Source: Zygnema cylindricum
Lineage: Eukaryota; Streptophyta; Zygnematophyceae; Zygnematales; Zygnemataceae
NCBI GenBank assembly: GCA_037447655.1
Contig: JBBHKE010002967.1
Span: 30,213 to 94,212, forward strand
Length of the DNA: 64,000 nt
Direction of reading: 5' to 3'
Shown here: piece by piece, positions 1-64,000 of the stretch
Layout of the letters: each line of letters begins with the position of its first letter
Numbering within the stretch: position 1 is the stretch's first letter
Program-made: the position numbers and the translations under genes
Notes under the pieces: generated by a model
What the model was told of the DNA's origin: nothing
Databases searched by the model: none
Seen by the model: the letters and a program-made list of their open reading frames with translations, nothing else

Positions 1-292
1 AGAGAGAGGGAAGAGGGGGAGAAGGGGAGAGGGAAAAGAGAGAGAGAAAGAAGGAGAGAGAGGGAGAGAGAGAAGGAGAGAGAGGGAGAGAGAGAAGGGG
101 AGAGAGAGAAAGAGGGAGAGAGAGAGAGAGGGGGAGAGAGAGAGAGGGAGCGAGGGAGAGAGAGAGAGAGGGTGAGAGAGAGAGAGGGAGAGAGGGAGAG
201 AGAGAGAGAAGGGGAGAGGGAAAAGAGAGAGAAAGAGGGAGAGAGAAAGAGAGAGAGGGAGGGAGAGAGAGAGAGAAAGAGAGAGAGAGGAC
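1..292. repeat. GA-rich purine microsatellite
   Basis: Almost pure GA/GGA repeat with interruptions (units such as GAGAGG and GAAAGA) filling the left edge of the window and probably continuing beyond it. It stops where mixed sequence begins near 293. The Glu/Arg-rich open frame across it is a by-product of composition and is not called as a gene. Confidence 0.95.
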
Positions 293-1195
293 CACATCAG
301 CATTTGACACATCAGACGACGGATTACGAGGTCAGAACACATGTGTCATGTCAGCACATCAGCAAGAGTAAAAATTTTGGGAAAAAAACAAACCGAGCTG
401 TCAGCAAATGTACATGTCGGGGCAGTAATGCCAGATCAGCAGATGTGAGGTTGGAACAAGAATGCCACGTCAGCAACACGCAAGATGCCAAAAAGGGCGT
501 AGGAATCACCGGTGGAGGTTAGAGGGTAGACAAGGAATGGGAGAAATGGACAATGGACATACATGGAAACTCACCGTAAAAATGGTTCCGTTTATTGACA
601 AACGGACATGGAACATTTAAGGACAACTGTCTAAAGTTGAAGTCGTTCTAAATAAGAGCAGGCAAGGGTCTAAATTTATGCTTTCCATGTGTGTTTTTTG
701 TCCTTTCTATGAAAATGTTTCGTCCTTTCTATGTAAGTCTTTTGTCTTTTCTTTGTAATTTTGTAGCTTTCTGCGTTTCTATAATCCACCATACATTCGA
801 CTAATCATTGTCGACTGAAAAAAAAGTGTTTTTTTTCAAAATTTCGCCAAATTGGCCAAGACAGGACAAAAAGAAAAGATTCAAAACGATAGTAAAATAC
901 CTAAAAAGGATCAAATGTAAAGTCAAATATGATGAATCTCGAGAAAAATTCGACTCTAAAATAGTTCAACCAAAATAAATAAAAAAAAACAAAAAGTCCC
1001 ATATATCCCATAGACACTATTCCCTCATATACCCATATAGCCATATTCCCATTTATACCCATTTACACACCGCTTCCTCTCTCCCCCATTCCCCTCCAAT
1101 TCTCGTCTAGGCACACCCCATGGCACACTATTTCCACCCACCCACACCATGTGCCTCTCCTACCCCTTATACCCATTTCCACACCATTTCTCCCC
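293..1195. other. unassigned intergenic sequence
   Basis: Mixed, mildly AT-rich sequence with short A and T runs. I see no coding frame, terminal repeat or RNA structure I can support. Around 1003-1070 there is a loose run of CCCATAT/CCCATTTA-like words, suggesting a decayed short tandem repeat. Confidence 0.6.
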
Positions 1196-1640
1196 CAATT
1201 TTAGAACCAAATATCCCATCTCCCCCTCCCTCTCCCCCTCCCCCTCCCCCTCCCCCTCCGCCTCCTCCTCTTCCTACATCCCTCCCTCCTCTTTTTCTCT
1301 ACCTCTCCCTCCCTCCCCCCCCACCTTCCTCCTTGAGACACCTCCTGCACTCCTCCCTGGTGAGCGCCGCGATCGCCTCCTCCCCCAACAGTGCCACGTG
1401 GCGCCCCGAGGATCCTGCCACGTGGCTACCTGCCAGACTGCCACGTGGACGCACCTCCCTCTCCCTCTCCCGCTCCTTCCCCTTGTCGGTTTTTCCATCT
1501 CTCTCCCTCTCCCCCTCCCTCCCCCTCTCCCTCTCCTTCTCCTTCTCCTTCTCCTTCTCCCTCTCTCCCTGCCTCCTCTCCCCCTCCTTTTCCCTCTCCC
1601 TCTCCCTCTCCTCCTGTCCTTTCTCCCCCTCCACAGTTTC
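1196..1640 (+). repeat. CT-rich polypyrimidine low-complexity tract
   Basis: Two long runs of CCCTCTC/CTTCTC-type units (about 1205-1330 and 1455-1635), separated by the G-box cluster. All six frames stay open here only because of the composition (Pro/Ser/Leu one way, Arg/Glu/Gly the other), so none is called as coding. CT-rich tracts are common in plant 5' regions, but no transcription start can be placed. Confidence 0.85.
1395..1447. promoter_or_regulatory. cluster of three G-box motifs
   Basis: Three copies of TGCCACGTGG lie within about 55 bp, their CACGTG cores at 1395-1400, 1419-1424 and 1442-1447, spaced 24 and 23 bp (about two helical turns). CACGTG is the G-box bound by plant bZIP and bHLH factors. 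A fourth core is at 1890-1895. Regulatory function is inferred; the motif spacing is what the sequence shows. Confidence 0.5.
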
Positions 1641-1889
1641 CTGGAACCTTCCCATAAGTCCTCCCCCCGGGCGGTGGTCCAGCCTCATCCTCAACCCTAA
1701 AAAAGCCCCAAACGAAACTTGTTAAAAAAACCCTAAAATTTCATATTTCCACCCGTCCTCTTTTTTGTCCTGACTCCAATTTTTCATTTCATTTTTTTTT
1801 TTTCGTTTTAATTCCATGCACTCCCTTTTTCGAGGAAACGACAAAACAGCCAAACGGCAAACTCGCCCGCCAATTCTACGACAGCAGTC

Positions 1890-1895
1890 CACGTG
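1890..1895. promoter_or_regulatory. single G-box core
   Basis: CCACGTGG at 1889-1896, about 440 bp downstream of the three-copy cluster and upstream of the weak candidate exon at 2499. It is listed separately because of its position; alone it carries little weight. Confidence 0.35.
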
Positions 1896-2498
1896 GCAGC
1901 AGACAGAAGCGGCGAGTGTTCACGTCTACGGTTGGGAGGAAAACGACAAAACTACGCGTCCGGGAATTCGATCCGATTTGGCAAGTGATCAGTTTTTCCG
2001 GTGGAACTCGCTTTTTTTACTTTTATTAATTTTTTTTTTCCCACGTTTTTTTCCTTTTTTTTTTTTTTTTTTTTGGTGTTTTCCTTTTTTTGGTTTCAGT
2101 GATCCCGCGAAGTCCGGAGTCATTTGTCGCTTGTCGTCCGAATCCGGTTTTTTGTCCTGTACGGACAGAGAACTGGAAGTACAAAGTGAAGTACCGCCCG
2201 TGAGGCGCTTGTTACGGAAAAGGACAGCGTTCACATTATGGGAACCGCAAAAAAGCGCCGGTGTCGCTGTCAAATTTGTCGTATGTGAATCGTTTTCAGG
2301 TCGAGAGTTTTGTTGGGGTCTGTCTTTTGTGATATCCGTACATTTTTCACCTTCCCGGGATAGGGTAGGGCGACTTTTAAAGAGTCGTGTCGCGCCACAA
2401 AACAAAGTTTTTAAAATTTTAAAATGCGAAGCTGGAGAGAGCGGGGTTCGCGTGGTACGGTATAATTACTACAGGACAAAAGCCGCGGACCAAATCTC

Positions 2499-2834
2499 TT
2501 GGTTTTGAAGCAGCTTGAAGATTTGGAGAGGATCCAAACGGGTGGCTCAGAATCTGCCGACATTTTGAGGGGCTTAGAAGCGGCCGGAACCCCACCAGTA
2601 GATCTCGTATGTACTGTCTCCGTGCAGCCCTCGCTGCACGCTTTCGTACAGATGACGAGACGCGAGTGGTCGAGGGGCTTTGAACATTTCAAAGGAGCTG
2701 CACACTTTATTACTGTTGACACTAAAGCGAATGCCATGTGTCAAGTACAAAATCTCAAAACTGCAGTTGAGATTCTATTTTATTTGTTGGAGACCGCATG
2801 TCGTATGCTGACGTGTCTCTCAAGTTGCGCATAG
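2499..2834 (+). CDS. hypothetical open frame, possible diverged TFIIS N-terminal (LW)-like exon
   Basis: A 111-codon frame with ordinary amino-acid composition. Its first 65 residues loosely resemble the TFIIS N-terminal (LW) helical domain: a leucine-rich helix (LKQLEDLERI), then ILRGLEAAGT, then a helix ending in an R-x-W-x-R-like tail. A possible acceptor (TACAG) lies at 2473 and possible donors (GTATGT) near 2608, so this could be one or two exons rather than a free-standing gene. The C-terminal half matches nothing I know. It lies downstream of a CT-rich tract and G-boxes, and the TE block begins 140 bp later, so any gene here would be interrupted. The family suggestion is weak. Confidence 0.2.
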   Translation: MVLKQLEDLERIQTGGSESADILRGLEAAGTPPVDLVCTVSVQPSLHAFVQMTRREWSRGFEHFKGAAHFITVDTKANAMCQVQNLKTAVEILFYLLETACRMLTCLSSCA

Positions 2835-2995
2835 CCCGTGCGCTAGGAGTTATGGCTCGAGAGTCGATCGCAGAGCTGAGACCTTTCAGAGGCATTCCGT
2901 ACATAGGGATTTGTTTCGAGAGAATCCGTACCTAATTTCGTACCTAACATCCACCCAAATGAACCTAAGTTAAGTACACCGCGAATCGTTATTAG

Positions 2996-3236
2996 TAGTG
3001 TTGGGTATCGGGTAGTTTCATATCGCGATAATTTCGATATTCGATATATCGAATATCGATGGAGCAGATTACTCGATATATCGTACCGGGACCAACATAA
3101 ATTATCGCGATATATATCGCAAAAATTGCATATCCGTACAGTCAGAGTACGGAAAACCGTACGAAAAAGCGTACGGATAATCGTACGAAAAATCGTACGG
3201 ATATTTTGCCCCCCCCACCCCCACCCCCACTGAGCG

Positions 3237-3276
<40 letters not shown>

Positions 3277-3444
3277 GAAAAAAAAAAAAAAAAAAATTAT
3301 TTTCGATATATCATCAATACGATATATCGGCGATATATCGCGATAATTTGAAATTCGATATATCGAAGCGATATATCGAATATCGGGTACATGAAATTCG
3401 ATATATAACGAATATCAGCAATGGGTCCTCGATACCCAACACTA
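2996..3444 (+). mobile_element. hAT-type MITE, copy 1
   Basis: A 449-bp element with inverted ends TAGTGTTGGGTATCG / CGATACCCAACACTA, flanked by a perfect 8-bp direct repeat GTTATTAG (2988-2995 and 3445-3452). An 8-bp duplication with TAG/CAG-type ends is the hAT signature. The interior is packed with TATCGCGATA/ATATATCG words and has a C-run facing a long G-run (about 3209-3274) around ACTGAGCGCG, able to fold into a hairpin. There is no coding capacity. A second copy, inverted, lies at 18053-18490. Confidence 0.9.
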
Positions 3445-3821
3445 GTTATTAGTGTCAAAGTTTAAATAATGTTTAATAACATTTACCGTAATTGATGCTA
3501 ATTAAGAATTTGATTTTTTTTTTTTTAAATGTATTCTAATTTCGGCGTTTATGCTTATTTGGGAACAGCAAAAATGGAATATTTGCCGTGCAATTATATA
3601 CATTAATATATGTACTCGTACAAAATATTAGAAATCGTTCGTCGTCGCGAATTTAAAATAGCCGCACATGCTATACTAGTTTATGTGTTTGACTAATCCC
3701 GTTTTTTTGAGCGCACGTTCCTATGCGTGCGCGTCTGATTTAATCCTTTTTTGTAAATTTTCACTTGAAGAGGTACATTTATGTACGGTATGACATAGAC
3801 CGTACACCACATTATTTAAAT

Positions 3822-4104
3822 TGTAGAAACTAATGGTTTTAAAGTATTTTCTAGGTCTGAATAGAAATATAGAAGCCGAGGCAGTCTATCTCTAACTTCT
3901 CTCTCCAACTCTCAAACTTGTCGCAGTCACTGAGAAATTGGAGAGGAAGCTAGAGCCATGGCTACCTAGGCTATCCTGAGGTTTAAGGGAAATTTATATT
4001 AGTTCGGGCAGTTATTTTTGCTTAAACACAAAGGGGACAGGATTATCCTAGAGGCTTCTTGGAAGCTGTCCACTCTGAGGACTTATGGAGGTCTCAGAGT
4101 TTCA
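3822..4104 (+). repeat. copia-1 5' LTR, internally deleted
   Basis: It matches the first ~185 bp and last ~98 bp of the 3' LTR at 8451-9499 but lacks about 766 bp between them; the join is near 4006. The missing part contains the tRNA-like segment and most of the presumed promoter region. Confidence 0.9.
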
Positions 4105-7100
4105 AGTTATGGGCCCACCCTCTAGGGTACCAATCTTTAATGGAACTGGCTTCATATACTGGGAAAGTATGATGATAGGAGCTCTATGCGAAAAAAGGTT
4201 TTGGGGGATAGTGAGTGGACGATCGGGCGTCCATCAAGTCTTGGAATTCCTCCAGGGTTTAAAGAAAGCAGATTCACCAGGAAAGAGGATTCACCTTCAA
4301 CGGAGGAAACAAATGAAGGAGAGGTGGTGGACAAAGGAAAGGAGAAGGAAGCGACCACACCAATAGCAACTGGTTCAGCATTCATGTCACCTATTCCGAG
4401 GAACGAGTACAATGATACTGAAACCTGGGACTTCAACAATATGGCGGCAAAGCACTTCATCCTACGCCATCTCACTCAAGGCCTTGCATGTCCCCATTTG
4501 CAGGTAGAAAGGGCATCCGATCTTTGGATGGCTCTCATAGAGATGTACCGAAGTGGTACGATTCAGCAACAACATTTGGCTGATCAGAAAGTTAAAGAGT
4601 ATGTATACAAAGGGGGAAATATGTTGGATTTTTGCAATGAACTTGCTACACTCTTCATGGAGTTAGAGAGTTAGGGAAAAGTTTTTAGTGATTATGAAAA
4701 GGTTAATTGTTTACTTATGAAGTTACCTAATGTGTTCGAGAACATAGTCAACCGTGTATAGGACTTGTCGGACTCAAGGTGGATATGGAACTCAGTGGTA
4801 GGGATGATTCTCGTTCGAGAGAATACGATTGAGATCCGAAGGGGAGGAAAGAGTGGCCAAGCCTTGGCAACAACGACCTATTAGAGGAACAAAGATTCCC
4901 GGAAACCAGTCGAAAACTATGGGGGTAGGGAGCAGAAAAAAACAGGCTGATGAGTTCGAACCAAGGGCTCCCAAAGGTTTATGTCATTTTTGTAAGAAAC
5001 CGGGCACTATATGGCTGAGTGCAGTAAGCTAACCGAGCTTTGGTTAAAAGAGGGGCAGACCGGTGGTACCCCGAGAGGAAAGAAAAAGGCCCTTGTCACA
5101 CAGGTACTTAAGGCAGAATCAGAGGAAGAAGACGATCAACTCTTTTTGGATGAGGAGTTGGAGGAAAAAAATGAGGTTGAAATTCCACGAAGGCAGAAAT
5201 GTGCTTACACTGGATTGAAAGGTGAAGCAGGCTGGATTATAGATTCAGGTGCCTCCATGCACATGTGTAAGGATAGGCACCTGTTCACTAAGATAAGAAA
5301 GATTCCTACCGTAGAGATAGAGTACGGGGATGGGAGGATAGTCACCACTACTCTTGTAGGATCGATAGATCTGAAAGTGTTAGTAGAAGGAAAGACATCC
5401 ATATTAACATTCTTCGATGTATTGTTTATTCCGGAGCTGAACAAAAACCTATCTCTACATCTGTATTAGATGATAAGGGTTTTTTCACTAGCACTAGGGA
5501 AGGAGTCTTTACTGCTAGTTTTGAGGAGGATGTCTATTTCATTGCTGAGAAAGGTAGCCATGGGATGTTTAGGCTGATCTTAAGTAATGAAATAAAGAAA
5601 CTTTATTATGCTGGTGTTCATGATATTATGATGTGGCATAAGAGGCTTGGGCATGTGAATCTAGATAAGTTAAGAGAGATGAAAAAGATGGGAGTGGTAG
5701 AAGGGATTCAGTTCAGTGAGAGTGATGATATAAGTGATTGTAGTGGGTGTGCTCAAGGTAAAGCACACAGATTACCCTTTCCTAAAACAACCACCTATAA
5801 GGGAGAAAAAGTTATAGATTTAGTACACACAGATATTTGGGGACCGGCTAGAGTGCCCTCACCGGGGGGGGAAGAGATTTATGATGACTATAACTGATGA
5901 TTGGTCTCGGTATTCCCGGGTATATTTTTTGAGAAACAAGTCAGAAGTTGAGGATTGTTTTAGACAATATAAAACATGGAGGGAAACACTCCATGAAACT
6001 CTAATCAAGAGAGTAAGGAGTGACAATGGTGGAGAGTATAATTCTAACCAGTTTGAGGATTTTTTGAGGGAAGATGGGATCCAACACCAAAAGACAGTAC
6101 CAGAAAATCCGGAACAGAATGGGGTAGCTGAAAGGTTAAATAGAACACTAAGTGATTGTGCTAGAAGTATGTTGTCAGATAAAAAGATAGGAAAAGATTT
6201 TAGGCAGAAGCAATGAACTGTGCTAATTACCTCAAAAATAGAGTTATTACTTCAGCTATAAAAGATCAAACACCTTATGAGAGATGGACAGGTCGGAAAC
6301 CAGACATATCTCACTTGAAGGTTTTTGGCAATCAAGTATTCAGTCTAGATACTGATCAGTCCAATTGGAAGCTAGATCCTAAAGGAAAATCGGGATACTT
6401 ATTAGAATATGATGAGGATGTTAAATGATATACAGTTTATGATCTAAAAAGGGAAGATATAATCTTAGTAAAGCATCTAGTAGTTATGGATGAAAGAAAG
6501 TCTGTGGATCCCTTCAAGTATACAAAGTCAGTAAAAATCAGATTTGAGTCAAAAAATTCCGATGACTTTGAGCTTCCTAACTATCCACGTTTTAGAGAAG
6601 ATGACATTCTTGTAGGTCCAAATCAGACCGAAAAGGACTCGGCTGTAGAAACTCCAGTGACAACTCTACCCGAACCGGAAGACGTGGTGGAAATTGATAC
6701 GGAATCAAGGGATTGGGGAGAAGCCGAGTTTGTTCGAAAGAATGCACGAGAACCATCTATTCCGGCCTCAGATTTTGAGGGGGGAAGGAGAAGTAGCAAA
6801 AGACACAAAGAAAAACAGGATAATAACAAGGTAACTAAACTATCTCATCAAGATGAACCTCAAAATTATGGAGAGGTGATGACTTGTCCAGAAAGAAATC
6901 GGTGGAAGACAGCCATCAATGAGGAGATGGCCTCAATTATGGCATTCGATACTTGGGAGTTGGTGCATTGTCCACCTAACCGAAAACCAATCAGTTGTAA
7001 GTGGGTTTTCAAATTAAAACTGAACCCAGATAACACAATCGAGCGCTACAAGGCCCGACTAGGGGCAAAGGGATTTATACAAAAGCAGGGAATTGACTAC

Positions 7101-8437
7101 GAGAAAATGTTTGCCCCGGTGGTCAAATTTCCCTCCGTCCGCATACTTCTCAGCCTGGCAGCAACGGAAGACATAGAAGTGCACCAGATGGACATCAAAA
7201 CAGCCTTTTTGCATGGAGAATTGGAAGAGGAGATTTTCATGCGACAACTCGAAAGGTTAGTGGAGGAAGGAGAGGAGAGTAAGGTATGCCGGCTCATTAA
7301 ATCTCTTTATGGTTTGAAACAAGCGCCTCGACACTGGAATAAGAAGCTTGATGTGTTTCTTACGGGTCTGGGATATATTCAGATCAGCTCAGATCACTCA
7401 ATCTATGTTTTCGAAGATGAGGAAGGTTATATATTTATTGCAATTTATGTTGATGATTTGCTTGTTTTAAGTAAATCAATGGAAAAAAATAATAAACTGA
7501 AAATCGATCTTAAGGGGAGATTTGAAATGAAGGATATGGGGGAAGCAAAATATATTTTGGGAATTCAAGTAGAGAGAGCCTGAAAAAGAAAAATTATAAG
7601 ATTGACTCAAAAGGAAGCAATAGGGAACATGTTTGAAAAATTTCAAATGGATAAAGCTAATAGTTGTAGAACTCCAATGGAGTTGAAGAAGAGAAGTGAG
7701 GGGAGTGAGGAAGAAGGAGTCATAGTCTTAGACGAGGAATTATCTCTTGAAGAACAGAAGTTTATGTAGACTATTCCTTATTGGCAAGTAGTGGGAAGTC
7801 TAATCTATTTTATGACTTCTACCCGGCGAGATTACGTTGCAGCTGTAGGAGTGCTGAGTAGAAGTCTAAATGCTCCCACTAAGAGGGATAGGGAGGCAGC
7901 TAAAAGAGTCCTTAGATATTTGATAGGAACTAGGGATCTATGGTTGCATTTGGGTGGGGAGAATACTGACATCACTACTTGGAGTGATGCCAATTATGGT
8001 GATGCTTCGATAAGGAGATGTACTTCTAGATATGTATTATATGTGGGTGATGGGGCTTGCTGTTGGAGTAGCAAACAGCAAAAGGTTATTGCTCAATCCA
8101 CTATGGAGGCTAAGTATATGGCCTCTTGCTCTGCAGTAAAAGAATTGATGCGTGTCAAGTCTTTGCTTGGTGAACTTGGTCACCTTAAGAGTGGTGTGCA
8201 AAAACATTTTTGTGAGAGTTAGGCAGAAATTGCTATTCTGCCAATCCTAAACATCATTTTAAAGCCAAACACATGGACATCAGACTTAGCTTTGTTAGAG
8301 AAAAAGTAGAAAACAAGTTAAGTTTAGAGTACAGACCAGATAGTGAGATGGTAGCAGATATGATGACCAAACCTGTGCCTTCCCCTAAGTTTATTTTTTG
8401 TAGGGAGAAGTGTGGTCTGAAATTAAAGATTGACTAG
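4085..8437 (+). pseudogene. copia-1 gag-pol polyprotein (broken)
   Basis: Domains in order: gag from the ATG at 4109 (IFNGTGFIYWESM motif) to about 4675; a damaged CCHC knuckle near 4980-5030 (CHFCKK present, His and last Cys lost to a shift); retropepsin near 5230 (WIIDSGAS); GAG-pre-integrase 5565-5870 (MWHKRLGHVN, then a CSGCAQGK zinc pair); integrase 5881-6430 (SDNGGEY, PENPEQNGVAERLNRT); RT 6900-7580 with IYVDDLL near 7446; RNase H 7790-8430. PR-IN-RT-RH is copia order. Stops and frameshifts separate nearly every domain, so no full polyprotein can be made. Confidence 0.9.
4105..4117 (+). other. primer-binding site matching internal initiator tRNA-Met
   Basis: AGTTATGGGCCCA directly abuts the 5' LTR. 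In the related element on the other strand the same site (53519-53531) reads GGTTATGGGCCCA. This is complementary to the anticodon stem-loop of initiator tRNA-Met (TGGGCCCATAACC, anticodon CAT), not to a tRNA 3' end. Here one base has changed. The ATG inside the site (4109-4111) is in frame with gag. Confidence 0.8.
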
Positions 8438-8450
8438 AAAATAAGGGGAG
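8438..8450 (+). other. copia-1 polypurine tract
   Basis: AAAATAAGGGGAG lies immediately before the 3' LTR and is the presumed plus-strand primer. The same tract borders the 3' LTRs of the minus-strand copies at 49181, 54587 and 60365. Confidence 0.85.
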
Positions 8451-9499
8451 TGTAGAAACTAATGGTTCATAAGTATTTTCTAGGTCTGAAAAGAAATATA
8501 GAAGTCGAGGCAGTCTATCTCTAACTTCTCTCTCCAACTCTCAAACTTGTCGCCGTCACTGAGAAATTGGAGAGGAAGCTAGAGCCATGGCTACCTAGGC
8601 TATCTTGAGGATTACGGGAAATTTATATTAGTTTGGGTTTATTTATTTAAAAGATATGTGCCGGCGGCAGGAATTGATCCTTGTACCTACCGGCCGGCAA
8701 ACCGGAAATAGCCGTTAGCCTTAGCCGTTAAGTCTAGGATTCATGATACGTAGTATATAGTTTGATAATTTATTAAATATGTATACTTACGATTATTCAT
8801 TTAACTATAATAAATTACGGAATACATAGATCCGGTAATATATAAAGTACGGATTACGGTACGGACTAAAAATCAATACCACGCTTTTGTTTCGTAAATG
8901 AAACAAATACCGCACATGTATTTATTACGGCTACGATTAAATTAGATTCTAATCGGACGGTCGCAATTAGCGCCGAGATCGCGGAGGAAGTTTTCGGCGG
9001 TTTGTGGCCATCGCCACATCAGATGACGCGTGGCGAAATTTCGTTGGATCATGGAATCCCCGGAGATTATGGCATCGAATCCGGATATGACATGTGTCAA
9101 CATTTAGACCTTGTCGTACAATGTCCGTACCTAAAGTACACCGGCAGCTGTACTTTTGCGTACGGAACGCAATTCTGATTGGTTCCGTACATCAGTAGAT
9201 AGAGTCTGTGAGTGAGATAGGACTTAGAAAAATTAGGAGATATGACCCTCTCTCCCAGAGAGCTTCTGTACAAAAGGTCAACTTTGACCCTCCATAACTT
9301 ACGGCTCAAGGGAGCAAATTCAGAGATTCTTTTTGCTATCGACTCAGGGGAGTCTTGTCTTCACATGGGTGAAGGTGATCAGAGTTTTTGTCTGCCAGGG
9401 TGGCAGTTATTTTTGCTTAAACACAAAGGGGTTAGGATTATCCTAGAGGCTTCTTGGAAGCTGTCCACTCTGAGGACTTATGGAGGTCTCAGAGTTTCA
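8451..9499 (+). repeat. copia-1 3' LTR (1049 bp)
   Basis: A TG...CA LTR. Homologous full LTRs occur on the minus strand at 48124-49180, 53532-54586 and 59317-60364. It includes a tRNA-like patch near 8655-8740 (GGAATTGATCC read antisense). Confidence 0.95.
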
Positions 9500-9660
9500 T
9501 AAATTTTAGTGTACTTTCGGTCTTAACGCTATTTTGTACGGTACATTAATTAACGTCAAGGAAAAAATAAAATCATGTAACCTATTTGAGGAAAAAAATC
9601 AAAATTTTAAGAACCCAAATTAGTGACTTTAACACTAATAACGATTCGCGATGTACAGTA

Positions 9661-10158
9661 CACCGCGAATCGAAATTATAGTAAATTACTCTAATCGGTC
9701 GCTCAAAATTTTGACTCTATCACATGAAATAGAGTAAATGACTCTAATTTTTTCATTATTCTATTAAGGATAAAGTTTAATTAGAGTTTTTAATTCTAAT
9801 ATAGGTTCGTTTTAAATAGTGTGGAGCACGGACGACCTCCGACCGTGCAAAATTGTACTTTATTAAGTAAAAAAGTACAAATAATGATTTAATACAGGCC
9901 GCTATCATGTAACTGCGTTTTAACAAACCGCGTAGTGCAAACCTCATAGTGACAATAAATTGTATGTTTTGCCAAATTTTGTATGGATACCTTATTTACA
10001 GTAGAGGATATTAGCGTGCCAAATTAGAGTACTTAAATAAATTAAAGTAAACTTCATAGTTGAAACAACTCTATCACATAAATTAGCGTTCATTACTCTA
10101 TTTTTTTTTTGGTTTTTGTACTCTAATTTTTTCATTACTCTAGTTACAATTCGCGATG
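9661..10158 (+). mobile_element. TA-flanked MITE (CACCGCGAATCG family), copy A
   Basis: A 498-bp element starting CACCGCGAATCGAAATTATAG and ending in the imperfect inverse before TA at 10159-10160. It shares interior words with copies B and D (GGTCGCTC, GTGGAG/GTACGGACGAC, a TAATGATTTAATACA stretch). It is only 5 bp from the right end of the preceding MITE, so two members lie head to tail. No coding capacity. Confidence 0.85.
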
Positions 10159-10392
10159 TAAAGTACTGTAGGGTTTGCCCAGATGACATTTTTTGCTTTT
10201 GTTCCGTGACCAAAGTTCAAAAGTTAGAGTATTAAAAGGTCAACTTATCGATGATTTTTAATACGGCTCCACAAATATTCTCGATTGTACTATTTGTAAA
10301 CAACATGACGCGAAGTTTAGATCTATGAAGCACACGTGGCCAAAAGTACAATATTGAGACCGTAGAGTGGTACGGCATTTGAAAGTCGAAAC

Positions 10393-10850
10393 CATAGTTC
10401 AAAAGTAGGTGAAAGTACACCCATACAATATGTCTATTGTACGCAAAAAATACAATATACCCTTAAGACCCATATTGTATTGGCCGCAAAATGAAATAAT
10501 ATAGTAACTGGGTTGAGTAGGACATGGATCGATAGAGAATTAAACGTCATATCTGAATTTGAAAAAAAAAACGGAAAAAAAAAATCATTTTTTGTGAGTT
10601 TTGAGCGACTTTTTATTTAAACGGTCAAATTCGGACGATCGGACGGTCGTTGATCAAAGTAGCGATCTAAGAAGATCACATGAAAAGCCTATAACACAAC
10701 TTACGATAGGACTATCGTCAGATTTGGACGATCGAACGGTCGCTGGTCAAAGTAGCGACTAAATACGATCAAATGAAAAGCCCATAACACAACTTACGAT
10801 GAAGGCGCCGACAAAAGACCTACAATAGAAACGCCTACTTTGGAACTATG
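10393..10850 (+). mobile_element. hAT-like MITE (CATAGTTCAAAAGTAGG family), copy 1
   Basis: 458 bp bounded by CATAGTTCAAAAGTAGG and CCTACTTTGGAACTATG, with 8-bp flanks GTCGAAAC / GTCGAAAA (one mismatch). The interior has a ~90-bp imperfect tandem duplication (GATCGGACGGTCG...AAAAGCC...CAACTTACGAT, twice between about 10630 and 10800). Two other copies in the window also have 8-bp flanks. Confidence 0.85.
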
Positions 10851-11145
10851 GTCGAAAAGTTCGATATCGGTCGCGGTACCATTTTGTCGTTTTTGGGGGG
10901 GGGGATTAATGGTACTGTAATCTTCGTGAAAAAACTCCAGTCTCCAACAGACGTTTATAGAGCTGTATTTAAAAACTGTCACCAGTAACGTACAGAATAG
11001 CAAAACCATCCGCATTTCAATAAACGTGTCTTTAGATCGCGCGCCATGTGTCAAATCATCAATCGACACTGCAGTAAACACGGAATCATAAACTTTGATC
11101 GAGATGGTTTTAGGCACACACCATTTAAAAAAATAGAGACACTAA
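10851..11145. other. unassigned spacer between MITEs
   Basis: AT-rich sequence with a G9 run near 10897. Nothing recognisable. Confidence 0.5.
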
Positions 11146-11973
11146 GGGCGTGTTCCCATGTGTTCAAGTAAGGGTTTTTTTTCGTCGTTTTCACAGAAAA
11201 TGGGACTTCCAACTAAAAAATGTTACGCTATACGAAAAATTGGAAAAAAAACACAAGTACATTTTTTTCATCTCGGAACTTGGAAGGTACGACAATTTGG
11301 CGTTATTATCATCGCGACCCACTTCCAACTCATCTTCATACTTGCACTATAATCAAATCGGGATCTGATTTTAATCAAAATACTACCCTATTGACGAATA
11401 GAAAATCTGGTTTGCACGCGTCAAACGTTTTCAATTTTTTTTTGCATTTGGGAGAGTACATGGAAATAAAGTTGTTTGTCCGTTTACAAACAATTCGTTT
11501 GTTTGTTTGGTTGTACGGACAAGCAGCCGGACAGGATCCGCCAGAACTACGCACATAGCAATGAAAGAAAGCCCGACGTCTACAATGTCACGCTAAACAT
11601 TTATTGACACTTTCACTACAGAAATGTACAACCCATTTGTAGACGTATGTGATTGCTTATGTTGTCCACGTGTGGGCGTCTACAAATGTCAGGAGCTCGT
11701 CGGCGTCGACAAATGTCCGCAGTATGTTAAAAGCTCGTTGTATTGTACAAATGTCCGCAGTTTGTCCAGAGTTCGTTGGCGTCTACAAATGTCTGCAATT
11801 TGTTGGCGTCTACAGGTATCGCAAGATATTTGCGACGTCTACAACTGTCACATATTTGAAGTAATGAAGGCGCAAGTAACGATTGACATAGGCACACTTT
11901 GAAAAGAACACTGTAAAATCTGTGCTAAAATCCAAAGTAATGTTTCAAAGTTTCGGTTACATGGGAACACGCC
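11146..11973 (+). mobile_element. PIF/Harbinger-like MITE (GGGCGTGTTCCCATGT family), copy 1
   Basis: 828 bp with inverted ends GGGCGTGTTCCCATGT / ACATGGGAACACGCC, bordered by TAA on the left and TTA on the right. Copy 2 (39842) has matching TTA on both sides, so a 3-bp TWA duplication is likely, as in Tourist/Harbinger elements. Between 11690 and 11850 it carries degenerate repeats of GGCGTCTACAAATGTC. Several open frames of 70-110 codons overlap but share no motif and are not called. Confidence 0.75.
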
Positions 11974-12719
11974 TTAAAAGGACGCCTGTTGAAAATACTC
12001 AAAACAACCCGTGTCATAATTTTATTATATCTTTTTATTTGCAGTAAAGCCAACAAAAAAGTACAGTACAATACTGTATTATTTAATACTATACTGTACT
12101 TTGCAAGCACTGGTAATTATAAAACAACTTTCGTTTTCCGCCACGATTTTAGCCTTTAAGGTCACCATAGTCTTTGTAAAGAACTTGTAAGAGCCGTTTT
12201 TTACGTCCCATGAAGACTCACACTTATTAGGGTGAACCTCCATCAAGCTAAAAGTGGGGTTGTTTACTTGAAAAAGTGCATCTCCGTACAGATCCAGCTC
12301 ATTTCCGTAGAGAGCCGTATTGTTTTCCCCAAAAAATTGTTTTCCGTACTGCTTTAGGTAAAACATGATTACTAGATATTCGTCAAGATTATCCAAACTT
12401 TTGGGCGACAACGGCGACCGTCCGATTATGGGTTTTCGAAACAAAAGGTCACTTCGTCTAGTGATTGGTTATTGTCCTCATGGAGGACACTAGGCAATCG
12501 CCGGACGTGTAAAACGTTTACGCGTGGAAAGGTCACGTACGAGCCGCGCGCCATGGGACATTCGCCACGCGCCTTCGGATAGGCGGGAATCAAATCCAAC
12601 GAGAACCACCAAAAAAAATATTTGTTGAAGAATGTGCCGTGACGCCTCCTCCACGATCCGCTGACATCCGGTATTTGCGGCTTGTACTTGTCTGTAGTCC
12701 TGCTTTGAGTGGTAGAGTA
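11974..12719. other. unassigned sequence with a minus-strand open frame
   Basis: AT-rich spacer. A 121-codon minus-strand frame (12444-12079) has normal-looking composition and could be an exon or old transposon coding fragment. I recognise no motif in it, and the homologous spacers elsewhere do not preserve it. A ~200-bp GC-richer patch at 12480-12690 is also unassigned. Confidence 0.4.
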
Positions 12720-13261
12720 CACCATCAATCGCTATTAGAGTATATAACGCCAATTCAGTGCCCTTTTTTCCAAAATAATTACCCGAAATACAATCCATAA
12801 TTCTATTTTTCCATTATTCTAATTAGGTTTTTTTTTCAATTAGCGTTAAAAATGGAAGTACACTGCGATGGAAATAGTGTGGGGTACGGACAAGATATTT
12901 CTGTACGAAATGGTACATTTTGAATTACAAAGGCATAAAAGACACTTAACATTATTGTGCACACATGTGAATGTGCACTGGAAGAAAGAGACGCAAACTC
13001 GTCGACAAAAATCACGTTCTCACATGTTCGTCCGTCGGCTGTGTGAATAGCGCGAGGGCGTACGAATTGTCAGATTTTGTACGAATACACATATTACTGT
13101 AGACATCGAAAGGGCGGGTATTTGTTATTCAGGACAACCCAAATTACAGTTAGGGATTAATTAGTATATATTTTTTTAAAAAAAAGTTCCCGATTAGTGT
13201 TAATAACACTATTTTTTTGTTTACGCTATTTATTCCTTTACTCTAATAGCGATTGACGGTG
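12720..13261. mobile_element. TA-flanked MITE, diverged subfamily (CACCATCAATCGC ends)
   Basis: 542 bp between TA dinucleotides at 12718-12719 and 13262-13263. The left end CACCATCAATCGCTATTAGAG is mirrored by CTCTAATAGCGATTGACGGTG. Interior words (GTGGGGTACGGAC, TCAGATTTTGTACGAATAC) match copies A, B and D. No coding capacity. Confidence 0.75.
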
Positions 13262-13367
13262 TACCACGTCAGTTAGAGATTATATATTGCGAATCGTCAA
13301 AGAGTGTTCAAACCGTCACATCAATGTAAAATGTGTACTTTCATGCTGTATCACTCAAAGTACAGTA

Positions 13368-13983
13368 CACCGCGAATCGTAATTAGAGTAAATTACTCTA
13401 ATTCGGTCGCTCGAAATTTCGACTCTATGACATCAAATAGAGTAAACGATTCTAAATTTTTCATTATTCTAATTTTGGTAAGTTTAATTAGCGTAACAAA
13501 ATTGTAATATAGGTTCGTTACAAATAGTGTAGAGTACGGACGACGTTCGACCGTGCAAAATTGTACTTTTTAAAGTAAAAAGGTACAAATAATGATTTAA
13601 TACAATCGGGCTTGCACGTGAAATCGCACTAAACGAAAAATCAATCACATCGAAAAAAAGCCGTTCGCATACCTCTCCTCCGTCGACAGCATCGTCGTTT
13701 GTGTGAACATTAACTGACATTCAGCGCGACAAATAATACTAGCGTCATAATAACGTCAAAACTATACGGACTGACTGGTTTTGTACATTTACGTAATTTA
13801 GTGTTTATAATTTCAGCGCGGATATTTATCGCCGACATAACCCAATATAGAGTACTTAAATAAATTAGAGTAAACTTCCTCTAGGAAAAAGTTCTATCAC
13901 ATAAATTAGAGTTCATTACTCTAATTGTTTTTTTTTGTTTTTTTACTCTAATTTTTTCATTACTCTAATTACGATTCGCGGTG
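13368..13983 (+). mobile_element. TA-flanked MITE (CACCGCGAATCG family), copy B
   Basis: 616 bp with ends CACCGCGAATCGTAATTAG / CTAATTACGATTCGCGGTG between TA dinucleotides. This copy has the clearest termini and serves as reference for copies A, C and D. The subterminal regions are rich in ACTCTAATT/AATTAGAGT words, giving long potential hairpins. Confidence 0.88.
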
Positions 13984-14214
13984 TACCGTATCGGCTCCTT
14001 TTACGCCTTGACTTTTCGAAACGAAAACTCGAAGCGCGGGAAACCACCGAAAGTGGAAGGGAAAACGAAAAGAGCGTGACGCGATACTGTACTGAACCTT
14101 GCGTTTTTTCGCACGCGCGAGCACGGTAATTGGGTACAGTACAGTACAGTATCGTTTTGGTTTTGTTGAATAGCGACGGTCGATTCGGACGCTTCACATT
14201 ATCACTGCCTGTGG

Positions 14215-15021
14215 CAGAGGTCGCAAAAGTCAAAAAAAATCATACCCGAAACCGACCGTTTTTTTTTTTTTCAAAATCTGAGTAACCGACACCCGACCGA
14301 GTTTTGTCACACTCCAAAATTGTTAACCGTTAACCGACCGTCGTTTACGAAAAAAAAAATAACCGAATCTTGATTTTTCGCGACTAACCGTGCCCGCCCG
14401 TAACCGAAAAGGTACAAAATTAAGCAATGTACGACGGAATAAGCCAATAATTACAATTTGTCGCGTTCACCAAGATTTGCGAAATGAATAGTGTACTACC
14501 GTGTCAGATTTGCGACGCTTTGTCGCGTTCCTTAAGATTTTCGAAATGAATAGTGTACTACCGTGTCAAATTTGCGACGCTTTGTCGCGTTCCCTTTGAT
14601 TTGCGAAATAAATAGCTTACTACAGTACCGTGTCAGATTTGCGACGCTAATCATGATGTCACGTACTTCCACGATGCCAAAGAGTACAAAGTACATGAAT
14701 GTTGGATTATCTTTTTGTAAGATTCGCGAAATGAATAGTGTTAGTACCGTGTCAGATTTGCGACGCTAATCATGATGCCACGTACTTCCACGATACCAAA
14801 AGTACAAAGAACAATAATGTTGGAAAAAAAAAGTACATTTTTTTATTTTTTTTTTGGTTTTTTGTTTGACCGACCGTAACTGACCGTTTTTTTTTTTCTT
14901 GGTGAGTCAACCGACCTAACCGCCCGACCCCCAAAATTTGGCAACCGAATCCGTTCCGGATCCGGCGCGGGCGGTCGGTTAACGGTCGGTCACGGTTTCG
15001 GTTGACCGTTTGCGACCTCTG
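14215..15021. mobile_element. hAT-like element (CAGAGGTCGCAAA ends)
   Basis: 807 bp with inverted ends CAGAGGTCGCAAA / TTTGCGACCTCTG and a perfect 8-bp flank GCCTGTGG (14207-14214 and 15022-15029). Both arms are rich in AACCGACCG/CGGTCGGTT words. The centre (14455-14820) has internal tandem repeats. No transposase is visible. Confidence 0.9.
14455..14820. repeat. tandem repeats inside the hAT-like element
   Basis: About three ~62-bp units built on TTTGTCGCGTTCC, AAATGAATAGTGTACTAC and GTGTCAGATTTGCGACGC (14457-14645). A ~120-bp duplication follows, carrying CTAATCATGATG and CACGTACTTCCACGAT (about 14646-14815). Such repeats are typical of subterminal transposase-binding arrays, but that function is inferred. 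Confidence 0.7.
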
Positions 15022-15475
15022 GCCTGTGGCATTCGTCGACGGCTGGGATAGGATGTAATGATTGAAGGGACGCGTGTACCGTTGAATACCCCTTATAGTC
15101 GCGACATTTTCAACAGTACGATTTGTCGTGACGTCGAATAGCGTCGTTTGAAATTTTGAATCATAGATCGAAATGTACAAAACTAAAAGAAATTGGACGA
15201 TTATAAATTCTATTATATTACGACTATATTCTTTTTTTCCCCATACAATATTGTAATATAAAATGATATGTATGGAAATTCGAACTATACGAAAGGACGA
15301 TGACATTACACCGCGAATCGTAATTAGAGTAATGAAAAAATTAGAGTAAAAAAACAAAAAAACAAAAATTAGAGTAATGGACGATAATTGATGTCATAGA
15401 CCTTTTTCAACTATGAACTTTACTCTAATTTTTTTAATTATTCTATATTGGGTTATGTCGGTGATAATTATGTGC

Positions 15476-16723
15476 GCGCTAATTGTCAAAATGATATTCC
15501 ATGGCATCGTTCACCAGTGGCACGATGTCCGTCTTCCGTATGGCCCGGAACGCACGGTTAACTGACAAAGGTTCCGCGTTTTGCTGTAGACCTTAGCCAC
15601 GGTCGCTCGCCTCTAGATCCGTGCTGTGTTGATAAGTCTGTATTCCTACCATCAAAAAGGTAAAATAGGCAAAATTGATAAATGTGTATTCCAAAAATCA
15701 AGATGGTGAAATGGGCAAAATTGATATGAGTATATTTTGGGGGTCGTATTGGTAAAATGGGCAAAAATCCATAATTGGGCACTCTTTTTATGAAAATGAT
15801 AACAAATCCAAAAAAAGAGAAATGGGGATACTTGTAATCAAAATGGTAACATGGGGGAAACTTGATAGGTGCACACTAGTGTGGTCAAAATGATAAAAAT
15901 GGAAAAATGGTAGTTTTTCTTTCGCAAAAGGAGACTTTTGACGACTCTCAGAGTTAGTCAAATTGACTTTTTCTGCCAACTCATTTTTTCACATTTTTTT
16001 CTCATCTTGTTACAGGCAAGAGGATGATTTTCAAAACAGACATGACATCATTAAAAAATATAAACAAAAAGACATATATTTCATGTGACATTTAGTGTAT
16101 TAAAAAAAATAGGACAATGCCGATACATAAAAAAAGCTTGAGAACTTACTAGCAAATACCTTGTTTTTATTTGAGGGAGATAAAAGAGAGCAAATTTTCC
16201 CTTTTACCAAAAAAAAACATCCTCAATCACACAGCATAGATATTCCAAAACTTTCCATATACCTACAGTTGATGAGTCTTCCTCGAATTTTCGAGGCATT
16301 GAATTTTTGTACTGTTATAATCTTTTCTCACCTTTCAATAGGGGCCCACAAAGTCGGAATGAATGACATCTCTTGTGGTTCCTCTCAAACCCTAACAATG
16401 GACCTTTATTCCCCAATTAATACATTTAAAATACTACTTTTTCCCACATTTGGTCTTCCGGTAGTAGCAATCGCCAATGGTCAATTTTCCTCATCGCCCT
16501 CGCCAAAAAAAAACCTACAAGTCCCCTAAATACGAAGGATCTTGCCACGCCATCGATGGTGGAGTTGGCGGGCAGCAAAATGTTCGCCATTTCGTCCTGC
16601 AAAATTCAAATATGTAAGAATATCGCGTGAAAGCTGATAATGACGTGGGCGGAGTGTAATCCATGTCGGTGAAAGAGGAGGCGTGACTTTCACTGATCCC
16701 TGTTCCAAAAATGTTGAACAGAC
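15476..16723. other. unassigned insert within MITE copy C
   Basis: AT-rich. From 15650 to 15910 it shows a loose repeat of GGTAAAATGGGCAAAATTGAT-like words. A plus-strand open frame at 16161-16529 (122 codons) has no recognisable motif. I cannot tell whether this is an older element or captured host DNA. Confidence 0.4.
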
Positions 16724-17262
16724 CATAGTTCAAAAGTAGGTGAAAGTAGGCCCATACAATATGCCTATTGTATGCAAAACATACAATATGCCCTTAAGAC
16801 CCATATTGTATTGGTCGAAAAATGAAAAAAAAAAGTTACAGGGTTGAGTTGCACATCGATCGATAGAGAATTAAACGTCATGTCTAAATTTTGAAAAAAA
16901 ATCGGACAAAAAAAACAATTTCTGTGAGTTTTGAGGTAAAACTTATTTAAACCGTTAGATTCAGACGATCGGACGGTCTCTGATCAAAGTAGTGATCTAA
17001 GAAGATCACATGAAAAGCCCATAATACAACTTGCGATAGGACTATCTGTCATATTAGCGCCTGCAATTTTGAACGACCGCGTGTTTTAGTTCGCTAAAAA
17101 ATGTCGTCCGTCGGCGTGCGCTGAACTATGATCATACGTCAGATCGGTACGAGAGTGTCCACAACGAACACCCATACAGTATGCCTACTCTACACGAGTT
17201 TAGTGCCAAGTTTTGTGCGCCTACCAAAGGCCTACCATGAAAACGCCTACTTTTTACCTATG
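16724..17262 (+). mobile_element. hAT-like MITE (CATAGTTCAAAAGTAGG family), copy 2
   Basis: 539 bp, left end CATAGTTCAAAAGTAGG. The right end is diverged (CTACTTTTTACCTATG). 8-bp flanks GAACAGAC / GAACAAAC differ at one base. The left 320 bp closely match copy 1 at 10393. It lies inside MITE copy C. Confidence 0.8.
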
Positions 17263-18052
17263 GAACAAACTTTCACGATGGCGGCGCAGTCGTCAGATTC
17301 CACACCTAACCCTAAAAGGAAAGAGTGGCTGTGATTGGTCCAAGAGGATTTAATTTTGTGAGGTCTGTCTGCATTTGGCGTGACCTTACGCCACATATCA
17401 CCCACTCCAAATATTGTATGTTTACTCTTTTTTTGTATATTTTGTTACTCTAATTCATGTCCAAGTATGTTAAAAAACCCATATTAGAGTTAAAAGTTAC
17501 TCCTTTTAAGGGACATTTCGGTAAAATTTATGCTAAAACAGACGCGATCTATATTAGAATACAATTTTAATGAAATTGGTGCGAAGTTCCCTATTCTAAC
17601 TAAATACGCGGAACGTCAAACGGCAATTACAAAGTTATTATAGAAATAAACGCAAACACGTGTTGTCGCCGTTATCCTAAAAACTTGTAACATGTAACTT
17701 AAGGTTAATGTTCTCACTGACGACGATGTTGTCGACGGATGAAAGATATGCGAACGGATTTTTTTCGATGTGATCGAGTCTTTTTGTTTATTGCGACTCC
17801 ACGTGCGACCGCGGGTCTATTAAATCGGTATTTGTACCTTTTTATTTTAAAAAGTACAATATTGCACGGTTTGACGTCGTCCGTACTCCACACTATTTAA
17901 AAATAACCTATATTAGATTTTTTTACGCTAATTAAACCTCACCTAAATTAGAATAATGAAAAAAATAGAATCGATTACTCTATTTGATGTGATATAGTCG
18001 AAATTTCGAGCGACCGAATTAGAGTAATTTACTCTAATTACGATTCGCGGTG

Positions 18053-18490
18053 TAGTGTTGGGTATTGAGGACCTTTTGCCGATATTCGATATATATTGAA
18101 TTTCAGGTACCCGATAATCAATTTATCGCTTCGATACATCGAAAACCAAATCATCGCGATATATCGCCGGTATATCGTCAATATATCGTATCGCCAATAT
18201 ATCGAGGCATTAAAAAAAAAATCATTTTTTTTCCCGATTTTTTTTTTCAAAACACCCCCCCCCCCCCCCCCCACACTGAGCGCGCGCCCGGGGGGGGGGG
18301 GGGGGGTATCCGTACGATTTTCCGTATGATTTTCTGTACTAGGACTGTACGGACACCCAGTTTTTGCGATATATATCGCGATAATTTATGTTGGTCCCGG
18401 TACGATATATCGAGGAATCTGCTCGATCGATATTCGATATATCGAATATCGAAATTATCGCGATATGAATTTACCTGATACCCAACACTA
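18053..18490 (-). mobile_element. hAT-type MITE, copy 2
   Basis: 438 bp, reverse orientation relative to copy 1, with ends TAGTGTTGGGTATTG / GATACCCAACACTA. The right flank GATGACAT (18491-18498) has its partner at 15299-15306, on the far side of MITE copy C. The interior is again dense in ATATCG palindromes, with a C18 run facing a G17 run around ACTGAGCGCG (18254-18307). Confidence 0.9.
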
Positions 18491-20670
18491 GATGACATCA
18501 TATGGGAGCGATAACGCTAGATGATTCCGAACAGTTTGCGCGTCCCATGTCGCGACAAGCGTCAGAACTTTTCACATGCATGTGACTAATTCCGTCGAAA
18601 CGGAACGCTGCGGACGATTACATGGATTCATCTGGATTGCAAATGGTGTCCTCCTATGCTCTCAGTTTTGCTTCCCTCTGGTAATGACCGTAGGAAAGAA
18701 ACATATTGTACGAATATAACCTGAACAAAGTCGAACAATGCGAACTTTTAACTGTAATATTATTGTAATGTTCTAGGTAATTTTGAATTATAGTCTGAAA
18801 CTTTGAATTGGATCCTTCACATTGTCAGAGCCTGTGTAATCAGGAAAAACTTTATTACATAAAGTGCGATGGAAAAACCATCGCGGTATAAAAAGGGGGT
18901 TAAAAAAAAGGAAAAGAGGCTTGTGGTGAGGCTTGTCATGATGAGGCTTGTGATGAGGCAACTTCAGTACAGAATACGGAACCGTACGTATAAAGTATGA
19001 AACTAATATGTCGATTATCGGTAGGTGAAGAAAAGGTACATATCGGTTATCAGTAAAAGGCTACCGATACACAATACCACATTGTGTATCACTATTAGTG
19101 TTAATGTTTATTTACCCACTTAAAACACCTTTTTTCCGTATACACATGTCCGATTGTGGATCTGACGATTGCGATTGAAAGACAAGATTCCCACCTTCCG
19201 AATTGGCGGTCTACAATCTTAAATCAGACAGCTGTGCACAGAGGAGATGTTTTAAGCGGAGATTTTTTTTTTCACACTAATAGCGAAACACGGTTTACTT
19301 TATTAACGTAAAAATGAAAAAATAATATAATTCATTCTATTTTGGCTCCGTAACAGTTCTTAACATTTACAGCAATTCGCGGATTACTGGCGTAGTTCAG
19401 AAGTGCAAAAATGTGCTGAAATGTTATGTCCGCATGCCGTGACCTATATGCATGTTATTCTACATACTAAGTATAATATGCGTACAGTATGGCATGATAG
19501 TTTATAGAGTTTTCATATATTTTCGCACGTCACTCCACGACCTTGACCTAATGTAGGAATCCATCATCGTACAGCGTTATCGTTTGTCATTCTTACATGT
19601 CAACGAATCTTTATTCAAAAGGGGAACAAGTCATTCACTTCATTGCTTAATTCGCGATGGGAAAACCATCTAAGATCAAAAAGAGAAAAACCCTTCATTC
19701 AAATAAGTCTGGAACCTCTTGAGAATTCTCTCAGACATTGGTCGCAGCCGGAACAGTATCTCAAAGTATCGTAAAATATACTATTTCATACCTCGATACA
19801 AATAGCGCTAGGGGACGATCAGTGTATTGTACTTAGCACAAATAGTCTATTTGTTAACTTCTACAATATGCATAAAACCCATGCAAAGCAATTGTTAAAA
19901 AGATGGGTTAAAGATTGTTGTTAGGTTACACAACAACAGAGAGGATTGAAAGGGCAAATTGTGTGACTTTCCTGAGAGATGGGAATTTTCTTTGAGTTTT
20001 TAGGGTTTAGTAGAGGAATTCTCTACATTTTGAGAGTGTTGGAATCAACAAATCCTACGGATTCAATTTGTGGACGATAAATAAAAGCACTTCCATAGAA
20101 TACCGTAGTAAGCTTTAATAAAAGGCCAAGCTGGGAATATTCAGGAGCCAATATCGAGCTTTCAATGACCTGTTGGTTCACAAACCCGAAACAGACGCTG
20201 TACAATTAGTTAAAACCAAATTACAATCAATATTCTCATGCTAACAGCTTAAAACAAAATGATTACACACACTCAACCAGCAAAGAAAATAAAAATATAA
20301 TAGCTTTAAATCTGATACAAATACTAGCGTCCTAAGAGGCTATCATGCTTGAAATGAACTGGTGTATACTGCGAGACCCAATTATTAAAATTGACATAGG
20401 TGTAAATCGACGAGAATCCGATGATACAATGTTAGCCTTTCCAGCTTCTGACAGCTATGGACAGAGGACCAAAAGTAGCCCTAAGCCTAATCTCCTTATG
20501 TAATATGATGATATAAAAATTATACTATCCTCACACACTACTGTCTACTATGTACAAATGAAGGAATCGAAAAACTATCGAAAAAATAATTTGGCCTTGG
20601 AAGCAACTGTGCCCAGACAATTAGACTGCCGTGATAAGACTCCATATGTACAGAGTGCTTTCCTCTCTCG
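18491..20670. other. mostly unassigned intergenic sequence
   Basis: AT-rich sequence with no supported gene or RNA. A badly decayed TA-family MITE may lie at about 19079-19297 (ACTATTAGTGTTAAT left, ACACTAATAGCG right). The part nearest 20.6 kb could include 3' untranslated sequence of ATG2, but I see no convincing poly(A) signal to anchor it. Confidence 0.5.
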
Positions 20671-20848
20671 ACACTCTTTTCAACCACAACATATCAACCA
20701 AGTGCTCGAGCCCGAGAGTGTTTTCAACCAAAAACATATCGACGAAATGCTCGAGCCCGAGAGTGTTTTGAACCAAAAACGTATCGACGAAATGCTTGAG
20801 CCCGAGACTGTTTTCAACCATAATATATCAACCAAATGCTTGAGCCCG
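20671..20848. repeat. 45-bp minisatellite, about 3.7 units
   Basis: Units begin near 20677, 20721, 20766 and 20811 with TTTTCAACCAAAAACATATC, followed by GACGAAATGCTCGAGCCCGA. The period of 45 is a multiple of three, so an open frame crosses it on both strands. The outer units are diverged and the middle two nearly identical. No protein family is recognised, and it is read as a minisatellite downstream of ATG2. Confidence 0.85.
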
Positions 20849-21518
20849 TGTGCACTCAGGAGGTGGACCTGTGTGCTTCTCATCACTCTCGCGTTTGCAC
20901 TCCGGATCAAGTCTGGCCATTCACACCCACCAACCAGACTTACCACTAATCAGATCCTAACAAAATTAATTTCTCCTTCAAACAGCAGCATACTAAGTTA
21001 GGCACGGATTCGACTCATAACCATATCCGGTTTTTATTAGAGCAGCCATTCCCACGATCCTGACACAGGGACACATGTCACTATAGTGTTTGGCCGATTT
21101 GCCAAAGGTGTTGAGTGTTTCAAACAATTAAACCTAATCAATGCTTAAATGTTTCGAGAACTTTGTCTTTCTCGACATTTAAGAAACCAAACTAGCATAC
21201 AGTTACGTCCAGACGGCCGCGATTTGAACGCAATACTAAGTCACCGACAACAAGAGTCTGTCACTATGTTTAAGCGAATGGTCCAACTGCTTCCACGACA
21301 TTTCAACATTTTGGAGTGGACTTGATCAAAAGCAAAAACGAATACTAGTGAGGCAAATAAAGTGCCGAGCACAGAAAGCTACTGCAAAACACCGAGGTCC
21401 TTGAAACAAAAATATAGAGCTGAGCCACAAGAAAACCATAAAAAGCCAAAAAAAACCCAGAAAAAAACCAAACAAAACACAAAAAGCACCCAAAAAACAA
21501 CCCTAAAACACCCTCAAC
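20849..21518. other. region downstream of ATG2 last recognised exon
   Basis: No independent feature. A-rich and AAACC-rich sequence at 21410-21510 directly follows the last ATG2 exon on its strand. It may be 3' untranslated sequence or the start of an intron leading to a short terminal exon. Confidence 0.4.
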
Positions 21519-21919
21519 TCACCCATTCCGAACTCCGAGAAGAGCGCGTTGAACAGCTCCTGCAGCAGCCGAGGCAGGCGCTACAAGAGCTGCTGGAGCT
21601 GCTCTCAAAGCTTTACCGACGGCTTTTCCAGCCCCGGCTCCCCTCTGATATGCCTTCACGGGATTCCCTACAAGTCCAGAGGCACTTCTCTGAAGACCCA
21701 AACTAAGACTTTCGTAAGCCTGTTTCAGGCCTTCCTTCGGCCCTCCTGGTTGCCTCACAATGTCTTCAGTCCCTGGAGTCGAAATTGGGGGTGTAGTTTG
21801 TCGGGGAAAACCCCCTAAAACTGCCTCAGTATGTTGAAGAAGATCTTGGGCTCCTCCGGCCAGATGGGCTCCGACACCGAGAGCTTCGAGTGAGACACTT
21901 TTTAAAAAGGCAGCAGCAC
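21519..21919 (-). CDS. ATG2: ATG2 exon 12 (last recognised)
   Basis: Acceptor CCCACAG, encoding [40 protein letters not shown] and [13 protein letters not shown], then TGA at 21521-21519. The TGA lies inside a consensus donor (GG|GTGAGT at 21522), so splicing to a short terminal exon would remove the stop. Plant homologues have about 20 more residues here, as I recall. Confidence 0.9.
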
Positions 21920-24900
21920 CTGTGGGCCAATATTCATCATTAAATTAACGTTTCTTTCTGTCTGCATAAATTTTCTTGGGTGAGAAAAAAAAAATTTACA
22001 TGCAAAAAGGGGGGTTTATGATTTTCAGTAGGGAGTTTGCAGCAGTGCGGGAATGATGACAAGTAGTGTGGGAATCGAATGATCCAAAGTGAAATTTGGG
22101 AACTTAAAAGAAATACTGGTTTCACTTGATCCCAGAAAAACTTTTCAGGTTTTGCAGGAAATGTCAGAAAACTTTCAGAAAGCCGTCGTGGTTACGATTG
22201 AGGGGATCCACAATCTACAAATCATAATCAACCGATTTCCATGGCACGTGAGACACAACCCTACCACTAATTCAATAAATCTATTCAATTCATCCGCCAA
22301 ATTCAACCCGTACTGAGCACCCAGTCCTTGCAGCTTTACTCATTTTCCATATTTCAAACCAAGTTCTCACCGCCTGATAGCTGGAAAAAAACAACCAGTC
22401 ACCCATGAGAAAACATTTGGAAACACTATATGTGGTTACCACAAACTATACATGTACTACACAGGATAGTGCGTGTGTAGTATGGGGAAACAACATATAA
22501 CGCTTCCAATTGTTTTCGCACATTTGAACTATGGTAACAACATCTCAGCAAGGTGGAGCAGTTGCCACGACGAATCTGCAGTAGGGCGACTTTTTCCAAT
22601 GAAATGTGTAATGAATGTTCTCGTACTGCTGAGTGGCTTCTTAAAAAATGCTTTTACTGACCAGATTCTGACTTCCGCAAGTCAATTTGAAGGCACAATC
22701 TTGTAGGGATCATCGTTAAAGAGTGGGAAACTGTGGCCAAGTTATGCATGCTTAGAATATGCGTATCTAACCTTACACCATACTGCATTTTTCACTCATA
22801 AGGTTATTACCCTATCAAGGCTTTACCCGCATTTTGAGGGCAAATCGTACAATTCGTAAAAGAAATTGAATGATTATGTGTACAGATAATCATAAAACTG
22901 TGCGATTACTTCAACATGAGGATAAATTTCTCTCCTGAAATTGCACTATCAGTAAATTTTGCACTAAAAACGTAGAACATGGCCTCATATTCCGCCCTTC
23001 AAATCAATGGTTAGGTTTTTCCACCTTTACGCATTCCTTTCAAAAGGCGACGATCCCGGCGGTAATGTTCCACAGGGAGGACAAAAAGTTGAGCAACTCC
23101 CACTCCAAGGGCGTACAGGGGAGAGATGGGTCCAACTCCTTGGACAAACTTATGGAGCTGACCCCACCCAAAATAGAGAGGGAGGGAAGAGAGAAAGTTT
23201 GAGGGGGAGGGGGAGGGGGAGGGGGAGGGGGAGGGGGAGGGGGAGGGGGAGGGGGAGGGGGAGGGGGAGGGGGAGGGGGAGGGGGAGGGGGAGGGGGAGG
23301 GGGAGGGGGAGGGGGAGGGGGAGGGGGAGGGGGAGGGGGAGGGGGAGGGAGAGGGGGAGGGGGAGGGAGAGGGAGAGGGGGAGGGAGAGGGAGAGGGAGA
23401 GGGAGAGGGAGAGGGAGAGGGAGAGGGAGAGGGAGAGGGAGAGGGAGAGGGAGAGGGAGAGGGAGAGGGAGAGGGAGAGGGAGAGGGAGAGGCGCAGCCG
23501 GTGTAGAGGGAGAGGGAGAGGGAGAGGGAGAGGGAGAGGGAGAGAAACAGAGGCCGACCAACTAACCAGCTGACCACTGACCTCTCAGCTTGGTAAGAGA
23601 GCACAAGCTTTTCCATCAAACTCTGTGTCAACCCACATGACAAGAAAGCTTCCGGAAAACTTTGACAAAACACCAGTTTTTCAACAACAAGATCAAGAAG
23701 CCGATCTACAACGGGTGACGCTGCCTTATGCTTCCTCCTTCCTTTCAAATAGGTAACTTAAACATGTAAAACAAACATGTAGTTTAAGGAACCGACCTGC
23801 CGATGTGATATATCTTCGAGCCACTCTCCAGCTACAGTGCCCCCAAGGCTTCCCCATCCATGAACTCCCTTCGCTCGTACTCCTTTCAACTCCACATCCA
23901 CTTCCTGCCCAAGTCACTCTCAAATTTTTAGGAATCCTTGCTCTAGGAAACCCTTAAAGTGCCTACCAACCCTGCTGCTCCTCTTTAGCTGCTAAAAAGC
24001 CCTGAAAACCCTGAAAAACCTGAAAAATCCTGCTACTCCGATTTTCGACCCAAACAACTTCAATCCACAAATTTCAACAACGTCTTCACGGAAGTCCTGG
24101 ATCAGTCATCTGAGTCATCTCATCGATAGAGCAATTACGCGAAAGAAATTTACCCTAAAGTTGAGGCTGAATCATAAAGGTTTCTAAGAAGCCACACGTA
24201 CATACTCAGCCAGCTGACGTAAAGTACAATTTACCCTCAAAACGGGGGTAAAACTTTGAGAGTGTTATAACCCCATGGCTGACAAAACTACAGTCTAGAG
24301 ATGGAACCCAAAGGCAACCCAGTAAAATACACCATGAATCGCTATTAGCGTCAATATCTCTAATTGGGTGCTGGTATTTTTGCCCTCTGACCACAAAATA
24401 GTGTAAGCAATTCTGATTGCTGTTTTCTTAACACCAGGTCTTAAGCGGTTCGCAAAAAGAATTTGCGTTAAGAAAAAAACAATATAGCATTAAACACACT
24501 ATTTTGTGTGCACAGGAAAAAAAAAACAGGAAAGCAATTAGTGTCATCAACACTAATTGCGATTCACAGTGTAGTAAAAAAACAAAAGGGCGGAGGAGGC
24601 GGGGGGGGAAGGAACTCCTGAGTAGGAATGCCCACCTTCCAGCAAACAAGGTTTGCGAGTTGCGCATAATCGCCTCCTCGAAGTGCTGTTAAGTCCACCC
24701 TTGTAGGAGTGTAGTCTACTCGAATACTCAGAGGACGCATTTCACAAATCTGGGAAAAGACCAAAAACCAAGAAGGAAAAACTGAAAAGTGTTATGGAAT
24801 CCTTCCAGGGAACAGCCCAAACCGTTGATTATTTACTGAATTTTGTTATGTTAAAAGAGTTGTACAACACATCAAACCTTCGATGCACGAATTCTTCAGA

Positions 24901-27900
24901 TGTATCAGTTCTGAACTTAACCAGAAAAAGTGTTTACACTTTAAAGATGCCCAATATAATATCAACTGCACAGGCAAAGTCATCTGCCAACACAAAGAAC
25001 TCCCTCCCCTCATCATCATTTTAAGTTCAAACCAAATGCATTTGAAAGTTCAAATGCTTGAACAGCATTGCAGCACAAACTTGTTCATCAGTTTCCGCAT
25101 AGATTGCAAATAACTTGCTAAATGAGGATGTCTACCATGTGTAGAAACTATCAACAAATGCTATACATTGGAGGTTCATTTGACAACCAATCAGGCAGAT
25201 TTCCAATAGGTAAGGAGCTCCCTGTAGTGATGTGAAGTGTATCAAAAAATCCTCAATATCTTTCAATAAGATAGGCGGCTGAAGTGAATAAACAATACAC
25301 CTATAAAGTACACTGGTTAAAGAATATTTTTGATACAGAAGACTGACCAACAGCAAAATATGAATTCACAGACAAAAAACGCCTTTGGTTCTTTTCCTGT
25401 ACTTTGACTTTCCTGACTACTCCTGTATCCTCGGTTCTGTTGTAAAACAGTTAACAAGTTGAATTGTAACTTAATGGATTTTCATTTGGACTAACAGCCT
25501 GATGTCTGTAAGCCACCACTTTGTCAATTCTTTTTTTTTTTTTTTTTAACTTTCCATTTTATCGCACTTCCTATATGCTATGGTTGTTATTCTTTTCCAA
25601 GGCCACAGTATACTGAAGGTCAGTTTTACCTCAAAACTATATGATTGATTATGGATAAAATACAATATTTGATAAACAGTTTGTAACCATGAAAATGGAG
25701 GGCTGTATAACGATGGGCAGTGTACTGTACTTTATGTATACCTGAAAAAATGGTAGTAGAGCCTCGGCCTCTGCTGCCGCCTCCAAATCCTGGGCAGTGA
25801 GCACCGCAACAGGGACAGGCAACCCTACGGTTGAGCTTCCACCTTTCCCTTGACTTGGTGTTCCAGATACACCCTCGGGAGGGATAAAAAACAAGGTGAC
25901 AAAGTCAAGGTGTCTTTGTTCTAAATGAAGTCGAACAGGAAACAGTGCGAGTGTTAACCTGTCCAAAAATACCAGGAGAGCTATCAGCAAGTCTGATAAA
26001 AGCAGCAACGAGGACACTCATCTTTCTGATGATAATCACGGGAAGACATGCTACGTCTGCCAATGCCATGAAATTAGCTCTTATGATGATCACAATGATG
26101 AAAACTTCTTATCTCTTACGACATAATTTCATTTCCTTCAATATCATGCGAGACACAACAGTGGAGCAGGCTCTTATACACCAGCATGTTCATAAATTCT
26201 CAGGATTATCTGGAGATCTTGGTGCAAATGACACACCTGTACTCCTCAAAAATTGCCGATGGGTCTGGTCGGACAGCATCCATAAGAACACGAACCGCCC
26301 TTGCTGATGCTTCACGAGGAAGAGCTTTTGAACGATGATAACCCATCACCAACTGCCACGGGGCATCACGACTACGGTCATAGACTCCCACGTCTCTGAC
26401 ACTCACTGCAAGACGAGATGCATAGACTCTTCCAGGACCAAACGTGTCTTGCTGAATCTCCATGCCTTCAAGTACTACCTCCATGCACATGTCTGTCTGC
26501 CGATTAGAGTTCCAGGATATTCCAGTCCGGATAGCCTCACCGCCTGTGTTTATGGGCCAATCATTTCCTCCGTACAGGCGCCATCTGACACTCACTTCCT
26601 TCATATGGACTCTCCTTATTGACGGTGGGTACCGCTTAGAAAGAGATAGGCTTTTTCCTCCCCTCGATCGCCTATCACCTTTCCTTCCTTCGCTTAACGG
26701 ATCAACGTCTGGCATAGAGGCTCCTGCTTGTCGATCACCATCGAAATCTATATTTTTTGGTTCAGGAACATGATTTTCTCGTACATTGGCTGCTTGACCC
26801 TCATACCATCCTGAATGAATCTGCACTCTTCCTGCCTGTCGTTTTCTTCCTATAGGCCTTTGCTCTCCCTCTGATTCCTGCAAAACTGCCTGATCGGCCC
26901 TCTCTTCCATGTATCTACAGCCAGACTTGTAAAAGTCCTCAATGACAACAGGAAGTTTTGGCATGCTACAAGATGCCATATCAGCCCTTGAGTTTTTTCT
27001 ATGGAAAGATTCATGGACACCGTCATTACTTTGAAATGCTGAATTGGAGAATAAGGCGCTTGTTAGCGTATTGACACCTGGATTACTGCTCATCCCACTG
27101 CTCATCACATTGCTTAAATTCTCCTCTGACATCTCAGCTTCAACGCCAATTGTATCACAACCTCCACTACTTGACAAAGCTTCTGTGCTGCCAAAACCGC
27201 CTTGTTGCTGTACATTCTTGCTCTTCATAGGCGGCTGGTCTCCTCTTCGAGGACTAACAAATGCATCCTCACTCAAACCTGCAAGAACTCTCTGGATAAC
27301 AGTATTGCAACTGCCAGCTATGTACACATTCCTGTCTTCTTGCAACGCATGTCCTGCTCCATCGGAGGAAACCTCCTGATTTGCTTCATTTCCTTGACAG
27401 GAAGACGCCATTTGTCCTTCAGATTGTCCTCCACAACTCCTCTTGACGACGTCGTCAACAGACGCTGGAGTGACAGACCAGATTTCTCCACCACCTAATG
27501 GAATAGCAGTAGCTGTCGCAGGAGGCCGTGTAGGGACCACGTCAGAAGCGAGTAACTGTGATAACTGAGAAGCCAAACGCCCAATCGCAGCTGTTGTATC
27601 TCGGCACGTCTCAAATCGAATCAGACAGTTTGTGCAACTGACCACCAGAGGAGGCGACTCTCCTTCTACCATGCTCACATGCGCTTCCATAACTGCTGCC
27701 CGCGCAACCTGATAAACGATCCCAACCAAATAATCTTTAATCGTCTATAATGCCCTTTCATATGAACTTGAAAGACCTTCACATATACAATGCTCATATG
27801 GACATTTTGTGATGATCACACTCGGAACTCTTAAACTCTAACGTCTGCAGATGCACCAAAGCAAAAAAACAGTTTTGACCCCTGCACTTGAAACAAAAGT

Positions 27901-30900
27901 TCATCGTTGAAAAGCAGATGTGTTTCAACCCTTGCCATCATTAACGAGAGCAAACAAACTATCTATCAGCACCAACGAGTGACCAGTCACCAATAAAAGT
28001 GGCTTCACTGACCACATACATTACCTACCAGCTTAAGAGCAGAAGACTACATATACTGAAGCTACAAAGTTCACAACTACAAGTATGGCTTGCCCTTAGC
28101 GAAGTTCATAATTGTGTAATCATTTATAATCAACACTAATAATGGCGCAATCATCCAAAACCGGGTGTGATCCACAACTATTTATGTTCTGTCAAAAAAC
28201 AAATTGCGTCAGTTAAGTTCACAAAACTATTAGATAGACTTGGTTCAAAAACTGGTGCGGACCAGACAAACAGTGACGAACACGTACTGCATGGCATGAA
28301 CCAACGAAAGTGGGCGAAAATGTACCTGCACAAATCCTGCTTGCTGCAGAATAGCCCGAGTGTAGACTCCACGGGGAACTGTCCGAGAAGACCGGACACC
28401 TATATCTACTATACTTCCTGCCGCATCTCTCAGCCATATTGTGCAAGCTGCTGTTGGTTTTGCCCCAATAGAGATATCACTCGCCAATCGTATAGCTGAA
28501 GCTGCCATAACACAGGCCACAGCCGCTCCGTCTGGAGCCAGTCTGCAATCTGAATTTATATTGTATACATGAAACAAACAATAGAAATCAGAAATGCAAC
28601 TTTGCCCACCTGAAACAATTTGAGAGGGAGTCTATTGACACTTGAAACCTCATTACCAATCCAGGATAACAAAGAAGAACTCTCCTGAGAGGCCCTGCGA
28701 TACATATGCAACTGATATAAGCTGAACTTGATTTAATTAATACATTGAAATTTGTTGCATAAATGATCATTTCAAAACAATACTTCAAGCAGGTTCAGGC
28801 AAGGCTCACATTCACCTGCAAAAGTACAATTTGCAGATGTCGTAGAAGTGTCCAATGCCTCAGGCCCAGGTTCATATACAACCGCAGAGTCATAAACATC
28901 AAGCAACAAGTACACTGAAGACACCACGATAATTTCGTCCAACTTTGACTCCATCCGCTCTGCCTTTACGCCAGAAATATCACTCGCTCCACGTTTTTCC
29001 TCTGAGACCTTTTCCCTCGACTCTTCCATATCCACACTTTCCCCTTTCACCTCCTCTACAAACTCCTGTAGGGCCTGAAGCCAATCGAAGCGCCCCCCTT
29101 TTCCTATCAAGGTTCCACCCCTCAGACTTACAGCAATGACAGCATCACTGCTCCGTCCACCTCCTGGCCATGCGACATATGTCACAGTCGAACCAACCAA
29201 AGCATCTGCCAATGCATTACCCTCCCCTACTCCGCCATCTCCTCTACCTAAAGAAGCTCTGCTACACTCAAATGCTAACCATTCACCTTCGTGCCCACCA
29301 GTATCAGAAAAAGCGTCACACCTTTCCCCACTCCATGAACTTCCTGCCATTCCTGGAGTTTCTGTTTCCTGAGGTGTGTTATAAAGACCGGATGTACCGA
29401 CATGGGCACACGGGCAATCAAAACTGCAGTTGTCTGGAAAACTATGGGCATAAACGCCTCGACTAGATGTACCCATCTGCGTTTCTGGTGAAATGTTAAC
29501 ATCCGGTCCTGCGACATAAATCTGGCAATCCTGATGTTGCAGCCATGAATATTGACTGTCTGGCACGCCTCCCACGGCTACTGCATGAAAGGCAGAAGTA
29601 TTTTCTAGTTTTAGACGTACATGTTTCCAGCCCCGACCCCAATCGGGCCTTTTTTGCCATACTGGCCTGTCATTATCCTTATCAAGTCGATTATTTTCCT
29701 TTCCATGGATGTTACTGCCTGGTTCAGAAGCTCCCAAGTGGACAACGATTTCCAAGGAGACACAAGAAAAGTGGCAGGCTACCTGTAGACCCTCCTCACC
29801 TTTAAGCGGACCACTAACTTGCCTAATGTCCTCAAAAGGTGCTCGCGGACATGTTTCTTGTAACAGACCAGGATCAATGAATTGTTTCAACACAAAATCC
29901 AAACATCGGAAGACCTTCATGAGGAGTCTAACCTGCTCAGCAGACACAGAAACAACCACATGACCAACCTTTACAGCTGCTTGAATGGGAGATGATGCCA
30001 TCATCTGTTCCCGGACCTCACATGCATGAAGATCCTCTACTCCTGCTTCACTCACTGCTGCCGCAGCAAAATCCGATCCATGGCCCCCACCTACTCCACT
30101 TCCTCCATCGGCCCTCTTTCGTTGAGCCATAGTTGCATCCCACGCCTCCCTCAACAGCCATGTTCCTGTCTTTGCCCTTTGAGATGACAGAATCTCCACC
30201 GACACGGCACTGAAATCTGGCATATCTGACCTTCTTCCTGTCGCGACATTTCTTATGCTTGTAGACTGAGGCTCTGTTGAGGCTCCTTTAAACTCCTTAG
30301 CTGTTAGACTGAAAATACGGCATGGAAGTCCAAAGAATGGATCAGATTGTGTTTGAGAATCAACACCTTTTTGTGTGTCTCTTGCTGAAAGCAGGAATGC
30401 ATCTACTCTGGCGAGAGACACACTAAGTCTATCTTTGCTAGATGGAACTAAAGCGCCAACCACTCCCTCTCCCTCTTTTTGAGACAGTTGTTCAAAAAAT
30501 ATCAGTGACTGCTGGCCTTCCCCACAAGCTCCTGAACGAAAACCACTTGCCCTTCCACTATTCTGTGTCAAACCTCTGACATCAACTACAATAAAACAAC
30601 CCTGCTGAGGAAAACTGTTTGTGCAAAACTTAACATCGAGAGAGACTTTGTTGTTCCTGTCCACAACCTTGTCGTCCTCTGACAGTCCATAACAAAGTCC
30701 TATCCGGAGAAATTCACATTGAACGTAGACACGGAGTTCATCAATGGGCCGACCCTGCCCTGTCTCCGCTTCACCATTGCGTACATCGACCCCAATTTCC
30801 TGTTTTGATGCCCCATGTTGCCAACAACTAGTTTCTTTTCCATTCCTGTACCCAGAAGTCTGTTTGAAATGAGCCCCGAGGGTCCCCAATCCATATGTCC

Positions 30901-33900
30901 ATCCTGCGATCATAGGCTGAATCCTACTGACTACATCCAGGTCTAGCCATAATGTAGCAGGAAGTAAGGAGATTGTGATATCAAGAGTGCCCTTTCCTTC
31001 TTCCCGGCCTCTTGTCCAGGCAGTGCTACTTGTCTGACGAGGAGGAAGCCATGAAATAGTGGCGCGTATTGCAGTCACATCTTGAAAATGGAATGTTTTA
31101 TTAGTGTCAGTATTCTTCGTTGGAGATGTCAAACTGCCAAAGTCCAGATATCGCCTTCGCTCCATGCCTCCCAATTTGGCGCTACAAGGGTCAATACTTC
31201 TGTAGCCCGAGGGAAGAGCGTTCATGACTTGCTTAGATAAATCATTAAAAGTTGGCAAAGATGGTAAATTACCAGGCACTTGCTCTGCTAACTCAGCTAC
31301 CATTACCGTGACCTCAGTCACAGTTTGGTGATCAGACGTCTGCAATAAATTAAAAACAGAAGGAATTCTTCAGCTAACACAAATAGTGTAGTACATCTGA
31401 CGTTACAGAGTGAATCATCATTAGAGTTAAGAAAAAGAAAAAAAAAACGTGGGGTTTATTTGTGTTATTGATTCTAGCTTAGGTTCGAGCAGCTTGGATG
31501 ATTTTCAAAACCTTACCCAACTAGCTTTAAGAAAGAAACAATTAGCATATTTAACGCCATTTTATGTTTCAGGCAAAAAAACGGGTACCAAAAAAGTGTT
31601 GTCAACCCTGACAGCGATTCACGGGGCGCTGCTCTGCAACTATGGGAACCAAGGATACATATATAGTACCTAACATTGCACTTCTTGTATGTGTCACCAC
31701 ATATGACACCCTTAGCATGCACAACATGATGAAAAGTGTCAATTCAAACTGCTAAAAAACCATGCTGTCTCCATCAGTGACACATTTCTTTCGAAACTAT
31801 GCATTCTTGGCAATGAATATAAATAATATGGTTCTCAATCAACAGAAACATCAAGGGTCTAAAATACACATTTGCCACCAGCAGAATGGAAACAGATTTA
31901 CTAGCAGCTTACAATTAAGGAGATAACGGTCTGCTTAACCAAGACCTCCAAATATCCTGGCGTCCTCTTTCCTTCTTCCAACTCCTCTTCTGTTTTTTCC
32001 AGCAGACAGGCAGGGATTGAAGGCTCTCGACCCTTATCCAGCTCTTCTTCACTTTCACTATATACATATTCGCTCCCATAATATCGGAGATTGTTACCAG
32101 GATGTCTTGATTCCACAAACGCCCATTCATTCCCATTGTCTTCTGACCCATCAGTTGTTAATGCTTCAGTTCCAAATTTAAAGGTGCCCCCATCATCCAT
32201 GAAATAATTGTGGCTGCCAGTGAGAGGAGGAATACAATCATGGAAACTCCTATAAAGAATGTCTTCTTCAACGGTTTTGGCCATGTGATACACTGAATTT
32301 ACATTAGGCGTGGTATCGCAGTGCACTTCAGGAGAGCTTTGATAATCAGGCTTCATCTCGTCCTCATAGAAAAGACGAACAGTTACCGAAACTAGCCGAA
32401 CAGTTGCAGAAATGTGGGCCGAGACAGCAGGGACTGCAAAACCGTAGAGAAGACATCAGGCCATCAGGACAGCTGCACCAATCTTTACATAATCGTCAAG
32501 TAAAAATCTTAAAAAATCGAATCATCATTTGGAAAAACTTGCTTGCTATTTGTGACTTTTCTCAATTGGCTATTGACCAATCCTACATAATTAGGTGTAC
32601 AAATAACCTTCCATAAAAGCTTCTGCAAAATGCATAAACACCACCAAAGTTTTCTGCAAAGTATACCGTGATTAGGACAGATGAAGCACCAATCCTACAA
32701 AGCCAGACAGAAAACAATAAAGGCTGTCCAGATAGGCATGGAACAGTCACAACAGCATACATCCCATAACAAGGCAAAGACGCGAAATTGTCACAAACAA
32801 TGTAAAACAAGAAATCAGAACCAACCAAACCAATAAGTTCAGATTTCACGATGACATCCCATTGCCCTCATTCCCGCTCCCTCTTGCCCCTTCCCCTCCT
32901 CCTCACCATAATTCTGATCCTTACCCTTCTCCCAAACCTCCTTCCGTCCTCAGCCCTCTCATCTGTCTGCTCTGCCCCTGCCTCCCCCTCCCCCTCCCCC
33001 TATCCCCCTCCCCCTCACTCTCTCCCGCCCTCCCTTCCTCCCATCACCTGGCAAAGCTGCGGTTGCTCCGGCAGCGAGGTTAGAGGTTGCCGTTATGGCA
33101 CTTAGGGCGCTGCAAGTCCAGGTCCAGAGCCCACTGCCGCATACACTGCTGGAACTTCCCAAACTGTTGTCGAGGCAATCGAAAAACTCGTCCACACTAC
33201 ATCCAGTACACAACCAAAACGATTTAGTGAAACCGTAGTCATGGAGCTCAACGGTTCCTTCTAGTACCTGATGACTCAGGCATAATCCGGCAATGTAACG
33301 ACTTGCCAGTTCTTCGAGATTGTGACACTTTAAGAATGTTAAATAGAAGACGAAAAAACCAACGATTGTGAGTGTAAATCAAAATCGAGTGCAGAGGAGA
33401 TAATCGTGTGTTCGACAATGTCAACAAAGAGAAGAGTGATCTTATGCCTAACGAAATTGGTGTGCAAAAAATGCACCTTCAAACACCAAATGACAAGCGT
33501 GAGACATTCTGAGGGCAAGCTGTTTTCTTCAAAACTAATGCATAGTTATACATTAAAACAAATATTTCACATCCTACACACTTTAAGAAAAGTCTAATAC
33601 ACGGGCAAAGCTGAATTGAAGGGCACAGATTCCCAACTACAAAGACATGCAACGCCAGAACATAGGTTCACATTCTGGTGGTTTGAATCACGAACAGGAA
33701 CAAGAGGTTGCCGTCACAGTTTAGGATGAAATGAGAAAGCGTTCCCATTCTTCATGCTTTAACACATCGTCAAAGTTTGTGGATTCAATATGACTTTCTT
33801 GACCTACTCAGACCAGTAAAAGATCTAGGCCTATCCATAAACTTGACCTTATCATTTAATGCCTGATAAACAAGCAAATCGCCAACTAGGTGTAACCATG

Positions 33901-36900
33901 CAAATCTCCTCAGATCGATGGTCTAGAGTTTTTCCAATAAGCATGCCATTTAACCACCAATCTATGCGATTGATTAATCATAGAACATTCATTTCAACTC
34001 CATCATGGTCTTTCATAATTTAAAATATTTTACGGTGCGAGCTGCATAATATTTTGAAGGTGTGAAATTTCGGTTCCTCTACCAACAAAACCTACTGAGA
34101 GATTGCATGGCCCACTCTCAAATCTGATTGTGAGCATTATTATGCAACCATAACTCTTGCTTGCCACAACGTCAATTGCATATGAACTTTAATACATTCT
34201 ACTTTTCTTATCATTACATTATTAAGAATTTTACTATATTGCAGGGATATCCATCACTAACCTTGCGGCCAAATCCGCCTCCTGTGCCACCTCATCCTCT
34301 CCCTCTCCGTCATCTCCGGCCCAGTGCATCCAATTTGGTATGAAATGTGACACAGGCAAAAACTCAGTCTCTGCCCCGGTGGAGTCCTCATCAGTCTGAA
34401 AACGGAAAGTGTTTAGGCTAGAGCTTAAAATCCCCGACCGCTGGTTGCCAGCCTCTGGCACCCCTTTCTGTTTGTCAAGTCCCTTCTGGAATCCAATCTG
34501 CAGACCACCACCAACTCTTCTAGAATCACCTGTATAGCTGTACAATTTTCCTCTCCCTCTAATTCCCATACATGAACTGTGAAGCGACTCACTATTAGAC
34601 TCTGAATAACAAGACTCTGAAGGCTGAAGCACACTGTTTCTCAGCTGAGATGGCATAGGACAACTATTTGTCACGTCCTTATCCCGTTCATCACTACTAC
34701 ACCGAGAATCACAATCTACTGGCTGACAGCACACTGCAAAAAGGCGAAGCAGCAACCTGACATCCTGAGGATGCAAGTCAACACTCAGAGGGTTCAAAGA
34801 CAAATCCATTGAAACATTTGACATTTGAACGCCTCTTCCCTCGCGCCAAGGCATGTTAACTAGCAAGCTGCCACTCGTTGCACCTTCGGTTCCACGGACA
34901 AGAAACCGTCTGTCTTCGTGGACACTGCTTTGCAACAGATCATCTTTAAGTCGCTTCCCTGCGGAATGTTGTTCTTTCAAGATCTTGAAGTCTCTATGCA
35001 TAAAATCCTTGGCAAATTTATTCCGGCCATGTTGCCCCTTTTCCCGTAAATTGTTTGCAGCAGTACCTATTCCCTTATTCATAACAACATAGTCAGCCTG
35101 GTGAGACTCTGCCAGGTCCATAAATTGGTGAGAACTTCTGGAGGTAGTATTTGCACCATCAACTAGCTCCAAGACCATTCCTGTAAAAGAAACACACTTA
35201 GATACTAAATATTCTCTTCTTAAACCATCCGAATTTGAAACAGAACAGCTTTCATAACCCCTCTGTAAGCCTTCATCTGTCCTTCCGTCTGCTTTGTTGC
35301 CATAGTCCAAAGAGCTTACCCGCATGACAAGCATGCAGGTTTGTCTCCCCTCACAGGGGCCTAAATTGCCATCTTTTGTTGGTTGTGAAGGAAACAGCGG
35401 TAATGTAACTTCCAGGCGCACCACTAAGCCAACAACCTTAACTTTGAGACCCAGTAGAATCTTTTCAACAAGCCGTGCAATACCTCTCACACCATCTTCC
35501 ACTCCCAAATACGCCGCAGTCGTTCCTCCACCTCGGTCACTTGCACTGTCGTACGAGGACTCTGGAAACGCCTCGTTGTTTCTGCTCGGGCCATGTCCAT
35601 CCTCCTCCATATCCCCAAAACTACCATCACATTCCATGCTACCATCACTGGAGTCTCGTGTCTGGCCGGGGGAACGTGGTGTCCACTCTGGTTTCTGCTG
35701 GGGTTTCAGGACAATTTCCACGTCATGCAGTTCCACAACACATGACTGTGAAGTCAAACTTTTCCATGGGACTGTGGCACGGACTGTCCCCACATAGCCA
35801 GACGTCACCGCAATACCCGGGCATTTTAGCTGCACCATAACAACATCAACAAAAGTACACCGTGTTTAAATATTAGCATCAATGAGGCCATGTCGGTGCC
35901 CCTAAGTTTTACCCCTCAAACCCAGAATGGTATAAATGACTCTAATTGTTGACTTCTTAACACTATGGTCCAAAACCGGCCACGTCATTCAGAACTGAAT
36001 TAGAAGTAGTAGCATTAACATAAACCCCACGCTAATAATTCACATTCTCAGCCCAAAAAAGGATGACAATGAATTTGAAAACAAATTTCCACGTTGCCAA
36101 TTACAGCTGTCCTATTCTATACAAAAATGAGCATTTTTCAAATAAAGACTTTGTTACCACCCATGGTGGCATCCCCTCGACTGTAGGTTTTATACTTTAC
36201 AGCTAAAGGAAGATAAAGGGGTTAAAATCACTCTAGTTTTACTGATCACCGTTAAATTATAATCAAAATAAATGGCTGAGTCAAATTGCAAATAGAGCAT
36301 TCAAATATGCAATTTGTCCTGGCATCCCCTCCACTGTAAGTGGTTCATGCTTTACATATAAAAAAAGTTAGAGTAGTTGAATATAATTCTAGTTTTATTA
36401 TACACTGTCAAATCAAAATAAACAGCTGAACCAATTGCATTATACCATCCATTGCACATGAAAAAACAGAAAATAGTGGAAACAAATTATAATACAGTAC
36501 AAATGTAGACGAAAGAAGACAAAAAAAGATGGCTACACAATACAAAATATAGCAGTTATAACACACAATAGTTCCTTGATAGAGCATTTTTCAAATATGC
36601 ACCTTTTTACCACCCATGAGGGCATCCCCTCACCTAGAAATGTTTTATACTTTACACATTAAGGTATAAAGGTCATAAACGGTTCTAATTTTATTGATTA
36701 CCGTCAATTGATAATCAAAATAAGGAGAGAGGTCAATTGCATAATACCCTCCATTGTACATGAAAAGACATACAATACTGGAAAACATCATGAACAAATT
36801 TAGTTGGAATTGGATGAAAGAGGATAGAAGATGGAAGAAGATGAAGTTGACGAAAAAACTACAGCAGAACAAGTGTGATAACCACGACTACGACCCTAAC

Positions 36901-37994
36901 ATATTGCTGATCACTCTAGATATATATTATCCTGACCAAATGACGGACTGAAAGTGAGACAATATGATGGTTTAAACACAAAAGAAACCAAAATAACAAC
37001 GAAGAAATCAGAGCACAAGAAAAAATGATAAATGACCTCCACTGCTGTTAGCCAACACTTGAACTTTCTTGTCGTAACCTTGGGTTTACTCGACCACGCT
37101 GCCCTCCTCTATTATAACTAATAACGCTAATTCGGTCGCGGCTTTTCTTGGCCGAAATTCAAAGACTAGTGTTAGCAACACTATTTGAAGGAGTGGACTA
37201 AAATCCGCCACGTCTCCCTACACTATATTAGTGTTACACCTTCTAACTTCGCATTTACATTGAGAATTCCTTTACTCTAAAAGCGATGGGCAGTGTACAC
37301 CGCCAACCAGTCTTAAACATGGTACGTAGTGCATGTCTCAAACAGGTTTTGCATTAGGAAGTCTATTTCTGCCAATCACTGGGAACCTTCAATCAAATCT
37401 ATACGCATGAACATTCTTGACAGTCTATAAAACAAATTTGGTCCATCGGCCTCACTCATCAAATCCTCAATCACAAAAGGCAGCTTGGAAGTTTGAAATG
37501 ATACTCAAGGCGCTCTCATGTTTGTTTACTACCTGGCCCAAAGACCCCGAATCATGAATTTCTCGCATTGATTTAGATTCTTTTCCATTCGAAGCTTAAA
37601 TTTTCTAGTGTGAGCTAGTTTGGAGTAGCCCGTTGTGCCATTAGGAAGTCAATTAACAGTCTTGAAGAAAAATATACATATTGACAGGCAAGCGATCACA
37701 AACGACAAAGGGCAGATAAAGCTACAGCGTCTGTCGTAAACCTTGTTTTCTCCCTCTAGTGTTATAAACATAAACTGAAGGAGCATTCAAGACATGCTTG
37801 CAGAGCACAGGAACGAGTAAAAGAACCTGTTCGTTAAGGTAGTCGGTGTTGAGATATAACTTTTTAAGCTCCACTGTGCCTGCCCCAAGCTGTACATCCA
37901 ATTGCTGAAGATCGATTTCGTTTCGAAGAACACGACCTAAAAGTCGCTTCAAAACAAATTTGTAAACTCGCTTTAACGCCCATTGTGAAAACAT
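21519..37994 (-). CDS. ATG2: ATG2, autophagy-related lipid-transfer protein (12 exons)
   Basis: ATG2 is a rod-shaped bridge protein moving phospholipid from the ER to the growing phagophore, acting with ATG9 and ATG18/WIPI. Exons: 37827-37994, 34262-35829, 33048-33196, 31913-32433, 28816-31339, 28326-28549, 26237-27708, 25742-25958, 24636-24749, 23797-23904, 23025-23157, 21519-21919. All introns are GT-AG and phases agree, giving 2532 codons; plant ATG2 is nearer 1900, the extra lying in Ser/Gly-rich stretches of exons 2, 5 and 7. An N-terminal chorein domain ([25 protein letters not shown]) spans residues 1-110. A conserved core lies at 2090-2210 ([29 protein letters not shown]). The C-terminal ATG_C domain ([39 protein letters not shown]) runs from 2285 to the end. 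No disabling change seen; likely functional. The 5' end may lack a short upstream exon. Confidence 0.93.
22394..22525. mobile_element. short hAT-like MITE fragment in ATG2 intron 11
   Basis: The right side (CCAATTGTTTTCGCACATTTGAACTATG) matches the end of a similar short element at 38209-38356. The left side is weak (GAGAAAACATTTGGAAACAC in both). Flanks AAAACAAC / GTAACAAC agree at six of eight bases. Probably a decayed relative of the CATAGTTC family. Confidence 0.4.
23025..23157 (-). CDS. ATG2: ATG2 exon 11
   Basis: Acceptor GGGGTCAG, encoding [18 protein letters not shown] and [15 protein letters not shown]. Donor AAAG|GTGGAA, phase 1. The preceding intron carries a ~340-bp pyrimidine (sense strand) microsatellite ending about 45 nt before this acceptor. 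Confidence 0.92.
23201..23544. repeat. (GGGGGA)n/(GGGAGA)n microsatellite in ATG2 intron 10
   Basis: About 25 perfect GGGGGA units grade into GGGAGA units, with one interruption (GGCGCAGCCGGTGTAG, 23491-23506). On the ATG2 sense strand this is an almost pure pyrimidine run just upstream of the exon 11 acceptor. Long Pro/Ser or Arg/Gly frames over it are artefacts. Confidence 0.95.
23797..23904 (-). CDS. ATG2: ATG2 exon 10
   Basis: 36 codons between TTGGGCAG and CGGCAG|GTCGGT, encoding [18 protein letters not shown] and [11 protein letters not shown], a signature of the ATG_C domain. Phase 0 at both ends. Confidence 0.92.
24330..24571. mobile_element. short TA-flanked MITE in ATG2 intron 9
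   Basis: 242 bp with left end CACCATGAATCGCTATTAGCG and right end CACTAATTGCGATTCACAGTG between TA dinucleotides. A GTTCTTAACACC/GCGTTAAGAA internal inverted pair is also present. Same end family as the 500-bp MITEs but a shorter subfamily. Confidence 0.8.
24636..24749 (-). CDS. ATG2: ATG2 exon 9
   Basis: 38 codons between CTTTTCCCAG and TGGAAG|GTGGGC, encoding the conserved [18 protein letters not shown]. Phase 0 at both ends. Confidence 0.95.
25742..25958 (-). CDS. ATG2: ATG2 exon 8
   Basis: Acceptor TTGGACAG, encoding [19 protein letters not shown], the expected continuation after EEYR. Donor TTTCAG|GTATAC, phase 0. The middle ([12 protein letters not shown]) is a flexible insertion. Confidence 0.92.
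26237..27708 (-). CDS. ATG2: ATG2 exon 7 (conserved core)
   Basis: Acceptor GTTTATCAG. The exon begins [16 protein letters not shown] and includes a long variable linker. It ends with the most conserved stretch of the protein: [14 protein letters not shown], then [19 protein letters not shown], then [12 protein letters not shown]. Donor TACAG|GTGTGT, phase 2. Confidence 0.95.
28326..28549 (-). CDS. ATG2: ATG2 exon 6
   Basis: The acceptor AATTCAG is chosen over GATTGCAG six bases on because only the former keeps frame (D-C-R-L-A-P-D-G). Donor GTGCAG|GTACAT, phase 0. Confidence 0.85.
28816..31339 (-). CDS. ATG2: ATG2 exon 5 (largest, 2524 bp)
   Basis: The exon is a continuous open frame from acceptor TTATTGCAG to donor TTTTGCAG|GTGAAT, phase 1. 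It encodes the long central rod (residues about 803-1643), with alternating hydrophobic patterning (e.g. [19 protein letters not shown]) expected of repeating beta-groove modules, and Ser/Gly-rich loops. Overlapping plus-strand frames are shadows. Confidence 0.88.
31406..31625. mobile_element. decayed short TA-flanked MITE in ATG2 intron 4
   Basis: The left end CAGAGTGAATCATCATTAGAG after TA and the right end GACAGCGATTCACGG resemble the ends of the copy in intron 9. The interior is diverged. Length (~220 bp) fits the short subfamily. Confidence 0.5.
31913..32433 (-). CDS. ATG2: ATG2 exon 4
   Basis: Acceptor GGTTTTGCAG, starting [20 protein letters not shown]. An acidic low-similarity middle follows, ending at the consensus donor GTAAGC in phase 0. 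Lengths and phases fit both neighbours exactly. Confidence 0.85.
33048..33196 (-). CDS. ATG2: ATG2 exon 3
   Basis: Joined in phase 2 to give [11 protein letters not shown] and then [18 protein letters not shown], a signature highly similar to plant ATG2. Acceptor GATGTAG, donor CCAG|GTGATG, phase 1. Immediately 3' the intron is a G-rich (GGGGGA) run that reads as open frame but is intronic. Confidence 0.93.
34262..35829 (-). CDS. ATG2: ATG2 exon 2
   Basis: The acceptor GGTGCAG gives the phase-0 continuation [20 protein letters not shown], matching the chorein-domain pattern (G-x-V-G-x-x-x-x-x-x-PWK). It ends CGCAAG|GTTAGT in phase 2. The middle is Ser/Asp/Gly-rich and poorly conserved. Confidence 0.9.
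35854..36050. mobile_element. decayed short TA-flanked MITE in ATG2 intron 1
   Basis: The left end CACCGTGTTTAAATATTAGC follows GTA only ~25 bp from the exon 2 acceptor. Internal words (TGACTTCTTAACACTATGG, GGTATAAATGACTCTAATTG) match the intron 9 copy. The right end is uncertain. Confidence 0.45.
36130..36780. repeat. three diverged ~150-290 bp repeats in ATG2 intron 1
   Basis: Units start near 36131, 36299 and 36587. Each has a CATTTTTCAAATATGCA-like word, a GGCATCCCCTC word, TTTATACTTTACA, a TCTAGTTTTATTGATCACCG-like word and TAATCAAAATAA. Spacing is uneven, so this is likely an old tandem duplication rather than a minisatellite. No function assigned. Confidence 0.6.
37096..37294. mobile_element. 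decayed short TA-flanked MITE in ATG2 intron 1
   Basis: The right end TACTCTAAAAGCGATGGGCAGTG precedes TA at 37295. The left end is weak (CGCTGCCCTCCTCTATTATAAC). The interior has AATTCGGTCGCGGC and GTGTTAGCAACACTATTTG, as in family members. About 200 bp. Confidence 0.45.
37827..37994 (-). CDS. ATG2: ATG2 exon 1 (chorein N-terminus)
   Basis: 56 codons from ATG at 37994, opening [13 protein letters not shown] and ending LNTDYLNEQ at donor CAG|GTTCTT, phase 0. An in-frame TGA lies three codons upstream. Plant homologues, as I recall, have about 14 more residues before the F-S-x-W motif, so an upstream exon spliced just before this ATG is possible. Confidence 0.9.
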
Positions 37995-38208
37995 TTTCTT
38001 TCAAATGCTCTTTAATAAGTTTCTAAAAAACGCTCTCTATCTTCCAGAGAACATAAGTCAAAGAAAAACAAGAAGTATCCATGTAACCTGATGATACTTC
38101 ACATCTGAGATCGCTAAAAAAATTGCTAATCAGTCTATTTCGATGCTGTCATCCGAGTAAGGCAGGAAAAGTGCATCACATCTTAATATCTTATCAAACG
38201 AAAGGAAC
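37995..38208. other. sequence upstream of ATG2 first recognised exon
   Basis: Expected site of the ATG2 5' region or an upstream intron. No TATA box or other promoter element can be singled out in this AT-rich sequence. Confidence 0.4.
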
Positions 38209-38356
38209 AAACCGTGGGTCAAAGGTGCGGAAACTATTGGCAAACACTATATCCTGCAGCGCCGTACTATACGATATCTTCGGGCCAAATAAGCATATAG
38301 TACGGGGTGACGGGATAGCGATTCCAATTGTTTTCCCACGTTTGATTTGAACTATG
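38209..38356. mobile_element. short hAT-like MITE fragment upstream of ATG2
   Basis: The left side CGTGGGTCAAAGGTGCGGAAAC and right side TTTTCCCACGTTTGATTTGAACTATG form a loose inverted pair (~150 bp). The right 70 bp match 22455-22525. The flanking 8 bp agree only partly, so the boundaries are tentative. Confidence 0.4.
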
Positions 38357-38403
38357 GAGCGACAAAACTTCACCTTTACATCGCATTGTCGTTATTGTAG
38401 TTA

Positions 38404-38764
38404 GGCCGTGTTTCCTTGTCATTCCATCCTCTTGGATCCAGGAAAATTTAGCTTGTCGGTTGTTGGTTCTCACTATACCAAGAGAAACTCTTCGATCCAA
38501 GAGAATCGTATTCCGTCTACAGGATTCAAAATAATCGCCCGACGCCGCCTCGTAAGTCGTAGCATTGATGAGTAGTTGGATGTACTTTGTGACTCAAAAA
38601 TGCAGCGTCAAATTGCATCATACATTCCTTTTATCTTCTTGAAGTGCCACGCTGGCGTCTCTGGGATCTACGAGAATTTTACTCTAACATGGAAAGAGCC
38701 GCGAACAGAAATTCCGAAATCCCACTCTTGGATCCAAAAAAGTAAAATAGCACGAAAAATGGCC
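38404..38764. mobile_element. PIF/Harbinger-like MITE (GGCC...GTGTTT ends)
   Basis: 361 bp bounded by TTA on both sides (38401-38403 and 38765-38767). The left end GGCCGTGTTTCCTTGTCATT is mirrored by AATAGCACGAAAAATGGCC, and a TTGGATCC subterminal word occurs at both ends. A 3-bp TTA duplication suggests Tourist-type. Its right ~145 bp are duplicated at 41880-42023. Confidence 0.7.
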
Positions 38765-38804
38765 TTACAAAATCGTATGCGTTAATGCTCATTAATATTA
38801 GCTA

Positions 38805-39305
38805 CACCGCGAATCGTAATTAGAGTAAATTACTCTAATTCGGTCGCTCGAAATTTCGACTCTATCACATCAAATAGAGTAAATGATTCTAATTTGTTCA
38901 TTATACTATTTAAGGTAAGGTTAAATTAGCGTTTTTAATTCTAATATATGTTCGTTTTAAATAGTGTTGAGTACAGACGACGTCCGTCCGTGCAAAATTG
39001 TACTTTTATAAATAAAAAAGTACAAATAATGATTTAATACAGGCCATTATCATGTAACTGCGTTTTAACAAACCGCGTAGTGCAAACGTCATAGTGACGA
39101 TAGACTGTACGGTTTGTCAGATTCTGTACGAATACCTTATTTACAGTAGAGGATATTAACTTGCCAAATTAGAGTACACCGCATAAATTAGAGTAAATTC
39201 ATTTCTGAAACAGTTATATCACATAAATTAGAGTAAATTACTCTAATTATTTTTTTCTCTTTTTTTACTCTAATTTTTTCATTACTCTAATTACGATGCG
39301 CGGTG
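38805..39305 (+). mobile_element. TA-flanked MITE (CACCGCGAATCG family), copy D
   Basis: 501 bp with ends CACCGCGAATCGTAATTAG / CTAATTACGATGCGCGGTG and TA on both sides. Very close to copies A and B. The paralogous stretch near 42060 lacks it, which confirms the insertion and its boundaries. Confidence 0.88.
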
Positions 39306-39412
39306 TACAGTACTACAGTACATTACTGCACTGAACTGTAACTTAATAAGGTAACAACAACCTTGGGCACGTGGCTCATTTTGGGTCCCTTAAGGCCTTT
39401 ACCATAGTTCAA

Positions 39413-39680
39413 AAGTAGGCGTTTTATGGTAGGACTTTGGTAGGCGCAAGTTGTGTTATTGGCTTTTCATGTGATCTTCTTAGATCGCTAATTTGATCGC
39501 TACTTTGATCATCGACCGTCCGATGACGTTTAATTTTCTATCGAACGATGTGCAACTCAACCCTGTTACTTTTTTTTTTCATTTTGCAACCAATACAATA
39601 TGGGTCTTAAAGTCATATTGTATGTTTTGCGTACAATAGGCATATTGTATGGGCCTACTTTCACCTACTTTTGAAAAATG
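39413..39680 (-). mobile_element. hAT-like MITE (CATAGTTCAAAAGTAGG family), copy 3
   Basis: 268 bp, shorter than copies 1 and 2 and inverted relative to them. 8-bp flanks GCCTTTAC / GCCTTAAC differ at one base. It is absent from the duplicate at 42125-42140, where the flanks are almost directly joined (CTCTTAACTGAATAAATG). Confidence 0.85.
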
Positions 39681-39841
39681 GCCTTAACTGAATAAATGGG
39701 CGAAAGTATCGACGGAGGTTAATCTGTTATATCAGGAGAAATGTATCAGCACAAATATTTGATGTATACGACAAACAACTTTGAACAAAAATTGACGTAC
39801 TTTAGAAAAGCACACAGTTGCACATGTAGATTATTAACTTA

Positions 39842-40732
39842 GGGCACACTCCCATGTAACCGAGACTTAGTATTCACTTTGTTTTTTAGCGAAGATTTTA
39901 CGTTCTACTTTCAAAGCGTTCCGTTGTAACGGAATGAAATCGTTACTTTAAATTGTGACGGATGTAGACGACTACAAAACTTGCGACAATTGATGACGTT
40001 TACAAAATAGCGACGGTTGTAGGCGTCAGTTTTTTGTGACATTGTAGATGTTTACGGTTTGTGACATGTCGTCGCGCTCACTTATGATAGCCTCGCCGTC
40101 ACTAATTCCAAAAATTTCAGCCATGGTTTTTCGATTTTGTTTTTTCTTCCTTACTCACTCTACTTGGCATCAAAATACGCCCAAATACTTTCAAAAGTAT
40201 TCTTTTTCATAGATATTTCATTTGATAACATTATTGTCGTTTTTCATTGCAAGAATTGTGAGATAGATGCGATAATGGGAGAGGGAGAGAGAAAGAGACG
40301 TCTCCACGGACTTTGCTTCTAACGAAATGGAGTCTGTTAGTCAAGACCCCTCCACGGCCCCTGTACGGAAAAAAAGTACGCACAAGTTCGAAACGTGCAG
40401 TGGGTTTTTTTTTCAACTCCGCACAAAAAAGTTGTCAAAAACCTCTAACGTGTGCGACAACGTTTGCCTACTCGTTTACATCTTTAAACTTCAGTTAAAA
40501 ATCACCTTGCGAGGTGATTTCGGAAAAAGTTTGAAGATGAGCTCGAGGGACGCGAAAGTGGGTCGAAACGCATTAGACGACAAACTGAAGCACATTGAAA
40601 GTTTCAAAGTGACAGAAATTATATTGTGTTAATTTCATTTTTTTGGTACGGATGCGGATTTTATCGTCAAAGCTAAGTTTTGGAGGAAAACGACAAAAAA
40701 AATCCCTTACTTTATCACATGAGAAAGTGCCC
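39842..40732 (-). mobile_element. PIF/Harbinger-like MITE (GGGCGTGTTCCCATGT family), copy 2
   Basis: 891 bp in reverse orientation relative to copy 1 at 11146. The left end is GGGCACACTCCCATGTAACC and the right end TCACATGAGAAAGTGCCC, flanked by TTA at 39839-39841 and 40733-40735. It contains the GTAGACGACTACAAAAC-type degenerate repeats and a GA-rich patch near 40278. Open frames of 60-100 codons have no motif. Confidence 0.8.
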
Positions 40733-40959
40733 TTAAGTAGTAACGTTTTGACAATTGACGAGTGCAAAAAAGGTATTGTCCGTTCGAGCCACTTATAATA
40801 TCACAGATGTAGGTTAACGGGAAAAAAAATAGAAGATTAAAGAGAATTGCCCTTGAAAACTTTGAGAACTTTCTCAGACATTAAAAACAATACAAAGATG
40901 TTAATTGTTGAAAAAGGTATTTTGTCTTCTATCTCTTTGTCAGTCTATAGTAATACTAA
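40733..40959. other. unassigned spacer
   Basis: AT-rich. I see nothing in it. Confidence 0.4.
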
Positions 40960-41220
40960 GGTCATTATACTTTTCGTAGTAAGAAGACAGACAACCATGG
41001 CTACCTTAGGCAGACAAGGAGACAGGCTACGGGAGTAGGAGGCACATCCCTTTGCAAAGGATAATAGGATTTGATCCTAGGTCCTACAGATTGACCGTAA
41101 TATAGCATAGGCGTCCTTCGTATCCATTACGTCTTGGTGAAGCGTTGCATACATGGGGTGTGACTTGCATTCGAAAATATGCTGTCGGACACATTCCATT
41201 TAACGGATTACGGAATGACA
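40960..41220 (+). repeat. decayed copia-type LTR fragment
   Basis: Shares with the copia LTRs a CCATGGCTACCTTAGG word (40996) and a GGATTTGATCCTAGGTCCTAC word (41070) at roughly the expected spacing. Heavily diverged and without matching termini. Confidence 0.45.
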
Positions 41221-41225
41221 TTGTT

Positions 41226-41520
41226 GAAATTCATAGATTTCTATAGTATTTTCTAGGTTTAAATATGTTAGGAAAAAGAAAAAGGACAGGCAGCCTGCCT
41301 CCACCTCCTTTCTCTAGCCCCCATACTTGTTGTAGTCACTGAAGGATAGAGAAGGTGGTTGATCCATGGCTGCCTTAGTTCAACAGGCAGTTATTTTTAG
41401 TTTACTAAAAATAGTCCCGACGGACCCGGGATTTGAACCCGGAACCTGCGGTTCGTCAAAGTTGGCCGATAGCGGTTTCCGTACGTCCACGGAGGACATA
41501 CTCACGCATTCTCCCAAGTG
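41226..41520 (+). repeat. copia-type LTR fragment of a second subfamily, with tRNA-like patch
   Basis: ATAGTATTTTCTAGGTTTAA, then CACTGAAGGATAGAGAAGG and CCATGGCTGCCTTAG, parallel the start of the copia LTRs here. A tRNA-like segment follows: antisense to the LTR, GGTTCCGGGTTCAAATCCCGG forms a perfect T-arm with a Pol III B-box (about 41424-41446). The fragment then stops; no internal region or partner LTR is adjacent. Confidence 0.6.
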
Positions 41521-41879
41521 ACGACACGTGTCCCAAGTGTGAATGAACCGTGAACTCCCAACTTCACTGTCACACTAATTTCGGTAAGTACTGAACCGAA
41601 CTCGACCAAAAATAGCTTAAGTCCTGAACAGCTCTCTCTCACAGCTGAAACATAAAGATTACTAAAGCTTTCTAAAAACAACAAGTTACGCTTGTAGTTT
41701 GAATGTAAACCACATTTTCCGTTTCGTTGTTTGATTTTTGTACGAAAAAGGTACTTTTGAACTCTAATAACGTCGCACTTTGTTGGTTTTATTAGAGTCA
41801 TTTTACCTTAATTTGGTGTGTTAACTCTAATATCGTCGCTTTCAAGTGAGGAGGTTCGAAAATGAACACGTAATACAAC
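41521..41879. other. unassigned spacer
   Basis: Contains ACTCTAATA-type words reminiscent of the TA-family MITEs (41762-41770, 41823-41831) but no delimited ends. No gene supported. Confidence 0.4.
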
Positions 41880-43162
41880 ATACATTCCTTTTTTCTTCTT
41901 GAAGTGCCACGTTGGCATCTCCGAGATCGACGATAAATTTTCTCTAACATGGAAAGAGCGGCGAACAAAAATTCCAAAATCTACTCTTGGATCCAAAAAA
42001 ATAAAATAGCACAAAAAATGGCCTTAATAAATTGTATGTGTTAAAGAACATTAATACTAGTCAGAGTCTGTACTGAACTGTAATTTAATTAGGTAACACC
42101 AATCTTGGGCACGTGGCTCATATTGGGTCTCTTAACTGAATAAATGGGCGAAAATATCGACGGTGGTTAATCTGCTATATCAACAGCTTTGAACAAAAAT
42201 TAACGTACTTTAGAAAAGCACACAATCGTACATGTAAATTATTAACTTAAAGTACTTTTCCATGTAACGGAAACAAAGTATTCACTTTGTTTTTATCGAA
42301 GATTTTACGTACTACTTTCAAAGCGTTTCACTGTAACGCAATGAATTTGTTCATTTAAATTGTGACGGATGTAGACGTGGATGTAAGTTGTGACGGTTGT
42401 AGACGACTAAAAAACTTGCGACAATTGATGACGTTTACAAAATAGCGACGGTTGCAGGCGTCAATTTCTTATGACATTGTAGATGTTTAGGGTTTGTGAC
42501 GTGTTGACGTCACACTCACTTATGATAGTGTCGACGTCACTAATTCCAAAAATTCCAGCCATGGTTTTCCAATTTTGTTTTTTCTTCTTTCTTCACTCTA
42601 CTTGCAATCAAAATGCGCCTAAATACATTCAAAAGTAATATTTTTCAAATATATTTTAATTGATAACATTGTTTTCGCTTTTAATTGCAATAATTGTGAG
42701 ATAGATGCGATAATGGGAGAGAGAGAAAGAGAGAAAGAGGCGCCTCCACGGACTTTTCTTTCGACGAAACGTCGTTCGTTGGTCGAGACCCCTCCTCGGC
42801 CCTTGTACGGGAAAAAGTACGCACAAGCTCGAAACGTGCAGTGGGTTATTTTTTAAGTACGCGCAAAAAAGTTTAAAAAACCTCTAACGTGTGCGACAAC
42901 GTTTGCCCATTCATTCGCATCCTTAAACTTCAATTAAAATCACCTTATGAGGTGATTTCGGTAAAAGTTTAAAGATGAGTTGGAGGGACGCCAAAGTGGG
43001 TCGAAACACACTAGTCGACATATTGAAGTACATTTAAAGTTTCAAAGTGACCCAAACTGTACTGTGTTTATTTCATGTTTTTGGTACAGCATTGGATTTC
43101 ATCATCGAGAGCTCAATGTTGGAGGAAAACGGCAAAATAAATCCTCATAGGGCATGAAAGGG
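41880..43162. repeat. segmental duplication, copy 2
   Basis: Parallel to 38620-40732 without the two MITE insertions. The left boundary falls inside the Harbinger-like MITE equivalent to 38404-38764, of which only the right ~145 bp are present. Confidence 0.75.
42250..43162 (-). mobile_element. PIF/Harbinger-like MITE (GGGCGTGTTCCCATGT family), copy 3
   Basis: 913 bp. Decayed left end AAGTACTTTTCCATGTAACGG after TTA; right end GGCATGAAAGGG before TTA (43163-43165). Colinear with copy 2 throughout, including the GA-rich patch at 42717. Confidence 0.7.
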
Positions 43163-43359
43163 TTAGGTGTGCCGATTTTGGATACTATTCCCCAATTTTG
43201 TTTTCCCTTAGAAATACCACCACTTTGGCACGCAAAGACTCTGACCGATTACAACCCTGTGTAGCCTATACTCCCCTTAACCTGCAGCAAAAAGAATAAC
43301 TCAAAATGGTCAGTTGAATGAGTTGATATTAAATGGCAAACTTGCTGATTTATACAGAT

Positions 43360-43810
43360 GCTCATTGGGAGAGACGCGACTACCTATCAAAATATTCTAA
43401 GTCCTAAAACCCCTCCCTTAGCCCCCTAGTATTGAGGTACGAACCAATCATATGAGTGTATCGTACAACAAAGTACAGGTGCGGGAGTACTTCCTGTACG
43501 GTCCTTGTACGCCATCGCCATAATGTGACAGTTGTCACATCCAGACTTGTCATCTCGCGTTCCGAAGATCCCGCAATCCTCCGAGATATTGCCACGTGTC
43601 ATCCCGAGTAGAGGCACCCGAAAACGCTAAGGCGGCCATTTCAGAATCTCGGCTCACACCACGGCCGTCGATTCAAATCGGTTTTTTATCCGGACGGTCG
43701 AAATACATGTTCGCAACATTTATTTTGTGCGGTACTATAATACAAAACAGGTTCTATATTCTACCACACATTTCATTAGTTAAATGAAATGTCCTACGCA
43801 AAATCAAACG
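43360..43810 (-). repeat. decayed copia-type LTR fragment, third subfamily
   Basis: In the same order as the minus-strand copia LTRs: GGGAGAG, TTCTAAGTCCTAAAACC, GTACGAACCAATCATATG, GTACGGTCCTTGTAC, ATTGCCACGTGTCATCCCGAG, GTCCGGACGGTCG-like words and TTAAATGAAATGTCCTACG. Strongly diverged; no internal region attached. Confidence 0.55.
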
Positions 43811-43922
43811 CAAAGAGAAATACCTATTTGACTGAGAGAAATACCTATTTGATTCGATCTTTACTGTAAGATATGTAGCTTCAAATGAAAGAGGTCTTTC
43901 AACCTGCCAAATATAACCACGG

Positions 43923-44165
43923 TGTCGTGCATGACAGTACAACCGTGAATGGCATGCATCACATCCCGCGTGGGTCGCCGAAAAACACCTGAAAATGAAT
44001 GACCATTACATATGTACAGTATTTGTGACCACAATCGGAGGACAAATCATATTTACTGCAAGAAATAATAAATGAATCTGCCCGGAAAGAAACAAATTAT
44101 TTCGAACACATAGACTTAGCAAGGAAATAGAAGACAAAACAAGATCAGGTAATTAAGGATGGAAT
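43923..44165. repeat. 243-bp direct repeat, left copy
   Basis: Nearly identical to 45107-45350, beginning TGTCGTGCATGACAGTACAA. The two copies lie in the same orientation 941 bp apart, downstream (sense) of the gypsy element with the PHD finger. They may be LTR pieces or a duplicated 3' untranslated part. Confidence 0.8.
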
Positions 44166-45106
44166 TCATTTGCGACAGTAGCCACTAGGCCTTGAAGTCA
44201 TCAATATTCCCAACAGGAGTCCAATCAGCTGGTAAGAACCCTTCCTTAGCCGGATGAAAGAGTCGCGATAACCAGTATTCCTCCAAGGCCAGACAAGGTG
44301 AGTACCAGCCCGTACGGTTAGCTTCGAGACAGCAAGAAAACACCAAGTCTACTGACACAATTCACAAATCACTGCAAGTAGAAGATAGTCTGGAGGGAAA
44401 CCTTGCAGACAGGCTTGCGCCAGTAGATTAGGTAAGAGCTTAGTACAAAGAGAAGGAAAAACTCTGAGACAATTACTGGGATAGACCATGGGTTTGAAAA
44501 GCAAAACCCTAACTCAAATCTAGCCTGTCACTTAATATTAGGTGGAAACCCTAAGATCACAATGTTCGACAAATCCGAGGAAAAAGCCTGCCAGAAAAAC
44601 GACAACCTTCTAATGTTGGATTCTCGTACTTAATTTGCAAAAGTTACTATTTCGCCAAATGGTATTTATTCTATGCTTTCACTAATCCGTACGTCAGCAC
44701 TTATTCATACATGTTTCTGAGTAGGCAGGTTTCTATGTTAAAACGCACCTAGTTTCAAGAGACGACCGCTGCGTGGCCGCCTCGGACTGCCTTACATCTA
44801 CACCTCGAGGATGAAAACCCTCCCTAAGCTAAGCAAAAATGATGCATGAACCTCCAAGGGTTCATGACTTCAGACATCTGTCAGGTTTGTAGTTGTTTAG
44901 ATTCCTGACGTCTGATGCCGTACCGTGGTTCAGTTCCACGCTGATTTCACATTGTGTTCCAGTGGTGCCGTACGAGAGTATATTTTGACCTTTGTCCCGT
45001 ACGAATCTCTAATTGTACTCTCGGAAATGTACCTATCACGTCACCTAAACTTCAATTAGTACACGATATAATCACAATACCCGTTGACGTCTTATGGCAT
45101 GACAGC
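44166..45106. other. segment between the 243-bp direct repeats
   Basis: No coding frame or motif. It includes a short inverted word pair near 44848-44865 (CCTCCAAGGGTTCATGAC). It could be part of a gypsy LTR, but I cannot place TG...CA boundaries with confidence. Confidence 0.35.
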
Positions 45107-45350
45107 TGTCGTGCATGACAGTACAACCGTGAATGGCATGCATCACATCCCGCGTGGGTCGCCGAAAAACACCAGAAAATGAATGACCATTACATATGTA
45201 CAGTATTTGTGACCACAATCGGAGGACAAAGCATATATACTGCAAGAAATAATAAATGAATCTGCCCGAAAAACAAGCAAATTATTCCGAACACCTGGAC
45301 TTAGCAACGAAATGAAAGACAAAACAAGATCGGGTAAGTAAGGATGGAAT
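45107..45350. repeat. 243-bp direct repeat, right copy
   Basis: Partner of 43923-44165. On the sense (minus) strand it directly follows a purine tract (GGAGG plus a G11 run at 45351-45363) that could be the gypsy polypurine tract, which would make this the start of the 3' LTR. Confidence 0.75.
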
Positions 45351-45411
45351 CCCCCCCCCCTCCAGCTCCTTAGCCTGCGGGGGAGATGGTTAGGATAGCC
45401 GGTAGGTCGCG

Positions 45412-45867
45412 TCACCCGTGGCAAAACCACTGTCCAGCCGGGATAGTGTGCAAAGGTGGAACCAAACACTCCATATGGAATCCTAAATTGCAATAGTCAC
45501 AAAGGAGCATTGTTGTTTCTCCATCAGATCGTCGGTATAATAGGCACTCAGTGGCCTTGGTAATTGGTATCCGCCACGGGTCCATGCTGTGGGAAAGATC
45601 GGGTAGATAGCAGGGGGCACAATGTTTCGAATGCTCCCCCAAAGTTCGCGTGTCGGCCCCTTGTAGGCTTAATAATCTATTGGGGTCGATTTTTGTTATC
45701 CTCAAAAATATGAGCTGACACATCCGTGTCAAGTGTATCAAAAGTTTGCCGTCGCAAATAAACGTAATCCCCCACCCGAAAGGGTTTTTGTCGTGGTCGG
45801 TAGCTGCCATTGCGAGTCGTCGCAAACCGTTAAGAGTCTTCGTGTTGGGCAATCTGCAAGTTTTCAA
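45412..45867 (-). pseudogene. gypsy A integrase tail with PHD finger
   Basis: The 151-codon frame continues the integrase C-terminus (a beta-rich FICDGKLLIHLTRM, then GADTRTLGEHS). It ends in a PHD-type Cys4-His-Cys3 finger: ECLLYRRSDGETTMLLCDYC, then GFHMECLVPPLHTIPAGQWF, then Cys. Six of eight zinc ligands are present. The second is Tyr (a likely TGT-to-TAT change) and the eighth is replaced by the terminating TGA (likely from TGC/TGT). PHD fingers read the histone H3 tail, often H3K4 methylation. In this position many gypsy chromoviruses carry a chromodomain, so a targeting role is plausible but inferred. Confidence 0.78.
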
Positions 45868-46710
45868 AAGCCATGGGCATTTCTTTAGCGAAAAGCAACG
45901 CTCGGTTAGTTAGTTCTTCCAAAAACAGAGAATTAGACATAAGTGGTAGAGGTAAGCTCGCGGCTTTCTGTACATTCCTACCTAGTAGTGGTTTCCGACC
46001 AAATAACACATAATAAAGGCTGAAATTTGCCATACTGGCCTGTACAGACATGCGATAACCCATGACAATACATCCCAATGATTCATCCCACACTGTAATC
46101 TGTTTTTCTCAGCAATGTTTACGCAAAGCACGCTTAAAGGTTTGTACTGCTCTCTCTGCCAAACCATCTGCTTGAGGATGATCTCGGCTCGTCCGCCGGT
46201 GATCCATTAACGCCTCGTCCAGCATCTCCTGAAATTCACCGCGGAACTCGGTTCCTTGGTCGGTAAGTACTTCTGCCGGGGCTCCGTATCGGAGTAACAC
46301 ATACTCTTTGAAAGCTGCCGTGGTGAGTTTGGCAGTTTTCTGTGAAAGGGCCACAACTTCCACCCATTTGCTGAAATTTTTGATCATAATCATAATGTAC
46401 TGCTTGCCCCTTCGAGAAATGGGAAAGGGTCCTGCAAGATCACACGACCACCTGTAAAAGAGACCCCGAATAGGCAAGGGCTGAAGGGAGGTTTGTCGGT
46501 TAGAAAATAAAGTTCTTAGCCGGTCACAGATGCTGCATTCGTGCAACACAGCCGCCACATCAGCCTGCATGCCGGACCACCAATAACATGCCTGTACCAA
46601 ACTCAAAGTCCGTTTGGTGCCATAGTGTCCAAGGTCAGTACGAATTTGGTTGATAAGTGATAATCGTTCCGTCGGTCGTGGGACATGCCGGTGACTTCCA
46701 TCTTAGAGAA
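45830..46710 (-). pseudogene. gypsy A integrase (broken)
   Basis: The zinc-binding tail reads CYWWSGMQADVAAVLHECSI with Cys-x2-Cys (CSICDR). The catalytic core follows: WSCDLAGPFP (first Asp), LTDQGTEFRGEF (second Asp), and the Glu region in MLDEALMDHRRTSRDHPQADG. The frame breaks at 46109 and resumes as MGYRMSVQASMANFSLYYVL and FGRKPLLGRN, the gypsy integrase C-terminal part. Single-base damage in several places. Confidence 0.88.
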
Positions 46711-46898
46711 GACGAATAAGTGAGCCCCCCATCCATAAGTAACTTTGGGCTCTCTTACGAACACGCTCCTCTTCCATTGGTAAGGTGCCCGCCCGAAAAG
46801 ACTGAGTAGATAGGAAAAGAATTAAAGCACTGTCCCGCCACGGATCGTGTTCGGTTTTGTGATATGTAGGTGCGGAAAAACTGTAGATCTGATGCGCT

Positions 46899-48113
46899 TC
46901 AGCCGATAGGGAGGCAACCGTTTCGCCATCCAAAATCCTGTCGTACACCGTTATCATTGGAGTGGGGCAAAGGGTTCATTGAGAGGCCGTCGGCATTCAA
47001 ACCGAGGAGCCCCGGTCGATGGATTATTTCCATGTCATATTTCTGCAAAATAAGAGCCCAACGAGCTAATTTGCCGGATAGCTTGTCATTGGTCATGAGC
47101 CAATGCAATGGTTGATGGTCAGTAAGAAGGGTAAAAGGCTTGCCATAGAGATAATGTCAGAAATGCACAATACCCCAAACTGTGGCATGGCACTCCCCCT
47201 CATAACTACTGTAATTTGACTCTGCTTGATTGTTTCTCCGACTGGCATAAGCCACCACATATTCCTCACCTGTGAGTTCACGCTGAGTTAGGATGGCTGC
47301 AATACCGGGCTTACCAAAGTTCGTCTGTAGGCAAAATGGCAACTTCTGATTTGGGGGACGAAGAATACGAGCGGTGGACAGTGCGTCCTTTAAGCCGTGT
47401 AATGCCTTGATCTGAGAGGGTCTCCACGTGAACGGGAGTGATTTCTTCAAGAGTTCATTTAATGGAGATGCAACTGTGCAGAAACTAGGAACAAACCGTC
47501 GGTAATAATTGGCTAACCCCAGAAATGCACACAGGCTAATCAAATCAGTTGGGGCCGGTAGTTTACTAATTGCTTCCACTTTGACTTATAGCGGAGAAAT
47601 TCCCTGAGATGAGATAAAATGCCCAAGGTATGGGACCCCTTCGGCCCCAAAGTTACATTTGGCAAGATGACATTTAAGTCCCACTTTTTTTTAATTCCTT
47701 CTACACCCACTCTATATGCAATGCATGTTCCTCTATAGAGGCTGAAGCGATGATTAGATCGTCGATATAGCAACGGGCAAACTACACCCCTCTAAGACTG
47801 AGTCCATGACTTTTTGGAATACTGCCGATGCATTCTTCAGTCCAAAGGGCATAAAAGCCCATTCCCAATGTCCGTCACTACCCCAAAAAGCAGTTTTGTG
47901 TCGATCTTTTTCCTCTATTTCGATTTGATTAAATCCCTGTCGCAAATCTAGGATGCCAAAATATTTAGCTCCGCCCACGTGATCAAAAATGTCCTCGGCC
48001 AACGGCATTGGATGTCGGTCCTGGATTATACGTGAATTCAGTTCTCGATAGTCCCCACACATGCGACGTTCTGTAAAATTCCCCTCCACGTTTTTTTTAC
48101 GGGGCATGACAGT
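46899..48113 (-). pseudogene. gypsy A reverse transcriptase and RNase H (broken)
   Basis: RT begins PTVMPRKKN, with RRMCGDYRELN and YFGILDLRQGFNQIEI, then AFMPFGLKNASAVFQ. A frameshift near 47780 moves the catalytic CYIDDLII box (about 47751-47772) to another frame, though its residues are intact. The connection/RNase H part follows: FLGLANYYRRFV, LPFTWRPSQ, then EEYVVAYASRRNNQAESNYS, the last continuing after another break to RWALILQKYDMEIIHRPG. Activity is ruled out by the breaks. Confidence 0.88.
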
Positions 48114-48123
48114 GGGCGCCGCG

Positions 48124-49180
48124 TGAAACTTTGAGACCTCTATAAGTCCTCAGAGTGGACAGCTTTCAAGAAAACTCTAGGATAACCCTGACCCCTTTGT
48201 GTTACATCAATAATAAGTGCCACCTGGCAGACAAAAACTCTGACCACCTTCACCCCTTTGAAGGCAAGACTCCCTTGAGTCGATAGCTAAAAGAATCTCT
48301 TGAATTTGCTCTCCTGAGCAGTAAGTTATGGAGGGTCAAAGTTTACCTTTTGTACAGAAGCTCTATGGGAGAGAGGGTCCTATCTACTAATTTTTTCTAA
48401 GTCCTATCTCTCTCACAGACTTTATCTACTGATGTACGAAGCCAATCAGATTACACTTCCGTACACAAAAGTACAACTGACGGTGTACTCGATGTACGAA
48501 CAATGTACGACATGCCTAAATGTCGACACGTGGTATATCCGGATTTGCTCCCTTAATCCTCGGAGATGTCGCGATCCAATATTATTCTGCCACGTGTCAT
48601 CCGATTGGCAATGACCATAAACCGCCGAAATCCTCTAATGCGATCTGGGCATTCATTCCGGCCGTCTGATTAAATGCACATTTAATCGTAGCCGTAATAA
48701 ATACCTGTGCGGTATTCGTTTCGCTATCCAAACAAATGCGCGGTACTTGCTTCATATCCGTACCGTACTTCGTACTTCTTCATAACTGAACCTATGTATT
48801 CCGTAAGCAGTTGTTGTTAAATGAAATATCCTACATAGTAACGTTTAAATAATTATCAGACCACATAGCACGTATCATTAGTTCTAGACCTAACACATAA
48901 GGTTAGTGTCTACCTGGTGTCTGCCGGCCGGCATGTACCAGGATCAAATCCTGGATGCATCACTAATTCTTTTAGTAAATAAACTACCATTAAATAAATC
49001 AACTAATTCATTTCCCGTAAACCTCTGATAGCTTAGGTAGCCATGGCTCTAGCTTTCTCTCCAATTTCTTAGTGACTGCGACAAGTGTGGGAGTTGGAGA
49101 GAGAAGTTAGAGATAGACTGCCTCGGCTTCTTTCTATTTAGACGTAGAAAATACTTAAAACAGAACCATCAATTTCTACA
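48124..49180 (-). repeat. copia-2 3' LTR (1057 bp)
   Basis: Full-length TG...CA LTR, begins (plus strand) TGAAACTTTGAGACC and ends TCAATTTCTACA. Contains the antisense tRNA-like patch CAGGATCAAATCCTGG (48938-48953). Confidence 0.95.
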
Positions 49181-52100
49181 CTCCCCTTATTTTCTAGTCA
49201 ATCTTTAATTTTTAGACCTCACTTCTCCTTGCAGAAAATCAGCTTAGAGGAAGGCACAGATTTGGTCATCATATCTGCTACCATCTCGCTATCTGGTCGG
49301 TACTCTAAACTGATTATTTTGTTTTCTACTTTCTCTCTAACAAACCTTAGTCTAATGTCCATGCGTTTGGCTTTAAAATGATGTTTAAGATTGGCAGAAA
49401 TGCGATTGCTGCCTGATTATCACAATAAATTTTCTACACACCACTTTTAAGGTGACCAAGCTCACCAAGCAAAGACTTGACCCACATCAATTCTTTTACA
49501 ACAGAGCAAGAGGCCATATACTTTGCCTCCATGGTGGATTGAGCAATAACCTTTTGCTGTTTGCTACTCCAACAGCAAGCCCCATCACCCACATATAATA
49601 CATACCCAGAAGTACATCTCCTCATAGGAGCATCACCATAACTGGCATCACTCCCAATAGCGATGTTAGTATTCTCCCCACCCAAATGCAACCATAGATC
49701 CCTAGTTCCTATCAAATATATAAGGACTCTCTTATTTGCCTCCCAATCCCTCATAGTGGGAGCATTTAGACTTCTACTCAGCACTCCTACAACAACAGCT
49801 AAATCCGGCCGGGTACAATTCATAAAATAGATTAGACTTCCCACTACTTGCCTGTAAGGAATAGTTTGCATGAACTTCTGTTCTTCAGGAGATAATTCCT
49901 CTTCTAAGACTATGACTCATTCTTCCTCACTCCCCTCACTTCCTTTCTTTAACTCCATTGGAGTTGTACAACTATTAGCTTTATCCATCTGAAATTTGTC
50001 AAGCATGTTCCCTATTGCTTCCTTTTGAGTCAATCTTATAATCTTTCTTTTTCGGTCTCTTTCTTTTTGAATTCCCAAAATATATTTTGCTTCCCCCATA
50101 TCCTTCATTTTAAATCTTCCCTTAAGATCGGTTTTCAATTTATTAATTTTTTCCATTGATTTAGTTAAAACAAGCAAGTCATCAACATAAATTGCAATAA
50201 ATATAACACATTCCTCATCTTCAAAAACATAGATTGAGTGATTTGAGATGATCCCTATATATCCCAGACCGGTAAGAAACTCATCAAGCTTCTTATTCCA
50301 CTGTTGAGGCACCTGTTTCAAACCATAAAGAGATTTAATCAGTCGGCATACCTTACTCTCCTCTCCTTCCTCCACAAACCCTTCGGATTGTCGCATGAAG
50401 ATCTCCTCTTCCAATTTTCCATGCAAAAAGGCTGTCTTGATGTCCATCTGGTGCACTTCCATGTCTTTTGCTGCTGCCAGACTGAGAAGTATGCGGACGG
50501 AGGGAAATCTGACGACCGGCGCAAAGGTTTCCTCTTAGTCAATTCCCTCCTTTTGTGTAAATCCCTTTGCCACTAATAGGGCCATGTAGCGCTCGATTGT
50601 GTCATCTGGGTTCAGTTTTAGTTTGAAAACCTACTTACAACCGATTGGTTTTCGGTTAGGTGGACAATCCACCAGCTCCGAAGTATCGGCTGCCATAATT
50701 GAGGCCATCTCCTCATTGATGGCTGTCTTCCACCGGTTTCTTTCTGGACAAGTCATCGCCTCTCCATAAGTCCGAGGTTCATCTTGATGAGATAGTTTAG
50801 TTACCTTGTTATTAACCTGTTTTTCTTGCAGTCTTTTGCTACTTCTCCTCCCTCCCTCAAAATCTGAGGCCGGAATAGATGGTTCTCGTGGATTCTTTCG
50901 AACAAACTCGGCTTCTCCCCTATCCCTTGATTCCGAATCAATTTCCACCACGTCTTCCGCTTCGAGTAGAGTTGTCACTGGAGTTTCCACAGCCGAGTCC
51001 TTTTCGGTCTGATTTGTACCTGCAATAATGTCATCTTCTCTAAAACGTGGATAGTTAGGAAGCTCAAAGTCATCGGAATTTTCTGACTCAAATCTGATTT
51101 TTACTGACTTTGTATATTTGAAAGGATCCACAGACTTTCCTTCATCCATAACTACTAGATGCTTTACTAAGATTATATCTTCCTTTTTTAGATCATAAAC
51201 TCTGTATTGTTTAACATCCTCATCATATGCTAAAAAGTATCCTGATTTTCCTTTAGGATCTAGCTTCCTATTAGACAGATTTGTATCCAGACTGAATACT
51301 TGACTGCCGAAAACCTTTAAGTGAGATATGTCTGGTTTCCAGCCTGTCCATTTCTCATAAGGTGTTTGATCTTTTATAGCTGAAGTAAGAACTCTATTTT
51401 TGAGGTAATTAGCATAGTTCATTGCTTCTGCCCAAAACCTTTTTCCTATCTTCTTATCTGACAACATACTTTTATCACTCTCACTTAGAGTTCTATTTAA
51501 CCTTTATGCTACCCCATTCTGTTCCGGGTTTTCTGGAACTGTCTTTTGGTGTTGGACTCCTTCTTCCCTCAGAAAATCCTCAAACTGGTTAGAAGTATAC
51601 TCTCCACCATTGTCACTTCTTACTCTCTTGATTGGAGTTTCATGGAGTTTTTTGCTCCATGCTTTATATTGTCTAAAACAGTCCTCAGCTTTTGACTTAT
51701 TTTTCAAAAAATACACCCGCGAATACCGAGACCAATCATCATTGATAGTCATCATAAATCTCTTCCCCCCCGGTTAGGGCACTTTAGCCGGTCCCCAAAT
51801 ATCTGTGTGTATTAGATCTAGAATTTTTTCTCCCTTATAGGTGGCTGTTTTAGGAAAGGGTAATCTGTGTGCTTTACCTTGAGCACATCCACTATAATCA
51901 CTTATATTATCACTCTCACTGAACTGAATCCCTTCCACCACTCCCATCTTTTTCCTCTCTTTTAACTTATCTAGATTCACATGCCCAAGCCTCTTATGCC
52001 ACATCATAATATCATGAACACTAGCATAATAAAGCTTCTTTGTTTCATTACTTAAAATCAGCCTAAACATCCCTTGGCTACCTTTCTCAGCAATGAAATA

Positions 52101-53527
52101 GACATCCTCCTCAAAATTAGCAGTAAAGACTCCTTCCCTAGTGCTAGTAATAAAACCCTTATCATCTAATACAGATGTAGAGATGAGGTTTTTGTTCAGC
52201 TCCGGAATAAACAATACATCAGAGAATGTTACTATTGATGTCTTTCGTTCTACTAACACTTGGAGATCTACCGATCCTACAACAGTAGTAGTGACTATCC
52301 TCCCATTCCCGTACTCTATATCTACGGTGGGAATCTTTCTTATCTTAGTGAACAGGTGCTTATCCTTACACATGTGCATAGAGGCACCTGAATCTATAAT
52401 CCAGCCTGCTTCACCTTTCAATCCACCTTAACACATTTATGCCTTCGTGGAATTCCGACCTCGTTTTTTGCCTCCAACTCCTCATCCAATAAGAGCTCAT
52501 CGTCCTTGTCCTCGGATTTTGCCTCATGTACCTGGGTCACAAGGGCCTTTTTCTTTCCTCTTGGGGTGCCATTAGTCTGCCCCTCTTTTAACCGAAGCTC
52601 GATAAGCTTAGTGCATTCTGCCATATAGTGCCCCCGTTTCTTACAAAAATAACATAAACCTTTGGGAGCCTTTGGTCCGAACTCGACAGTCTGATTTTTC
52701 TGCTCCCTCCCTCCATAGTTTCTGGCCGGTTTTCGTGAATCCTTGTTCCTCCAATCGGTCGTAGTTGCCAGGGCTTGCCCACTCTTTCCTCCCCTTTGGA
52801 TCTCAATCGTATTCTCCCGAACGAGAATCATCCCTACCACCGAGTTCCATATCCACCTTGAGTCCGAAGGGTCCTGCACATGGTTGACTATGTTCTCGAA
52901 CTCATTTGGTAACTTCATCGGTAAACAGTTAACCTTTTCTTTTTCACTAAAAACTTTTCCCGCACTCTCTAGCTCCATGAAGAGTGTAGCAAGCTCATTG
53001 CAAAAATCCAACATCTTCCCCCCTTTGTATACATACTCCTTAACTTTCTGATCAGCCAACTGTTGTTGCTCAATCGTACCACTTCGGTACATGTCTATGA
53101 GAGCCATCCAAAGATCGGATGCCCTTTCTACTTGCAAATGAGGACATGCAAGCCCTTGAGTAAGATGGCGGAGGATGAAGTGCTTTGCCGCCATATTGAT
53201 GAATTTCCAGGTATCAGTATCATTCTCCTCGTTCCTCGAAATAGGTGACATGAATGCTGAACCATTTGCTATTGGTGTGGTTGTCTCCTTCTCTTTTTTT
53301 TTGTCCACCACCTTTCCTTCCTTTGTCTCCTCCGTTGAAGATGGATCTGGTTTTGTTGTGAATCTGCTTCCTCCAAACCCTGGAGGGATTCCAAAACTTG
53401 ATGGACGCCCCACTCGTCCACTCACTATCCCCCAAAACCTTTTCTCGCATAGAGCTCATGTCATCATACTTTCCCAATATATGAAGCGAGTTCCATTAAA
53501 GATGGGTACCCTAGAGGGTGGGCCCAT
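49181..53527 (-). pseudogene. copia-2 gag-pol polyprotein (broken)
   Basis: Sense order: gag from the ATG within the primer site (53527), with an intact CCHC knuckle (CYFCKKRGHYMAEC, near 52615-52660); retropepsin WIIDSGASMHMC near 52390; GAG-pre-integrase with MWHKRLGHVN; integrase (SDNGGEYTSNQFE, PENPEQNGVAE; break at 51504-51467); RT 50690-49917 with IYVDDLLVL; RNase H 49871-49200. About five stops or shifts interrupt it, fewer than in copia 1. The broken 335-codon gag frame is the best gag in the window. Confidence 0.9.
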
Positions 53528-53531
53528 AACC
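53519..53531 (-). other. copia-2 primer-binding site (internal initiator tRNA-Met)
   Basis: The sense strand reads GGTTATGGGCCCA immediately after the 5' LTR, followed by CC. All 13 bases, and probably 15, are complementary to the anticodon stem-loop of plant initiator tRNA-Met. The central ATG pairs with the CAT anticodon and is the likely gag start. Confidence 0.85.
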
Positions 53532-54586
53532 TGAAACTCTGAGACCTTTGTAAGTCCTCAGAGTGGACAGCTTTCAAGAAGCCTCTAGGATAACCCCCCT
53601 TTGTGTTACAGCAATAATAACTGCCACCTTGGCAAACAAAAACTCTGATCATATTCACCCATTTGAAGGCAAGACTTCCTTGAGTCGATAGCAAAAAGAA
53701 TCTTTGAATTTGCTCTCCTGAGCAGTAAGTTATGGAGGGTCAAAGTTTACCTTTTGTACAAAAGCTCTATGGGAGAGAGGGTCCTATCTACTAATTTTTT
53801 CTAAGTCCTATCTCTCTCACAGACTTTATCTACTGATGTACGAAGCCAATAAGATTACACTTCCGTACACAAAAGTACAGTTGCCGGTGTACTTTATGTA
53901 CGAACAATGTACGACATGCCTGAATGTCGACACGTGGTATATCCGGATTTGCTCCCTTAATCCTCGGAGATGCCGCGATCCAATATTATTCTACCACGTG
54001 TCATCCGATGTGGCAATGACCATAAACTGTCGAAATCCTCTTCCGTGATCTCGGCATTCATTCCGGCCGTCTGATTAAATGCACATTTAATCGTAGCCGT
54101 AATAAATACCCGCGCGGTATTCGTTTCGCTATCGAAACAAATGCGCGGTACTTGCTTCATATCCGTACCGTACTTCGTACTTCTTCATAACTAAACCTAT
54201 AAATTCCGTAAGCAGTTGTTGTTAAATAAAATATCCTACATAGTAACGTTTAAATAATCATCAGACCACATAGCACGTATCATTAGTTCTAGACCTAACG
54301 GATAAAGTTACTGTCTACCTGGTGTCTGCCGGCCGGCAAGTACCAGGATCAAATCTTGGATGCATCACTAATTCTTTTAGTAAATAAACTACCATTAAAT
54401 AAATTAACTAATTCATTTCCCGTAAACCTCTGGATACCTTTAGTAGCCATGGCTCTAGCTTCCTCTCCAATTTCTTAGTGACTGCGACAAGTGTGGGAGT
54501 TGGAGAGAGAAGTTAGAGATAGACTGCCTCGGCTTCTTTCTATTTAGACCTAGAAAATACTTCAAAGAGAACCATCGATTTTTACA
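53532..54586 (-). repeat. copia LTR shared between copia 2 and a copia-3 fragment
   Basis: 1055 bp. It acts as 5' LTR of copia 2. On its other side the polypurine tract and RNase H end of another copy (54587-54935) follow, so it is also that copy's 3' LTR. This is the arrangement left by LTR-LTR recombination or a tandem array. Confidence 0.92.
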
Positions 54587-54935
54587 CTCCCCTTATTTTA
54601 TAGTCAATCTTTAATTTTTAGACCACACTTCTCCCTGCAAAAAATTAGCTTAGGGGAAGGCACAGGTTTGGTCTTCATATTTGCTACCATCTCGCTATCT
54701 GGTCTGTACTCTAAACTGATTATTTTGTTTTCAACTTTCTCTCTAACAAAGCTGAGTTTAATGTCCATGTGTTTGGCTTCAAATGATGTTTAGGATTGGC
54801 AGAAATAGCGATTGCTGCCTGATTATCACAATAAATTTTCTGCACACCACTCTTAACTTGACCCACATCAATTCTTTTACAGCAGAGTAAGAGGCCATAT
54901 ACTCAGCCTCCATGGTGGATTGAGCAAGAACCTCA
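54587..54935 (-). pseudogene. copia-3 RNase H end, truncated
   Basis: The terminal part of copia pol, colinear with 60365-60735 but with a ~35-bp internal deletion (near 54855) and extra substitutions. It stops after the words for the catalytic STMEAEYMA region (GAGCAAGAACC), and gypsy sequence begins directly. Confidence 0.85.
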
Positions 54936-56112
54936 CATTGGCCACATTGATCTGATTTTCCTTGATCCTCCGTCCATCCATCCCTTCAAGTGTCAAGACC
55001 CCCTTATTGGAGACTTCCACTACTTTCAAAATCACCCTCCCCGCTGAAATGTCAAGAGTGTCCTTTTTCTGTTGCATCCGATACACAAAATCCCCGGGCA
55101 GAAATCGCCGTTGCCGCGGGACAAAATTCCCATTCCGGCGTTGCGAATACCGGAGTTGATCTTGGAGCTGAGTTGCTTGTAAATATCCCATGGCCAGAGG
55201 CATTTCCCGGTGAAATACCTTGGCCCTGTCGGGAATCAATTTTTCAACCGTTCCCTTGCTGTCCATCTCCGGAAGGACCACTGCTTGGGCCGAGGTAGCG
55301 CCGGGGAGGATGGGATGCCGTCCGAACAAAATGAAATATGGGCTGTAGGAGTGGAGGGATGCTTGCCGGCTGAATCGGTACCCCATGGCGATCTAAGGCA
55401 CCCTTCTATCCCACTCTCCTAGATCCTCTTCCACAGCATATTTACGCAGTGACCGCTTCACTGTCTGCATGCACCTTTCGGCCAAACCGTCGGCTTGTGG
55501 GTGGTCTCGGCTGGTCAGCCGGTGGTCTATGAGGCACAATTCCAACAAGTTGGAGAATTCTCCCGCAAATTCGCAGCCGTGGTCGGTCATAAATTCGGTT
55601 GGGGACCCAAATTGGGAAAGCACTTTCTACAAGAATGCGTCTGCAATCGCCTTGGACTCCTTCCTGGGTAAGACCACCAATTCGATCCACTTGGAAAAAT
55701 GCTCTATCATTACCAATACAAAGCGGTTCCCTCGTCTGCTAGTGGGGAGAGGACCCAGAAGATCTAGAGACCACCGATAAAACATTCCCCTGATGGGAAG
55801 GGAATGAAGCTGAGAACCTCCCTTTTTGTCGAAAGCTGCTTTGACTCGGTCACAGAAGAAACACGTCTGCACAATCCGATTGACTTGGGTCTGCAACCCG
55901 TGCCACCAATACGACCCTGCGACCAAGGAGGTGGTCTGTTTCTGCCCAAAATGGCCACACTGCTGGTGAAGGTTAAAAATAACAGTCTCCTTGTCGGCCA
56001 GGGGAGGAACCACTTTCCTCGTCCCATCAGCCCACTTCCGGATTAAGATGCCCCTTTCCCTCTCGTATGCCGCCATTCGTGTTTCCACCTGAGATAACTG
56101 CACTCTTGACAA
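54936..56112 (-). pseudogene. gypsy B1 integrase (broken, 3'-truncated)
   Basis: The HHCC zinc finger is complete (HQQCGHFG, then CFFCDR). Core: YRWSLDLLGPLP, MTDHGCEFAGEF, then IDHRLTSRDHPQADGLAERC. The C-terminal module (RRFLPGDFVYRM, GVLTLEGMDGRRIKENQINV) ends where copia sequence begins. No PHD finger is present; if this family has one like gypsy A, it was lost at the junction. Confidence 0.88.
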
Positions 56113-56469
56113 ATGCTAAAAAGGGTATCCTTGTTGGACAGATTCGAGAGCCTCTAGATCGTTCCAAATATCTTTCCGTCCAGCCCCTATTGGCGCCTGC
56201 CCCTCCACGTCTGCAGAGAAAGTTGAGATTTCCCCCAGAGATTGAGGAAGCCAAATAAAGGCAGAGGAAGCTCGAATGAGTCCCAAATTGATTTTCAGGA
56301 TCCTCATCATGGCGGGCCCCGGTGGAATCTCTAGTGGAAGGGTCAGGATTTCTGCTAAGTCCATCGACATTCCCATGAATCTCTCCAGCCCGTTGGATTA
56401 TGTCGAAGTCATATTCCCGCATTATTAATACCCACTTGGCGAGCTTGCCAGTGAGCTTGCTGTTCTCCA

Positions 56470-57780
56470 TGATCCACTTGAGGGGTTGGTGATCCGTGAT
56501 CAGAGTGAAATGGACTCCGTATAGGTATGGTCTGAAGTGTTGGATGGCCTATACCGCCGCCAGTAAATCCCTGTGATAGCTGTTGTAATTCCCCTCCGCT
56601 CGGTTATTTCTCCTACTAGCGTAAGCTACCACATATTCGGCCCCAGCATCATCCAATTGGGCTAAAACAGCCCCCAATCCAAACCGGCTCCAATCAGTGT
56701 AAAGGAGGAATGGTCTTTGGTGATCAGGCATTCGGAGCACAAGGTGTTGCTTCAAGGAATCCTTGAGGAACTGGAAGGCAATTTGTTGCTCCTCTGTCCA
56801 CTGCCACTCCTAGTCTTTCCGCAGCAACTGGTTCAGAGGGTGAGCGTGGCTGCTAAATTCAAGGATGAATCTCCGATAATAGTTAGCCAGGCCTAAAAAT
56901 GTGCGGAGTGTAGAGACGTCCTGAGGATGGGGTAGGGCATCAAGGGCTGCAACTTTGACCATATGGGGACCCACTGTCCCGGGTGTAACTTCGTGTCTCA
57001 AGTAAATAATTTTGTGCACCCCCAAAATTCCCTTGCCTGGGTGACATTTCAAGCTCGCTACTTGGAAGAGCTCGGAGTACAATCAGTATGTGCTCCAGGT
57101 GTTCATCGAAGGTCTTTGAGAAGATAATAACATCGTTGATATAATAGCGTGCACAGTCAATCTTCCGGAGTGCCTCGTCCATGGCACGTTGGAATTTGGC
57201 TGGCGCATTCTTTAATCCGAATGGCATGTAGAGCCATTCATACAACCTGGACCATTCCCAAAAAGCTGTCCTTTCCCGGTGCTTTGGCTCCATCGCGATC
57301 TAGTGGAACCCATTCTTCATGTCTAGTGTGGAGTAAATGGTGGCCCCGGCCAGCGAGTCAAAAATCTCTTCCGGGGTAGTCATTCGGTATCGGTCAGGTA
57401 CAGTTGCCGTGTTAAGCATCTGGTAATCTCCACACATCCGAAAGTCTACTGTTTTCCCAGATGAGTCCTTCTTGGGTGGGAGAACGGTTGGAGACGCAAA
57501 TCCATGGAGTCTAGTACTTTCTTGAATCAATCCTGCTTCTACCATAGTTTGTACCTTTGCCGTGATGAACTCTTTTTCCTTGAAACTGACAGGGTACTGC
57601 TTCTGCCAAATAGTAGACGTCTCGTCTATTAAATCTATTCGAAAAGGGGTTCATTTGTAGATGCCTACGTCGGTATCTGACCAAGAGAACACTTGTTTGT
57701 TCTTCTCCAACAGGTCGGAGAGTTGGGCCTTTTGCTGAGGGTCCAACTGCTCTCCTAAGGTCCAATCCATCTTTCCACCG
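56470..57780 (-). pseudogene. gypsy B1 reverse transcriptase and RNase H (broken)
   Basis: RT segments: VEAGLIQESTRLHGFASPTV, KTVDFRMCGDYQMLN, ATIYSTLDMKNGFH, then LYEWLYMPFGLKNAPAKFQR. The catalytic box reads RYYINDVIIF at about 57123-57149, so the first Asp of YxDD is Asn; this enzyme would be dead even without the frame breaks. RNase H follows as RPFLLYTDWSRFGLGAVLA and EYVVAYASRRNNRAEGNYN (56755-56549), then KWVLIMREYDFDIIQRAGEI. Confidence 0.88.
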
Positions 57781-58104
57781 CTGCCCAGGCCTCCAGTGAT
57801 CTACCCTGACGGGAGATATCGAATTCCATCTCTACTTGCGGGTCTACCTCATCTCCTCCCGTTAGAATGCTGCTGCTAACAACTTCCGCTAAGTTATCCC
57901 TTTTCGAGCCTCCGCTCCCCCCCACTGAGGAATCCCTTAATTTCGGTAAAATGTTGGGACTGGAAAATTTTGATGATAAAATCTGTTTTTTTGCCTCCCT
58001 CCCCCCCTCAAGCTGCAAGTGGGCCTGCATCGCTAACAACTTTGGAGCTTGAAGGTAGCGATTCCTTGATTGCGGAGATTGTAGGCTAGAGAAGGCCAGA
58101 GAAC

Positions 58105-59060
58105 GTTTTATCACCCAAGTTATTGTATTTAGATCCATGCTTTGTCCGAGTAGGCTGCACCGTTGGAGGTCTGAAATACCTGGTGCCGCCGTACTGGCAG
58201 GTTGGAATCCCATGGCTTGTTCTCGTTCTTTCACCATTGGTGTTGTCCAAACTCCACTTTTGCTGTCAAATATCATTTCCGCCGCTCCCTTTCGATACGC
58301 ATGGCTGTTGGGGAAGGAAACCAATGTTGGCAGTGCTCGCCGTGGTGCTCTTGGTTGGTTGCACTAGCACAACGGAGGACGATCAGCCTTAGTTATCGGA
58401 GTGGCCATCCGTCCTGGCCCTAAAATTTGTTGTAGGGTAATCTGGGGATCTGTTTGGTGGTTTTGTAAGAGCTGGTTTAGGACTGACTGAGGTATCAAAT
58501 TGGTAAAGTATGCCTGAACTCTGTGAGCCCTCAATCCCAGTTGCGCCGCATTGAAAACAAGTGGAGCTCCCAGAATCTGCTTGACTTTATTCCTGCTATT
58601 TGCGACTTGTTTCCTGTTATCATCTCCTGGGTGGACATTCTCCAAAACGTACCCCACTGGTTGGTCTTGGGACTGTTGCAGCCAGGAAAGTAATTTGATC
58701 ATCTAGAAGAAGGTTCGACTTCCGCTGTCCTGATGTCCCTCGCCTTTCCCGGCCAGAGAGTATCCTTGACATGGCCATCATGCAATCACCAAATCCACGC
58801 GCTCCAGCATAGCAAGATGTGGCTTTAGGATATGGTCTATATTTTGCGGAACACTTCGGTGAGATCTGTAGATGGCGGATACCGGAAGTTGCTGGGGATA
58901 CAATTGGTGGAGTTCTTGTAGTTGGTATTCAGTGACGGCCCGAGCATCCGGTGAAATTTCCACGGCCACATATGACTCCACTTTGTTCCAAGCTTTCAAA
59001 ATAGCTTCGAGGTCCGAGCTAATTCCAGAAAATAGGGATAATATCCGGAGTCCAGAATCC
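58105..59060 (-). pseudogene. gypsy B1 Dnmt3/DRM-like cytosine-5 DNA methyltransferase (broken)
   Basis: Transfers methyl from SAM to cytosine C5. Motif I LRILSLFSGISSDLEA (59015-59045); YVAVEISPDA after it; motif IV WPCQGYSLAGKGEGHQD with the catalytic Cys codon at 58769-58771; motif VI LENVHPGD; motif VIII RAHRVQAYFTNL; C-terminal EREQAMGF and LLGQSMDLNTITWVI (58110-58150). Motif order is unpermuted (I to X), as in animal Dnmt3 and unlike plant DRM, while AHRV-x-AY-x-x-NL resembles both. Damage: TAG before motif I, TGA replacing Gly just before WPC (58778-58780), TAG near 58703, and frame changes. It lies upstream of RT in the same orientation, as part of the element. Confidence 0.85.
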
Positions 59061-59251
59061 TAGATAGATAATGACACCACTTGTCGATTGAATTTTTGAT
59101 TTTTGGGCGGAACTTCCGAAGATTCTAACCGAGGTTCTTTTTCCTTCACAAAAATAGCTGTCAAGGATTTGTCCACTCCTGGACGAAGTTTTGCTATTTG
59201 TAATAATCTGTTATAGTATCCTTCTTCCCACTGCTTGGAAATAGGGAATTG

Positions 59252-59254
59252 CTA
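59252..59254 (-). other. in-frame TAG shared by both methyltransferase gypsy copies
   Basis: The sense strand reads ATA ATA TAG CAA TTC. The same stop and context occur in copy B2 (63874-63876). Frames on both sides encode similar peptide in the two copies, so this may be a read-through stop between gag and pol products, or an inherited mutation. Confidence 0.4.
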
Positions 59255-59316
59255 TATTATCTCTACGATATCGGTGGCGCTGGCGAGCAGTTCCATGGGT
59301 GTGTGAGTGGCATAGA

Positions 59317-60364
59317 TGAAACTCTGAGACCTCCATAAGTCCTCAGAGTGGACAGCTTCCAAGAAGCCTCTAGGATAATCCTGACCCCTTTGTGTTTAAG
59401 CAAAAATAACTGCCACCCTGGCAGACAAAAACTCTGACCAACTTCACCCCTGTGAAGACAAGACTCCCCTGAGTCGATAGCAAAAAGAATCTCTGAATTT
59501 GCTCCCCTGAGCAGTAAGTTATGGAGGGTCAAAGTTGACCTTTTGTACAGAAGCTCTCTGGGAGAGAGGGTCCTATCTTCTAATTTTTCTAAGTCCTATC
59601 TCTCTCACAAACTCTATCTACTGATGTACGGAACCAATCAGAATTGAGTTCCGTACGCAAAAGTACAGCTGCCGGTGTACTTTATGTACGGACATTGTAC
59701 GACATGGCCAAAATGTCGACACATGTCAAATCCGGATTCGGTGCCATAATCTCCGGAGATTCCACAATCCAACAGAATTTCGCCACGTGTCATCCGATGT
59801 GGCGATGGCCACAAACCGCCGAAATTCTCCTCCGCGATCTCGGCGCTAATCTCCGCCGTCCGATTAAATTCGGCTTTAATCGTAGCCGTAATAAATACAT
59901 GCGCGGTATTTGTTTCATTTACGAAACAAATGCGCGGTACTGATTTGTGTCCGTACCGTAAGTCGTACATTATTTATTACTGGATCTATGTATCCCGTAA
60001 TTCATTTCAGTTAAATGATTTATCGCTTGTATACATATTTAAATAAATATCAAACTATATTCTATGTAACACTACTGCTAGACTTAACGGCTAAGGCTAC
60101 CGGCTAATTCCTATCTGCCGGCCGGTAGGTACATGGATCAAATCCTGCCGCCGACACATACCTTTTAAATAAATAATTAAATCCTAACATAAAATTCCCG
60201 TAAACCTCAGGATAGCCAAGGTAGCCATGGCTCTAGCTTCCTCTCCAATTTCTCAGTGACTGCGACAAGTTTGAGAGTTGGAGAGAGAAGTTAGAGATAG
60301 ACTGCCTCGACTTCTATATTTCTTTTCAAACCTAGAAAATACTAATAAACCATTAGTTTCTACA
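59317..60364 (-). repeat. copia-4 3' LTR (1048 bp)
   Basis: TG...CA LTR, visually closer to copia-1's 3' LTR (8451-9499) than to the copia-2 LTRs (for example the CTTTAATCGTAGCCG and GCCGCCGACACATA segments). tRNA-like patch ATGGATCAAATCCTGCC at 60133-60149. Confidence 0.93.
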
Positions 60365-61849
60365 CTCCCCTTATTTTCTAGTCAATCTTTAATTTCAGAC
60401 CACACTTCTCCCTGCAGAAAATTAGCTTAGGGGAAGGCACAGGTTTGGTCATCATATCTGCTACCATCTCACTATCTGGTCTGTACTCTAAACTGATTAT
60501 TTTGTTTTCTACTTTCTCTCTAACAAAGCTGAGTCTGATGTCCATGTGTTTGGCTTTAAAATGGTGTTTAGGATTGGCAGAAATAGCGATTGCTGCCTGA
60601 TTATCACAAAATATTTTCTGCACACCACTCTTAAGGTGACCAAGCTCACCAAGCAAAGACTTGACCCACATCAATTCTTTTACAGCAGAGCAAGAGGCCA
60701 TATACTCAGCCTCCATGGTGGACTGAGCAATAACCTTTTGCTGTTTGCTACTCCAACAGCAAGCCCCATCACCCACATATAATACATATCCAGAAGTACA
60801 TCTCCTCATCGGAGCATCACCATAACTGGCATCACTCCAAGTAGTGATGTCAATATTCTCCCCACCCAAATGCAACCATAGATCTCTAGTTCCTACCAAG
60901 TATCTAAGGACTCTCTTAGCTGCCTCCCAATCCTTCTTAGTGGGAGCATTTAGACTTCTACTCAGCACTCCTACAGCTGCAGCTAAATCCGGCCGGGTAC
61001 AATTCATAAAATAGATTAGACTTCCCACTACTTGCCTGTAAGGAATAGTCTGCATGAACTTCTGTTCATCAGGAGACAATTCCTCGTCTAAGACTATGAC
61101 TCCTTCTTCCTCACTCCCCTCACTTCCCTTCTTCAACTCCATTGGAGTTGTACAACTATTAGCTTTATCCATTTGAAATTTTTCAAGCATGTTTCCTATT
61201 GCTTCCTTTTGAGTCAATCTTATAATTTTCCTTTTTCGGTCTCTCTCTACTTGAATTCCCAAAATATATTTTGCTTCCCCCATATCCTTCATTTCAAATC
61301 TCCCCTTAAGATCGGTTTTCAGTTTATTAATTTTTTCCATTGATTTACTTAAAACAAGCAAATCATCAACATAAATTGCAATAAATATAAAACCTTCCTC
61401 ATCTTCGAAAACATAGATTGAGTGATCTGAGCTGATCCGAATATATCCTAGACCGGTAAGAAACTCATCAAGCTTCTTATTCCACTGTCGGGGCGCCTGT
61501 TTCAAACCATAAAGAGATTTAATCAGCCGGCATACCTTACTCTCCTCTCCTTCTTCCACAAACCCTTCGGGTTGTCGCATGAAGATCTCCTCTTCTAATT
61601 CTCCATGCAAAAAGGCTGTTTTGATGTCCATCTGGTGCACTTCCATGTCTTCCGCCGCTGCTAAACTGAGAAGTATGCGGACGGAGGGAAATCTGACCAC
61701 CGGGGCAAAGGTTTCCTCGTAGTCAATTCCTTCCTTTTGTGTAAATCCCTTTGCCACTAATCTGGCCTTGTAAAGCTCGATTGTGTTATCTGGGTTCAGT
61801 TTCAGTTTGAAAACCCACTTACAACCGATTGGTTTTCGGTTAGGTAGAG
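59317..61849 (-). mobile_element. Ty1/copia element 4, 5'-truncated and joined to gypsy
   Basis: 3' LTR (59317-60364), polypurine tract, and an intact RNase H and RT reading frame up to 61849, where gypsy B2 RT sequence begins abruptly. Gag, protease, integrase and 5' LTR are missing. The left flank is gypsy B1 (ends CATAGA). Confidence 0.92.
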
Positions 61850-61853
61850 CCAT
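60378..61853 (-). CDS. copia-4 reverse transcriptase/RNase H, intact partial frame
   Basis: 491 uninterrupted codons from the RT N-terminal region (PNRKPIGCKWVFKLKLN) through FAPVVRFPSVRILLSLAA, HQMDIKTAFLHGELEEEI, LYGLKQAPRQWN and IAIYVDDLLVLSK to RNase H (TRPDLAAAVGVLSRSLN, WSDASYGDAP, STMEAEYMAS, CDNQAAIAIS, KHMDIRLSFVRE) and the stop before the polypurine tract. All catalytic residues expected for both enzymes are present. It lacks a natural start and its 5' half, so it is not an independent gene. The lack of stops suggests a young or recently copied element compared with copia 1. Confidence 0.9.
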   Translation of the reverse strand: MALPNRKPIGCKWVFKLKLNPDNTIELYKARLVAKGFTQKEGIDYEETFAPVVRFPSVRILLSLAAAEDMEVHQMDIKTAFLHGELEEEIFMRQPEGFVEEGEESKVCRLIKSLYGLKQAPRQWNKKLDEFLTGLGYIRISSDHSIYVFEDEEGFIFIAIYVDDLLVLSKSMEKINKLKTDLKGRFEMKDMGEAKYILGIQVERDRKRKIIRLTQKEAIGNMLEKFQMDKANSCTTPMELKKGSEGSEEEGVIVLDEELSPDEQKFMQTIPYRQVVGSLIYFMNCTRPDLAAAVGVLSRSLNAPTKKDWEAAKRVLRYLVGTRDLWLHLGGENIDITTWSDASYGDAPMRRCTSGYVLYVGDGACCWSSKQQKVIAQSTMEAEYMASCSAVKELMWVKSLLGELGHLKSGVQKIFCDNQAAIAISANPKHHFKAKHMDIRLSFVREKVENKIISLEYRPDSEMVADMMTKPVPSPKLIFCREKCGLKLKID

Positions 61854-62661
61854 TCATACAACCTAGACCCTGCCCAAAAAGCTGTCCTTTCCCGGTGCTT
61901 TGGCTCCATCGCGATCTGGTGGAACCCATTCTTCATGTCTAGTGTGGAGTAAATGGTGGCCCCGGCCAACGAGTCAAAAATCTCTTCTGGGGTAGGCATT
62001 GGGTATCGGTCAGGTACAGTTGACGTGTTAAGCATCCGGTAATCTCCACACATCCGAAAGTCTACCGTTTTCCCAGATGAGTCCTTCTTGGGTGGGAGAA
62101 CGGTTGGAGACGCAAATCCATGGAGTCCGGTACTTTCCTGCACCAATCCTGCTTCTACCAGAGTTTGTACCTTTGCCGTGATGAACTCCTTTTCCTTGAA
62201 ACTGAGAGGGTACTGCTTCTGCCAAACAGTAGACGTCTCGTCTATTAAATCGATTCGGAAAGGGGTTCCTTTGTAGATGCCTACGTCGGTATCTGACCAG
62301 AAGAACACTTGTTTGTTCTTCTCTAACAGGTCGGAGAGCTGGGACTTTTGTTGAGGGTCTAAATGCTCCCCTAAGGTCCAATCCATCTTTCCGGGTTCCA
62401 CCGCTGCCCAGGCCTCCGGGGTCTACCCCTGCGGGAGGTATCGAATTCTATCTCTACCTGCGGGTCTACCTCATCTCCTCCCGTTAGAATGCTGCTGCTA
62501 ACAACTTCCGCTAAGTTATCCCTTTCCGAGCCTCCTCTCCCCCTCACTGAGGAATCCCTTAATTTCGGTGAAATGCTGGGACTGGAAATTTTTGATGATA
62601 AAAATTGTTTTCTTGCCTCCCCCCCCTCCTCAAGCTGCAAGTAGGCCTGCACCGCTAACAA
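61850..62661 (-). pseudogene. gypsy B2 linker and reverse transcriptase N-terminal half
   Basis: The linker is Ser/Gly/Asp-rich (SSSILTGGDEVDPQVEIEFD). The RT N-terminus runs WTLGEHLDPQQKSQLSDLLE, VQESTGLHGFASPTVLPPKK, KTVDFRMCGDYRMLN and ATIYSTLDMKNGFHQIAMEP, and breaks off at RLYEWLY, where copia sequence takes over in a different frame. The 199-codon frame crosses the join and ends shortly after. The YxDD box is missing because of the join. Confidence 0.88.
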
Positions 62662-62729
62662 CTTTGGAGCTTGAAGGTAGCGATTCCTCGATTGCGGAGA
62701 CAGTTAGCTAGAGCTGGCCAGAGAATGTT

Positions 62730-63690
62730 TTATCACCCAAGTTATTGCATTTAGATCCATGCTTTGTCCGAGTAGGCTGCACGGCTGGAGGTCTGAAATA
62801 CCTGGTGCCGCCGTACTGGCAGGTTGGAATCCCATGGCTTGTTCTCATTCTTTCATCGTTGGCGTTGTCCAAACTCCACTTTTGCTGTCAAATATCATTC
62901 CGACAGCTCCCTTTCGATAGGCGTGGCTGTTGGGGAAGGAAACCAATGTTGGCACAGCTCGCCGTGGTGCTCCTGGTTGGTTGCACTAGAAGAACGGAGG
63001 ACGATCAACCTTAGTTACCGGAATGGCCATCCGTCCTGGCCCTAAAATTTGTTGTAGGGTAATCTGGGGATCTGTTCAGTGGTTCTGTAAGAGCTGGTTC
63101 AGGCCTGACTGAGGTATCAAATTCTTCCAGTATGCCCGAACTCTGTGAGCCCTGGATCCTAGTTGCGCCGCATCAAAAACAAGTGGAGCTCCTAGAATCT
63201 GCTTGACTTTATTCCAGCTATTTGCGACTTGTTTCCTTTTATAATCTCCCGGGTGGACATTCTCTAAATCGTACCCCACTGGTTGGCCTTGAAATTGTTG
63301 CAGCCAGGAAAGTAATTTGATCATCTGGAAGAAGGTTTGACTTCTGCTGTCCTGATGTCCCTTGCCTTTCCCGGCTAGAGAGTATCTTTCACATGGCCAT
63401 CCTGCAATCACCAAATCCACGCACTCCAGCATAGCGAGATGTGGCTTCAGGATATGATCTATATTTTGCGGAACACTTCGGTGAGATCTGCAGATGGCGG
63501 ATACCGGAATTTGCTGGGGATACAATTGGTGGAGTTGTTGTAGTCGGTATTCACTGATGGCCCAAGCATCCGGTGAAATTTCCACGGCCACATATGACTC
63601 CACTTTGTGCCCAGCTTTCAAGATAGCTTCGAGGTCCGAGCTAATTCCAGAAAATAGGGATAATATCCGGAGTCCAGAATCTGGGATAGA
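62730..63690 (-). pseudogene. gypsy B2 Dnmt3/DRM-like cytosine-5 DNA methyltransferase (nearly intact)
   Basis: The best copy: one 240-codon frame (63798-63076) covers KEKEPRLESSEVPPKN, motif I LRILSLFSGISSDLEAILKA (63637-63667), VAVEISPDAWA, motif IV DLVIAGWPCERYSLAGKG with catalytic Cys codon 63391-63393, motif VI DLENVHPGD (ENV at 63256-63264) and motif VIII RAHRVRAYWKNL (63130-63150). A stop then replaces the QT seen in copy B1 (QNHQTDPQ). The C-terminal target-end motifs (GVWTTP, EQAMGFQP, LLGQSMDLNAITWVI) follow to about 62730 with two further stops. No separate promoter or terminator is visible, so it is read as part of the retroelement polyprotein. Family placement between Dnmt3 and DRM is by eye. 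Confidence 0.88.
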
Positions 63691-63873
63691 TAATGACACC
63701 ACTTGTCGATTGAATTTTTGATTTTTGGGCGGAACTTCCGAAGATTCCAACCGAGGTTCTTTTTCCTTCACAAAAAAAGTTGCTAAGGATTTGTCCACTT
63801 CCTGCCGAAGTTTTGTTATTTGTAATAATCTGTTCTGGTATCCTTCTTCCCACCGCTTTGAAATAGGGAATTG

Positions 63874-63876
63874 CTA
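63874..63876 (-). other. in-frame TAG upstream of the B2 methyltransferase
   Basis: Matches the TAG at 59252-59254 in copy B1 including flanks (ATA TAG CAA TTC). The upstream frame (ATHTPTELLASATDIADII) and downstream frame (QFPISKRWEEGYQNRLLQI) are both conserved between the copies. Confidence 0.4.
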
Positions 63877-64000
63877 TATTATGTCTGCGATATCGGTGGC
63901 GCTGGCGAGCAGTTCCGTGGGTGTGTGAGTGGCATAGACGGGATAACATCCATTAACGGGAGCATTATCTTTCCCCCTATTCCATAGATCCAGGGGAACC

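What the first reader, a model, noticed from the sequence alone, without database searches (positions are those of the whole stretch)
62730..63690. Gypsy retrotransposon family carrying a Dnmt3/DRM-like cytosine methyltransferase
Two gypsy copies (B1 at 58105-59060, B2 at 62730-63690) encode, just upstream of and in line with reverse transcriptase, a protein with cytosine-5 methyltransferase motifs: FSG (I), WPC with catalytic Cys (IV), ENV (VI), RAHRVRAYW (VIII) and a terminal LGQSMDL. The order is unpermuted, unlike plant DRM. Capture of such enzymes by LTR elements has, as I recall, been reported in dinoflagellates and charophyte algae; the Dnmt3-like type and its position before RT deserve comparison. 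A transposon methylating its own copies, or blocking restriction-like silencing, would be a self-regulation system. Function is inferred; motifs are seen.
Basis: partly seen in the sequence, partly recalled or inferred. Interest (0 to 1): 0.92.

Follow-up and report, generated by a model that had tools for sequence, protein, structure and literature searches.

The report
Retrotransposons carrying a DNA methyltransferase
Jumping genes in this green-plant-lineage genome carry their own DNA-methylating enzyme, kept by selection and apparently made by reading through a stop signal; the kind was known from one alga, but it looks older, more widespread and built in two ways.

Summary
The motifs are real. 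B1 and B2 are decayed copies of a Gypsy retrotransposon whose Pol carries an unpermuted Dnmt3-type cytosine methyltransferase before RT (PF00145 E 3e-10; the 50 fold matches listed are all DNMT3 entries). It is not DRM. The kind is known: KnitGypsy-Dnmt3 of Klebsormidium nitens (2018). One genomic copy has a 1520-codon frame, MTase-RT-RNaseH-integrase-PHD, and split repeats A-coding-B-A-B as reported there.

Not seen in ten library searches: (1) an in-frame UAG CAA UUC between protease and MTase, before 205 of 229 genomic junction sites and in three subfamilies saturated at synonymous sites, predicting stop-codon readthrough; (2) a second, diverged MTase-gypsy family in this genome, to which the window's third gypsy belongs; (3) relatives in Closterium, Marchantia, chlorophytes and metagenomes in two domain orders, best explained by one old capture and one relocation; (4) motif IV reads ECQ, not PCQ, in 42 of 70.

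The MTase is under purifying selection (omega 0.07-0.10 between subfamilies). Its target is inferred; CpG content shows no self-methylation footprint.

The parts
63877..64000 (-). B2: end of the frame upstream of the stop (tail after the protease), runs off the window
   Evidence: frame reading; continues in L040 (G000:C2229:92500-101500)
63874..63876 (-). B2: conserved in-frame UAG between protease and methyltransferase (candidate readthrough stop)
62740..63672 (-). B2: Dnmt3-type methyltransferase domain, motifs I to X; open from 63873 to 63079, then three in-frame stops before motif X
   Evidence: PF00145 E 3.2e-10, DNMT3 in PDB, frame reading, AlphaFold2 mean pLDDT 86.3 and Foldseek for the open part
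61844..62739 (-). B2: linker and first part of reverse transcriptase, RT frame shifted against the MTase frame; joined at about 61844 to a copia fragment
   Evidence: RVT_1 E 2.5e-7
59252..59254 (-). B1: the same in-frame UAG
   Evidence: (L012)
58120..59050 (-). B1: Dnmt3-type methyltransferase domain with three in-frame stops
   Evidence: 86% protein identity to B2 over 240 codons; frame reading
57083..57776 (-). B1: reverse transcriptase, with stops and a frame change before it
   Evidence: 91% identity to the B2 RT over 184 codons
56549..56809 (-). B1: RNase H, by likeness to the domain in L021; no Pfam run of its own
55438..56115 (-). B1: integrase, by likeness to the domain in L021; no Pfam run of its own
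54934..55392 (-). B1: integrase C-terminal part, cut at about 54933 by copia before any PHD finger
45415..48123 (-). Third gypsy, family 2: RT, RNase H, integrase, PHD finger; its upstream part is cut off by a copia LTR ending at 48124
   Evidence: PHD E 1.4e-8; RT 87% to L044; pol tree

Best explanation
B1 and B2 are dead copies of a large Gypsy-Dnmt3 retrotransposon family of the KnitGypsy-Dnmt3 kind, in a streptophyte genome. The element is A - gag-protease - UAG - [Dnmt3 methyltransferase - RT - RNase H - integrase - PHD finger] - B - A - B. Ribosomes mostly stop at the UAG and make Gag-PR; a minority read through UAG CAA UUC and make the long polyprotein, so enzyme and RT are packed at a fixed low ratio to Gag (inferred from the conserved stop, the nucleotide-level constraint after it, and the lack of an AUG before motif I in nearly all copies of two of three subfamilies). 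The methyltransferase enters the particle with RT and integrase and most likely methylates cytosines of the new cDNA before or at integration, so that the insert resembles the host's methylated DNA, is shielded from deamination or sensing, or damps further transposition (inferred, not shown). The domain was captured once, early in the green lineage, and later changed place within Pol between 'before RT' and 'between RNase H and integrase' (inferred from trees; direction open). My estimates: identity and architecture 0.95; UAG readthrough 0.8; single capture with relocation 0.7; action on the element's own cDNA 0.45.
For: Identity. Architecture: a 1520-codon uninterrupted frame in L021 with PF00145 E 8e-13, RVT_1, RNase H, H2C2, rve and a weak PHD; an aspartic-protease match (E 2e-4, just under its cut-off) ends one stop codon upstream in the same frame. 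Copies: 150 scored of 1478 candidates; junction motif 229 times, reversed control once; family 2, 126 match rows from 125 scored of 1796 candidates. Selection: median omega between subfamilies 0.07-0.10 for the MTase, 0.03-0.04 RT, 0.15-0.28 linker. Stop: TAG in 31 and TAA in 2 of 33 distinct copies, TAG in 2 of 3 more; TAG before 205 of 229 junction sites; 7 of 8 informative codons after the stop nucleotide-identical between subfamilies against 209 of 706 elsewhere, Fisher p 0.0013; Met between stop and motif I in 7 of 7 A, 1 of 20 B and 1 of 6 C copies. Repeats A-coding-B-A-B. Single capture: type I is one side of a branch in the MTase tree, 99/97; the pol tree has a clade of 101 rows, SH-aLRT 97, that holds all 59 rows with type I or II MTase, 40 rows whose upstream part is unseen and 2 without MTase.
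Against: No direct evidence of activity; the K. nitens relative gave no methylation in yeast, which its authors call inconclusive (section seen). CpG o/e of the elements (0.62-0.72 in eleven copies; B1 0.65, B2 0.64; third gypsy 0.83) is not below that of three copia stretches without MTase (0.55-0.66) or of the host gene (0.57). RNA structure after the UAG is inconclusive: z -2.18 to 0.05 in four copies; the only compensatory pair is in another helix. In subfamily A an AUG follows at codon 19. In RT and INT some nine-codon windows also reach 8 identical codons, though in PR and MTase none of 122 exceeds 5. The context is CAA UUC, not the tobamovirus CAA UUA (comparison recalled). The pattern count is made on sites whose following letters are kept, and the planned control for another codon did not complete. 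ECQ in motif IV in many relatives could mean altered or lost catalysis. Two members of the pol clade, P0099 and P0114 (K. nitens), have long upstream parts and no detected MTase. Roots of both trees are midpoints, and type I is not one clade in the pol tree.
Confidence: 0.7

Rival explanations
1. The domain is kept for binding nucleic acid or protein (for instance as part of the RT or integrase complex) and not for methyl transfer.
For: Motif IV reads ECQ in 42 of 70 aligned enzymes, also in a member whose frame is open over 2395 codons; K. nitens domain inactive in yeast (authors: inconclusive); no CpG footprint.
Against: The catalytic Cys is kept in 66 of 70, the motif VI Glu in 65 of 70 and the two motif VIII Arg in 65 and 67 of 70; the whole domain is under purifying selection. 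The window's family has the ordinary PCQ.
Confidence: 0.25
2. The enzyme acts on the host genome or on competing elements: a weapon against rival transposons or DNA viruses, or a brake tolerated because it lowers harm to the host.
For: High copy number and several copia insertions beside and within the gypsies; the antiviral idea is argued in PMC6338049 (passages seen).
Against: Placement inside Pol next to RT, behind a candidate readthrough stop, points to packaging with cDNA rather than release into the nucleus; not tested.
Confidence: 0.2
3. Types I and II are two independent captures of a Dnmt3 domain by related gypsies.
For: Different place in Pol; clean split of the MTase tree by architecture; the 2018 paper argues independent captures between K. 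nitens and dinoflagellates and two within Symbiodinium DIRS.
Against: MTase-bearing elements lie in one pol clade in which PHD fingers are common, and PCQ and ECQ occur in both types.
Confidence: 0.25
4. The UAG simply ends a Gag-PR frame and the MTase-Pol frame starts by itself (internal start, reinitiation or splicing).
For: Met at codon 19 in 7 of 7 subfamily A copies.
Against: No Met before motif I in 19 of 20 B and 5 of 6 C copies (where motif I was not recognised the first 80 codons were scanned); same frame on both sides of the stop and 27 nucleotides of constraint just after it.
Confidence: 0.15

Closest known systems
KnitGypsy-Dnmt3 (Klebsormidium nitens; de Mendoza et al. 2018, PMC5890265; abstract, parts 1-2 of 7 of the text, sections 9-11 and found passages seen)
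   Same: Gypsy Pol with unpermuted Dnmt3 domain, MTase before RT (P0012), repeats arranged as in DIRS (and the legend of Fig. 4c), purifying selection on the domain.
   Different: Here a UAG separates protease and MTase (the partial P0012 reads on in one frame; its protease side judged by eye); a PHD finger closes the frame (not in the partial P0012); two MTase families in one genome with at least 229 junction sites and 125 scored places. A word search of that paper found no 'PHD' and no 'readthrough'.
SymbioDIRS-Dnmt3 and SymbioLINE-Dnmt (dinoflagellates, same paper)
   Same: Retroelement-encoded cytosine methyltransferase; the DIRS ones are Dnmt3-type, share a frame with RT, and also come in two domain orders.
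   Different: Tyrosine recombinase or endonuclease instead of a DDE integrase; unrelated element classes.
Animal DNMT3A/B and plant DNMT3
   Same: Motif order and fold; best PDB and Foldseek matches.
   Different: No PWWP or ADD match in L021; part of a retroelement polyprotein. Plant DNMT3 sequences were not at hand for comparison.
Readthrough-expressed plant viruses (tobamovirus type) and retroelements
   Same: UAG followed by CAA; the TMV context gave 32% readthrough in plant tests (passage in PMC2754532); that paper cites rice gypsy elements among candidates.
   Different: UUC, not UUA, after CAA (TMV letters recalled); the stop lies after the protease.

Membership tests
C5 cytosine methyltransferase (PF00145) | profile match and motifs I, IV, VI, VIII, X | tested here: met
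Dnmt3 | closest to DNMT3 in sequence and fold, unpermuted order | tested here: met
Dnmt3 | falls inside the eukaryotic Dnmt3 clade in a tree with Dnmt1/2/5, CMT and DRM | not tested
   only a human DNMT3A fragment was used, and it sat on a long branch
DRM | permuted motif order; closest to DRM2 | tested here: not met
   (DRM2 E 0.003) against a host DRM exon (DRM2 E 3e-30); order unpermuted
Gypsy (Ty3) LTR retrotransposon | order PR-RT-RNaseH-DDE integrase | tested here: met
   protease match just under its curated cut-off
KnitGypsy-Dnmt3 | Dnmt3 in the Gypsy Pol frame, before RT | tested here: met
KnitGypsy-Dnmt3 | repeat arrangement A-coding-B-A-B | tested here: met
   one copy read to both ends (C1374), with a foreign 3.7 kb stretch and a duplicated tail inside it; L030 and L038 agree in part
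KnitGypsy-Dnmt3 | groups with the K. nitens sequence in trees | tested here: met
   same side of the 99/97 branch in the MTase tree; in the pol tree P0012 is in the same clade of 101, its place inside unresolved
DIRS | tyrosine recombinase | tested here: not met
   rve DDE integrase in the frame, no recombinase match
Programmed stop-codon readthrough | readthrough product made | not testable with these tools
   needs reporter or mass spectrometry

The most novel reading that the evidence does not exclude
A single old capture of a Dnmt3 gene founded a green-lineage-wide clade of Gypsy elements (streptophyte algae, at least one land plant, chlorophytes). In it the enzyme changed place within Pol, its motif IV reads ECQ or PCQ in different lines, and in this genome one family came under control of stop-codon readthrough: a virus-like system in which a retroelement doses its own DNA methyltransferase into the particle and writes an epigenetic mark on its cDNA.
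Probability: 0.35. Interest if true: 0.85.

Novelty: new variant of a known kind. Interest (0 to 1): 0.62.

Why it matters
Transposons are the classic targets of cytosine methylation, so why some carry the enzyme has been an open puzzle since 2018, resting on one alga and dinoflagellates. A large clade with natural variation (two domain orders, two forms of motif IV, with and without the stop, decayed and intact copies, members in the model liverwort) makes the question testable by comparison and in a tractable host. A 2019 opinion paper states that DNA-methylase transposons are not present in land plants such as tracheophytes (passage); the Marchantia proteins would extend them to a bryophyte.

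Tried and rejected
Chance motif: rejected by Pfam, fold and copy number. DRM-like: rejected. Bacterial-type enzyme: HhaI E 8e-5 against DNMT3A 4e-14. Self-methylation footprint by CpG content: none. RNA hairpin after the stop: inconclusive. Target-site duplication at the one copy read to both ends: not seen by eye. Host species: not established; assembly figures seen in passages on Closterium and Zygnema did not settle it; a DRM exon argues for a streptophyte, following PMC12344493 (passage). A first protein search with the 240-aa frame found nothing among 312 candidates; the longer query did. Host Dnmt3 gene: none recognised (150 scored of 542), but the rows were not inspected one by one and exons match in pieces. 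A control on retention of another codon did not complete. Rows dropped: L034, L035 and L040 as repeats of other copies, L004 (unrelated upstream, TTG), L036 (not spanned), L022 and L024 (no junction); L014 and L015 look alike and were both kept. L043, L048 and L050 were looked at later: TAG in two, no pattern match in L050. In one search pairs with synonymous distance up to 0.01 or saturated were left out (for PR only 4-5 pairs between subfamilies remain). In one search three MTases under 220 residues were dropped. The tandem repeat, promoter and tRNA tools were not used.

Full report
Observation. The frame 63798-63076 (-) holds FSG, WPC, ENV and RAHRVRAYW; Pfam gives DNA_methylase, E 3.2e-10, cut-off passed. 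PDB sequences rank DNMT3C, 3A and 3B first. A model of the open frame (265 aa, 29 sequences, mean pLDDT 86.3) finds DNMT3 entries in all 50 rows listed, of 1349 matches with E up to 10. B1 has the same frame at 86% identity with in-frame stops; in both copies motif X lies further on in the same frame, and the RT frame is shifted. Copia copies with LTRs of about 1.05 kb cut B1 on both sides and the third gypsy in RT; B2's RT is joined to a copia fragment.

The element in the genome. The window lies in a 352.8 Mb assembly of 2689 contigs. The frame matches 150 places scored of 1478 candidates. In L021 (C1374) one frame of 1520 codons reads MTase (E 8e-13), RT, RNase H, H2C2, rve and a weak PHD finger (E 0.0044, under its cut-off). 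A protease match (Asp_protease_2, E 2e-4, just under its cut-off) lies one stop upstream in the same frame; a 716-codon frame with Cys-His knuckles, seen by eye, lies further upstream and is taken as Gag, though Pfam finds no family in it. Stops disturb L021 between the two. L023 has a 1525-codon frame. The MTase of L021 scores DNMT3A 4e-14, HhaI 8e-5, DRM2 0.003. In C1374 the ends are A (1186 bp) - coding - B (212-218 bp) - A - B, the two A copies 97.8% alike, with TGTCAAGC...GCTCGACA termini and a B|A junction that looks like joined ends. A 3.7 kb foreign stretch and a duplicated tail lie before the second A, so this copy is not pristine. The 2018 paper describes the K. nitens repeats as those of a DIRS element (legend).

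Selection. Three subfamilies A, B, C are saturated or nearly so at synonymous sites (median dS 1.1 to 2.9). Median omega between them is 0.07-0.10 for the MTase (20, 32 and 60 pairs), 0.03-0.05 PR (4-5 pairs), 0.03-0.04 RT (25-50 pairs), 0.04-0.06 INT, 0.07-0.09 for the C-terminal part, 0.15-0.28 for the linker; within subfamilies the MTase gives 0.27-0.38 and RT 0.22-0.40, as expected where decay mixes in (copies with 85% or more of a domain; Nei-Gojobori, stops skipped). The MTase is held by selection, less strictly than RT.

The stop. Of 33 distinct spanning copies 31 have TAG and 2 TAA in frame between protease and MTase; of three more, two have TAG and one has no pattern match. Genome-wide the motif just after it occurs 229 times, reversed control 1, and 205 of these have TAG before it. 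The codons after the stop, CAA TTC CCN ATT TCC AAG CGG TGG GAA, have the same majority letters in the three subfamilies but for N: 7 of 8 informative codons against 209 of 706 elsewhere (Fisher p 0.0013); in PR and MTase none of 122 nine-codon windows exceeds 5, though RT and INT windows reach 8. Met occurs before motif I in 7 of 7 A, 1 of 20 B, 1 of 6 C copies (motif I was recognised in 24 of these 33). I read this as programmed UAG readthrough. Folding is inconclusive. Of 18 type I relatives, 12 have frames running 230 or more residues upstream of the MTase without a stop (P0002, 6, 8, 12, 27, 29, 58, 61, 62, 67, 116, 135), and 6 begin within about 50 residues of it; predicted proteins with a stop would have been split, so this says little about how often the stop occurs.

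Second family. A DNMT3A query found a further set of places (150 scored of 542). L044 joins such an MTase to an RT that is 87% identical to that of the window's third gypsy over 83 residues, against 52% for L021. That set has 126 match rows from 125 scored of 1796 candidates, with frames up to 2395 codons; a stretch of the 2395-codon frame reads GWECQG (PF00145 E 3.5e-13). The lists were not checked for overlap by script. The third gypsy ends in a PHD finger, E 1.4e-8.

Relatives. Two protein searches gave 134 proteins (P0002-P0135): 17, and 120 listed of 360, three of them repeats. Of 135 with P0001, sorts 18 with MTase before RT (type I), 44 with MTase between RNase H and integrase (type II), 1 likely type II, 4 MTase-integrase pieces, 3 other and 65 without detected MTase, many of which begin just before RT so that the upstream part is unseen. 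Named members: K. nitens, Closterium sp. NIES-54 and Marchantia polymorpha in type I; Monoraphidium, Haematococcus and Pleodorina in type II. Three other K. nitens proteins (P0070, P0090, P0114) show no MTase. In the pol tree (118 rows, quick method) one clade of 101 (SH-aLRT 97) holds all 16 type I and 43 type II rows, 40 rows with unseen upstream part and 2 without MTase (P0099, P0114); the other 17 rows are 14 long ones without MTase and 3 unseen. Type II is one clade of 44 that includes P0099; type I is not one clade there. In the MTase tree (70 rows, 21 type I, 48 type II and pieces, 1 unplaced) type I is one side of a branch, 99/97, bootstrap not fully settled. One capture with a relocation is the simplest reading; the direction is open, since roots are midpoints and no plant host Dnmt3 was at hand.

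Motif IV. Of 70 MTases 42 read E, 25 P, 1 A at the position before the Cys, 2 have gaps; the Cys is kept in 66. E and P occur in both types.

Host. A DRM exon (DRM2 E 3e-30) points to a streptophyte; the species is unknown.

Literature. De Mendoza 2018 (PMC5890265: abstract, parts 1-2 of 7, sections 9-11, passages) reports KnitGypsy-Dnmt3 as an independent capture in the K. nitens lineage. PMC12344493 (2025, passages) names streptophytes and dinoflagellates for retrotransposon DNMT3. PMC6338049 (passages) says such transposons are not present in land plants such as tracheophytes. The listings showed no title or abstract reporting the stop, the two domain orders of Gypsy-Dnmt3, the ECQ motif, or chlorophyte and Marchantia members; only open-licence papers are held and few were opened, so this is weak evidence of novelty.

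Mechanism. Shown: domains, order, selection, conserved stop, repeats. Inferred: readthrough, packaging with RT, methylation of cDNA. CpG o/e of 0.62-0.72 in eleven copies, against 0.55-0.66 in three copia stretches and 0.57 in the host gene, does not support self-methylation, but host methylation of all these could hide it.

Noticed in passing
L051, P0006, P0009, P0014 and others: Motif IV of 42 of 70 retroelement methyltransferases has Glu in place of Pro before the catalytic Cys, which is nearly always kept; it occurs in both architectures.
   Followed up: partly
P0116 (Mp_2g26090), P0135 (MARPO_0091s0058): Two Marchantia polymorpha proteins join a Dnmt3-type domain to RT and RNase H: a land-plant member of this element kind, possibly a relic or domesticated.
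   Followed up: partly
L052 (G000:C2414:41300-42000): Exon of a host DRM methyltransferase (DRM2 E 3e-30), suggesting a streptophyte host; a second hit at C2414:27597 was not looked at.
   Followed up: partly
window 3822-9499 (+), 48124-53625, 53532-54933 and 59317-61848 (-): A copia family with LTRs of about 1.05 kb, four copies or fragments, three of them ending directly in or beside gypsy sequence; two share one LTR in tandem.
   Followed up: partly
window 26206-35865 (-): Host gene of autophagy-related protein 2 (ATG2_CAD E 8e-16 in one piece, above cut-off, and 4e-7 in another, below it).
   Followed up: partly
window 1-522, 23175-23552: Long simple repeats coding Arg/Glu-rich or Ser/Pro-rich frames, repeated at both places and inverted at 1454-1632.
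   Followed up: no
P0099, P0114: Members of the MTase-bearing pol clade with no detectable methyltransferase: likely losses or unseen parts, useful as controls.
   Followed up: no
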